A stretch of 36,030 nt of DNA, taken from contig JAKPDW010000073.1 of the NCBI GenBank assembly GCA_029552245.1, positions 1 to 36,030 of the forward strand. Direction: 5' to 3'. How positions within the stretch are numbered: position 1 is the first letter of the stretch; every line of letters starts with the position of its first letter. Origin of the DNA: Deltaproteobacteria bacterium. GTDB taxonomy: Bacteria; Desulfobacterota; Desulfomonilia; UBA1062. The notes beneath the pieces are model-generated. The model saw nothing but the letters and a program-made list of their open reading frames with translations. It did no database searches and was not told where the DNA came from. Positions 1 to 36,030 of the stretch are shown one piece after another. A program made the translations under genes and the position numbers.

Positions 1-134
1 CATGCTGGTGGTGAAGCAGGCCGACGGCGAAGGGATGGCCACAATCAACCTCAGACAAAGGGATAGTCACTAGTACAGGAGGATCTACTCCGAAGGACAG
101 AGACCTGGATCAAAAGTGCGAAACATTCTTGACA
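1..134 (+). mobile_element. Right end of an insertion sequence, truncated by the window edge
   Basis: The last 134 bases of an insertion sequence whose body lies off the left edge. Read inward from 134 on the minus strand the end begins TGTCAAGAAT and then has CGCACTTTTGAT. Nearly the whole stretch reappears, inverted, at 35734-35870, including the blocks CTTCGGAGTAG and GGCCATCCCTTCGCCGTC. The shared part covers both a coding tail and the terminus, so these are the same end of two related elements. The family was not recognised with confidence. Confidence 0.7.
2..73 (+). CDS. C-terminal tail of a probable transposase (partial)
   Basis: An open frame entering from the left edge ends at TAG 71-73 and encodes a tail with VVKQADGEGMATI. 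The inverted copy at 35810-35872 encodes a tail with VVKQKDGEGMATI before its own stop. Most differences keep the protein similar, so this is real coding sequence. Its position just inside an insertion-sequence end makes a transposase the natural reading. The catalytic part is outside the window, so neither the family nor the activity can be judged. Confidence 0.5.
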   Translation: MLVVKQADGEGMATINLRQRDSH

Positions 135-214
135 CCACCCCATCGTCGCGCCCCGGTCTTGACGGGCGCCCATGCCCTGCCGATCATGGACCGGCCTCGA
201 GATGCCCTTTCCCC

Positions 215-420
215 GTCTGCGTCGATGATTACCCCTGCCGCAAGGGCTCTTTGATGTCAGTCATCTCGCACTTTCGTGCGGCTGAGGGGTGTGCGGCGAT
301 GATTGCCCCAACCGCAAGCGCTCTTGCCGGACAGGCATGCCTCCGGGAGGAGCTGACGAAGTGGACACGGTGATAGCGAGTCCAGCCGCAAGCGTTCTTG
401 CCGGACATGCATGCCTGCCT
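215..420. repeat. Three degenerate direct repeats, period 74, with a GCAAG/CTTGC hairpin
   Basis: A repeat is seen three times with its CCGCAAG core starting at 238, 312 and 386, so the spacing is exactly 74 bases twice. Copies 2 and 3 share CCGCAAGCG, TCTTGCCGGACA and GCATGCCT. Copies 1 and 2 share CGATGATT just upstream. In copies 2 and 3 GCAAG and CTTGC can pair around a 4-base loop. The rest of 135-535 shows no convincing gene; the short open frames there do not agree with one another and lack ribosome binding sites. Confidence 0.7.
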
Positions 421-535
421 GAGACTGCCTGGCCGTTTAGCCCGGCTGGGAGGGCCGGGGCAAAGCTCGGACACCCCGGGCATGGTTGCGCACGGGATGC
501 GATCTCACGATCTTGCCTGAAGCGCCTGCGCGCTG

Positions 536-1285
536 CTACTTCTCTTCCTTGAGGGCCTTCCGCAGGGACTTCTCGATGTAGTCGATGTGCTCGATCGTGG
601 CCGCCTTCGCCTCGTCGGGCCTTCGATCCTCGATCGCCCTGTGTATCTTCAGGAGCTGGCCCACGATGGCCTTCGAGCTCCCGGGCACGGTCGAGAGCTT
701 CTTCCTGCTGTACGGGAAGGCGCCCGTGAGCACGGAGGTGATCGTCTTGCGCAGGTGCACGAATATGGTGTTCTTGGTGGCGTCCGCCAGGATGTCGAAG
801 AAGTCTGAGTAGAGGATGCCCCCCTCCTTCGACGAGAGCACGTTCTCGTCCCCGACCTTCTCGAGCACCTCGATGATCTTCCTGAACCTCGCCTTGTGCT
901 CCCTCCCTACGTTCGTCGCGGCGAGGTAGGCGGCCTCCGAATCGATGAGCCTCCTCACTGCCAGGAGCTCCCAGATCTTGTCGTGGTCCACGGAGAGGAT
1001 GTCCTCTATGGAAGACTTCACGTTGTCCGTGAGAGACTTGACGTACTTGCCCTTGCGGTCGCGGGACTCGATGTATCCCTTGGCCTCGAGCAGCTTCATC
1101 GCCTCCCTGAGAGAGATCCTGCTGATACCGAAGAGCTTCGTCATCTCCTGCTCGGAGGGGAGCTTGTCCCCTATCTTGAGCTTCCCCTGGGATATGAGCT
1201 CTATGATCTGGTTCATCACAAGGGTGGGGATGTCAGGCGACTTCTCGATCCTGGAAAGGCCGGGCAGCTTCATCTTCTTGTCCAT
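536..1285 (-). CDS. GntR-family transcriptional regulator, FadR/FCD type
   Basis: A 249-residue DNA-binding regulator. Residues about 20-85 are a GntR winged helix-turn-helix (LPSEQEMTKLFGISRISLREA is the recognition region), followed by an all-helical FCD-like ligand domain with the usual C-terminal pattern IHRAIEDRRPDEAKAA then EHI. Such proteins sense small organic acids and repress nearby catabolic genes. The ATG at 1285 is chosen because GGAGGAAGG lies just upstream; an in-frame ATG at 1345 lacks one. The gene is transcribed alone, downstream of the ribF-phosphoesterase pair. Its target cannot be read from the sequence. Interrupted dyads at 1322-1360 sit where its own promoter should be and could be an autoregulatory site. 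Confidence 0.85.
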   Translation of the reverse strand: MDKKMKLPGLSRIEKSPDIPTLVMNQIIELISQGKLKIGDKLPSEQEMTKLFGISRISLREAMKLLEAKGYIESRDRKGKYVKSLTDNVKSSIEDILSVDHDKIWELLAVRRLIDSEAAYLAATNVGREHKARFRKIIEVLEKVGDENVLSSKEGGILYSDFFDILADATKNTIFVHLRKTITSVLTGAFPYSRKKLSTVPGSSKAIVGQLLKIHRAIEDRRPDEAKAATIEHIDYIEKSLRKALKEEK

Positions 1286-1321
1286 CGTTTCCCCTTCCTC
1301 CCGCGCAGGCAAGATCATATG

Positions 1322-1360
1322 CTGTAGAATATGGTGCATACACATATAACGATACTACAG
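1322..1360 (-). promoter_or_regulatory. Possible operator/promoter of the FCD regulator
   Basis: CTGTAG and CTACAG form an outer inverted repeat, and an inner dyad ATATG/CATAT lies between them. On the minus strand TATATG, about 16 bases after a poor TTGTGT, could serve as a -10. The site is 37-75 bases upstream of the regulator start. The dyads are not symmetric about one centre, so this is only a candidate. Confidence 0.3.
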
Positions 1361-1459
1361 AAAAACACAAGACCGACATACGTGGACCATCGGCCTTCCC
1401 GGGTCACGGCCAAGACGTGAGGGTCCTCCGTTCGCAGGGCCCCTTGCCTGGGCCTCGGG

Positions 1460-2161
1460 TCAATCCTGGTGAATGAGCCTGGGCTTGAAGCCGAGGTAGT
1501 CGGCGGACGCGAAGACGAACCTCATGCCCCCGGCCGTCCTGTCGAAGCCCTTGAGGTCGGGCCCGCCGAGATGCATGTGACCGAACACCCAGATGTCGCA
1601 GCCGTACCTGGAGGCGACCTCGACGGCCCTCGAGGGCTTTCCGTCGAGCGAGATCGGCGGGAAGTGGGTCATGACGATACGCACCTTCGCCGTCTCGGGG
1701 ACCGATCTCAGCGACGACTCCAACCTCCCCAGCTCCCTCTGGAAGATCTTGCGGTCTTCCTCCGTCGCCTCTTCGAGCATGAGATCGGGGTCGATCCAGA
1801 GCCTGCAACCCGCCACGGCCACCTCACCGAAGGTGACGCTCGTGTTCTGAAGCGGGATGATCGTGGGCGGGAGCGCATTCTTCATCTTCCCCATGGTCGT
1901 CCACCAGTAGTCGTGGTTTCCCTTGACCACCACCTTGGTGCCCGGCAGGGCGTGGATGAAGGCCAGGTCGTCCGCGGCCTCGGCCAGCCTCATGGCCCAC
2001 GAGACGTCTCCCGGGACGAGCACCACGTCGCCGTCGGTGACCCGTTCCAGCCAGGCCTCCCTCAGGCGTTCGGGGTGATCTTCCCAGTGCGCGCCGAACA
2101 CGTCCATGGGCTTGTTGGAGCCGAACGAGAGGTGGAGGTCCGATATGGCGAAGATCCTCAC
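1460..2161 (-). CDS. Calcineurin-like metallophosphoesterase
   Basis: A 233-residue soluble phosphohydrolase. It has the full set of metallophosphoesterase motifs: D8-x-H10 (SDLH), GD at 51-52 (PGDVSW), GNHD at 81-84, H166 in THFPP and GHMH at 194-197. These bind two metals in the active site. The overall pattern resembles the predicted phosphohydrolases of COG1768; the substrate is unknown. The start is GTG at 2161, whose last two bases begin the TGA stop of ribF (GTGA overlap), so translation is likely coupled to ribF. A link to flavin metabolism is possible from the operon but not shown. Confidence 0.85.
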   Translation of the reverse strand: MRIFAISDLHLSFGSNKPMDVFGAHWEDHPERLREAWLERVTDGDVVLVPGDVSWAMRLAEAADDLAFIHALPGTKVVVKGNHDYWWTTMGKMKNALPPTIIPLQNTSVTFGEVAVAGCRLWIDPDLMLEEATEEDRKIFQRELGRLESSLRSVPETAKVRIVMTHFPPISLDGKPSRAVEVASRYGCDIWVFGHMHLGGPDLKGFDRTAGGMRFVFASADYLGFKPRLIHQD

Positions 2162-3093
2162 CCCTGTTCTCCCCCGCCGAGGATCTCCTGAGCCCTCCTG
2201 CAGTCCAGGCCTATCTGCTCCACGAGGTAGCGCTTGTCAGCGAACTGTATCTCGCCCCGTATGTGCTCGACGAACTCGATGGTCAGCACGGTGCCGTAGA
2301 GGTCTCCCTCGAAGCCGAACAGGAAGGTTTCTATCGACGTGCCCGTGTCCCCGAACGTGGGGTTGTTGCCTATGTTCGCCACGCCTTGGAAGCTCCCCGA
2401 ACCGGTGTGGGCGTGCACGGCGTACACGCCGTATGCCGGGATGAGCGCCTTGTCGGGCACGATGTTGGCGGTGGGGAAGCCAAGGCTCCTCCCCCTGGCC
2501 ATGCCGTGGACCACCCGGCCCGAGAGCCTGTAGGGGTGAAGCATCAGCCGGGAGGCGCGCTTCACGTCGCCGGAGTGGATGAGCCTCCTGATGAGCGTGC
2601 TCGAGACGACCTGTCCGTCCCTGGAGACCGGGTCCACGCACTCGACGAAGAACCCCATCTTCGCACCCATGCGCCTGAGAAAGGCGATGTCGCCTGCAGC
2701 CCTCTTGCCGAACGCGAAGTCGTGCCCCACCACCACCCCACGCGCCTGGAGGCGCCTCACGACCACCTCCCTCACGAAGACCTCTGGGTCCGTCTCAGCG
2801 AACTCCCTGGTGAACGGCACGATCACGAGGCCGTCCAGCCCCAGCGACTCGATGGCCTGGATCTTTTCATCCAGGGTGAAGATCAGCTCCGGCGTGATCC
2901 CCTTGACCAGCGCCGCGGGGTGAGGGTCGAACGTGACCGCCACGCCCGTACCGCCGATTCGACCTGCGTGGGCGCAGGTCCTCCTGAAGATCTCCTGGTG
3001 CCCGACGTGACACCCGTCGAAATTGCCGATGGTTACCACCGCGCGTTGGAACGTTTCGGGGCGGATCCCCTCGAGGCCTCTGACAACCTGCAT
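2158..3093 (-). CDS. ribF: Bifunctional riboflavin kinase / FAD synthetase
   Basis: A 311-residue enzyme that phosphorylates riboflavin to FMN and adenylylates FMN to FAD. The N-terminal nucleotidyltransferase domain has the GNFDGCHVGHQ motif (usually GxFDGxHxGH) and later SSTLIRRLI. The C-terminal flavokinase domain has RSLGFPTANI, GVYAV and NIGNNPTFG. The length fits the family. The ATG at 3093 is preferred, with AAGGA 9 bases upstream; an ATG two codons earlier (3099) is also possible. Longer frames are excluded because they would run through the tRNA gene. It is expressed from the minus-strand promoter at 3127-3155. Confidence 0.93.
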   Translation of the reverse strand: MQVVRGLEGIRPETFQRAVVTIGNFDGCHVGHQEIFRRTCAHAGRIGGTGVAVTFDPHPAALVKGITPELIFTLDEKIQAIESLGLDGLVIVPFTREFAETDPEVFVREVVVRRLQARGVVVGHDFAFGKRAAGDIAFLRRMGAKMGFFVECVDPVSRDGQVVSSTLIRRLIHSGDVKRASRLMLHPYRLSGRVVHGMARGRSLGFPTANIVPDKALIPAYGVYAVHAHTGSGSFQGVANIGNNPTFGDTGTSIETFLFGFEGDLYGTVLTIEFVEHIRGEIQFADKRYLVEQIGLDCRRAQEILGGGEQG

Positions 3094-3105
3094 GCACATG
3101 TATCC

Positions 3106-3155
3106 TTGACATTTCGTAGGTTCCCAACTATAGGGGAAACGCTGCACCAATGCAA
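3106..3155. promoter_or_regulatory. Symmetric bidirectional promoter for tRNA-Leu (+) and ribF (-)
   Basis: Plus strand: TTGACA at 3106-3111, a 17-base spacer, TATAGG at 3129-3134, with the tRNA beginning about 33 bases later. Minus strand: TTGCAT at 3155-3150, a 17-base spacer, TATAGT at 3132-3127, with the ribF start about 34 bases later. The two -10 elements share the same four base pairs, TATA at 3129-3132. Both halves match sigma-70 consensus well. Confidence 0.7.
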
Positions 3156-3166
3156 GCCATGAGCAC

Positions 3167-3253
3167 GCCGGGATGGCGGAATTGGCAGACGCGCTAGGTT
3201 CAGGGTCTAGTGTGCGTGCGCACGTGCGGGTTCGAGTCCCGCTCCCGGCACCA
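3167..3253 (+). tRNA. tRNA-Leu (anticodon CAG)
   Basis: The acceptor arm GCCGGGA pairs with TCCCGGC at 3243-3249, followed by discriminator A and an encoded CCA. The D-arm region reads TGGCGGAATTGGCAGACGC and the T-arm contains GGTTCGAGTCC. The anticodon stem-loop CTAGG-TTCAGGG-TCTAG gives anticodon CAG, which reads CUG. There is a long variable arm with GTGCG/CGCAC pairing, as expected for a class II leucine tRNA. Its 3' end lies 10 bases from the end of the convergent methyltransferase operon. Confidence 0.97.
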
Positions 3254-3262
3254 CGTCGAGCA

Positions 3263-3952
3263 TCACCCGCCACGATACCTCGCATACAAGGCGGCATCGA
3301 AGGCCGCCCTGCGCGAAGCGCACGACCTCCTCGGGCAGAGCGAACAGTTCGTGAACCCGCCGTGAGAGACGAAGTATATGCCCGAGACCGACTTGAGCGG
3401 CCTCATCACCATGCCCGGGGCGAGCCGGCAACCCACTGATCGCGCCGCGTCCCCCAAGAGCCCGAAGAGGGTCGCCTGTTGTTCGATGGGCCAGTCATCG
3501 AGCGCGCCCGGGTTCATGCTCGAGAGCCCCTCCACGCCGAGGATGCCCTTCAAGTATCCCTCGAGATAGCCGACCGCGCACCCGAGGGCCACGAGCATGA
3601 TGTTCTCCGCCCAGAACTGGCGGAGCGCGCCTTGTTGCCCTGCAGCCCACTCCTCGAGCTCCGCCCCGCAGGTGGCGATGTAGGGGAACGCTGCGTTTGC
3701 GTCCCTCAGGTTCTCTTCGAGGAGACGGCTCGTGAACGAGACGCCCCCGATATCCACCCTTCCCCGCCCCCGGTGCCCCACCTCGGCGATCCCGCAGGCA
3801 GCCTTGGGCCGCGCGACCTTCCTCGCCTCGTCGAGCACGGCCCTGAACTCGTCTGCTCTCACGCCCTGCGGCCTGAGCCGGACGAGCCCCATGAGCGCTC
3901 CTTCTTCCACGTCGAACGCGACGTCGTCGAGAACGACCACGTCCACGGTCAC
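3263..3952 (-). CDS. MetH-activation-domain-like protein of a corrinoid methyltransferase operon
   Basis: About 229 residues. The central and C-terminal parts resemble the SAM-binding reactivation domain of cobalamin-dependent methionine synthase: YIATCGAELEEW, a helix-rich GYLEGYLKGILG segment, and RPLKSVSGI near residue 184. The C-terminus adds a cysteine cluster, C203-x2-C206-x4-C211, which could bind a metal or FeS centre. The frame starts with GTG at 3952, overlapping the TGA of the activator gene (GTGA). As the last gene of the operon it probably helps to reactivate or load the corrinoid protein. Proteins of this type are seen beside such operons, but the biochemical role is inferred. 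Alternative GTG starts lie a few codons downstream. Confidence 0.7.
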   Translation of the reverse strand: MTVDVVVLDDVAFDVEEGALMGLVRLRPQGVRADEFRAVLDEARKVARPKAACGIAEVGHRGRGRVDIGGVSFTSRLLEENLRDANAAFPYIATCGAELEEWAAGQQGALRQFWAENIMLVALGCAVGYLEGYLKGILGVEGLSSMNPGALDDWPIEQQATLFGLLGDAARSVGCRLAPGMVMRPLKSVSGIYFVSHGGFTNCSLCPRRSCASRRAAFDAALYARYRGG

Positions 3953-5466
3953 CCCCCCGGGAAATCGAGCGACGAGATGAACACGTCCTGGAACGCCTCC
4001 TGCTCGGACAGCACCACCTCGCGCACCCTTTGCCTGGCCTGGGCCGCCTGGGCCGCGAAACCGGGATCGATGCACGCCGTGAGAGCGGCTTCCAAGCTCG
4101 TGTTGCCGGCGACCTCAAAGGTGGCGCCGCCGAAGGGGGGCAGGAACCCGAGACGCATGAATCCTTCGAGGTCCATCTTCTCTCCGAGGGCGCCCGCCAG
4201 CACCACCCGCCTCACGTCCGCGGGTGCGACGCCGGCCGCATCCATGAGGAGCCTCGAGGCCGCGTGCATCGCCGCCTTCGCGAGCTGGACGTTGCGGATG
4301 TCCATCTGCGTGAGCCTGAGGCCCCCCCACAGGCCGACGGCCTTCATGTCCCCTTCGGGCGCCGCCGTGAGCCCTTCGGGCAGACCTCCACGGCCACCGT
4401 CGAGATCCAGCCGCCCGTCCGGCCGGATGACCCGGGCGTCCAGGAGCACGGCGATCAGGTCCACGAGCGCCGTGCCCGTAATGCCAGCGGGCTCACCCGT
4501 GCCCATCATGTCGAAGGCGAGGCCTGCGGGCGTGGACCGGATACGCGTTATCGCGCCGTCATCGGCGCTCATGCCGCACGAGATGTTCATGCCCTCGAGC
4601 GCCGGCCCCATGGCGCAGGAGGCCGCGAAGACCTCCCCGGACGGGGCCGCCAGGAAGAGTTCCCCGTTCGTGCCGAGATCGGCGAAGAGAGTCCATCCCT
4701 CGAGGCTTGTGCGCCCGAACAGGGTGAGGGCGCCGACAAGGTCCGCGCCGAGGAAGGCGCTGAACACGGGCAGGCCTTTCACCTCGCCCCCCACGATGCC
4801 GTCCAGGCCCACCTCCCCCGGTGCCACGCCCGGGAAATCCCTCGTTGCGGCGGCGTACGGGTACCTTCCCAGGGGTGAGACGTCGAGGCCGAAGAAGAGG
4901 GAGAGCATGGTGGTGTTCCCGGACAGCACGACCGTCTCGATCGTGGTGCCGTCGATGCGGGACGCAAGGAGGGCCTTCTCCAGGCACACCCTCAGCGCCG
5001 ACCTGATGAGGCCCGTCATCCGGTCCCGGGCGCGCAGGTCGGCTGCAGCCGCAATCCGGGAGACGACATCGTGCCCGAACCTGCGCTGCGGGTTCAGGAA
5101 AGAGGCGACGGTATGAAAGCGCCCCCTGTCCACGTCCACGAGCGCCACCTTCACCGTCGTGGTCCCGAGATCGACAGCCGCACCCAGCCGCCTCCCTCTC
5201 GTGAGCCCCGGAAACGGGGAGACCTCCCAGGTGGACGCGCCGGCCACCATGACCCGCACATCCCTGTCGACGACGCTTCGGCACGCCAGGACCTCCGTGG
5301 AGGCGTCGTCACCGAGCCTCACCCTGCATCTGCGGCATAAGCCCCTGCCGCCGCAGGGCGTCCTGAGGGGGACCCCCATGTCCACGAGCGCGTCCGAGAG
5401 GATCGTCCCCTCGGGGAAGGGACGGGACCGGCCTGAAGGGACAAGGGTGACCGTGTACTCTCTCAT
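3949..5466 (-). CDS. Reductive activator of corrinoid enzymes (RACE), ferredoxin plus ASKHA domain
   Basis: A 505-residue ATP-dependent reductase that returns inactive Co(II) corrinoid protein to Co(I). The N-terminal ferredoxin-like domain has C38-x5-C44-x2-C47 and C62, the pattern for a 2Fe-2S cluster. From about residue 95 an ASKHA nucleotide-binding fold begins with AVDLGTTTVKVALVD. Later GNTTM, FADLGTNGE and GALGEKMD match the DUF4445 family that includes RamA-like and RACE proteins. The ATG at 5466 follows the preceding stop by 4 bases; a longer frame to 5526 would run into the upstream gene. Position in the operon supports the role. Confidence 0.85.
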   Translation of the reverse strand: MREYTVTLVPSGRSRPFPEGTILSDALVDMGVPLRTPCGGRGLCRRCRVRLGDDASTEVLACRSVVDRDVRVMVAGASTWEVSPFPGLTRGRRLGAAVDLGTTTVKVALVDVDRGRFHTVASFLNPQRRFGHDVVSRIAAAADLRARDRMTGLIRSALRVCLEKALLASRIDGTTIETVVLSGNTTMLSLFFGLDVSPLGRYPYAAATRDFPGVAPGEVGLDGIVGGEVKGLPVFSAFLGADLVGALTLFGRTSLEGWTLFADLGTNGELFLAAPSGEVFAASCAMGPALEGMNISCGMSADDGAITRIRSTPAGLAFDMMGTGEPAGITGTALVDLIAVLLDARVIRPDGRLDLDGGRGGLPEGLTAAPEGDMKAVGLWGGLRLTQMDIRNVQLAKAAMHAASRLLMDAAGVAPADVRRVVLAGALGEKMDLEGFMRLGFLPPFGGATFEVAGNTSLEAALTACIDPGFAAQAAQARQRVREVVLSEQEAFQDVFISSLDFPGG

Positions 5467-5470
5467 GGGT

Positions 5471-6442
5471 TCATGACGCCGCCGATGGCCGCGCGGCCGC
5501 CTGCATGAAGGCCTCCATGTTCTCAAGGGGGGTGTCCGGCACCATGTCGCAACCGGTCGACAGGATGAAGAAGGTGCCCTGCATCGAGCCGACGAGCCTT
5601 TCCACGGCGCTGCGCACGGCTTCGGGCGTGCCCCTGTGCATGACGTTCACGGCCGGGATGTTCCCCATGAGGGTCTTGCCCTCAAGCTCTGGTATCGAGT
5701 CCTTCGCCTGGGCGAAGTCCACCGCCTCGTCCAGGCTCAGGCACTCCACGTGGCGCGTGAGGCCGAAGGCCGCCAGGTGGCGCCTCGTGTCGCCGCAGAC
5801 GTGGAGCGCAGGTCTCGGCAGCGCACGAGCGAGACGTTCTATCGCTGGCCTGACCGCCTGTTCGTAGGTCCTGGGCGGGAAGAAGACCAGCTGGGGTTCC
5901 AGTATGACCACGCCCGAGGCGCCGCTTGAAGCCAGGGCCCGTCCGTAGGGCTCCACGATGCGCACGCAGTTCTCGAGCACCTCGGAGAAGGCGGCGGGGT
6001 TACCGGCTGCGAGCCTGACGAGCGCCGTCACCCCCATGAGGTGGGCGGCGAGGGTGACGGGGCCGACCACGAAGGACATGACCGGCCTTTCGCACACCCG
6101 CGCGATCTCGCCCGTGACCTCGATCATATTGTGCATGGGCTCGCTCTCGTAGGGGTCGGGGGTCTCGATGCCGGCTATCTGGCCAGGGTCCGCAAACGGG
6201 TGAGCCGAGACGACCGGCACCCTGCCCTTGAAATCGTGCGGGCAGCCGAGGGCGCGGGCCTCCACCGACGTGTCCATGAAGGGAAACACCAGGTCTATCC
6301 CGGGGAAACGCTCGACGAGGGCGAGGATCGACGAGACCTGCACGCGGGGGGAGAGGATGTTGTCCTCCATGGACGTCCTCGTGAGCCGGGCGCCGAGGCA
6401 GGAGGCCACGGGCGCGACGAGGTACGGTTTCGCCGTGTCCAT
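5471..6442 (-). CDS. UroD-fold, MtaA-like methyltransferase (methylcorrinoid to acceptor)
   Basis: A 323-residue cobalamin-protein methyltransferase of the uroporphyrinogen-decarboxylase superfamily. The zinc ligands typical of MtaA/MtbA-type enzymes are visible: H214-x-C216 in LHVCGDT and C298 in STGCDM. Zinc would activate a thiol-like methyl acceptor. Because it follows the corrinoid protein by one base it probably removes the methyl group from it. In methanogens the acceptor is coenzyme M; in bacteria the acceptor of MtaA-like enzymes is not settled, and no pterin-binding (tetrahydrofolate-type) methyltransferase is in this operon. Start ATG 6442 lies just after the TGA of the upstream gene. 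Confidence 0.8.
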   Translation of the reverse strand: MDTAKPYLVAPVASCLGARLTRTSMEDNILSPRVQVSSILALVERFPGIDLVFPFMDTSVEARALGCPHDFKGRVPVVSAHPFADPGQIAGIETPDPYESEPMHNMIEVTGEIARVCERPVMSFVVGPVTLAAHLMGVTALVRLAAGNPAAFSEVLENCVRIVEPYGRALASSGASGVVILEPQLVFFPPRTYEQAVRPAIERLARALPRPALHVCGDTRRHLAAFGLTRHVECLSLDEAVDFAQAKDSIPELEGKTLMGNIPAVNVMHRGTPEAVRSAVERLVGSMQGTFFILSTGCDMVPDTPLENMEAFMQAAARPSAAS

Positions 6443-6443
6443 C

Positions 6444-7085
6444 TCAGGCGTTTTCCGAGAAGCCGTTGACTATCCTGAGGGCGTCCATGGCGTTCTCGCC
6501 GTAGGCGTCGGCGCCCATCTCCTCGCACAGGGCCCTCGAGGTGCACGCACCCCCTATGACGATCTTGATCCTGTCCCTGATGCCGTGGGCCTTCGCCTCT
6601 TCCACCACGGTGCGGATGCCTCCCACCATGGTGGAGAGGAGCACGGAGAGCCCCACGATACCGGCCCCCGTTTCCTTGACCGCCTGGAGGATACGCCCTG
6701 CGCTCACGTCCACCCCGAGGTCCACGACCTCGTACCCGTTGGCGGACAGGATGATGCCCACGATGTTCTTGCCTATCTCGTGGATGTCTCCCTCCACCGT
6801 CGCCAGGATCACCTTCTGCCGCCTGGGTGCATCTACCGGGTTCATGCGCTCCTTGAGCACGGGCATGACCTCCTTGACCACCTCGCCGGCCATGACCAGG
6901 TCTGCGAGGAAGTACTCGCCCGCCTCGAACTTCTTCCCCACGAGGTCAAGGCCCTTGCCGATGCCGTGCTCGATGATCTCCTCCGGTGTGTGCCCCTCTT
7001 CCAGGCATCTCTGCACCAGGTCCCTGATGCCGTCGATATCCAGGGTGTCAACCGCCTCGCATACCAGTCTCAGGGAATCGTTCAT
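6444..7085 (-). CDS. Corrinoid protein (MtaC/MtbC type, B12-binding)
   Basis: A 213-residue methyl carrier. The N-terminal four-helix cap domain (residues about 1-85) precedes a Rossmann-like B12 domain with D100-x-H102-x2-G105 (EGDIHEIGKNI), where the histidine is the lower cobalt ligand, then GLSVLLSTM and IGGACTS loops. It would accept a methyl group from the methyltransferase encoded upstream and pass it to the MtaA-like enzyme downstream. Start ATG 7085 overlaps the TGA of the preceding gene (ATGA), so the two are made together. Length and domain order are standard. Confidence 0.93.
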   Translation of the reverse strand: MNDSLRLVCEAVDTLDIDGIRDLVQRCLEEGHTPEEIIEHGIGKGLDLVGKKFEAGEYFLADLVMAGEVVKEVMPVLKERMNPVDAPRRQKVILATVEGDIHEIGKNIVGIILSANGYEVVDLGVDVSAGRILQAVKETGAGIVGLSVLLSTMVGGIRTVVEEAKAHGIRDRIKIVIGGACTSRALCEEMGADAYGENAMDALRIVNGFSENA

Positions 7086-8269
7086 GCCGCGTCCTCCTCG
7101 AGTGCCGGTGACAGGGGGTACCTCCCGTAGGTGCGCACCGCATCGACCATGACCCTCAGCTTGTGGGCCGGGATGGTGCTCAGGCTGTGCACCGGCGATA
7201 TGATGAACCTGCCCGAAGGCCCCAGCCTCGCGATGAGGCGCCTGACCTCCCGCACCACCTCCTCGTCGCGCGACCGGTCGGTGAGAAGGTAATCAACGCC
7301 CACCCCGCCGATGATCGTGACCTTGTCTCCGTGGAGTTCCTTTTCCTTGAAGATGTCCACGTTCGAGGTGGTCTCGTAGGCGTGCAGGCCGTCCACGCCC
7401 CACGAGATGAAGGTGTCGAAGAGCAGGGTGTTGTCGCCGCAGGAGTGGAGGACGTACTTGCCGTTCCTGTCGTGCACCGCCTTGATGATGCGCCTGTAGG
7501 AGGGGCCGAAGAGCTCGTCGATGAGCCTCGGGTTCATGATCGGCCCGCTCTTGAAGGCGAAGTCGTCCGTCTGGATGACTACCTTGACCCCTGCGTCCAG
7601 GAGGGCCATGTTCGTCTTCAGGCAGAGCTCCTCGTTGATCTCGATGAACCTCTTGACGAGATCCCTCTCGCGCCTGATCCAGAGCGGCAGCCTCTCGAAG
7701 CCCACGGCCCACAGGAGCGATTCCTGTATGCCGTAGGCGGATGCCTGCCCGAAGAGGCAGGCCCTGTGGCCGTATTTCTTCATCATGGCGCTGAAGAAAC
7801 GGTAGGCGCTGTGCGCCACGTCGTCGGCGTCCGGCCAGTACGGCCACTCCAGGAAGTCTTCCCGGGTCTTGAAGCACGGCTCCCGGTACATGTACGTCAT
7901 GTTGCCGTAGCCGTCCGGTTGCAGGTTGTACCGTGACCCCGTGAAGCGGACCATGGTGCGGTGGTCAGTCACGATGAAGGTCTCGTCGAGGATGGCCCAG
8001 ACCGCGTCGAAGCCAAGCTCCACCTGGGCCTTGATGCGCTTTTCCATGCTCCGGGTCACCTCGTGCTGGAACACGAGCTTGGTGAGAAGGGGCCCCCACC
8101 GGTCGAGGGCGAACGTGGCCACCGGGTTCACCAGGAGCCTCTCCTGGGACACGAGCGGCTTGCCCAGCACCTCGTTGTACGTGCGTCCCTCCACCATGGC
8201 GCAGAAGGCGGGTACGCGGTCCGTCTCCTTGCCCTCGAACGTCCTCAGGACGCGCTCGACAGGGTGCAT
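7082..8269 (-). CDS. UroD-family methyltransferase, substrate:corrinoid
   Basis: A 395-residue enzyme of the uroporphyrinogen-decarboxylase/methyltransferase superfamily and the first gene of the operon. H275-x-C277 in LHSCGDN supplies two candidate zinc ligands; the later position normally held by Cys is in SPVHSLS, so a His may complete the site. It most likely cleaves a methyl group from an O-, N- or S-methyl compound and loads it on the adjacent corrinoid protein. It is not an MttB-type (glycine betaine/trimethylamine) protein. The substrate cannot be named; aromatic methoxy compounds are one option for an anaerobe. AGGAGG (8275-8280) lies 5 bases before ATG 8269. Confidence 0.82.
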   Translation of the reverse strand: MHPVERVLRTFEGKETDRVPAFCAMVEGRTYNEVLGKPLVSQERLLVNPVATFALDRWGPLLTKLVFQHEVTRSMEKRIKAQVELGFDAVWAILDETFIVTDHRTMVRFTGSRYNLQPDGYGNMTYMYREPCFKTREDFLEWPYWPDADDVAHSAYRFFSAMMKKYGHRACLFGQASAYGIQESLLWAVGFERLPLWIRRERDLVKRFIEINEELCLKTNMALLDAGVKVVIQTDDFAFKSGPIMNPRLIDELFGPSYRRIIKAVHDRNGKYVLHSCGDNTLLFDTFISWGVDGLHAYETTSNVDIFKEKELHGDKVTIIGGVGVDYLLTDRSRDEEVVREVRRLIARLGPSGRFIISPVHSLSTIPAHKLRVMVDAVRTYGRYPLSPALEEDAA

Positions 8270-8329
8270 GTGAACCTCCTATCCTGATCATGCGGCCCGG
8301 ATCGCGGTCGATCCCTTCCGCCCAGGCCC

Positions 8330-8620
8330 TGTCCGAAACCCTACAATCCCCATCAGGCACCATCCCTGCACAGCCGCGCTCACAGAAGGCGCCCAACAGC
8401 GCGGATCAAGAACCATCAGTCCCCTTCGACATGAACCCTTGTGGCGGGGCATCCGCGCAGCAGGCAACAGTCCAGGCCTTGCCCTATACCTTAAAAAACC
8501 TCACCAGATACCGTCCCCGTGGGGCTGCGCTTAAGGAGAGCTCCATACGGCGCAGTTCAAGAACCATCAGGCCCCTTTGGCACGAGCCCTTGCGGCGCCC
8601 GGCCTCCGCGCAGCACCCAC
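8330..8620. repeat. Imperfect 151-base tandem duplication upstream of the methyltransferase operon
   Basis: The block TCAAGAACCATCAG begins at 8406 and again at 8557, 151 bases apart, each followed by similar sequence ending CCGCGCAGCA. Weaker matches (CATCAGGCACCATCCC near 8351 and CACCAGATACCGTCCCC near 8502) extend the unit upstream with the same spacing. No cobalamin riboswitch box or convincing promoter was seen in 8281-8880. The rest of this 600-base gap contains GC-rich dyads such as GGCCGGCCGG but no credible gene. Confidence 0.55.
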
Positions 8621-8901
8621 CCGTGGATATCCCGAAGCGAGGGCCCATGCACGGCCGGCCGGAGCGGCCCTTGCGTCACGAGCATGTTCCCCGGGCCCCA
8701 ATGGAGCGCACACGGCCGTTGTCCGCCCGGCAGGCCGACGGGTACCACCCTCCCGGCTCTGCACCCCTGTCTCGATACCGCGCCTCCTTGGGGATCACTC
8801 GCCCGCCCGGGGCGCACGCGCCTCCTGAAAACCGCCGGGCATCCCCTTGTCCAACCGGCGTCTTGTCATATGACCATGCAGTATGAATTGGGATGGGCTT
8901 G

Positions 8902-8943
8902 TTGTCAAGTCAAAATTGGTCTGACCAGTTCCGGCGATATCTT
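8902..8943 (+). promoter_or_regulatory. FCD/GntR-type operator overlapping a promoter
   Basis: AATTGGTCTGACCAGTT at 8914-8930 is a palindrome with one mismatch and the core TGGT-N3-ACCA. This is the known operator form of FadR, PdhR and LldR-type FCD regulators. A -35-like TTGGTC (8916-8921) and TATCTT (8938-8943), 16 bases apart, would be covered by a bound repressor. It lies upstream of the short ORF at 8985. Which regulator binds it is unknown; two FCD proteins are encoded in the window. Confidence 0.55.
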
Positions 8944-8984
8944 GGCTCTATCGGAATGACGTATCCTTTCTGGAGGGGTGTACG

Positions 8985-9044
8985 ATGAGTTATCAAGATT
9001 TAGTAAGCAAGATAATGCTCCACAGAGACTATCTCTGTGCGTGA
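8985..9044 (+). pseudogene. Start of a gene cut off by an insertion (19 codons remain)
   Basis: GGAGGGG just upstream and an ATG at 8985 give a well-formed translation start behind the operator at 8914-8930, but the frame ends after 19 codons (MSYQDLVSKIMLHRDYLCA). Directly after it come the leader and frame of an IS256-like transposase, so the simplest reading is that an insertion removed the rest of an FCD-regulated gene. A genuine leader peptide is possible. The product was not recognised. Confidence 0.4.
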
Positions 9045-9152
9045 TAGAGATCCCCGGTTCCGTCTCTCTCGTTCTGTAAAAAAGGTGAAAGCGAGCCAAG
9101 GGCACCTCCGATACTCGGCGTAGCGGGAAACGACGCTCGTAAGGAGGTGCGT

Positions 9153-9435
9153 ATGGCTCGTGGAGGAGACGTTCAGGGGTTGTCGGGCCTGTGGCAAGTG
9201 GCGACCGGCGAGGGGGGAAGACGGTCTTTTGAGGTTGATGGAGTATGGCGTGCAGATGGTGCTGGAAGAAGAGCTGACGGCATACCTTAAGGCCGGATCT
9301 CAAGAGAACACCGGGCAGCGTGCCGGCTACCGGAACAGGTACAAGCCCAGGGTCCTGATGACCAGGCTTGGACGAATGGAGCTCATGTCGTCCAGGGGCC
9401 ACTTTATCCTGTCGCCTGACAACAAGGGGAAATGA
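9153..9435 (+). pseudogene. IS256-family (mutator) transposase, frameshifted and truncated
   Basis: The remains of an IS256-type transposase N-terminus. From ATG 9153 (AAGGAGG upstream) the frame reads MARGGDVQGLSGLWQVATGEG, then continues in a second frame as EDGLLRLMEYGVQMVLEEEL, followed by GYRNRYKPRVL, all as in intact IS256 N-termini. The shift is at a run of six G (9212-9217). Similarity stops near 9386, where TGTCGTCCAGGGG looks like the end of another element. Intact proteins have about 400 residues, so the catalytic domain is absent and this copy is dead. Confidence 0.75.
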
Positions 9436-9517
9436 GCCGCATGATTGGTAGAGATTCCAGGGGGCATTACATCGTCTTCTCGCCCGATACATCATCTTCC
9501 AAGATGAGATATCGGGC
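9386..9517. mobile_element. Probable terminus of a second insertion element with internal repeats and a long palindrome
   Basis: From TGTCG at 9386 the sequence has two related blocks, TCCAGGGGCCACTTTATC (9391) and TCCAGGGGGCATTACATC (9456), 65 bases apart, and each soon reaches a TCGCC. Repeated blocks just inside the terminus are typical of IS21-like ends. A 36-base imperfect palindrome spans 9482-9517 (GCCCGATA paired with TATCGGGC, TCATCTT with AAGATGA). The transposase genes are missing, so it is a remnant. The stretch 9518-9628 holds nothing recognised. Confidence 0.4.
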
Positions 9518-9628
9518 ATGTAGACGGAGAATCTGCTGGCTGCATGATGCCTCTATCGGAGATGCTTATTACAGAAATTGGGGGACTTTACTAATATCAG
9601 CCGGGTCAATTCTTTGAAAGCTGTTCGT

Positions 9629-10339
9629 TCAAGGCTTTCTGCTTCGCAATTCATTCATGATATCCATCTGGACCTCCTGGATCTCCACCAGACGTTGCCA
9701 TTGGTGTGACATGATGTGGTCGAGCTTCTGATGGAGGTGGCGGATTTCCAGTTCGGCCTTCAGGTTGACCTGGTAATCGTGCAGTGCCCGCTCCCTGTCC
9801 CTGGCCTCCTGGCGGTTCTGGCTCATCATGATGACCGGCGCCTGTGCAGCGGCAAGGCATGAAAGCACCAGGTTCAGGAGGATATACGGATACGGATCGA
9901 AGGGACGGGCGATGAAGACATAAGAATTAATAACCATCCAGCCGAGAATGACCAGTGCAAAGATGCCCAGGAAGGTCCAGCTCCCGCCGAAATCCGCTAT
10001 GCGGTCGGCTAAACGCTCACCCATGGTGAGCTTTGCCTCGAAGCCTTCATCGGGATTTTTTGAGAGGATGTTCTGTTCTTTTATACTCTCGATCACCTCA
10101 TGATCTATCTCCGTCAGTTCCCCCTTCTCCTCTTCCATGAGATTCTGTACGTATCTGTGCATGTATGTTTGCAGGTCACCGACACAAATCCAACCCTGCT
10201 CATCCCATTTGCCATGATCACTTTAAATGAGCTCGCCTATAGCAGGCCTGACCATAATCCCGGGTCTCAGTTCCGCGACATCCTCACCTGCCCCGCATAT
10301 CTGACAGGTACGTCTGACCTTTGATATCATGTCACCCAT
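9629..10339 (-). pseudogene. DUF1003 membrane protein interrupted by an in-frame TAA
   Basis: From ATG 10339 (GGGAGGGG 8 bases upstream) the frame encodes a DUF1003-type N-terminus with CQICG. It meets TAA at 10223-10225 (codon 39) and then continues without any shift through WICVGDL, ELTEIDHEV, TMGERLADRIADFGGSW, PFDPYPYILLNLVLSC, and QNRQEARDRERA to a stop at 9629. Both sides of the stop fit the family, so this is one gene with a nonsense codon. The C-terminal part (from ATG 10162, 177 residues) keeps both membrane segments but has no ribosome binding site. Family function is unknown. The gene looks less GC-rich than its neighbours. Confidence 0.8.
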
Positions 10340-10413
10340 GACTGGATCCCCTCCCACATTGTATTTCCTTCACCGCTTCAATTTGTAGAGGAAAGAGAGA
10401 AACGAAAAACCGG

Positions 10414-10983
10414 TTAGACCCCCCGCCTTTTGCGCCTTATCAGATATATCCCCCAGAAAACAATGCCGGCCATTACAATTGATGCCATGATGATGTATTC
10501 ATATCGTTTTATGTCCTGGATTATGACTTCCGCCGTATACCCGAGCATATACCCCAGGGATGCTATACCCAGTGACCAGGCGATACCTCCTACGGCATTC
10601 AGGACCATGAATCTCCTGGGTGATACGCCGCTTGCCCCTAAAATAAACGGGGTCACGGTGCGGATTCCATATATAAACCTGAATCCGATAATAACCATGG
10701 TCTGATAATGTTGAAGCAGCGGGAATACTCTACCTGACTGCCGCTTCCATGACGGGTTACGATCGAGGAGATCAATGCCCTTTCTTCTTCCTATGTAAAA
10801 ATAGAGCTGATCCCCAACATAGGTTCCGATGAATGCAGCAGCGACAACCGGTGTAAAGGAAAGGTATCCCTGGTGGACCAGAAAACCCGCCAGCACGAGT
10901 ACGGTCTCCCCCTCAAAGAATGTGCCGATCAGGATGAAAATGTAGCCATACTGGATGATGATAGATTCAATATCCATAGCCAT
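10414..10983 (-). CDS. DedA-family inner-membrane protein
   Basis: A 189-residue polytopic protein of the DedA/SNARE-associated family. The family motifs are visible: FFEGETVLVLAG (the conserved acidic entry), GDQLYFYIGRRKG, and FRFIYGIRTVTPFILGASG with the conserved arginines. Several hydrophobic helices follow and the protein ends RRKRRGV. DedA proteins act in membrane homeostasis, and some are linked to lipid carrier recycling, possibly as proton-dependent flippases; the role here is not determined. ATG 10983 has only a weak upstream purine run. Like the adjacent DUF1003 gene it is AT-richer than the rest of the window, so the pair may have been acquired together. Confidence 0.88.
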   Translation of the reverse strand: MAMDIESIIIQYGYIFILIGTFFEGETVLVLAGFLVHQGYLSFTPVVAAAFIGTYVGDQLYFYIGRRKGIDLLDRNPSWKRQSGRVFPLLQHYQTMVIIGFRFIYGIRTVTPFILGASGVSPRRFMVLNAVGGIAWSLGIASLGYMLGYTAEVIIQDIKRYEYIIMASIVMAGIVFWGIYLIRRKRRGV

Positions 10984-11093
10984 TCGTCTTTAATGCCATA
11001 AATTACGCCTCGTTTCCATTACCCCTTAGGTGGTATTGCCATTCTTCCCATAGAGTCACCGGAAGGCCAGGCCGTCCGCCCGCCGCAGGACCC

Positions 11094-11312
11094 GCCGTCA
11101 TCCCTCGGGAGAGGGTCTTGCCGCGCTGCGCCTGGGGCGCCCAGGATGCCCCTTATCCAAGCGCCTGCCGTCTCCCTCTAGAGGGACCTCGATCCAGGAG
11201 CGGTTCTCCCGGGCAGGTCAACATCTTCGAGGACCAGTCCGTGGGGCGAGGATTACAGCCCTCGATCCCGGAGCGGTTCTCCCGGGCAGACCGACCGCAG
11301 CCAGAAGTGGCA
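11094..11312. repeat. Degenerate direct repeats, period 73, with hairpin core
   Basis: CTCGATCC-GGAGCGGTTCTCCCGGGCAG begins at 11188 and 11261 (spacing 73, one mismatch in the core). A different part of the unit, GCCGTC followed by a TCCCTC-GAGGG dyad, occurs at 11094 and 11167, again 73 bases apart. GGAG and CTCC around CGGTT can form a hairpin in both copies. The gap 10984-11398 holds no gene that could be supported. Confidence 0.6.
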
Positions 11313-11398
11313 TGCCTTGTTGGGCGACGGGGGCCGGATCCTGCAGGCGCCCTTCCCTCTCGGGGGATATGGGACATGAGCGCCTGAGCTTGTCAGCC

Positions 11399-12136
11399 TC
11401 AACTCGTCCCTGAAAACGGGGCACCCGCCCTCGACAGGCCGAGAGCGGAGGTGAGCCTCGCCTCGGCATCCTCGACCGCGTCCCTCATGATACGCTCCGC
11501 CCTGTCAGGGTCCCTCCCGGCCACCGCATCCGTGAGATCCCTCACGAAGGGGACCGTCGCCTCGCGCGAGCCGGGCAGGCTGTAGTAGATGTCCGTGTAG
11601 TGCCTGTAGATGGGCCTGAAGGAATTGAACAGCACGTGAAAGAGGATGTCTCTTGTCATGCGGGCGATCTCCAGGTGAAACCTGAAGTCGCACTCGGAGA
11701 GTGCGCCCTTTGACCTGGGCCGCCTGCGTATGGCCTCGACGAGGTTCTCCCCGGCCTCCTTGAGCCTGTCCACGGAGTCCTCGTCCGCGTTCAGCGCGGC
11801 GTCCCTGGCGAAGACCGGCGCGGTGATCCTCCTCAGCCTCAGAAGCGAGACAAGGACACCCGCGTCGACGGCGTCCGTGTTCTTCATGATGCCCACGAGG
11901 AGCTCCAGCGAGGCCTCGCTCAGGTAATCGGTCACATAGGTTCCGCTCTGGGGCAGGGTCCTCACCAGGCCGATCTCGCTCAGGTGCACCACGGCCTCCC
12001 TCACGGCCGCCCTGCTGGCCTCGAACCGCCGCGCGAGCTCCCGCTCGGAAGGAAGCCGGCTGTTGGGGGGATACTCGCCCCTGAAGATCGCCTTCTGCAG
12101 CTCAAGGCAGATCCGTTCCGACACCTTCACTCCCAC
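11399..12136 (-). CDS. GntR-family transcriptional regulator, FCD type
   Basis: A 245-residue regulator. The N-terminal winged helix contains LPSERELARRFEASRAAVREA and the wing QSGTYVTDY; the rest is an FCD-like helical domain with CDFRFHLEIARMT. The two later histidines usual in metal-binding FCD domains are not seen: the equivalent segments read FVRDLTDAVAGRD and MRDAVEDAEARL. Ligand binding may therefore differ from the metal-dependent type. GTG 12136 is chosen because GGAGGG sits 6 bases upstream; the frame is open to a GTG at 12154. No partner gene is adjacent, so its target is not evident. It could bind the operator at 8914-8930, but nothing in the sequence shows this. Confidence 0.85.
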   Translation of the reverse strand: MGVKVSERICLELQKAIFRGEYPPNSRLPSERELARRFEASRAAVREAVVHLSEIGLVRTLPQSGTYVTDYLSEASLELLVGIMKNTDAVDAGVLVSLLRLRRITAPVFARDAALNADEDSVDRLKEAGENLVEAIRRRPRSKGALSECDFRFHLEIARMTRDILFHVLFNSFRPIYRHYTDIYYSLPGSREATVPFVRDLTDAVAGRDPDRAERIMRDAVEDAEARLTSALGLSRAGAPFSGTS

Positions 12137-12247
12137 CCAAGTCCCTCCACACACGTGGTGTACCCGATAGGGCGCGGGTCGTCAACGTCACGCTCCCTGC
12201 CTCCCGGCCGCGGCCTCCCGCGACGGTTTGCACCCGCAGCCACCACG

Positions 12248-12360
12248 GGCCCTGTCATACACGAGCCAGCAGGAAAGTGGAGAAATCCCGGCGGGCCGTT
12301 CACCATGGCATGTACGTCGGGACCAGCCATACGCGAGTCAAGAGGAAAGTGGAGAAAACT
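12248..12360. repeat. Direct repeat pair, period 72
   Basis: CATAC-CGAG-CA-AGGAAAGTGGAGAAA occurs at 12256 and 12328, exactly 72 bases apart, with a few mismatches over about 31 bases. It lies in the 470-base gap between the divergent FCD regulator and zinc-ribbon genes. No palindrome was seen in the repeat. Confidence 0.6.
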
Positions 12361-12425
12361 CGATGGAGACCCACACCCGTTGACGCCTGAGGCGCAGTCA
12401 CACCTTTGGGGTTTTCTCTCCTCGA

Positions 12426-12540
12426 GGGATGACGGTTGTGGGGCGATTGTCATTCTGATCCTGTTGAACGGGAAGATGGACCTCGTCCAGGCCGAGGCAT
12501 GACGGTTTTTGGGGGTTGTCATTCTGATTCTGTGGTTGAC
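12426..12540. repeat. Direct repeat pair containing TGTCATTCTGAT, period about 70
   Basis: ATGACGGTT begins at 12429 and 12499, and GTCATTCTGAT follows at 12449 and 12518, so the two copies are 69-70 bases apart and cover about 43 bases. The GTCATTCTGA element is a widespread type of bacterial intergenic repeat. The second copy ends in TTGACA (12536-12541), which could serve as a -35 for the downstream gene, although no good -10 follows. Confidence 0.6.
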
Positions 12541-12555
12541 AGAAGTATTCTTTTT

Positions 12556-12568
12556 CTCCAGACTGGAG
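12556..12568. promoter_or_regulatory. Perfect 13-base palindrome upstream of the zinc-ribbon gene
   Basis: CTCCAG-A-CTGGAG is a perfect inverted repeat 14 bases downstream of TTGACA (12536-12541) and about 40 bases before the ATG at 12607. It could be an operator or the base of a small leader hairpin. Confidence 0.35.
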
Positions 12569-12606
12569 ATGTCTTTACCATACTTTTCCTCACCACCGAG
12601 GCTTGC

Positions 12607-12792
12607 ATGGCCGACCATCCATGTTGTCCTTCGTGCGGCAGAAGGGCGAAGAAGGCTCTGACGAGCAACCACTTTCCCGTGTACCGCTGCAGGTCGTGCG
12701 GAAGGGTCTTCTGCATGGAGTGTTCGAACGGCAGCTGCCCCTCGTGCGGGTCGAACTCGAGGGACAAGGCCGGAAACGTCTACGCGAGGTGA
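12607..12792 (+). CDS. Small zinc-ribbon protein with four CxxC knuckles
   Basis: A 61-residue protein. It has four knuckles: C7-PS-C10, C28-RS-C31, C36-ME-C39 and C44-PS-C47, which could bind two zinc ions in a RING- or treble-clef-like arrangement. There is no other domain and no signal sequence, so it is probably an intracellular adaptor or nucleic-acid or protein binder. ATG 12607 is preceded by a GAGG-type site; a longer in-frame start at 12436 would translate repeat DNA and is rejected. It lies 91 bases before a YbjN-like gene on the same strand and may be cotranscribed with it. The family was not identified. Confidence 0.65.
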   Translation: MADHPCCPSCGRRAKKALTSNHFPVYRCRSCGRVFCMECSNGSCPSCGSNSRDKAGNVYAR

Positions 12793-12883
12793 CATGACCA
12801 TGACGATCTGGCGTTCCCTATCGAGATTCTTCCACCCGGCAGACGCGGCTTTCACAACTACCCATAAAGGAGGTTCAGGTTCC

Positions 12884-13288
12884 ATGACCAAGAGCGAGCT
12901 CGCGGCCCGATACACGGACTTCTTGACGGACCAGGGGTTCAGACCCGAGATCGACAAGGACGGCGACGTCAAGTTCCTCTTCGAGGGCGGCCTGTACTAC
13001 ATCCTCGTCTCCGAGAAGGACCCCGAGTTCTTCAGGCTCGTCTACCCCAACTTCTGGGAGATAGAGAGCGACGAGGAAAAGATGAAGGCCACCATCGCGG
13101 CCTCGTTCGCCACGGCCGACACGAAGGTCGCCAAGGTGATCCTGGTAGGCAACAACGTGTGGGCGTCGGTCGAGTCCTTCTTCGAGTCGCCGGACCACTT
13201 CAAGGGTGTGTTCAGGCGGTCCATCAGCGCCATCAGGACCGCGGTCTCCTCCTTCCGCGACAACATGAAGCAGCTCTCCGGCGTGTAG
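12884..13288 (+). CDS. YbjN-like protein
   Basis: A 134-residue soluble protein. The order of segments (helix AARYTDFLTDQGF, strand DVKFLFEGGLYYILV, a RLVYPNFWEI strand, helices with ATADTKVAKVILVG and a late helical region) resembles YbjN, which has a type III secretion chaperone-like fold and has been linked to stress responses and motility in enterobacteria. This assignment rests on pattern, not on a diagnostic motif. ATG 12884 follows AAAGGAGG at 12866-12873. Upstream in-frame ATGs at 12794 and 12800 lack such a site and add a segment that does not fit the fold. It is followed by two GC-rich hairpins. Confidence 0.55.
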   Translation: MTKSELAARYTDFLTDQGFRPEIDKDGDVKFLFEGGLYYILVSEKDPEFFRLVYPNFWEIESDEEKMKATIAASFATADTKVAKVILVGNNVWASVESFFESPDHFKGVFRRSISAIRTAVSSFRDNMKQLSGV

Positions 13289-13331
13289 GCTTAAACGGGC
13301 GTTCACCTCGCACCCCGAACGCATGGCCGCT

Positions 13332-13419
13332 CTCGCCCATGGGCTGGAGACGCCCTGGGCGAGCACCTGCAGCCGAGAGTCCGGGCAAGCTTCGAGGTGA
13401 GGCTTCCCAAGGCCTCACC
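13332..13419 (+). terminator. Two GC-rich hairpins downstream of the YbjN-like gene
   Basis: CTCGCCCA (13332-13339) pairs with TGGGCGAG (13356-13363), extended inside by GGGC/GCCC. GGTGAGGC (13396-13403) pairs with GCCTCACC (13412-13419). Neither has a U-run, so termination is likely but not certain. The rest of 13289-13641 shows no gene. Confidence 0.4.
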
Positions 13420-13641
13420 GTGCCCATGGGCACACGGGGCAGGTACTCCTCCTTCGCGACGCCCTTTTCCTTGTCCCCGGGCGGAACCGGGCCCTGCTTC
13501 CTTGCGCGAGCAGGCCCGGCAGGCCGACGCCGCTAGCGGTCACGACCGGCCGATGTCGATCCTCACGGGAGGCGACGCCCGCCGTGCTTCTCCCTCGGGG
13601 GACCTTGAGTTTGGGCCTGCCGTGTGGCATGATGCATCTTC

Positions 13642-14094
13642 ATGGCACGTTCTTGGTATACCCTGTACAGGTCGGTGGCGCTCTCCTTCCTCCTCGCCGT
13701 CTGCGCCTGCAGTTCGTCCGGGGGCGGGGACGAGCTGCCGGGGAGTGGTGAGCATGTCGTCACCTACAAGGTGGAGGGCGGCTCGGGCATCATCACGAGC
13801 GCGTCCATCTCCTACACCGACGAGAACGGGGAGGAACAGCACCTCCAGCACGTGAGCCTGAGGGACGCCAACTGGTCCTACAGCTTCAGGGCGGACGACT
13901 TCGCCCCCCTGTCCGTAAGTGCGATGCTCGAGGGCGAGGGCACGAGCACGACCCTGTACGTGACCATAGAGGTGGACGACGCCTGCTGGGTAGAGAACCG
14001 GACGTTCGTTGCAGGCGCGCTGCTCACTGTCTCTTCCACCGCGCACGAGATCCTGACCACCTGCCCGAACCACGGCGGGACCACGGTGCAGTAG
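13642..14094 (+). CDS. MmpS-like lipoprotein
   Basis: A 150-residue exported protein. Residues 1-22 form a signal peptide and C23 (AVCAC-SSSG) is the likely lipidated cysteine, although the lipobox is imperfect. The mature part reads HVVTYKVEGG, SISYTDENG, ANWSYSF, LSVSAML and VTIEVDD, the order of strands found in the beta-sandwich of MmpS proteins, which in mycobacteria are accessories of RND lipid exporters. Similarity in this context is structural inference. It is followed by a TetR regulator after 12 bases, so the two are probably one transcript. No RND transporter is in the window. A clear ribosome binding site was not seen. Confidence 0.6.
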   Translation: MARSWYTLYRSVALSFLLAVCACSSSGGGDELPGSGEHVVTYKVEGGSGIITSASISYTDENGEEQHLQHVSLRDANWSYSFRADDFAPLSVSAMLEGEGTSTTLYVTIEVDDACWVENRTFVAGALLTVSSTAHEILTTCPNHGGTTVQ

Positions 14095-14106
14095 GAGGAC
14101 CATCCC

Positions 14107-14760
14107 ATGCCCGCTGCACAGGCGTCACCGAAGGGGCAGCGCACTGCAGGGCGAAAGGCAGGCCGGAAGGTATCCACGGCGCGCAAGGACGAGATCATCG
14201 ACGCGGCGGAGCGCGTGTTCGCATCCAAGCCCTTCCCCAGGGTGAGCATGCGCGACATCGCCAGGGAGGCCGGCATCTCGCCTGCGCTCATCTATCGCCA
14301 CTTCGCCGACCAGCAGCACCTCTTCCTCGAGGCGTTCTTCAGGGGCGCCGAGCGTCTCATGGGCCGCATCGACGAGCTCTTCAAGGTGCACCCGGAGTCC
14401 GGCCTCGAGGACGCCTCGGCCGCGTTCATCTCCTTTCTCGCCGAGAACGAGCACTACTTCAAGATGATGACCCACTTCATGCTCGAGGGGACCGTGCACG
14501 AGGGCCTGCTCGAGAGGCTGAACTCCATCGAGCGCTCGGTGCTCGACCGCTTCGACGAGCTCTTCCGCAAGGCCGGGGCCGTTGGGGACGTCCGCATCCT
14601 GTCCCACTGTTTCTTCGCATCCCTCAACGGCATCCTCATCACGTTCAGGCGTCACCCGGGCAGGACCAAGGAAGAGGTGGTCTCCCACATGCACCGCCTT
14701 GGAATCACCCTGGCGCGGCTGTTCGCACACGCCCTGAGGACCGCAAACGTCGGCCCGTGA
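14107..14760 (+). CDS. TetR-family transcriptional regulator
   Basis: A 217-residue repressor. After a basic N-terminal tail, residues about 25-75 form the TetR helix-turn-helix: RKDEIIDAAERVF, then VSMRDIAREAGISPALIYRHF. The rest is an all-helical ligand domain with AENEHYFKMMTHFML. TAGGAGG at the lipoprotein stop, just before ATG 14107, serves as the ribosome binding site, so the two genes are translationally linked. It is convergent with the acyl-CoA dehydrogenase gene, whose promoter carries a perfect 19-base palindrome at 16548-16566. This regulator is the obvious candidate to bind it, with an acyl-CoA or fatty acid as ligand. That link is inference. Confidence 0.88.
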   Translation: MPAAQASPKGQRTAGRKAGRKVSTARKDEIIDAAERVFASKPFPRVSMRDIAREAGISPALIYRHFADQQHLFLEAFFRGAERLMGRIDELFKVHPESGLEDASAAFISFLAENEHYFKMMTHFMLEGTVHEGLLERLNSIERSVLDRFDELFRKAGAVGDVRILSHCFFASLNGILITFRRHPGRTKEEVVSHMHRLGITLARLFAHALRTANVGP

Positions 14761-14773
14761 AGCACACGGGGAT

Positions 14774-14829
14774 GCCGGCCCCTGTGGGGGATTCCTTCCA
14801 TGCCCCCTGCAAAGGGGCCAAAAGCCGGC
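14774..14829. terminator. Bidirectional terminator between convergent TetR and acyl-CoA dehydrogenase genes
   Basis: A long nested dyad: GCCGGC at 14774-14779 pairs with GCCGGC at 14824-14829; GGCCCCT pairs with AGGGGCC inside it; and GGGGG/CCCCC pairs closer to the loop. An AAAA run on one arm makes a bulge. Located in the 118-base convergent gap, it would work on both strands. Confidence 0.6.
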
Positions 14830-14878
14830 CTCGATCTGCATCCGGGTGCAGCCATTGCCCGGAACGGGGCCCTAGCAC

Positions 14879-16471
14879 CTACGACAACACCTCTGCGAGC
14901 GCAAGGTCCTGGTAGGCGTGGAAGAGCCTGTGGCACAGGCTGTCCCACCTCCTGCACACGTCCTTCGTCTTGTCGTCCATGGTGAACAGGCTCGGGTGCG
15001 AGGTGAGCAGCTCCATCTCGGCGGCCAGTTCTTCCACGAGGCCTGTGTCCGCGCCTTTGAGGATGTCCCGCACGAACGCGCCGGGCGCGTACCATGGGGC
15101 GGCGCGCTGGAAGTCCCTGTGCATCTGGGTCAGGAGCACGTTCCTCGGGCCTTCCCAGAGCTCGTTGATCGCCGCGTCCCTGAACATCCTGGGGAGAGAG
15201 GAGAAATCCTCCATCACGCCGTGCCCGCCGAAGACGGACATGGCCATGCGGGCGACGTCGGTCGCGTCCCAGCTCGCGGTGATCTTCTGGAGCATGATGA
15301 GCTCTCTCACGCAGAACCGCCTCTTTCTCATGGAGAGGTCCTCGTCTGCGAGAAGGCCGCCCTTGAGCCCGCCCTCGAGCCCGAGGAACTCCCGGTACAG
15401 CATGAAGGCGCCGGCGGTGGTGCGCTTGGCAGAGGTGTCCATCCACTCGAGCTGGTTTGCGAGCATGGGGAAATGCTCGAGCCTCACTCCGAAGGCATCC
15501 CTGAACGAGGCGTACGCTTTCGCCTCGCGCGCCCCCCTGGTCATGCCCGCCGCGCCCGAGAGGCCCACGGTGAGCCTGGAGTACGTGAGCACGATGCCCA
15601 CCACGTTCGCGACCCCCCTGTCCAGGGGGCCCACAGGGTAGGCCTTCGCCCCGTTGTACGTGATCTCCGCGGTGGTCAGCTCGCTCGTGCCCATCTTCAA
15701 CTTGATACGGTCGATGGTGCAGCCGTTGCGGATCTCCTTCTCCTTGTCACCCTCGAGCCACGAGGGCACCACGAAGAGCGCCACCTTCTCCGATCCCGCC
15801 GGCTTGGCGGTCACCACCGCGTAGTCGGCGTGCGTGGCCGAACAGAAGAACTTCTTCCCGTAGAGCCTCCAGGTGCCGTTCTCCTCCACCGCTTCCAGCA
15901 GGTTCGCGGGGACGTCGGAGCCGCCCTGGATCTCGGAGAGGTACTGGGCGCCGATGCCGAAGTCGCCGTCTATCCCCTCGCTGCAGTGCATGAGGATGCG
16001 CCTCGTCTCGGGGGTGTCGGCGAAGCGCTCGAGGAGCGCCACGAGCCCCTCGGTGCAGGTCAGCGGGCACGCGATGCACGCCTCGCCGTTCTGGTAGATG
16101 AGGTACATCTTGGCGAGCTTCAGCCACGGGTTCGTGCGTTTCGAGAAGAGGGCCTCGGAGAAGACCTCCTTCTCCATGACGAGCACCTCCATGGGCCTCA
16201 CGATGCGGTCGATGCGGTGGTTGTGCCCGTCGTAGTGCACGACGTACGGCCTCTTCTCGGGCACGGCCGCGGCCTCGGCCAAGTCGCGCCACCGGTAGGA
16301 GACCTTCCCGGAAAACGCTTTCAGCTCCTCGTGGATCGCGGGGAAGTCGTCGCCCGCATAGCGCCTGAGCACCCGCTGGAAGAACTCGTCGTCGAGGTAG
16401 TAGTTGAAGCGTCTCCTCCACTCCAGAAACGCATCGAACGTGTACGGGTTGTTCCTGTCAGGCAACGACAT
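14879..16471 (-). CDS. Acyl-CoA dehydrogenase, AidB-like
   Basis: A 530-residue flavoenzyme, longer than the usual 380-400 because of an N-terminal extension of about 150 residues and a C-terminal helical extension, as in AidB-type members. Core motifs are visible: SEIQGGSDVPAN (flavin/substrate loop), RLYGKKFFCSATHADYAVV, LSGAAGMTRGAREAKAYA, and FGGHGVMEDF near the catalytic region, with NELWEGPRN close behind. It would oxidise an acyl-CoA in the cytoplasm and pass electrons to ETF; the substrate is unknown. ATG 16471 has GGAGG 8 bases upstream; the longer frame to 16573 would run through the promoter. Regulation by a repressor at 16548-16566 is likely. Confidence 0.88.
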   Translation of the reverse strand: MSLPDRNNPYTFDAFLEWRRRFNYYLDDEFFQRVLRRYAGDDFPAIHEELKAFSGKVSYRWRDLAEAAAVPEKRPYVVHYDGHNHRIDRIVRPMEVLVMEKEVFSEALFSKRTNPWLKLAKMYLIYQNGEACIACPLTCTEGLVALLERFADTPETRRILMHCSEGIDGDFGIGAQYLSEIQGGSDVPANLLEAVEENGTWRLYGKKFFCSATHADYAVVTAKPAGSEKVALFVVPSWLEGDKEKEIRNGCTIDRIKLKMGTSELTTAEITYNGAKAYPVGPLDRGVANVVGIVLTYSRLTVGLSGAAGMTRGAREAKAYASFRDAFGVRLEHFPMLANQLEWMDTSAKRTTAGAFMLYREFLGLEGGLKGGLLADEDLSMRKRRFCVRELIMLQKITASWDATDVARMAMSVFGGHGVMEDFSSLPRMFRDAAINELWEGPRNVLLTQMHRDFQRAAPWYAPGAFVRDILKGADTGLVEELAAEMELLTSHPSLFTMDDKTKDVCRRWDSLCHRLFHAYQDLALAEVLS

Positions 16472-16525
16472 GGCTCTACCTCCTTCATCGTCGTCTCTCA
16501 AGCCGCGCTCGGCTGCGCACCCCTT

Positions 16526-16566
16526 GTATACACCCACAGGCCGAAAATGTAAACATCGTTTACATA
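16526..16566 (-). promoter_or_regulatory. Promoter with a perfect 19-base palindromic operator for the acyl-CoA dehydrogenase
   Basis: ATGTAAAC-ATC-GTTTACAT at 16548-16566 is a perfect inverted repeat. On the minus strand TTTACA within it (16554-16549) is a -35 with one mismatch to consensus, followed after 17 bases by TATACA (16531-16526). A repressor bound to the palindrome would cover the -35. The size and symmetry fit TetR-family operators, and a TetR gene lies at the far end of the regulated gene. Confidence 0.65.
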
Positions 16567-16831
16567 GTGACACCCCGCTCCTGGGTTAGGCTGGGCCTTG
16601 CTCTGGGAACGGCCTCGGTGTTCCGGTCACCCCACTCTGCACGTTGGGACATCCCGGACGAGCGGATCAAAGGGACGACTCATGAGAACACCCCCTTCCT
16701 TCCCAAGGGGTGCTGCCTGAACTCCTGCCGCAATCGTTCCTGGCCGCAGGAGGCAGATGGGTCTGTTCGCGAGCCTTGCGGGAAAGGGTCAAACCCCTGG
16801 CCGTGCCCTGCCCGGAGGCATTGTCTCGGCC

Positions 16832-17272
16832 TCACGCGTCATTCTCGCGTCCGGCCCGGGCCAGCTGCCTGAGGAGATCCGCAAGCTTGGGGTCTCTCAC
16901 CTTCTCGATGTCCGACGGGTCTATATCCACCTTGAACGGCGCGGTGCGGGGCTCGGGGGGGCGCTGCGGCCTGGGCCTTCCCGGTTTCCCGAAGGAGGCC
17001 TCGACCCCCGAGAGCTTGAGGCCAACGACCCCCTTCACGCGCTCGACGATGTTGCCTGCGAGCAGGCCCACCTGCTGGGCCCATGCGGGCGAGTCGCACA
17101 GGACGTGCAGCTTCGACGATTTTATGAGCACGGGCTCGGTGTGCGACGCGAGGACCTCCCCCGCTATCTCGGCCCAGCGGGACCGGATCTTCATGACCCT
17201 GGCCATGTTCTTGTCCGCCCGAGCCAGCGCCTCGCCGATCGTCTTCATGCGGCCATATTCGACCACGCCCAT
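16832..17272 (-). CDS. DUF721 / DciA-like protein
   Basis: About 146 residues. The N-terminal half matches DUF721: WAEIAGEVLASHTEPVLIKS, then LHVLCDSPAWAQQVGLL and NIVERVKGVVG. DciA proteins of this family load the replicative helicase in bacteria lacking DnaC/DnaI. The C-terminal half is proline- and charge-rich with no predicted fold, also common in the family. The start is uncertain: ATG 17272, ATG 17248 (MKTIGEAL) and ATG 17329 are all in frame and none has a strong ribosome binding site. The upstream gap of 195 bases and the downstream gap (16567-16831) show nothing recognised. Confidence 0.75.
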   Translation of the reverse strand: MGVVEYGRMKTIGEALARADKNMARVMKIRSRWAEIAGEVLASHTEPVLIKSSKLHVLCDSPAWAQQVGLLAGNIVERVKGVVGLKLSGVEASFGKPGRPRPQRPPEPRTAPFKVDIDPSDIEKVRDPKLADLLRQLARAGRENDA

Positions 17273-17467
17273 GGGGTTGTCAAGGGATCCCCGCCTTTCG
17301 CCCTCTTTCCCTGGGAACGGCCCTATCATCCCGGTCCATCACCCGCCCTTCCCTCCCGCCGCCACACCTAATGTCTCATTCGGCTGACGGGGATCACCCG
17401 ACGGTGAAACGATGCCGTATCCCCCCTGCCCCGTCACCTGCCTGCAGGCGGGAGAGGACGTCCCTGC

Positions 17468-18415
17468 TCACGATCCCTCTTGCGCCGCATCGAGGGCGGA
17501 CATGAACGCTCTCATGTCCTCGGGGGGCTCGCTCGTGAATTCCAGGTATTCGCCCGTGGCCGGGTGACGGATGCCGAGGAGGGATGCGTGCAGCATCTGG
17601 CGGGAGAGCGCCTCGAGGGCGGAGCGGACCCGGGGGTCTGGTATGGTCCTCGCCCTGCGCCTGGGACCGTAGACCGGGTCGCCGGCGACGGGGTGCCCGC
17701 TCTCGGCGAGGTGCACCCTGATCTGGTGCGTGCGGCCGGTCTCGAGCTTCAGCCTCAGGAGGGCGAAGTCCCTCCAGCGCTTGAGGACCTCCCAGTGGGT
17801 CACCGCGCGTCTGCCCTCTTTCGCCCTCGATGTCATGCGGGTGCGGTCTTTGGGGTTGCGTTGCATGAACGTCTCGATGGTCCCCGAGTCCTTGCCTGGA
17901 GACCCCCAGCAGAGGGCGAGGTAGATGCGCGTGTGCTCGTGCGCCTTGAACGCCCTCGAGAGGACGGCGTGCGCATGGGCGTTCCTGGCCGCGACCATGA
18001 CGCCGGTGGTGAGCTTGTCGAGCCTGTGCACGATGCCGGGCCTTTCAGGGTCTCCGACGAGGGCCATTTCCGGGTACCGGGCGATGAGCGCGCCTGCGAG
18101 CGTCGGCCCGGAGGCGCCCGCGCCCGGGTGCACGCTCATGCCCGCGGGCTTGTTGACCACCACTATCCACTCGTCTTCGTAGAGGACCTCGAGGGGGATC
18201 CCCACCGGCTCGACAGGCCCGGCCTGCCTGGGAGCGGGGCAGGCGCCCTGCACCCTCATGCCCTGTTTGAGCCTGAACGAGGGCTTCCGCGCCAGGCCGT
18301 CGACCCTGATGCGCCCCTGCTCCACGGCGCGTGCGGCAGGCCCCCTGCCGACGCCGATCGCCCCTGCCACGAACGCGTCGAGCCTGATGCCCTCCCCCTC
18401 GCCGCTCACGAGCAT
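17468..18415 (-). CDS. rluD: RluD-type 23S rRNA pseudouridine synthase
   Basis: A 315-residue RNA-modifying enzyme. It has an N-terminal S4 RNA-binding domain (RLDAFVA, then AVEQGRIRVDG) and a catalytic domain with VNKPAGMSVHPGAG, IVHRLDKLTTG carrying the catalytic D133, and later LETGRTHQIRVHL and GDPVYG. These are hallmark RluA/RluD motifs; the S4 domain and length favour RluD, which makes pseudouridines in helix 69 of 23S rRNA. The ATG at 18415 is chosen by the N-terminal match; the frame is open far upstream through repeat DNA, which is rejected. A purine-rich GGAAAAGGA lies about 14 bases before it. Confidence 0.88.
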   Translation of the reverse strand: MLVSGEGEGIRLDAFVAGAIGVGRGPAARAVEQGRIRVDGLARKPSFRLKQGMRVQGACPAPRQAGPVEPVGIPLEVLYEDEWIVVVNKPAGMSVHPGAGASGPTLAGALIARYPEMALVGDPERPGIVHRLDKLTTGVMVAARNAHAHAVLSRAFKAHEHTRIYLALCWGSPGKDSGTIETFMQRNPKDRTRMTSRAKEGRRAVTHWEVLKRWRDFALLRLKLETGRTHQIRVHLAESGHPVAGDPVYGPRRRARTIPDPRVRSALEALSRQMLHASLLGIRHPATGEYLEFTSEPPEDMRAFMSALDAAQEGS

Positions 18416-18471
18416 ATCAATGGGCAAGTCCTTTTCCACTCCTTCCCCCGGGCGCTTGCGAAACCCTCGCC

Positions 18472-18495
18472 TGCGCAAGGTCGAACCTTTGCGCA
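18472..18495. promoter_or_regulatory. Long inverted repeat upstream of rluD
   Basis: TGCGCAAGGT-CGA-ACCTTTGCGCA is a near-perfect dyad (one extra T), followed on the plus strand by TTTT. No plus-strand gene ends before it, so it could be an operator or leader hairpin for rluD. Termination of stray plus-strand transcription is the alternative. Confidence 0.4.
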
Positions 18496-18844
18496 TTTTC
18501 CCATGCGCCGGGCCGTCCGGGCAATAGGCATCGCTCGTCCCACGAAGACCCCCACCGATCGACTGGCCTTGACCTGCCCGGCCGGCTCCACCAAGATACG
18601 GTGCGCCACGCCCTGGGCTTCGCCCACAGCCCCCGACACCCGGCCCACGGCAAGCGGCAGCCGGCCGGGGATCACTCCCGCCCCGTGGCCGCCTTCGGGA
18701 AGACGTACCCATGAGCACACACCGATACCCAAGACAAACCCTAAGAAATACGATTCCCCGCATCGGCAGCATTGCATGCACCACGCGAAGGCGCCGCCCA
18801 AGCCCACCTACGTCATCATCCCTGCCCCGGGCGCGGCAAGAGAC

Positions 18845-19005
18845 AGCATTCGCGGGCCAGGCGCATGGGGGAGGAGGGGTATGGTTTCGGCAAGAGGGGG
18901 GGGTGGTATGCTCGCGGGCAAGGCTCATGGGGGACAAGGATTTACCAGAACTTTCCCATCCAAAACATTCCACTTGCGCACCAGGCGCATGCGGGACAAC
19001 GACCT
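18845..19005. repeat. Three direct repeats, period 62
   Basis: CGCGGGC-AGGC-CATGGGGGA and variants have their CATG at 18864, 18926 and 18988, spaced exactly 62 bases twice; about 28 bases are conserved in each. The remainder of the gap 18496-18844 is GC-rich and contains no supported gene. Confidence 0.65.
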
Positions 19006-19011
19006 TCGGCG

Positions 19012-21411
19012 TCACCCCTTCTTCGAGCGGGACAGGAGCTCCCTGAAGGCGCGGGTATCCCTGATGGGGTCGAGATCAGGGTCCGTCTCGATGATGGTGG
19101 GGTCCGGCAGGCCTGCATCCAGGGCCCTCCCCAGGTACTCGAGCGCCTCCTGCGTGCTGCCGCGCATGGCCTGTATGCAGGCGAGGTTGTACAGGTCCTC
19201 GGGATGTCTCGGGTCGGCCTTCGCAAGGGCAAAGGAGATATCGTAGGCCCTGTTGAGATCGCCCCGCATCACCAGGACGGCTGCAAGTCTCCTGTGCACG
19301 TCCAGGTCGGAAGGCCTCCTCCTCGCCTCCTCCTCGAGGCCCGCGGCCGTCCTGGACAAGGCATCGAGCCGCTTTACGGTCTCGGCGAGGAGCCTCGAGG
19401 CGTCCACGCGGCCGGGCTCGATCGCGAGCGCCTTCCTGAACTCCGTAGCCGCCTCGGCAGGCCGCATCATGGCCAAGAGCGCCATGCCGAGGTGCACGTG
19501 CAGCTCGGCCACACGGGCGTTGCACCCGTCCCACCTGGCGAACACGGCGGGCAGCAGGCCTTCTGTGCACTTCGCTCCCGAGCGCAGCACCTGCACCGCC
19601 TCCCGGTACCTCCGCTTGCGCGCCAGGGAGTCGCCCACGACAAGGGCGGTCTCGGCGCTCAGGCACGGTCGTACCGAGCCGGCCACGTCCCTGCATGCGC
19701 CCCTGGAGACGATCGCCGCCGTCTTGTCGTCCCCGGCCCTCAGAGCGAACCTCGCGAGCTCGATCTTCCGGTAATGACCGGGCCCCTCTGCGAGCCTTTC
19801 CGCATCCGGCCGCACCATGGCCCGAACCTCGCCGGGCCTGACGAACACGGCAGCAGAGCGGCCGTACATGGCGAGGGCCCACCTCGAAGACGAGAGGAAC
19901 CGCCACGCGAGCGGGGAATCGATGGAGACGCACCACACGTCGCACCCGTACCCCTCCGCCAGCTCCTCGAACGACGCCTGGTTCTCCTCTTCCTCGAAGG
20001 CCGCGTACTCGTCGTACCAGGTCTTGTAGGGGAAGTACCTCGCGTCGATGAACACCTTGGTTCTGCCCTTTGACGCCCACATGAGGTAGGCGCCGGTCGC
20101 GTAGTCGTTCCCAAGGCGCGCCCCGGCGTGATGCCGGGCGATGTAGCGGGCCTCCTCCACCGGCGCCTCGTAAGGGGGGTTCCAGCCGATCCCGGGTGCG
20201 AAGAAGGTCTCGAACAGGGCCCGAACGGAGAAGAACGCCACGACCGCTCCCAAGACCGCACCGAGGGCCGCCTTTGCCCCCCTCCCGGCTGGAGACGTGC
20301 CGGTGGCGCCCTCCTGGGAGGTCCTCACCAGGAAGGCGCAGGTGAAGAGGAACACGACCGCGAAGAAGTAGGTGGCCCTCAAGAACCTCGCATACAAAAG
20401 CGCGAACACGACATTCACGAGCACGAGAGCCCAGTCCGTCCCCCTTTTCCTGAACACCATAAAGAACATCGCGGCGAGGACGGCGAGACCGGCCACGAGG
20501 TATTCCACGAAGTGGAGGCTGCGTGCCTGGTCGAAGAAGATGCTCTGGTACTCCGCTATGGTCTTCATGTGGTAGGCGAACTCGCCCGGGTGCAGGATCA
20601 TGGTGTCGAGGAGCTTGGCCGGGTATGCCGCCCCGTACGGCGTGACGAGCGTCGCCGCCAGGGTGAGCCCGAAGGCGGCGGCCGCATGACCCAGGGCCCC
20701 TCTCTGCAGGCGCGCGTCGCGGCCGGGCACGCAGAGATTCACGGCCTCGCCCGCGAACACGCACGCCGCGAACACGAGCCCGAAGATGAACGCTCCGTGC
20801 GAGTTCACCCAGAAGAGCATGATAAGGGGCAGCAGGTAGATCCACGGGCTCGGGCCTTCCGGGCGCGACCTGGCATGGAGCCAGGCCCACGTGGAGACCG
20901 CCATGAAGAGATAGGAGAAGAGCTCGGGTTTCACCCTGAGCCCCGCCTGCGACATGAGGACCGACAGCAGCAGGACGAGCGCGAAGACGGGCCTTCCGCC
21001 GCGCCCCCTCCACACGCCTGCCGTCGCGGCCGCGAGGGCGACGACACAGGCCAGGACGAGCGCGCGAAGGACAGAGAGCAGGGCCATGCCGCCCCGCTCG
21101 TGGAGCAGGTGGAACACCACCTCCGGTATCCACGCGCAGTAGATGGTGTCGTTGTCCGTGGGCGTCCAGCTGAACGCGGTGTGGTCCGGCACGAGCGTCT
21201 CGTGCTCGAGGAGGTACCTGCCGTAGGCGAGGTGGAACCACAGGTCGGAGTCGGTCACCGGCGTGGTCGTGACGGCAACGATCACCGCCGAGACGAGCAC
21301 TGCCGCGCCCGCCGCGAGGATGCGTCCCCCGGGGGAAGGACCGGCCGGGCCCCGGACGTCGCCGGCGTCCGCCTCCAGGGGTTTACGCGTCACATCTTTG
21401 TCTTCCCGCAC
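19012..21411 (-). CDS. GT-C-like polytopic membrane protein with C-terminal TPR repeats
   Basis: A 799-residue protein. About residues 30-400 hold many hydrophobic helices; after the first comes TDSDLWFHLAYGRYLLEH, an acidic loop typical of GT-C fold glycosyltransferases. A soluble periplasmic-like domain follows, then a helical region from about 560 with TPR-like units (HVHLGMALLAMMRPAEAATEF, VHRRLAAVLVMRGDLNRAYD, DLYNLACIQAMRGSTQEALEY). It probably transfers a sugar from a lipid carrier to a glycan or protein, using the TPRs for protein contact. Donor and acceptor are unknown. GTG 21411 lies one base after the patatin stop; GTG 21393 is an alternative. Confidence 0.65.
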   Translation of the reverse strand: MREDKDVTRKPLEADAGDVRGPAGPSPGGRILAAGAAVLVSAVIVAVTTTPVTDSDLWFHLAYGRYLLEHETLVPDHTAFSWTPTDNDTIYCAWIPEVVFHLLHERGGMALLSVLRALVLACVVALAAATAGVWRGRGGRPVFALVLLLSVLMSQAGLRVKPELFSYLFMAVSTWAWLHARSRPEGPSPWIYLLPLIMLFWVNSHGAFIFGLVFAACVFAGEAVNLCVPGRDARLQRGALGHAAAAFGLTLAATLVTPYGAAYPAKLLDTMILHPGEFAYHMKTIAEYQSIFFDQARSLHFVEYLVAGLAVLAAMFFMVFRKRGTDWALVLVNVVFALLYARFLRATYFFAVVFLFTCAFLVRTSQEGATGTSPAGRGAKAALGAVLGAVVAFFSVRALFETFFAPGIGWNPPYEAPVEEARYIARHHAGARLGNDYATGAYLMWASKGRTKVFIDARYFPYKTWYDEYAAFEEEENQASFEELAEGYGCDVWCVSIDSPLAWRFLSSSRWALAMYGRSAAVFVRPGEVRAMVRPDAERLAEGPGHYRKIELARFALRAGDDKTAAIVSRGACRDVAGSVRPCLSAETALVVGDSLARKRRYREAVQVLRSGAKCTEGLLPAVFARWDGCNARVAELHVHLGMALLAMMRPAEAATEFRKALAIEPGRVDASRLLAETVKRLDALSRTAAGLEEEARRRPSDLDVHRRLAAVLVMRGDLNRAYDISFALAKADPRHPEDLYNLACIQAMRGSTQEALEYLGRALDAGLPDPTIIETDPDLDPIRDTRAFRELLSRSKKG

Positions 21412-21412
21412 C

Positions 21413-22333
21413 TCACGAGCCCCGCTTCTTCGCCAGGCCCAGCGCCTCCTTGATCCGGTGCACGCGCAAGGCCTTCTTCAGGGCCGGGATCCTCCCGGCC
21501 GCTTCGCTGTAGCCTGCGGCGATGTAGGCGTCGATGTCGTCGAACGCGTTCCACGCGGCGTCGCCCACCTCGGGGTGGATGACGAAATCGGCCTGCGCCG
21601 TCCTGAGGGTGTTCATGAAGAGCCTCGTGAGGTCGCCTGCGCGCACGAGTATGTCCAGGCTGTTGTCGATGTCCCGGCTGCCGTCGATGGGCTCGATGTC
21701 CCTCGACACGTCGACGCCCACCACGAAGCGCGCGCCCAGCACCCTGGCCGCAGAGACGGGGACCGACTCGGCCCACGCGCCGTCCACGCACACCATGTGC
21801 TCCACGCGCACCGGCGGCAGGAACCCGGGCACCGCGCTGGACGCCCTGACCGCGAGCCTGACGCTGCCCGAGCGCAGGATCTGCGGCAGGCCCGAGACGA
21901 GGTCCAGCGTCATGCACGCGAAGGGTATCATGAGCTCCGAGAAGTTCATGTCCGGCACGATCCTCTCCATGCCCTCGAGGAACGCGCCCTCGGCCACCAC
22001 CGATTCCCTGAACATGAAACGGTAGAAGAAGTATCCCTTGCGTACGCTCTCGAGGACCTTTTCCATGAAGCCGCGGTCAAGGTCGGAACCGGAGCCTGCG
22101 AACCGCTCCACCCTGCGCCTGAATTCCTCCGAGGTGAACGCCCTCCTGAGGGTGCGCTCCACCTCTTTCACGTCGAGGCTCGCGGCGTACAGGGATCCCA
22201 CGATGGCGCCCATGCTTGTGCCCGAGACGCAGGCGGGCTTCACGCCGGCATCGAGCAAGGCCTTCAGGGCGCCGACGTTCGCGAGTCCCCTCACCCCGCC
22301 GCCGCCCAAGGCCACGCCCACCTCATACGGCAT
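21413..22333 (-). CDS. Patatin-like phospholipase
   Basis: A 306-residue serine hydrolase of the patatin/RssA type. Visible are the oxyanion loop GGGGVRG (residues 10-16), the nucleophile elbow GTSMG with S40, and the catalytic aspartate in DGA (D184). There is no signal peptide, so it acts in the cytoplasm or at the inner face of the membrane. Its start overlaps the end of selA by 11 bases and its stop is one base before the GT-C protein, so three genes of unrelated function form one transcript. The lipid substrate is not known. Confidence 0.9.
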   Translation of the reverse strand: MPYEVGVALGGGGVRGLANVGALKALLDAGVKPACVSGTSMGAIVGSLYAASLDVKEVERTLRRAFTSEEFRRRVERFAGSGSDLDRGFMEKVLESVRKGYFFYRFMFRESVVAEGAFLEGMERIVPDMNFSELMIPFACMTLDLVSGLPQILRSGSVRLAVRASSAVPGFLPPVRVEHMVCVDGAWAESVPVSAARVLGARFVVGVDVSRDIEPIDGSRDIDNSLDILVRAGDLTRLFMNTLRTAQADFVIHPEVGDAAWNAFDDIDAYIAAGYSEAAGRIPALKKALRVHRIKEALGLAKKRGS

Positions 22334-23687
22334 GGCTGGTCACCTCGCGTATGATCCTGGCGAGCACCGGGATTTCCTGCCGGTCGACCGCCTTGAGGTC
22401 GAACACGAGCATGTCTTCCTCGATGCGGCAGACCACCGCGGGCCTGGCGGCCCTGAGGCCTGCGTGTACCCTGTTCGCCGACTCGTGCCTGAGCGCGACG
22501 CCGTAGGAGGCGAAGGTCTTCGTCGGCGCCGAACCGCCGCCCACCACCGCCCTGGTGGGCACGACGCGCGCCCCCTCGAGCTTCAGGAGACGGGCGAGCC
22601 TGGTGGCGCGTCGCTTTACCTCGGTCTCGGGCTCGGTGATCATCCTGAGCACCGGTATGCTGTCCGTCCTGCCCTGGGCCAACAGCCTCAGGGTTGCGCC
22701 CAGGGACGCTATGGTGAACTTGTCGACGCGCACCGCGCGGTGCAGCGGGTGCCTCGCCATCCTTTCCACCAGGTCGGACCTGCCCAGGATGATTCCAGCC
22801 TGGGGCCCGCCCAGGACCTTGTCCCCGCTGAAGCAGAGGACGTCCGCGCCCAGGGCGAGGCACGAGGGTACGGTCCACTCGTCCGTGATCCCCCACGGCG
22901 AGAGGTCGAAGGGCGTTCCCGAGCCCATGTCGACGAAGAAGGGCACCCCCGCCTCCCGCGCGAGAGCGGCCAGCTCGCCAAGGCCGACCTCGTCGGTGAA
23001 CCCCACGAGCGAGAAGTTGCTCCGGTGCACCTTCATGATGAGCCCGGTGTTCTCCCCCAGGGCCGACCGGTAATCGGACAGCCTCGTCTTGTTCGTGGTG
23101 CCCACCTCCCGCATGATCGCGCCGCTGAGCGCCATGACATCCGGCATGCGGAACGAGCCCCCTATCTCGACGAGCTCGCCCCGCGAGACGATGACTTCCT
23201 TTCCCCTCGCGAGGCTGGCGAGCACCAGCAGCACCGCGGCCGCGTTGTTGTTGACCACGAGCGCGTCCTGTGCGCCGAAGCAGGCCCTCGCCACGGGGCG
23301 GATGTGATCCTGCCGGGAACCGCGCCTGCCCTGGTCGAGCCGGTACTCGAGGTTCGTGTACCCGCCTGCGGCCTCGAGCGCCGCAAAGGATGCCTCCCTG
23401 GCGAGCGGCGCCCTGCCGAGGTTGGTGAACACCACCACGCCGGTCGCGTTGATCACGCGCACCAGGGCGGTCTCCATGAGGTCGCGGGCCTCGGCCGCCA
23501 CCGCCAGAGCCACTGCGGCCGCGTTCGGGCTCTCGCTAAGGCTGCCGGATGCGATCGCCCCCCTGATCGCATCCAGCCTGTTCTTCACGAAGCGCTTGAC
23601 GATCTCCCGGTCGTAGGGCAGGTCTCTCACGGCCGGCTCGGACAACACGACGTCCACCTTCGGAATGCTCCTGAATGCCTCGTTCAC
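22323..23687 (-). CDS. selA: L-seryl-tRNA(Sec) selenium transferase
   Basis: A 454-residue PLP enzyme that converts seryl-tRNA(Sec) to selenocysteinyl-tRNA(Sec). It has the SelA N-terminal domain (LPYDREIVKRFVKNRLDAIR), INATGVVVFTNLGRAPL, EYRLDQGRRGSR, and the PLP lysine K290 in CFSGDKVLGGPQAG. Length is normal. The start codon is GTG 23687 with GGGGAGG 5 bases upstream. Its presence means that the organism makes selenoproteins; selB, selC and selD are not in this window, and no in-frame TGA selenoprotein was found here. A promoter is placed at 23753-23780. Confidence 0.95.
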   Translation of the reverse strand: MNEAFRSIPKVDVVLSEPAVRDLPYDREIVKRFVKNRLDAIRGAIASGSLSESPNAAAVALAVAAEARDLMETALVRVINATGVVVFTNLGRAPLAREASFAALEAAGGYTNLEYRLDQGRRGSRQDHIRPVARACFGAQDALVVNNNAAAVLLVLASLARGKEVIVSRGELVEIGGSFRMPDVMALSGAIMREVGTTNKTRLSDYRSALGENTGLIMKVHRSNFSLVGFTDEVGLGELAALAREAGVPFFVDMGSGTPFDLSPWGITDEWTVPSCLALGADVLCFSGDKVLGGPQAGIILGRSDLVERMARHPLHRAVRVDKFTIASLGATLRLLAQGRTDSIPVLRMITEPETEVKRRATRLARLLKLEGARVVPTRAVVGGGSAPTKTFASYGVALRHESANRVHAGLRAARPAVVCRIEEDMLVFDLKAVDRQEIPVLARIIREVTSHAV

Positions 23688-23752
23688 GCAAACCTCCCCT
23701 CACACTACGGACGGGCCCGGTCGTGCAGCGCCCCGGAAGAACCCTCCAGGCA

Positions 23753-23780
23753 AGTATGCCATACCACGGCCGGGAGTCAA
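23753..23780 (-). promoter_or_regulatory. Candidate sigma-70 promoter of selA
   Basis: On the minus strand TTGACT (23780-23775) is followed after 16 bases by CATACT (23758-23753). It lies about 66 bases upstream of the GTG start and would drive selA, the patatin and the GT-C gene. Confidence 0.45.
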
Positions 23781-23966
23781 GCCGCGCTCCGCTTTTCGCG
23801 CCCCGCCGCACCCCCCCGGCGCCAGGCATCACCCAGGTCCCGGGCGCAGCCTGGGACGCATGGGGGCGGAATCCTCTTGCAACGGATTTCCTTTCCCTTT
23901 ATTCATGGTGAAGGACAGCCGGGGAAACGACGCACCACCGGCCGGCAGGGCACGAGAGGAACATAG

Positions 23967-24842
23967 ATGGCGAAGCCACGGATGATCGACCGCCACCTCT
24001 GTCACGGCAAGGACAAGGAGGAGAAGTACAAGGACCTCACCGCGCTCGACTACTGGTGGGGCCTCAGGGAGCTCGCAGCGGACTTCGACGTGGCCTGCTA
24101 CGAGAACGTCTCGGGGGGCGGCCTCACGCCGAGGCAGGAACGCGAGATCGCCTACATCCAGCTCCTCCATTACACGGTGGAGGTCAAGCTCGCGGGCGCC
24201 TTCTACCAAATCGAACTCATGGAACGCCTGTTCTCGCAGCCGCTCGGCGAGGGGGCGAGCCTCGACCTCAGGGTCTTCGAGGCGAAGGAGGCCTTCGACG
24301 CCCTGCACGGCGACCTCTACCAGGCGGTGTGCGCAGTGTCCAACGAGCTGTTCATGCTCCTCAACCGCGACGAGCTGGCCCCCATCAAGGTGGACCGCAC
24401 CAAGCCCATAGCCATGAGCCCATCGGACCTCAGGTACTGGCTCAAGATCAACCGCCACAAGGACTACATGGCGGTCTCCGAGATGATCGAGGCCTGCGAC
24501 GACCTCCTCGACATCCGCCACCACGCGACCCACTACGGCGCCGTCCCCGTGTACGCGAACCCCACAACCGGCGTGCTCTCCATCCAGAGGGACTTCCGCA
24601 TGGGCGCCATGCTCACCAAGTACGACCTGGCGAGGCACCTGAAGAAGGGCGGCCCCATGGAGACCCTCGTGGAGGCATCCAGGCCCAGGGCCTCCAAGCT
24701 CTGCGCACGCATCAACGAGATCTACGCCTTCATCTACCTCACGGACGTGTTCGAACAGTACATGGGAGACAGGGGGCTCGCCATCTCGAGCAGGTACGTC
24801 CCCTACTGGGAGCGCGTAGACCGGGGCGACCGAGGCGGCTAG
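23967..24842 (+). CDS. Uncharacterised helical protein with a HEPN-like Rx4H motif
   Basis: A 291-residue, apparently all-helical soluble protein not matched to a named family. Near its centre R184-HHAT-H189 (DIRHHATHYGA) fits the R-x(4-6)-H signature of HEPN domains, many of which are RNases in toxin-antitoxin or defence systems. The surrounding hydrophobic helices (YMAVSEMIEACDDLLD before, RASKLCARINEIYAFIYL after) suit such a fold. There is no antitoxin-like partner: the gene stands alone, divergent from selA. GAGAGGA lies about 5 bases before ATG 23967. HEPN membership is inference from one motif; other helical families remain possible. Confidence 0.4.
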   Translation: MAKPRMIDRHLCHGKDKEEKYKDLTALDYWWGLRELAADFDVACYENVSGGGLTPRQEREIAYIQLLHYTVEVKLAGAFYQIELMERLFSQPLGEGASLDLRVFEAKEAFDALHGDLYQAVCAVSNELFMLLNRDELAPIKVDRTKPIAMSPSDLRYWLKINRHKDYMAVSEMIEACDDLLDIRHHATHYGAVPVYANPTTGVLSIQRDFRMGAMLTKYDLARHLKKGGPMETLVEASRPRASKLCARINEIYAFIYLTDVFEQYMGDRGLAISSRYVPYWERVDRGDRGG

Positions 24843-24934
24843 ACACCTCGAGCGAGGGGCGCGCACGTGCTGGGCTGGGGGCACGGTGCGGGATGCCAGG
24901 ACACCCGTCTCACCCCTGGGCGAGCGGCGAGACG

Positions 24935-25105
24935 AAAAGCCCCGGGCGCGCCGGGACCCTTGGGCGTTTCACTTTATGGATCCGAACGTCGTGGTTCGGT
25001 TCCCAGAGGCACAATCCCCGTGTGCGTCGGGACCCCTGGGCCTTTCGGGTCATGTTGTTGCGGGTATAGTAACAATCCCCGGGCGCTTCGGGATCCTTGA
25101 ACTCG
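24935..25105. repeat. Three degenerate repeats with a conserved CCCCG/CGGG hairpin
   Basis: Copies have their CGGGA at 24952, 25028 and 25089, spaced 76 and 61 bases. Each reads CCCCG, about 7 bases, CGGGA, then CC-TTG or CC-TGG. The CCCCG/CGGG stem is kept although the loop differs. The third copy ends next to the stop of the downstream minus-strand gene. Confidence 0.6.
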
Positions 25106-25106
25106 C

Positions 25107-27557
25107 TCAGGCTCGATGCCGATCCGCCGCGGCTGCGGAGAGCACCTTCCTCCCGAGGTACAGGGCCGCCAGGACGACCAGGGCGGCCATGCTGACCGCG
25201 AGCCCCGCGTAGAAAGACAGCGGCCGGTACACCATGCTCACCACGTGGGAGCCTGCGGGCACGGGTACGCCCCTGAGGATGAGGTCCGCCTTCACCACAG
25301 GCGCCTCCCTGCCGTCCACGTACGCCCTCCAGCCCGGGTAGAAGAGCTCGCTCAGAATGAGGAGGGAGTTCGTCGGGCTTTGTGTCCTCACCTCGATGCG
25401 CTGTGGCTCGTAGCGCACGACGGTCGCACCCGATGCGCCCTGTCCCCCCTTGGCGGGAGCATCCGGCACCCCCGCTATCAGGCGGTCCTTCTCCTCGAGC
25501 ACGACCGAGCGCGCCGGGTCGAAGCGCGGGTCTTTGAGGTGCGCCAGGGCTTCATCACGGCCGCCTGCATATACCACGTCATGCACGAGCACCGCCCTCG
25601 GCTGGTAAACGGGGGCTTCCTTCGCTAAGATTCCGCCGTTCTCTTCTAGGCACACCGCGTATTTGACCCCCAGGATCCTCGAAGAGAAGACCCTGTCCCC
25701 CAAGAACACCCCGAGCGCCAGCGTGTGCCTCGTCACTGTCATGAGAGGCACGGCGGCCATGTCGTGCACGAAACGGTAGAAGTCCCTGAGCACGATGGGG
25801 TTGTACCCGTTCAGGTTCTGGTATCCCTTGGCCATGCCCCTCAACGGGCTGTACTCGACGTCGAGGTTCGCCGGGTAGGCGACGCGGAAGGCATGTGGCG
25901 TGAAATCCTTGTCCTGCGCGAGGAACCTCTCGATCTCGTTCGGCTCGAGCAGCGTCTTTTCTCTGTGCAGGGGGATAGCCGAGGCGTAGGTCGAAGCGAG
26001 ATCCACGAAGACCAGGAGCACGAGCCCGTAGACAGGGGCCTTCCAGCCCGACCTCAGGGTCCAGACGCAGAGGCCGCAGGCTGCGCAGAGAAAGGCGAAA
26101 GACACAAGGACCTGGCGCGAGAGGATGGGGACGGTAAAGACCAGCGACCCCGCGACGAGGAGCACGAGGATCACCGCCCACGCGCCCGTGACGACCGCCC
26201 CTGCGGTACGCGACCTCGTCCTGTCCATGAGCGAGTCGACCCCCATGCCTGCGAAGACCGCGAGGGTGAGGACCAGGAACACCACGGCCCTCGAAGGTAT
26301 CCGGAACGTTGCGAACCCGGGCACGAGGCCGTAGAGCACGCGGTACAGGGGCGTATAGCTGCCGAGCATGACGACCAGCGAGAGCCCCATGACCGCAAGC
26401 AGCGCGGCCCTCCCCTTCCTGCCACGTGACATGGCCGCGCCCAGGGCAGCCAGCACGACGCCGGCCACGCCCAGGTACCCGGAGAGCTCCCAGCTGAGAA
26501 TGAGTTGCCGGAAGGGGATATGGGCCTCGCCCCACTCGATCGGGGTCAGCTGGGGCTTTGGCACGAGGAAGGTGAAGAGGCACTGGGGCGGGTACGAGAA
26601 CCCGGTGGCGAACGTGTACGACTTCTCGGCCCTGTCGCACAGGCCGAGGAACTCGACCGAAGGGATGACCTGCACCGCAGCCACCGAGAACGCCACGGCC
26701 ATGAAGGCAGCGAACCTCGCGGCAAGGCCGAGGGCGGGTCTTGCCGATGACTTCCGGACCCCGGGAAACCCCCTCACCACGACGTACACCGCGGTGAAAA
26801 ACAGGGTGTAGAACGAGTTCTGAGGCTCTCCGCCGAGGATCTGGATGCCGAAGACGAGCCCCGCGAGCGCGTAATGCCGCCACCGCCCCGAGTCGAGGGC
26901 CTTCTCGAGCGCGAGCAAAACCCACGGGATGAGCGCTGCGGTGTGGATCATGGTGAGGTGCCCGGCGTAGATCTTGTCCATGAAGTAGCCGCACATGCCG
27001 TACGACAGGGCGGAGAATGCCGCCGCAGCCCCGTTCGACGTGAGGCGCATTGTGAGCGCGTACGCGCCGAGGGAGGCCACGAGCACGTGGAGCACGACAT
27101 CCAGGTTGAACGCCCACGGGAGGGGAAGGGTCACGAACAGGAGCGTGGAGGGGTAGAACACGAAGGTCTGCGGGTTGGCCAGGAAGGGGTGACCGCAGTA
27201 GTAGTGCGGGTTCCACAACGGGACCTGCCCGTGGCGGATGCTCTCCCTGGTGAACGTCTCGAACCAGTAGAAGTAGGCCCTCACGTCGATGCCTGCGATG
27301 AAGGCGTCCCCGCGCGGGATCACCTTTACGCCGAAGAACGCGAGCATCAACGTCACGACGAGCACCACCGGCCACGCCCTGCCCCAAAAGGCCATGGCGC
27401 CCGAAGGCAATGCCGGCACCGCGTCCGGGTGCGTCCCCTCTGGGCTTCCCTCGTTCGGTGCGCGAGACGGGCCCCCTTGCACCTCAGGCCTTGTCGCCCG
27501 CTCCTTGACGGCCCTGCCCGCCCCCTTCTCGCCGATACCCTTCTTCCCCGACTTCAC
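25107..27557 (-). CDS. YfhO-like GT-C membrane glycosyltransferase (copy 1)
   Basis: An 816-residue polytopic protein of the YfhO family. After a basic, disordered N-terminus of about 55 residues the first helix is followed by an extracytoplasmic loop with GIDVRAYFYWFETF and VPLWNPHYYCGHPFLANPQ, a YfhO hallmark. About ten more helices follow, then a soluble C-terminal domain with LSELFYPGWRAYVDG and a final helix. YfhO proteins take a sugar from polyprenyl phosphate and add it to a surface polymer. ATG 27557 overlaps the TGA of the paralogous gene upstream. The paralogue and a CsbB-like enzyme at 31341 support this role. Confidence 0.8.
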   Translation of the reverse strand: MKSGKKGIGEKGAGRAVKERATRPEVQGGPSRAPNEGSPEGTHPDAVPALPSGAMAFWGRAWPVVLVVTLMLAFFGVKVIPRGDAFIAGIDVRAYFYWFETFTRESIRHGQVPLWNPHYYCGHPFLANPQTFVFYPSTLLFVTLPLPWAFNLDVVLHVLVASLGAYALTMRLTSNGAAAAFSALSYGMCGYFMDKIYAGHLTMIHTAALIPWVLLALEKALDSGRWRHYALAGLVFGIQILGGEPQNSFYTLFFTAVYVVVRGFPGVRKSSARPALGLAARFAAFMAVAFSVAAVQVIPSVEFLGLCDRAEKSYTFATGFSYPPQCLFTFLVPKPQLTPIEWGEAHIPFRQLILSWELSGYLGVAGVVLAALGAAMSRGRKGRAALLAVMGLSLVVMLGSYTPLYRVLYGLVPGFATFRIPSRAVVFLVLTLAVFAGMGVDSLMDRTRSRTAGAVVTGAWAVILVLLVAGSLVFTVPILSRQVLVSFAFLCAACGLCVWTLRSGWKAPVYGLVLLVFVDLASTYASAIPLHREKTLLEPNEIERFLAQDKDFTPHAFRVAYPANLDVEYSPLRGMAKGYQNLNGYNPIVLRDFYRFVHDMAAVPLMTVTRHTLALGVFLGDRVFSSRILGVKYAVCLEENGGILAKEAPVYQPRAVLVHDVVYAGGRDEALAHLKDPRFDPARSVVLEEKDRLIAGVPDAPAKGGQGASGATVVRYEPQRIEVRTQSPTNSLLILSELFYPGWRAYVDGREAPVVKADLILRGVPVPAGSHVVSMVYRPLSFYAGLAVSMAALVVLAALYLGRKVLSAAAADRHRA

Positions 27558-29923
27558 CGCCTTTTCCCCCCACGCCGTCTTCCCTGAGGCCCGCCTTCCC
27601 TTGGGGCCGCACCGTCATCGCCACCCTGCAGGCCGGCTGGCGCGGCCGCTTCAGGCTCCGCCGAGGGCCTCCTCTTCGCCCACAGCAGGCATGCAGCGAG
27701 GGCGACGAGCGTCACGAGCGTTACGGCGAGGCCGGCCATGAAGCTCGCAGGCCTGTACACCATGGTCACCGCGTGCGTGCCTGCACGCAGCGGTACCGCC
27801 CTGAGCAGGTAGTCGGCCCTGAGGACGGGCGCGCGCTTCCCGTCGACGTATGCCTTCCACCCGGGGTAGTACAGCTCGCTCAAGAGAAGGTATGACGCCA
27901 AAGGGGATGAGGCCTCGATCTCCATCCTGTCAGGCCCGTAGGAGACCATCCTCACCGAGTCCGCAGGCCCCGCATCTTTTCCGGCCTGAGCGATCTCCCC
28001 CAGGTGACCGGGGTCCGCCTTCTCGAGGAGCACGACATCCAGGGGGTCGAACCCCGGGTCTTTGAGTATGGCGAGGTGGTCTCGATAGTCAGGCACCACC
28101 TTCACCTTGTGGACGAGACGGGCCCTCGGCATGTACCAGTCCGCCCGCAGGAGTCGCCACCCCTGGCCTGTCATGGCGACGGCGTACTTGACCCCGAGGA
28201 TCTTCGAGCTGAAGACGCGGCCCTCGGTGAAGACGTCCATGCCGAGCGTGTGCCTGGACATCACGGGCGGCTCCACCCCGGCCATGGCATGGACGAACCG
28301 GTAGTAGTCCATGACCGCTGCCTGCACGTACCCGCCCGCGTTCTCGTACCCCTTCACGTTGCAGCGTGACGCGAGGGGTGAAAGCGGCACTTCGGGATTC
28401 AACGAGATGGGCACCATGACGCGGTAGTCGCCCGCAGGGCCGGCGATGACCTTCTCGAAGTCTTCGTCCCGGGTGAGCTCGGCCTCGTTGATGACCGGTA
28501 TCCCTGGCGCATACACCAGGAAGAGGTCCGCGAACATGAAGAAGAGAACCAGAGCGAGGGCCGGGACCTTCCACTTCCTCAGCGCGAGAGAGGCCACTGC
28601 CGCCGAGCCCAGAAAGACGAACGCGTAGGCGTGGGTCATGGAAGGCGCCAGCAGCGGGACGTCGTAGAAGAGCGGCCCGAAGGCAAGCAGCGCGGCGAGG
28701 ACGAGCCCGGAACAGGAGGCGAGGAGCGCGATCTTCTTCCCGTCGCGCTCTTCCCACAGGTACGAAGCGCCGAAGGACACGAGCAGGGAAAGGAAGAACA
28801 CCGCTATCGTGAGCGCCCGCGCAGGCACCCTGAAATTGCCCAGGAGCGGGATGAACTCGTAGTAGAGCCGGTACAAGGGGGTGTACCCACCCAACACGAA
28901 GGTCATCGTCACCGCGAGCAGCAGGGCGACGACCCATGCCTTCCTCCTGTGTCTTGCCGAAAAGACCCCAATGCCCGCGAGGGCGAGGGCGATGACCCCG
29001 CAGTACCCGCCCAACTCCCAGAACGTGGCGATCTTGCGCGTCTCCGGGTGCGGGACCAGGAGGGTGTACAGGAGTGAACCCCCGAACGACCCGTTCACGG
29101 CGAACTCGTAGGTCTTCTCCGCCCTGTCGGACAGGGCGATGAACTCGGCCACAGGCAGCAGGAATACGGCGGACACGCCGAACGACACGGCGGGCACGAG
29201 GAGAAACCAAAGGCAGTAAGCCGCAAAGCGCTTCAGGCCGGAAAAGCCGAAGCGCGACACGTAGCGCACAGGCAGGTAGAGACACAGCAGCACGCACACG
29301 TAGAAGATGATCTGGGTGTTCCCGGTCAGGATCAGCAGGCCCAGGAGGGCGCCCGCAAGGGCGAACAGGCCGGGCCTGTCCTCCTCGAACACCCGCTCCA
29401 TGGCGAGGAAGACAAAGGGGATAACGGCCGCGGAATGGATGAAGGTGAGGTGGCCTCCGTATATCCTTTCGAACAGCTGGCCGTTGAACGTGTACACGAG
29501 GGCGGCCGTGAGCGCCCCGGCCGAAGAGCCCGTCATGCGGCGCGCCAGCAGGTACATCCCCACCCAGCACGCGAGCAGGTGCAGCACGAGGTCGATGTTG
29601 AAGGCCCAAGCAAGGGGGAAGATCACGTACAGGGCGATCGGCGGGTAGAAGACGAAGTTCGCCGGGTTCGCGGCGAACGGGTGGCCAGAGTACATGTGGG
29701 GGTTCCACAGGGGAAAGGTGCCTGACAGCACGTGATCCTTGAAGAAACGGATGCACCAGTAGTGGTGGTCCTTGACGTCGATGCCGCCTATGAAGGAACC
29801 GCCCAGGGGCAGCGCCCTGGCCTCCAGGAAGGCGCCGACCAGCACAAGGCCCAAAAGGCCGCACGCAAGGACCGGGTGCCGCGCGGGAAAGGACAACCGT
29901 GGGGCCTCACCCATCCCCTTCAC
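27554..29923 (-). CDS. YfhO-like GT-C membrane glycosyltransferase (copy 2)
   Basis: A 789-residue paralogue of the next gene with the same layout: first helix, GIDVKDHHYWCIRFF, FPLWNPHMYSGHPFAANPAN, LALSDRAEKTYEF-like loop, and LSELYYPGWKAYVDGKRAP near the end. The two differ along their whole length, so the duplication is old and the acceptors or donors may differ. The frame starts at GTG 29923; ATG 29914 is an alternative. It lies 66 bases downstream of the aminotransferase. The C-terminal tail after the last helix is charged and rich in glycine and arginine. Confidence 0.8.
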   Translation of the reverse strand: MKGMGEAPRLSFPARHPVLACGLLGLVLVGAFLEARALPLGGSFIGGIDVKDHHYWCIRFFKDHVLSGTFPLWNPHMYSGHPFAANPANFVFYPPIALYVIFPLAWAFNIDLVLHLLACWVGMYLLARRMTGSSAGALTAALVYTFNGQLFERIYGGHLTFIHSAAVIPFVFLAMERVFEEDRPGLFALAGALLGLLILTGNTQIIFYVCVLLCLYLPVRYVSRFGFSGLKRFAAYCLWFLLVPAVSFGVSAVFLLPVAEFIALSDRAEKTYEFAVNGSFGGSLLYTLLVPHPETRKIATFWELGGYCGVIALALAGIGVFSARHRRKAWVVALLLAVTMTFVLGGYTPLYRLYYEFIPLLGNFRVPARALTIAVFFLSLLVSFGASYLWEERDGKKIALLASCSGLVLAALLAFGPLFYDVPLLAPSMTHAYAFVFLGSAAVASLALRKWKVPALALVLFFMFADLFLVYAPGIPVINEAELTRDEDFEKVIAGPAGDYRVMVPISLNPEVPLSPLASRCNVKGYENAGGYVQAAVMDYYRFVHAMAGVEPPVMSRHTLGMDVFTEGRVFSSKILGVKYAVAMTGQGWRLLRADWYMPRARLVHKVKVVPDYRDHLAILKDPGFDPLDVVLLEKADPGHLGEIAQAGKDAGPADSVRMVSYGPDRMEIEASSPLASYLLLSELYYPGWKAYVDGKRAPVLRADYLLRAVPLRAGTHAVTMVYRPASFMAGLAVTLVTLVALAACLLWAKRRPSAEPEAAAPAGLQGGDDGAAPREGGPQGRRRGGKRR

Positions 29924-29989
29924 CCATGCACCGAGCAGCCGCCAGCATCCCCTCCCCCTTGCGCGCCTTCGTCCCGCACGCGGAATCTT

Positions 29990-31126
29990 TCACGCGAGAC
30001 CGTAGAATGCCATTACCTCGTGCGCCACCCGCTGCACGTCCTTCTCCCCCATGTCGAAGTAGAGCGGCAGGCGCACCAGGCGCTCGCTCGTCTCCTCCGT
30101 CACGCGCATGGTGGACGATACCCTGCCGTACTTTCTGCCCGCCGGCGACGAGTGCAGCGGCACGTAGTGGAACACGGCGAGGATACCCCTTTCCTTCAGA
30201 CGGCCGATGAGCCTCGTCCGCTCCTCGAGGGATGCCGTGATCAGGTAGAAGATGTGGCCGTTTCCGGCCATGCCTTTGCCGAGGTAGGGCAGACGCGCGC
30301 ACCCCCTGTCCTGGAGCGGCCTCAGGGCGTTGTAGTAGAGGTCGAACAGGAAACGCCTCTTGGCCACGATGCGCTCCGCGTTCTCCATCTGGGCGAAGAG
30401 GAAGGCGCTCACGAGCTCGCTCGGCAGGTAGGACGACCCGATGTCCACCCAGGTGTACTTGTCCACCTCGCCCCTGAAGAACTGCGCCCTGTCCGTGCCC
30501 TTCTCACGGATGATCTCGGCGCGCTTGACGAACCTCTCGTCGTTTACGAGCAGGGCCCCACCCTCTCCGCTTATGATGTTCTTCGTCTCGTGGAAGCTCA
30601 GGCAGCCGAAGGTGCCCAGCGTGCCGAGGTACTTCCCCTCGTACTGGGAGAGGAGCGCCTGGGCTGCGTCCTCGATCACGAGGAGGCCGTGCCTTCGCGC
30701 CACGTCGCAGATCGTGTTCATCTCGCAGGGGACGCCTGCGTAGTGCACGGGCACGACAGCCTTGGTGCGCCGTGTCACGGCCTGTTCGACGAGGGTCTCG
30801 TCCATGTTCAGGGTGTCGGGCCTGATGTCTATGAAGACAGGCACCCCTCCCCTGAGCACGAAGGCGTTCGCGGTGGACACGAAGGTGAACGAGGGCACGA
30901 TCACCTCGTCGCCGGGGCCGATGTCCGCGAGGATGGAGGCCATCTCGATCGCCGCCGTGCAGGAGTGCGTGAGCAGGGCCTTGGTGCAGCCGAGCTTCTC
31001 CTGCAGCCACCCGTGGCATCGCCTCGTGAAGTAGCCGTCGCCCGCGAGCTGGCCCCTGACCACCGCCTGGGCTATGTTGTACAGCTCCCTGCCCGCCACG
31101 AACGGCTTGTTGAACGGAATGTCCAT
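29990..31126 (-). CDS. wecE: dTDP-4-amino-4,6-dideoxygalactose transaminase
   Basis: A 378-residue PLP sugar aminotransferase. It follows E. coli WecE/RffA closely along its length: IPFNKPFVAGREL, LAGDGYFTRRCHGWL, LTHSCTAAIEMA, PGDEVIVPSFTFVSTANAFVLRGG, EDAAQALLS, the PLP lysine K182 in SFHETKN, and REKGTDRAQFFRGEVDKYTW. It would make a 4-amino-4,6-dideoxy sugar nucleotide (Fuc4N type) from the 4-keto sugar. ATG 31126 matches the family N-terminus; ATG 31141 is possible. No wecD-type acetyltransferase or rmlA/rmlB is nearby, so precursor synthesis must be elsewhere. It leads the minus-strand glycan operon. Confidence 0.9.
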   Translation of the reverse strand: MDIPFNKPFVAGRELYNIAQAVVRGQLAGDGYFTRRCHGWLQEKLGCTKALLTHSCTAAIEMASILADIGPGDEVIVPSFTFVSTANAFVLRGGVPVFIDIRPDTLNMDETLVEQAVTRRTKAVVPVHYAGVPCEMNTICDVARRHGLLVIEDAAQALLSQYEGKYLGTLGTFGCLSFHETKNIISGEGGALLVNDERFVKRAEIIREKGTDRAQFFRGEVDKYTWVDIGSSYLPSELVSAFLFAQMENAERIVAKRRFLFDLYYNALRPLQDRGCARLPYLGKGMAGNGHIFYLITASLEERTRLIGRLKERGILAVFHYVPLHSSPAGRKYGRVSSTMRVTEETSERLVRLPLYFDMGEKDVQRVAHEVMAFYGLA

Positions 31127-31219
31127 ATCAAACCCATGCATCCTGCCGGAATCGCTTCACCTATCATTACCTCGCAAACCCCGCATCGTGCAAGTCCGAT
31201 GAGCACCGTTCACAGTACG

Positions 31220-31287
31220 TTCCCTCGCAGGGAAGAGCTTGACTTTCTCTTTGAGGGGTTACGCGCTTCGACATGCTGTGATAGAAT
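31220..31287 (+). promoter_or_regulatory. Divergent control region of the glycan cluster: palindrome and extended -10
   Basis: TTCCCT-CGC-AGGGAA at 31220-31234 is a perfect inverted repeat in the 214-base gap between wecE and the plus-strand genes. TG-A-TAGAAT at 31279-31287 is a good extended -10 for the plus strand, about 54 bases before ATG 31341. No clear -35 was seen, as is allowed for extended -10 promoters. The palindrome could coordinate both directions. Confidence 0.45.
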
Positions 31288-31340
31288 CGAATGCGAATCT
31301 TGCCAAATGGTATCATGGACATCCCCGGTTGGGGTGCATC

Positions 31341-32288
31341 ATGCATGACATGAGTGAACGGGCAGTTACGATATCGGTGGTGATACCCGTCTACCAGGCC
31401 GAGGCATGCTTGCATGAACTGCACGAGCGGCTCACCAGTGTATTGAGAACACTGGGGCCGGATTACGAGATCGTTCTCGTCGAAGACAGGGGCCAGGACC
31501 GCTCCTGGGAGGTCATCCGGGAAATCGCCGGGAAAGACCCGAGGGTGAAGGCCGCCAGGCTCAGCAGGAACTTCGGACAGCACCATGCGATCGCCGCCGG
31601 GTTGGACATGTGCAAAGGCGAGTGGGTGGTGATCATGGACTGCGACCTCCAGGACAGGCCCGAAGAGATCCCACGGCTCTACGAAAAGGCACTCTCAGGC
31701 CACGACATCGTGCTGGCGCGAAGAGCGGAAAGGCAGGATGGGGTTGTCAAACGGCTTTTTTCCAAAACCTTCTATGCTGTACTCTCATACCTGACGGAAA
31801 CAAGAATGGATCCCAGCATCGGTTCGTTCCGCATCATGTCCCGCAAGGTCGTACGTGAGCTGTCGAAAATGCACGAGCAGACCAGGTTCTTCGGCGGTCT
31901 CGTCAACTGGCTCGGATTCAGTTCGACCACGGTGGACGTGGAGCACGCGCCCAGGATGCACGGAAAGACCTCCTACAACCTGAAAAAGCTCGTACGCCTG
32001 GCGGTCGGGGCCATTCTCGCCTTTTCCGACAAGCCGTTGAGGCTTGCCGTCCAGCTGGGTTTCCTCATTTCCTTTTTGTCCATGTGCTTCGGGGTATATG
32101 CGGTCATTACCAAGCTGATGCACCCGTCTGTACAGCTCGGCTGGACGAGCCTCATTGTTTCCATATACTTCATGGGCGGTCTCGTGATAGGCGTAATCGG
32201 CATATGCGGGCTGTACATAGGGAAGATCTTCGAAGAGGTGAAGAGGCGACCGCTTTACGTGATAGACGAGAAGATCAATGCCGACTGA
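31341..32288 (+). CDS. CsbB/ArnC-like polyprenyl-phosphate glycosyltransferase (GT2)
   Basis: A 315-residue membrane-anchored glycosyltransferase. The GT2 domain has ISVVIPVYQAEA, the metal-binding MDCDLQDRPEEIP, GSFRIMSRK and the terminal MHGKTSYNLKKL. Two transmembrane helices follow (LAVQLGFLISFLSMCFGVYAV and SLIVSIYFMGGLVIGVIGICG). This architecture is shared by CsbB, ArnC and GtrB, which move a sugar from a nucleotide to polyprenyl phosphate on the cytoplasmic face. In Bacillus CsbB feeds YfhO, and YfhO-like genes are present here. ATG 31341 has GGGGTG upstream; ATG 31350 is possible. Its end overlaps the ATP-grasp gene by 11 bases. Confidence 0.88.
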   Translation: MHDMSERAVTISVVIPVYQAEACLHELHERLTSVLRTLGPDYEIVLVEDRGQDRSWEVIREIAGKDPRVKAARLSRNFGQHHAIAAGLDMCKGEWVVIMDCDLQDRPEEIPRLYEKALSGHDIVLARRAERQDGVVKRLFSKTFYAVLSYLTETRMDPSIGSFRIMSRKVVRELSKMHEQTRFFGGLVNWLGFSSTTVDVEHAPRMHGKTSYNLKKLVRLAVGAILAFSDKPLRLAVQLGFLISFLSMCFGVYAVITKLMHPSVQLGWTSLIVSIYFMGGLVIGVIGICGLYIGKIFEEVKRRPLYVIDEKINAD

Positions 32289-33480
32289 CTCGACCAAGAG
32301 AATCATGATAGTGGCAGGCGGAGAATGGCAGGTCCCGCTCATCAGGAAGGCCAAGGACATGGGGCTGTTCGTCGTGAACACGAACCTCTACGAGGACTCG
32401 CCCGGCTTCAGGTACGCCGACGTGGGAGTCGTTGCAGACGTGCTCGACAAAGAACGAAACCTCGAGATCGCGAGGAAGTACCGGCCTGATGCCATCGTCA
32501 CGGACCAGACAGACATCGCAGTCCCGACCGTTGCCTACCTTTGCGAAAAGATGCGCCTGCCCGGGATCGGCATGAGGGCCGCGACCCTCTTCACCGACAA
32601 GTACGCCATGAGGACGTTCCTGAAAGATCACGGGTTCTCCACGCCCGCATTCATGCTCTGCAAAACAATGGAAGACGCATTGGAGTTCGCTGATGAACAC
32701 GGATACCCCTTGGTCATAAAGCCACCGGCCAGCCAATCGAGCAGGGGGGTGCACAAGGTGACGTCTGAGGAAGACCTCCGTGCAAGCTACACGGACACCC
32801 TGAGGTTCAGCCCTGCGGGATGCATCCTCGCGGAGGAGTACATCGAAGGCGTAGAGTTCACGGTCGAGGGGTTCAAGACAGCGGAAAAGGCCTACTCGCT
32901 CGTGGTATCGAAAAAGAGGCCGTTCAGGCACTCGGAGATGATAGCATCGCGGCTTCTCTACCGCCACTGGGACCCGGACTTCGATTATCCCCAGCTCATG
33001 GAACTCAACGAGCGGATCGTCACCTGTATGGGCCTGCCCTTCGGCATCACACATGCCGAGTACAAGTGTCGAGACGGGACGTTCTACCTCATCGAGATAG
33101 CGGCCCGCGGGGGAGGGACGAAGATATCGTCTCACATCGTCCCCGAGATGACGGGTCTCGATATAAACGAGCTCCTCATCAGGTGCGCCTTGGGAGAGCA
33201 CATAACCGAGATCCACTTCGAACGCAGGGACCACTGTGTCGTCCTCGAGTTCCTTCTGTTCGACCCCGGAAAGGTCGCGTCAATCTCCGGCATCGATTGG
33301 CTCTCTTCGAACGACTCGATCATCGACTTCGGCCTGAACTTCGGTGTGGGAGACGTGCTTGCCCCGCCGTCAGACGACAGGTCTCGGCACGCCTACCTCA
33401 TCGCGAGGGCTGAAACGCCGGGGGACATAGAAAGGATCCTGAACGAGGCAAGGACAAGGGTGACCATCACGTACGCATAA
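32278..33480 (+). CDS. ATP-grasp carboxylate-amine ligase-like protein
   Basis: A 400-residue enzyme. The N-terminal pre-ATP-grasp domain begins IMIVAGGEWQVPLIRKAKDMG. The ATP-grasp fold follows: YPLVIKPPASQSSRGVHKV (phosphate loop and lysine), CILAEEYIEGVEFTVEGF, and FYLIEIAARGGGTKISSHIVPEMTG. The last motif has the E-x-A-x-R form of amino-acid ligases in place of the common E-x-N-x-R. It probably activates a carboxylate as acyl phosphate and joins it to an amine; the amino sugar made by WecE is an attractive acceptor, but neither substrate can be read from the sequence. It overlaps the glycosyltransferase by 11 bases. Confidence 0.78.
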   Translation: MPTDSTKRIMIVAGGEWQVPLIRKAKDMGLFVVNTNLYEDSPGFRYADVGVVADVLDKERNLEIARKYRPDAIVTDQTDIAVPTVAYLCEKMRLPGIGMRAATLFTDKYAMRTFLKDHGFSTPAFMLCKTMEDALEFADEHGYPLVIKPPASQSSRGVHKVTSEEDLRASYTDTLRFSPAGCILAEEYIEGVEFTVEGFKTAEKAYSLVVSKKRPFRHSEMIASRLLYRHWDPDFDYPQLMELNERIVTCMGLPFGITHAEYKCRDGTFYLIEIAARGGGTKISSHIVPEMTGLDINELLIRCALGEHITEIHFERRDHCVVLEFLLFDPGKVASISGIDWLSSNDSIIDFGLNFGVGDVLAPPSDDRSRHAYLIARAETPGDIERILNEARTRVTITYA

Positions 33481-33516
33481 AAGGAATCTCAACACATAAG
33501 CGAAGGGGGTACAACG

Positions 33517-34173
33517 GTGGATTCCCACGAGTGGAAGGAAAAGATCATCGATTACATCAAGAGAAACAGGGTCTCCTCCACCGAGGTGGCGGACTGCCTC
33601 GGTAAGACCGGCGCCGTGCCGGATGTCAGGCCCATAAGCGAAGGACATTTCAGGGTCGGGAACGTCTTCTGGGCGTATGCCTACGGAGAGAGCAACTGGG
33701 ATGTGCACGAACGGCTCCAGCACGTACAGGAGGGCGACGTGGCCCTCGTAGAGGTGTTCGACTGCAAGGACAGGGCCGTTTTCGGTGACCTCGTGTCCAA
33801 GTTCCTCATCCTGTACAGGCAGGTCTCGGCGATCGTGGTGAGGGGGTATCTCAGGGACGCACACCGTCTCATCAAAGAACGATGGCCGATATGGTGCACG
33901 GGGTTCAACCCTGTCGGGTGCTTCAACCAGAAGGTCGACACCCCCTTCGACCGAGACACCTTCGAAGACCGTCTGAGACGGTACCACGGGGCGATCGGCG
34001 TGTGCGACGATACGGGCGTGGTCATCATCCCCAAGGAGCATCATACCGAGGAGTTCTTCCATAAGCTCGAGTTCATAGAACAGCAGGAAGACATCTGGTA
34101 CGAGTGCATCGACAGGAGAAAATGGACGACCTTCGAGACGGTGTGCCTCAAGAAGTATGCAGACAAGGCCTGA
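33517..34173 (+). CDS. RraA-like / HMG-CHA aldolase-fold protein
   Basis: A 218-residue protein with the RraA fold. The N-terminal VSSTEVADCLGKTGAV matches the start of RraA and of 4-hydroxy-4-methyl-2-oxoglutarate aldolases. The substrate region FGDLVSKFLILYRQVSAIVVRG is followed by the conserved R-D pair in YLRDAHRL, then WPIWCTGFNPVG. The R-D pair is needed for metal and oxo-acid binding in the aldolases, so an enzyme is plausible; RraA proper is an RNase E inhibitor and is less likely in this setting. An extra C-terminal part of about 60 residues is not in the core family. GTG 33517 has GGGGG upstream. Confidence 0.7.
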   Translation: MDSHEWKEKIIDYIKRNRVSSTEVADCLGKTGAVPDVRPISEGHFRVGNVFWAYAYGESNWDVHERLQHVQEGDVALVEVFDCKDRAVFGDLVSKFLILYRQVSAIVVRGYLRDAHRLIKERWPIWCTGFNPVGCFNQKVDTPFDRDTFEDRLRRYHGAIGVCDDTGVVIIPKEHHTEEFFHKLEFIEQQEDIWYECIDRRKWTTFETVCLKKYADKA

Positions 34174-34196
34174 AACAGGAGGCGGCAGGGCAGGAA

Positions 34197-35036
34197 ATGC
34201 ACAGCGATGAGACAGGGCGCGGGGAACCCACCCCCGTTGTTCCCATCTTCGACGCGCTGACACATCCCACCATCACCGGGGGGTGGACCCCCGGGCGCCC
34301 TCAGACATCGGCCCACATGGACCGCCTGAAGGAGCAGATGGATCTTCATGACGTGAAGTGGGCCCTGGCCGTTGGCATGGAAGGGATCGGCGGCTATGCC
34401 GAAGACGAGTTCGCCAGTTTCGTGAGAAGGGGCTCGGACAGGCTCTTGCCAGTGGCGTTCTTGAACCCTTCACGGTTCGGCCCACGCAGGGATCTTTCCC
34501 GCCATGTCTCCTCCTTGAGAGACAAGGGGTACGTCGGGATAAAGATCCACCCGAGGCTTTCCCACACCCCCCTTACCCACCCGAACCTCCCGGCGGCCGT
34601 GAACGAGGCGGCAGAACAGGGCCTGGTGACCCTCATTTGTACGTATCCGTATGCCCCCGGGATGGACAGGGACACATACGCCCTGGACGCGCTCGTGTCC
34701 CTCCTCGACAAGACGAAAGGGTGCAAGGTGATCCTCCTTCATGCCGGTTGCGTGCGTCTCCTCGAGATGATCGAGATCGCGAGGCTCTTCGACGACGTTC
34801 TCCTGGATCTTTCCTTCACCATCTGCAAGTACGCGGGAAGCTCCATCGACCTGGACATAGCCTATGCGTTCAGGCAATTTGACAGGAGGGTATGCATAGG
34901 TTCCGACTTCCCGGAGTTCGATCTCAAGCTTTTGAGAGAGCGGTTCAGTGCATTTGCCGACGGCCTTCCCGGAGAGAAGATCGAGAACATCGCCTACAAG
35001 AACTTGCTGAACTTCATGGGAGACATCGTACTATGA
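34197..35036 (+). CDS. Amidohydrolase-2-like TIM-barrel protein with an altered metal site
   Basis: A 279-residue protein of the amidohydrolase_2 superfamily, which includes decarboxylases, hydratases and lactonases acting on oxo acids. Seen are D19-ALT-H23 (FDALTHPT), KIHPRLS, VILLHAGC and GSDFPEF with D237 at the last strand. The usual H-x-H of strand 1 is L-x-H, so one metal ligand is missing; the metal site must be mononuclear and altered, or lost. ATG 34197 is 23 bases after the RraA-like gene, with AGGAGG upstream. Its stop overlaps the methyltransferase start (ATGA). RraA-like and amidohydrolase proteins also occur together in 4,5-protocatechuate pathways. Confidence 0.7.
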   Translation: MHSDETGRGEPTPVVPIFDALTHPTITGGWTPGRPQTSAHMDRLKEQMDLHDVKWALAVGMEGIGGYAEDEFASFVRRGSDRLLPVAFLNPSRFGPRRDLSRHVSSLRDKGYVGIKIHPRLSHTPLTHPNLPAAVNEAAEQGLVTLICTYPYAPGMDRDTYALDALVSLLDKTKGCKVILLHAGCVRLLEMIEIARLFDDVLLDLSFTICKYAGSSIDLDIAYAFRQFDRRVCIGSDFPEFDLKLLRERFSAFADGLPGEKIENIAYKNLLNFMGDIVL

Positions 35037-35713
35037 AACTTTCCGGCCATGATGTCGACCTCGTCATCACCAGGTACAGGGAACGGCTCGGCAGATACGG
35101 GTACTCACCCAAGACCCTGGGGTGGGACAAGGGCAAGCAGGAGGTCAGGTTCGAGATGCTCACATCGCTCCACGAGTGCGAAGGCAAAAGCTTTCTCGAC
35201 ATCGGGTGCGGGTTCGGAGACCTCGTCCTTACCCTGGAGAAGAAGTGCTCATCGTTTCGCTACTACGGTATCGACCTCGTGCCCGACCTGGTGGAGATCG
35301 CTCGACAGAGGCACGCGAAAGCACACTGCCGCTTTGCGGCCATGGATTTCCTCGAGGCGACGATCGACGAGACCTTTGACATAGGCATAGCTTCCGGGGT
35401 GTTCAACTTCAGGCTCGAGAGGGGTGACAACTACGCCTTCGTGAGGGCGGTCATGGAAAAGGCCCTTAGCCTGTGTTCGGAAGGCATAGCGTTCGACTTC
35501 CTGTCCGACAAGGTGGACTACAGGTATGAGCACACCTTTCACTACAGCCCGGAGAGGATCCTCGAGATGGGCTACTCGTTCTCGCGCAACGTCGTGTTGA
35601 GAAACGACTATATGCCCTTCGAGTTCTGCCTGTTCATCTTCAAGGACGACTCCTTCTCCAAGGACGACACCCTCTTCAACCGCTACAAGAGGTTTTCCCC
35701 CGGAAAGCGGTGA
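35033..35713 (+). CDS. SAM-dependent methyltransferase, class I
   Basis: A 226-residue enzyme with a Rossmann-fold SAM-binding domain: motif I FLDIGCGFGDLVL (residues about 54-66), motif II YYGIDLVPDLVEIA with the acidic residue for the ribose, and FAAMDFLE. Later come IGIASGVFNF and the helical SPERILEMGYSFS. It starts at ATG 35033 in an ATGA overlap, so it is translationally coupled to the amidohydrolase-like gene. In this operon it most likely O- or N-methylates a sugar or its acyl decoration. It is the last gene before the insertion sequence, only 20 bases from its end. Confidence 0.82.
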   Translation: MKLSGHDVDLVITRYRERLGRYGYSPKTLGWDKGKQEVRFEMLTSLHECEGKSFLDIGCGFGDLVLTLEKKCSSFRYYGIDLVPDLVEIARQRHAKAHCRFAAMDFLEATIDETFDIGIASGVFNFRLERGDNYAFVRAVMEKALSLCSEGIAFDFLSDKVDYRYEHTFHYSPERILEMGYSFSRNVVLRNDYMPFEFCLFIFKDDSFSKDDTLFNRYKRFSPGKR

Positions 35714-35733
35714 ACACTGGAACCACTTGGTAG

Positions 35734-35875
35734 TGTCAAGATTCTCTCGCACTTTTGAATCAGGTCTCTGTCCTTCGGAGTAGTGCCTCCTGTTCTACGT
35801 GATATCCCTTTATCCGAGGCTTATGGTGGCCATCCCTTCGCCGTCTTTCTGCTTCACTACGAGTATGGGTCAGGG
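35734..35875 (-). mobile_element. End of an insertion sequence, inverted relative to the one at 1-134
   Basis: Starts TGTCAAGATTCT with CGCACTTTTGAATCAGG and closely follows the inverted sequence of 1-134. The terminus is intact and faces the glycan cluster. Similarity ends about 35873, where different sequence begins, so the body has been replaced or interrupted. Confidence 0.65.
35810..35872 (-). pseudogene. Transposase C-terminal tail, truncated
   Basis: On the minus strand TGA at 35872-35870 is followed by an open stretch encoding PILVVKQKDGEGMATISLG and a TAA at 35812-35810. It is the equivalent of the tail at 2-73, but the in-frame TGA and the loss of similarity upstream show that the rest of this copy is gone. 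Confidence 0.5.
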
Positions 35876-35936
35876 TTGGGTAAATACTGCGATAACGTAA
35901 AATATTTTTCGCACTTTCTGGTTTGTCATTGAAAAA

Positions 35937-35992
35937 GGTCCTCCATTCGGAGAGAAGGATTTTGGGTAAAAAACTCTAACCGAAGGAGGACC
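35937..35992 (+). promoter_or_regulatory. Hairpin that sequesters the ribosome binding site of the IS ORF
   Basis: GGTCCTCCATTCGG (35937-35950) pairs with CCGAAGGAGGACC (35980-35992) with one unpaired base, around a 29-base loop. The second arm contains the GGAGG that would start translation at ATG 35997. Such a structure would block translation of transposase from read-through transcripts. Confidence 0.6.
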
Positions 35993-35996
35993 GTTG

Positions 35997-36030
35997 ATGA
36001 GTAAGAGGAAGGGTAATGACGGGGCGTGTT
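35997..36030 (+). CDS. N-terminus of a probable transposase (partial)
   Basis: An ORF beginning MSKRKGNDGAC continues off the right edge. AAGGAGG lies just upstream, inside the hairpin at 35937-35992. Identification as a transposase comes only from its place next to an insertion-sequence terminus. Confidence 0.4.
   Translation, partial: MSKRKGNDGAC

Follow-up and report, generated by a model that had tools for sequence, protein, structure and literature searches.

An ATP-grasp/RraA gene module beside WecE may take the place of a WecD-type acyltransferase in the tailoring of 4-amino sugars

The stretch of DNA that we analyzed (36,030 nucleotides from a deltaproteobacterium; hereafter the window) contains, between positions 25107 and 35713, eight reading frames, all of them intact. 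Three are on the minus strand: two encode YfhO-like membrane proteins that are candidate GT-C glycosyltransferases (YfhO-like 1, 25107–27557, Pfam YfhO score 74.6 bits; YfhO-like 2, 27554–29923, 67.0 bits and approximately 12 hydrophobic segments; cut-off 28.5 bits for both), and the third encodes WecE, the dTDP-4-amino-4,6-dideoxygalactose (Fuc4N) transaminase (29990–31141). The five on the plus strand encode an ArnC/PgfS-like GT2 enzyme, which is a predicted polyprenyl-phosphate sugar transferase (31341–32288); an ATP-grasp carboxylate-amine ligase with a LAL_C2 domain, which is a predicted amide ligase (32278–33480; ATP-grasp_4 and LAL_C2 both above cut-off); a protein of the RraA/HMG-aldolase fold (33517–34173; Pfam RraA-like 66 bits, cut-off 24.5); an Amidohydro_2-like protein, AH, in which the HxH metal motif is altered to LxH (34197–35036; Pfam 33 bits, cut-off 26.4); and a SAM-dependent methyltransferase, MT, with a conserved SAM motif (35033–35713; above the Pfam cut-off). 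All eight genes listed in the original prediction, which was made from the letters of this DNA, are thus confirmed. Because the GT2 and ATP-grasp frames overlap, as do the AH and MT frames, and because the other gaps in the plus-strand set are 23–36 bases, these genes likely constitute a five-gene operon. The intergenic region from which wecE and the operon diverge (31142–31340) was predicted to be a shared control region of 214 bases; it measures 199–208 bases, the GT2 gene starting with the ATG at 31341 or that at 31350. This region contains no convincing promoter, the sole sigma-70-like match being located at the GT2 start, where it carries no weight. (Note that the contig stops at 36030, where a further frame has run for only about 30 bases; this frame, at 35999–36030, starts with MSKRKGNDG and may belong to an IS-type gene at which the assembly broke.)

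Elsewhere in the window, a corrinoid methyltransfer cluster on the minus strand (3949–8269) encodes a RACo activator, two URO-D type methyltransferases, and a B12-binding protein, and a gene for the selenocysteine synthase SelA (22323–23687, minus strand) raises the possibility that the genome uses selenocysteine. A 291-amino-acid protein with no Pfam match is encoded at 23967–24842 on the plus strand; in G007, a genome of the window's family, a gene adjoining a SelA-like gene (L046, 14115–14987) encodes a protein with a similar start. Imperfect direct repeats occupy intergenic positions 8345–8597, 11187–11289, and 12246–12362.

Judged by equivalog score, WecE of the window is a true dTDP-Fuc4N aminotransferase: it scored 593 bits against NCBIfam equivalog NF008687 (cut-off 375) and 565 bits against TIGR02379 (cut-off 435), and the solved structures nearest to it are those of WecE-type enzymes. 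The Arn equivalog thresholds were not reached (ArnB, 205 bits against a cut-off of 631; ArnC, 192 bits against 529). RmlB scored above its cut-off in the same genome. The GT2 enzyme ends in the two hydrophobic C-terminal helices that had been predicted for it and is of the DPM/ArnC/PgfS type, reaching no equivalog cut-off (its PgfS score was 244 bits). Membership of this family would fit the loading of a sugar onto polyprenyl phosphate.

The other plus-strand proteins retain residues that bear on their likely chemistry. In the ATP-grasp protein K148, E186, E261, E273, and R277 are invariant among 12 sequences, Lys, Glu, and Arg at such positions being typical of the fold, and the C-terminal domain is of the L-amino-acid-ligase type (LAL_C2 in Pfam); we infer that the protein may act as an amide ligase on an amino sugar. 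The RraA-like protein has an Arg-Asp pair (R113-D114) that is present in all 18 of the related proteins encoded at loci of this kind. In HMG/CHA aldolase the arginine of the pair R123-D124 stabilizes the pyruvate enolate and the aspartate binds the metal (PMC5065237). The residue three past the pair, which is acidic in the canonical motif, is not conserved, and in a tree the 18 proteins form a clade apart from 12 sampled RraA-fold proteins with support of 100/100 and long branches. All curated aldolase cut-offs were far from being reached (47 bits against a cut-off of 179 for the HMG/CHA aldolase families), and because these scores are low the reaction may be an aldol or retro-aldol reaction or a decarboxylation; we predict that the protein is either a class II aldolase acting on pyruvate or a decarboxylase. 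In AH, H22, K115, H181, and D236 are invariant across five loci, so that one histidine of HxH, the strand-6 histidine, and the aspartate of the GSD motif are kept. The first histidine of HxH is replaced by leucine in the window and in L017, a locus from Hydrogenedentota, and is kept in L030, L054, and L055. An FDxLTHPT motif is common to AH of the window, L017, and G950, and this LTHPT variant looks conserved enough to be functional. MT is linked in five loci, with its SAM motif kept.

The RraA-like gene is rare, being found in 2 of the 24 genomes of the window's family and, at high similarity, in 2 of 395 genomes of a phylum sample (those of the window and G326). A scan of 84,980 species genomes gave 13 RraA-like loci with 59–81% identity, which belong to Hydrogenedentota, Lachnospiraceae, Bacteroidales, and one deltaproteobacterium, and at all 13 the ATP-grasp gene is directly upstream of the RraA-like gene. 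L017 has the gene order of the window (GT2, ATP-grasp, RraA, AH, MT), with wecE 2 kb downstream. In G022 (locus L029), which is from the window's own family, wecE is divergent from GT2, ATP-grasp, and RraA genes that run to the contig end, and in G326 the order is different (wecE, GT2, MT, and ATP-grasp, followed at intervals by AH and RraA). AH and the same MT are missing from the close loci of Bacteroidales and Lachnospiraceae. In four of the five close Bacteroidales loci a DegT aminotransferase gene is upstream of the ATP-grasp and RraA genes, either directly (L026) or with one gene between (L023, L024, and L027), this gene encoding a class I aminotransferase according to Pfam in L023 and L024 and to a matching start in L027; in L025 a DegT gene is located about 7 kb away. 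(The DegT frame of L023, at 5866–7554, has a DUF559 endonuclease-like domain in its middle, which could be an insertion or an assembly artefact.)

A wider search extended this set to two Lachnospiraceae, G485 and G597, in which the ATP-grasp, MT, AH, and RraA genes are inside islands. In G485 they stand in the order ATP-grasp, MT, AH, RraA within a pseudaminic acid (Pse) island in which PseB, PseC, and PseG exceed their cut-offs and which also encodes a PIG-L deacetylase and a PtmA-like reductase; the island genes of G597 resemble those of G485 by start sequence and homology only. Flagellin and Maf-like genes are nearby in both. Both genomes retain a PseH-like acetyltransferase and are without a true WecE, and thus the acylated position may differ there. 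In addition, G950, which is from the order of the Bacteroidales carrier G429, has AH, ATP-grasp, and RraA together with PseI above its cut-off, and in G715 RraA is accompanied by a DegT aminotransferase and a divergent ATP-grasp protein (25% identity). No relatives were found among the viral contigs and plasmids that were searched. Near the genes of one Lachnospiraceae locus, a cytidylyltransferase is fused to an HMGL-like aldolase domain (L022, 13781–16147), the two being separate genes in L020; the fusion led us to consider a phosphonate pathway in these neighborhoods, an idea that we rejected since PEP mutase was absent among the genes scanned.

The fact that gene order changes while gene content is kept points to a functional link rather than to recent shared ancestry. 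Judged by the enzyme families present, what these loci have in common is a set of enzymes for a 4-amino-6-deoxyhexose or for one of its sugar derivatives, and the best reading of the ATP-grasp and RraA genes, often with AH and MT, is that they form a transferable tailoring module. Two expectations of the original prediction were borne out here, namely that the ATP-grasp, RraA-like, AH, and MT genes should co-occur, as they do in several relatives (L017, G326, G485, and, in part, G950), and that they should be linked to WecE, which is found together with GT2 and ATP-grasp/RraA in G022, L017, and G326. That the module also resides in pseudaminic acid and flagellin islands had gone unnoticed; given these occurrences it seems to be a general cassette for the tailoring of amino sugars and not an extension of a CsbB/YfhO system.

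True WecE was present in all 10 close carriers outside the Bacteroidales, compared to 1 of 14 control genomes. Among Lachnospiraceae, where 135 of 397 genomes (34%) have WecE, the close carriers with WecE numbered six of six, for which the chance is approximately 0.0015 if genomes are independent, which related genomes are not; because WecE is common in this group, the six-of-six count is weakened. WecE above the cut-off was absent from the three distant Lachnospiraceae carriers.

Of the 24 genomes of the window's family, seven have WecE, and these seven divide perfectly into two sets. In five of them a WecD-like GNAT gene lies about 40–1080 bases from wecE, the best family match of its product being WecD, the dTDP-Fuc4N acyltransferase (E 1e-15, under the cut-off). 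The other two, the window's genome (G000) and G022, have no WecD-like GNAT, and both carry ATP-grasp and RraA genes adjoining wecE. Thus five genomes have the GNAT only, two the module only, and none has both or neither, a split that with fixed totals would arise by chance 1 time in 21 (the numbers being small and G022 only 80% complete). An ArnC-like GT2 with 31–33% identity to that of the window is part of the WecE/GNAT block in G007, G020, and G023; the stretches that were read for G003 and G019 showed no such gene. The simple reading of this exchange, together with the family of the ligase, is that the ATP-grasp enzyme performs the N-acylation that is carried out by the GNAT in sister lineages. 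That the module takes the place of a WecD-type acyltransferase was not part of the original prediction.

We put at roughly 60% the probability that the cluster is a Fuc4N branch with a transferable acyl-tailoring module in place of the WecD-type N-acetyltransferase. According to this reading, RmlB and WecE, as identified by family score, would make dTDP-Fuc4N, and the RraA-like class II aldolase, with AH and MT, would make or modify a small hydroxy- or keto-carboxylic acid, as its catalytic residues and the gene linkage suggest. The ATP-grasp ligase would then activate this acid with ATP and couple it, as an amide, to the sugar at its 4-amino group, in place of acetylation. The GT2 enzyme, going by its family, would transfer the decorated sugar onto polyprenyl phosphate, a flippase encoded elsewhere would turn the lipid-linked sugar over, and its transfer to a surface polymer or protein would fall to a GT-C protein, for which one or both YfhO-like proteins are weakly supported candidates here. 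The sequences show the identity of the genes, their linkage, the exchange with the GNAT, and the conservation of catalytic residues, and a sugar-tailoring role for the module is well supported; the specificity and substrate of the ligase, the structure of the acid, the order of the steps, and the role of YfhO are what we infer. More tentatively, and at somewhat less than even odds, the module may be a horizontally spread cassette of at least four phyla that couples an acid made by RraA-fold pyruvate aldol chemistry, through ATP-grasp amide ligation, to the 4-amino group of 4-amino-6-deoxyhexoses and nonulosonic acid precursors in the glycosylation of surface glycans and flagellin, replacing GNAT N-acetyltransferases.

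In a special case of the Fuc4N reading, the RraA-like enzyme would make a 4-hydroxy-2-oxo acid that an aminotransferase converts to a hydroxy-amino acid, which the ligase then joins to the sugar. Consistent with this idea, class I aminotransferase genes adjoin the module in L017, L023, L024, and L027 (in the last by matching start) and the ATP-grasp protein bears an L-amino-acid-ligase C-terminal domain. However, the window's cluster, G326, and the flagellin islands all lack such a class I aminotransferase, the islands having an SDR and an aldo-keto reductase in its stead, and we regard this variant as rather unlikely.

The original prediction had cast the YfhO proteins as a defining part of the system, and it is improbable that the five genes and the two YfhO genes form one dedicated lipid-linked glycosylation system of the CsbB/YfhO type in which YfhO is obligatory. 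The adjacency in the window, the ArnC/PgfS-like GT2, and the presence of YfhO and RraA in the same 2 of 24 family genomes would all fit such a system, but the adjacency was seen in the window and in no relative examined. The YfhO nearest to the window's in G022 (42% identity) is on another contig, amid other sugar genes; none was found in the neighborhoods of the first 14 loci or, by BLAST, in the loci outside the family that were examined later; and two large membrane proteins, one in L017 and one adjoining wecE in L057, have no Pfam match. The two YfhO-like proteins of the window share 40% identity, and the AlphaFold model of the second is poor (pLDDT 44). The link to YfhO is weak, and what stands of the prediction as a whole is that an ArnC/PgfS-like GT2 would load a decorated sugar of the Fuc4N type, on the strength of a WecE that scores as genuine and of its linkage in relatives. 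As for a flippase, the frames of 25–36 kb include no small multi-helix gene and the window, up to the contig end, no EamA-like frame. Tandem small EamA-type proteins (ArnE/ArnF-like) are encoded next to wecE in L017, with similar ones in L028, and a single EamA protein in G020; in L020 (4588–6129) an FrhB-type iron-sulfur protein encoded near GT2 carries a fused GtrA membrane domain.

It is very unlikely that the product of the module is an unattached small molecule or a lipid head group with no connection to the sugar, and that chance or island structure has placed the module near wecE: RraA-fold, AH, and ATP-grasp proteins are versatile and the loci are variable polysaccharide islands, but linkage to 4-aminosugar enzymes recurs in different orders in four phyla and the module swaps with a WecD-like GNAT.

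The logic of the pathway is already known, the acylation module is not; among open-licence papers we found neither one that brings these protein families together nor a described system with this set of genes. As in the WecE–WecD branch of enterobacterial common antigen, a WecE equivalog would make dTDP-Fuc4N and an acylation step is expected next, but here ATP-grasp and RraA (with AH and MT) stand in place of WecD, and the GT2 is ArnC/PgfS-like and not WecF-like. The ArnB–ArnC–ArnE/F–ArnT system for Ara4N likewise combines an aminotransferase with an ArnC-like GT2, and the EamA-type proteins of L017 and L028 add to the likeness; unlike that system, the cluster is predicted to handle Fuc4N, has no ArnA formylase or ArnT, and includes the acyl module. 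The pairing of an amidohydrolase-superfamily protein with an RraA-fold aldolase is found in LigJ and LigK of protocatechuate 4,5-cleavage; these are catabolic, whereas the module lies beside amino-sugar genes and its RraA clade is separate from the sampled RraA-fold proteins. The acyl group of the Treponema denticola flagellin glycan is reportedly methoxy-trihydroxyhexanoyl, which a pyruvate aldol could explain (a lead only). The multi-component transmembrane glycosylation systems CsbB–YfhO and PgfS–PgfM (PMC8035078) share a GT2 with C-terminal helices and YfhO-family proteins, but here no GtrA flippase was found, WecE and tailoring genes are present, and YfhO is unlinked in relatives. The nearest experimental precedent for the module is the Shewanella sfmABCDE genes, which include ATP-grasp and methyltransferase genes. 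Without them flagellin is not normally modified with its nonulosonic acid, which bears a 236-Da group that can be methylated (PMC3765264). The likeness lies in the ATP-grasp and SAM methyltransferase genes, which Shewanella needs in order to place such a group on an amino sugar; in that system RraA and amidohydrolase are unreported, NeuB-like and TPP-dependent enzymes are present, and the target is flagellin.

Since the same gene set recurs in four phyla, the findings suggest that the module is a portable way of decorating surface sugars. The origin of the unusual N-acyl groups on bacterial surface amino sugars is mostly unknown, and two signature genes, those for the ATP-grasp protein and the module clade of RraA, would allow such sugars to be predicted from genomes of Deltaproteobacteria, Hydrogenedentota, Lachnospiraceae, and Bacteroidales. 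Moreover, the module would assign a function to a clade of the RraA fold and supply ligases for making acylated amino sugars.

Follow-up and report, generated by a model that had tools for sequence, protein, structure and literature searches.

Chemists have for decades reported unusual N-acyl groups on amino sugars of bacterial surfaces and flagella, but few genes for their biosynthesis are known. The locus examined here, at one end of a 36,030-nucleotide stretch of DNA (hereafter the window), raises the question of what an ATP-grasp ligase, an RraA-like protein, an amidohydrolase-fold protein and a methyltransferase accomplish together beside amino-sugar genes. Our leading interpretation, with a probability of roughly 60%, is a sugar-decorating module, in which an acid built by an aldolase is tailored, ligated to the 4-amino group of a sugar, moved to a lipid carrier and transferred. 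The components are familiar. No description of their combination was found in the open literature searched, in agreement with the original remark that no surface-sugar pathway with this four-gene set was known.

Organization of the locus

ORF coordinates show the four genes head to tail, with spacings of 36 and 23 bp followed by an ATGA overlap. Their predicted order and spacing are therefore correct, but the co-directional run comprises five genes, with the GT2 gene overlapping the ATP-grasp gene by 11 bp (Table 1). The genes for the WecE-class transaminase and the two YfhO proteins are divergent from this run. The last gene lies 317 bp from the contig end, and positions 35720‒36030 recur throughout the genome. 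Since the contig ends in this genome-wide repeat, the 3′ end of the operon may be hidden, and the operon may continue past the methyltransferase gene and beyond the contig end.

Table 1 Features of the amino-sugar and proposed acylation locus in the window
Feature	Position	Strand	Remarks
Second YfhO-family membrane protein	25107..27557	-	PF09586 74.6 bits
YfhO-family membrane protein, candidate for sugar transfer off the lipid carrier	27554..29923	-	PF09586 67 bits
WecE-class dTDP-4-amino-4,6-dideoxygalactose transaminase	29990..31141	-	NF008687, TIGR02379
GT2 polyprenyl-phosphate glycosyltransferase (PgfS/ArnC-like)	31341..32288	+	PF00535 104.5 bits
ATP-grasp carboxylate-amine ligase, L-amino-acid-ligase type (predicted)	32278..33480	+	400 aa; PF13535, PF18603
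RraA-like protein, predicted class II pyruvate aldolase of the HMG/CHA-aldolase branch	33517..34173	+	GTG start, 218 aa; PF03737
Amidohydrolase_2 TIM-barrel protein	34197..35036	+	279 aa; PF04909
Class I SAM methyltransferase	35033..35713	+	226 aa; PF13649
Repeated, mobile-element-like sequence, contig end	35714..36030		16 own-genome matches

The transaminase is a WecE equivalog by two curated models (NF008687, 593.4 bits against a cut-off of 375; TIGR02379, 565.5 against 434.85) and probably makes the Fuc4N acceptor, and RmlB is encoded in the same genome (475.8 bits, cut-off 365.1). The GT2 protein scores 244 bits with the PgfS model NF047588 and 192 bits with the ArnC model NF007986, both under the equivalog cut-offs. 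The two YfhO proteins are paralogues (E about 1e-161), and a rough count gives ~13 hydrophobic segments in the one encoded next to the transaminase.

Catalytic features of the cassette proteins

The aldolase fold proposed for the RraA-like protein is well supported. PF03737 matches with 66.4 bits (cut-off 24.5), and the predicted model (pLDDT 95) resembles 3noj, an HMG/CHA aldolase of the LigK/GalC type, which is both the best PDB fold match (Z 19.7, rmsd 2.5 Å, 194 residues) and the top PDB match by profile (2.3e-11). No other PF03737 protein is encoded in this genome. In an alignment of 18 sequences, N60, H64, R113, D114, and G134 are invariant and align with N71, H75, R123, D124 (a metal ligand), and G144 of HMG/CHA aldolase. 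The activity of that enzyme depends on R123, N71, and G144 (PMC5065237). Judged from this alignment, the RraA-like protein retains the pyruvate-enolising residues of HMG/CHA aldolase, with which it also shares the fold and the C-terminal extension. It differs in its gene context, in a Cys at the position of Thr-145, and in an Asn at that of Lys-147. Lys-147 is required for HMG cleavage, and the K147A mutation lowers kcat ~1000-fold (PMC5065237). This position is the invariant N137 in the RraA-like subfamily, which may therefore use another acceptor than HMG/CHA aldolase or even catalyse another reaction. The protein also scores under the cut-offs of the curated models for LigK/PcmE (TIGR02798, 42.7 bits against 304.5) and CHA aldolase (NF006731, 47.1 against 179).

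The ATP-grasp protein has both domains of a ligase of the L-amino acid ligase (LAL) type over cut-off (PF13535 ATP-grasp_4, 50.7 bits; PF18603 LAL_C2, 51.6 bits) and, at 273, the catalytic E/R-G-G motif in the form E-x-A-x-R-G-G, which most relatives keep. Its closest PDB relatives are the L-amino acid ligase BL00235 (3vot, 3.7e-19) and 4dim (1.3e-18). These features bear out its assignment as an intact ATP-grasp ligase, for which the ligation itself is predicted.

The amidohydrolase_2 fold is likewise confirmed by PF04909 (33.0 bits, cut-off 26.4) and by a predicted TIM-barrel model (pLDDT 87) that matches 3cjp (Z 25.4) and 3irs (Z 25.2). A PDB search with the single sequence gave no match, whereas profile and fold searches did. 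The window protein does not have the full Amidohydrolase_2 metal site (HxH, His, Asp), as D-A-L-T-H replaces D-x-H-x-H and the first metal-ligand His is missing. The amidohydrolases of the window, L003, and L031 have Leu at this first position of HxH, whereas those of L020, L028, and L030 retain the His; H23, H182, and D237 are invariant among the aligned relatives. The methyltransferase matches PF13649 Methyltransf_25 with 46.6 bits (cut-off 27).

Recurrence of the aldolase-ligase pair

With the RraA-like protein as the query, 18 other loci were found, giving 19 with the window. The presence of the RraA-like gene in each locus is by construction, while its conservation is not. An ATP-grasp gene lies beside or near it in 18 of 18, across several phyla, and the two are direct neighbours in the first 13 loci as well as in L029 and L031. 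Amidohydrolase and methyltransferase genes occur in 6 and 5 of the 19 loci, respectively; the constant core among the relatives is the ATP-grasp and RraA pair, which the other two genes join in a subset. The GT2 gene adjoins the cassette in L003, L015, and L020 and is nearby in L004‒L008 and L014. The RraA-like protein is the most conserved of the four (48–57% where the ligase is at 29–32%), a pattern reminiscent of a fixed acid joined to varying amines.

In all five distant genomes (G296, G297, G363, G475, and G730), the best genome-wide amidohydrolase match lies within a few kb of the RraA-like gene, as does the best methyltransferase match in the first four of these, and the gene order of the set is permuted. 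The four genes had been predicted to serve one pathway, and this recurrence in shuffled order supports such a module; constant separation of the genes in relatives was not seen. Since the set recurs in distant genomes, its arrangement in the window is not due to chance. Sampling of individual taxa showed the RraA subfamily to be rare. It was present in 2 of 297 genomes from the phylum to which the window belongs and in 4 of 299 from the family of G302; the order of G306 gave 2 of 247, and the phyla of G309 and G297 gave 1 of 247 and 1 of 68, respectively. No relatives were found in a plasmid collection (tblastn, E 1e-15) or in viral contigs.

The proposed link to amino sugars extends beyond the window. 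WecE equivalogs are encoded in the window, L003, L006, and L015, and a WecE-class transaminase gene neighbours the cassette in L003 and L015. Pseudaminic acid genes are present in L028 (PseC, 537.8 bits, cut-off 423.5; PseG, 186.9, cut-off 153.55) and L030 (PseB, 531.7 bits, cut-off 407.75; PseG, 194.9; and a NeuB-family protein). Further loci carry other DegT or NeuB genes, and amino-sugar genes looked for near L005, L011, and L020 were not recognised; the sugar link is one of gene neighbourhood, in raw counts that are not set against the frequency of 4-aminotransferases in polysaccharide loci. L028 and L030 carry aldo-keto and short-chain reductases, and class I aminotransferases are encoded beside the pair in L003, L009, L010, and L013, both of which fit the idea of a 2-oxo acid. 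As L028 also encodes a GNAT protein, it is possible that PseH is not replaced there by the ATP-grasp step.

Proposed pathway and alternatives

In the proposed module, the RraA-like protein would join pyruvate and a carbonyl partner to a 4-hydroxy-2-oxo acid; both this acid and the direction of the aldol reaction are what we infer. The methyltransferase, and somehow the amidohydrolase-fold protein, may then tailor the acid. The ligase would activate its carboxylate as an acyl phosphate and couple it, through an amide bond, to the 4-amino group that dTDP-Fuc4N receives in its synthesis by RmlB and WecE, as suggested by the ligase family, by the linkage of the genes and by the repeated presence of 4-aminotransferases nearby. 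The original prediction, in which the RraA-like protein and the amidohydrolase would shape the acid and methylation would follow ligation, is largely supported as to the single module, the amino-sugar link and the intact ligase, while its makers of the acid and its late methylation stay putative. Judging from their families, the GT2 protein would load the acylated sugar onto a polyprenyl-phosphate carrier, and the YfhO-type proteins would pass it to an envelope polymer or protein. The broader proposal, that a pyruvate-type aldolase of the RraA family builds the acyl skeleton and the ATP-grasp enzyme attaches it to the 4-amino group of NDP-4-amino-4,6-dideoxysugars as a dedicated route in several phyla, is more tentative, and we place it somewhat short of even odds.

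The ATP-grasp protein may instead couple an ordinary amino acid to give a peptidyl-amido sugar, the RraA-like protein being a decarboxylase or other enzyme that builds no acid skeleton. The LAL_C2 domain and the L-amino acid ligase relatives point this way, as do the class I aminotransferases noted above, the oxaloacetate decarboxylation also performed by HMG/CHA aldolases (as their family name records), and the Asn in place of K147. We nevertheless consider this unlikely: the RraA-like protein, present in every locus by construction, has diverged less than the ligase, an unexpected feature in a side activity, and it is needed for no common amino acid. Less probable again is a role for the RraA-like protein and the amidohydrolase once ligation is complete, with the acylated nucleotide sugar as their substrate for retro-aldol trimming or pyroglutamate-like cyclisation. 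The amidohydrolase fold is common to cyclising enzymes such as dihydroorotase, and cyclic oxoprolyl acyl groups are known on amino sugars, including the 2,4-dihydroxy-3,3,4-trimethylpyroglutamoyl group on viosamine of Vibrio anguillarum V-123 (PMC10609480). However, a fold alone is no proof of function, the window amidohydrolase is without one metal-ligand His, and the RraA-like gene occurs without an amidohydrolase gene in most loci.

The original prediction drew a parallel with protocatechuate 4,5-cleavage, a pathway that joins RraA-like and amidohydrolase_2 folds. The parallel holds in chemistry only: both proteins fall outside the curated families of that pathway. Despite the similarity to LigK-type aldolases, a LigJ/LigK-like set for aromatic- or oxo-acid degradation, placed beside sugar genes by accident, is very improbable: the LigK/PcmE and CHA aldolase scores are far under their cut-offs, ring-cleavage genes are absent among the window proteins scanned, and in several phyla the set is again located among sugar genes. 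We give least credence to an RNase E regulator like E. coli RraA. The fold is common to both, but fold and sequence are nearer to the aldolase (Z 19.7 for 3noj against about 14 for RraA), the aldolase C-terminus and active-site residues are kept, and the gene is tied genetically to the ligase.

If the aldolase-ligase route is correct, it would explain how orphan acyl groups are made, among them those of 2-methoxy-trihydroxyhexanoyl pseudaminic acid and trimethylpyroglutamoyl viosamine, and would add a biosynthetic use to the RraA/HMG-aldolase fold, known from catabolism and RNA regulation. The pair in Fuc4N and pseudaminic acid loci provides a short, testable gene list, and the RraA subfamily a marker gene for finding further such pathways.

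Comparison with known systems

ArnC and CsbB-PgfS-YfhO are lipid-carrier sugar transfer systems. As in the window, YfhO-type membrane proteins act in them alongside a polyprenyl-phosphate transferase of the GT2 family, whereas the window set sits with Fuc4N genes and the proposed acylation cassette. The FlaB glycan of Treponema denticola reportedly contains pseudaminic acid with a 2-methoxy-4,5,6-trihydroxyhexanoyl group on N7 (Kurniyati 2017), a nitrogen that derives from the PseC amino group. In its chemistry, this acyl group is the one expected if the aldol product of pyruvate and glyceraldehyde were reduced, O-methylated and joined in an amide. ATP-grasp, aldolase and amidohydrolase proteins all go unmentioned in a 2026 survey of Clostridium pseudaminic acid loci.

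The flagellin-modification operon sfmABCDE of Shewanella oneidensis resembles the cassette in joining a SAM methyltransferase with an ATP-grasp_4 protein, and L028 and L030 in its NeuB-family and short-chain reductase genes; sfmD (methyltransferase) and sfmE (ATP-grasp, of putative role) are linked to a nonulosonic acid that bears an extra methylated group of 236-264 Da (PMC3765264). The operon has an IlvB-like TPP enzyme and is without an RraA-like or amidohydrolase gene (PMC3765264). Conversely, no Sfm-type NeuB-family, TPP enzyme or reductase genes were found among the window proteins scanned, NeuB-family and reductase genes occurring only in L028 and L030. The type B flagellin glycan genes CDR20291_0242-0247 of Clostridioides difficile include no aldolase or amidohydrolase and specify a substituent of the amino-acid type, but they too employ an ATP-grasp_4 protein (CDR20291_0245), required for the terminal peptidylamido sugar, with an FdtB-like sugar aminotransferase gene adjoining (PMC5207246).

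Layout and recurrence of the cassette

The four cassette genes are separated by 36 and 23 bases and then joined by an ATGA overlap, and the original prediction had placed them correctly in position and spacing. Given its overlap with the ATP-grasp gene, the GT2 gene should be included in this co-directional run. The transaminase (593.4 bits vs the WecE cut-off of 375, curated model) and two YfhO-family membrane protein genes are divergent from the cassette. The tandem YfhO paralogues, adjoining the Fuc4N (4-amino-4,6-dideoxygalactose) transaminase, are possibly a Gram-negative CsbB/YfhO-like transfer system, the closest relative found for this genome being a deltaproteobacterial MAG. The window spans the complete contig, which ends 317 bases past the methyltransferase gene, inside a repeat with 16 matches in its own genome. 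This repeat is likely a mobile element that cuts off the view of the operon, and additional operon genes may therefore be hidden.

Coordinates of features in the window and in relative loci carrying the RraA-like gene (L numbers)
Locus	Feature	Position	Strand	Remark
Window	RACo-type activator, two URO-D proteins, B12-binding protein	3949-8269		Grouped; corrinoid methyltransferase-like set
Window	Tandem YfhO-family paralogues	25107-29923		Adjoining Fuc4N transaminase gene
Window	GT2	31341-32288		11-base overlap with ATP-grasp gene
Window	ATP-grasp	32278-33480	+	
Window	RraA-like	33517-34173	+	GTG start
Window	Amidohydrolase_2	34197-35036	+	
Window	Methyltransferase	35033-35713	+	
Window	Repeated sequence	35714-36030		Some matches at other contig ends
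L003	Paired small membrane proteins	9070-9811		ArnE/ArnF-flippase-like; between class I aminotransferase and WecE
L010	Second ATP-grasp protein (ATPgrasp_ST)	8641-9789		After RraA, ahead of Glyco_transf_99 protein; homologues also in L009 and L011
L011	882-aa protein with SIR2-like domain	3940-6588		Immediately upstream of ATP-grasp/RraA pair; possibly a defence gene
L028	PIG-L deacetylase and GNAT protein	6836-7992		Adjoining PseB/PseC and cassette
L030	Radical SAM/SPASM protein	3749-4879		Between methyltransferase and ATP-grasp genes; pseudaminic acid cluster

A first survey with the RraA-like protein as the query and one genome per species gave 13 loci from Hydrogenedentota, Lachnospiraceae, Bacteroidales, and one deltaproteobacterium, and an ATP-grasp homologue lies upstream of the RraA gene in all of them (38-61% identity over most of the length). 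L003 (Hydrogenedentota) contains the five window genes from GT2 to methyltransferase in identical order. Downstream of them come a class I aminotransferase, a pair of small membrane proteins, of which just the second scores above the Pfam cut-off for EamA, and a WecE equivalog. Five additional divergent loci came from broader sampling. L020, L028, and L030 contain the full set of four cassette families, in differing orders with other genes interspersed; L031 contains three of them, and L029 two together with a DegT transaminase. In whole-genome searches performed as a chance control, the best amidohydrolase match was located in the RraA locus in five distant genomes (G296, G297, G363, G475, and G730), as was the best methyltransferase match in the first four. 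Since these genomes are 3-6 Mb, coincidence is not reasonable. A shared pathway predicts this retention of four families despite shuffled order. We regard the cassette as a real module with near certainty, and the earlier proposal that its genes serve one pathway gains support from their rearranged co-occurrence across distant genomes.

Structural bases of the cassette enzymes

The RraA-like protein, the sole PF03737 protein of its genome, is the best conserved cassette member (48-71% identity to the window version in loci with the fuller set). Its best PDB match is HMG/CHA aldolase (3noj, profile E 2.3e-11), which is also the best fold match of the predicted model (pLDDT 95; Z 19.7 over 194 residues), closely followed by other RraA-like structures (3k4i, Z 19.1; 5x15, Z 18.3), with true RraA at Z about 14. 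The extra C-terminus noticed in the original prediction belongs to this longer, aldolase-type branch. The positions aligned to Asn-71, His-75, Arg-123, Asp-124, and Gly-144 are invariant; in the Pseudomonas aldolase, Arg-123, Asn-71, and Gly-144 matter for catalysis, and Asp-124 and Glu-199 bind the metal (PMC5065237). An invariant E-x-Q-E-D (residues 188-192) is located approximately where Glu-199 would be expected. Since the position of Lys-147, essential to HMG cleavage, is an invariant Asn, an acceptor other than that of HMG aldolase is expected. We give roughly even odds that the RraA-like protein makes the acid through aldol chemistry.

By type, the ATP-grasp protein belongs with the L-amino acid ligases, and its catalytic E..R-GG motif is retained. 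Structural matches to the predicted model of the amidohydrolase give a TIM-barrel fold. At the D-x-H-x-H motif of this protein, the window, L003, and L031 versions have D-A/S-L-T-H, with loss of the first metal ligand, and both His residues are intact in L020, L028, and L030. The role of the amidohydrolase is the weakest point of the cassette reading.

Amino-sugar context and proposed route

In the stretches examined around 19 loci, the window counted, a DegT-class transaminase was found in 11, and a NeuB-family synthase without such a transaminase in three more (L030, L031, and L008, the last assigned by clustering). By curated models, a WecE equivalog is encoded in each of four loci (the window, L003, L006, and L015), PseC and PseG in L028, and PseB and PseG in L030; the L010 and L012 transaminases are DesI-like, below the curated cut-off. 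L007 and L014 contain a formyltransferase instead, and no amino-sugar gene of these kinds was recognised in the stretches of L005, L011, and L020. All of the resolved transaminases are of types that introduce the amino group at C-4 of a 4,6-dideoxysugar, and the window's own genome also encodes RmlB, which supplies the substrate of WecE; dTDP-Fuc4N is therefore the most likely amine acceptor in the window. The PIG-L and GNAT proteins of L028 suggest that an acetyl group is taken off ahead of re-acylation. Overall, we consider that the cassette serves amino-sugar acylation, with a probability of about 0.75.

In the proposed route, the RraA-like protein would join pyruvate and a carbonyl partner into a 4-hydroxy-2-oxo acid, which would then be tailored, methylated, and coupled by an ATP-dependent amide bond to the 4-amino group of dTDP-Fuc4N. 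GT2 may transfer the acylated sugar to a lipid carrier, from which YfhO may pass it to an envelope polymer. A 2-oxo acid intermediate would also account for the genes added in relatives, either aldo-keto and short-chain reductases (L028 and L030) or an amino-acid-type aminotransferase (L003, L009, L010, and L013), since either enzyme type converts a 2-oxo group. Any particular acid is improbable as the product. The pseudaminic acid of Treponema denticola flagellin reportedly carries 2-methoxy-4,5,6-trihydroxyhexanoyl at N7. In Vibrio anguillarum V-123, viosamine bears 2,4-dihydroxy-3,3,4-trimethylpyroglutamoyl (PMC10609480), whose skeleton we infer to be 4-hydroxy-4-methyl-2-oxoglutarate, doubly C-methylated and closed on the amide nitrogen. 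Both of these chemically described acyl groups appear compatible with the proposed 2-oxo acid route and may serve as leads.

Comparison with known systems

No description of this gene combination was found in the open-access literature searched. Sugar decoration already offers examples of ATP-grasp proteins that occur together with methyltransferases: Shewanella sfmD/sfmE, associated with a methylated 236-264 Da group on a nonulosonic acid (PMC3765264), and C. difficile CDR20291_0245 (PMC5207246). Unlike the present cassette, neither the Shewanella sfm cluster nor the C. difficile cluster is described with an RraA-like aldolase or an amidohydrolase. We file the cassette under ATP-grasp-dependent acylation of surface amino sugars, with the acid supplied by a putative aldolase step of its own.
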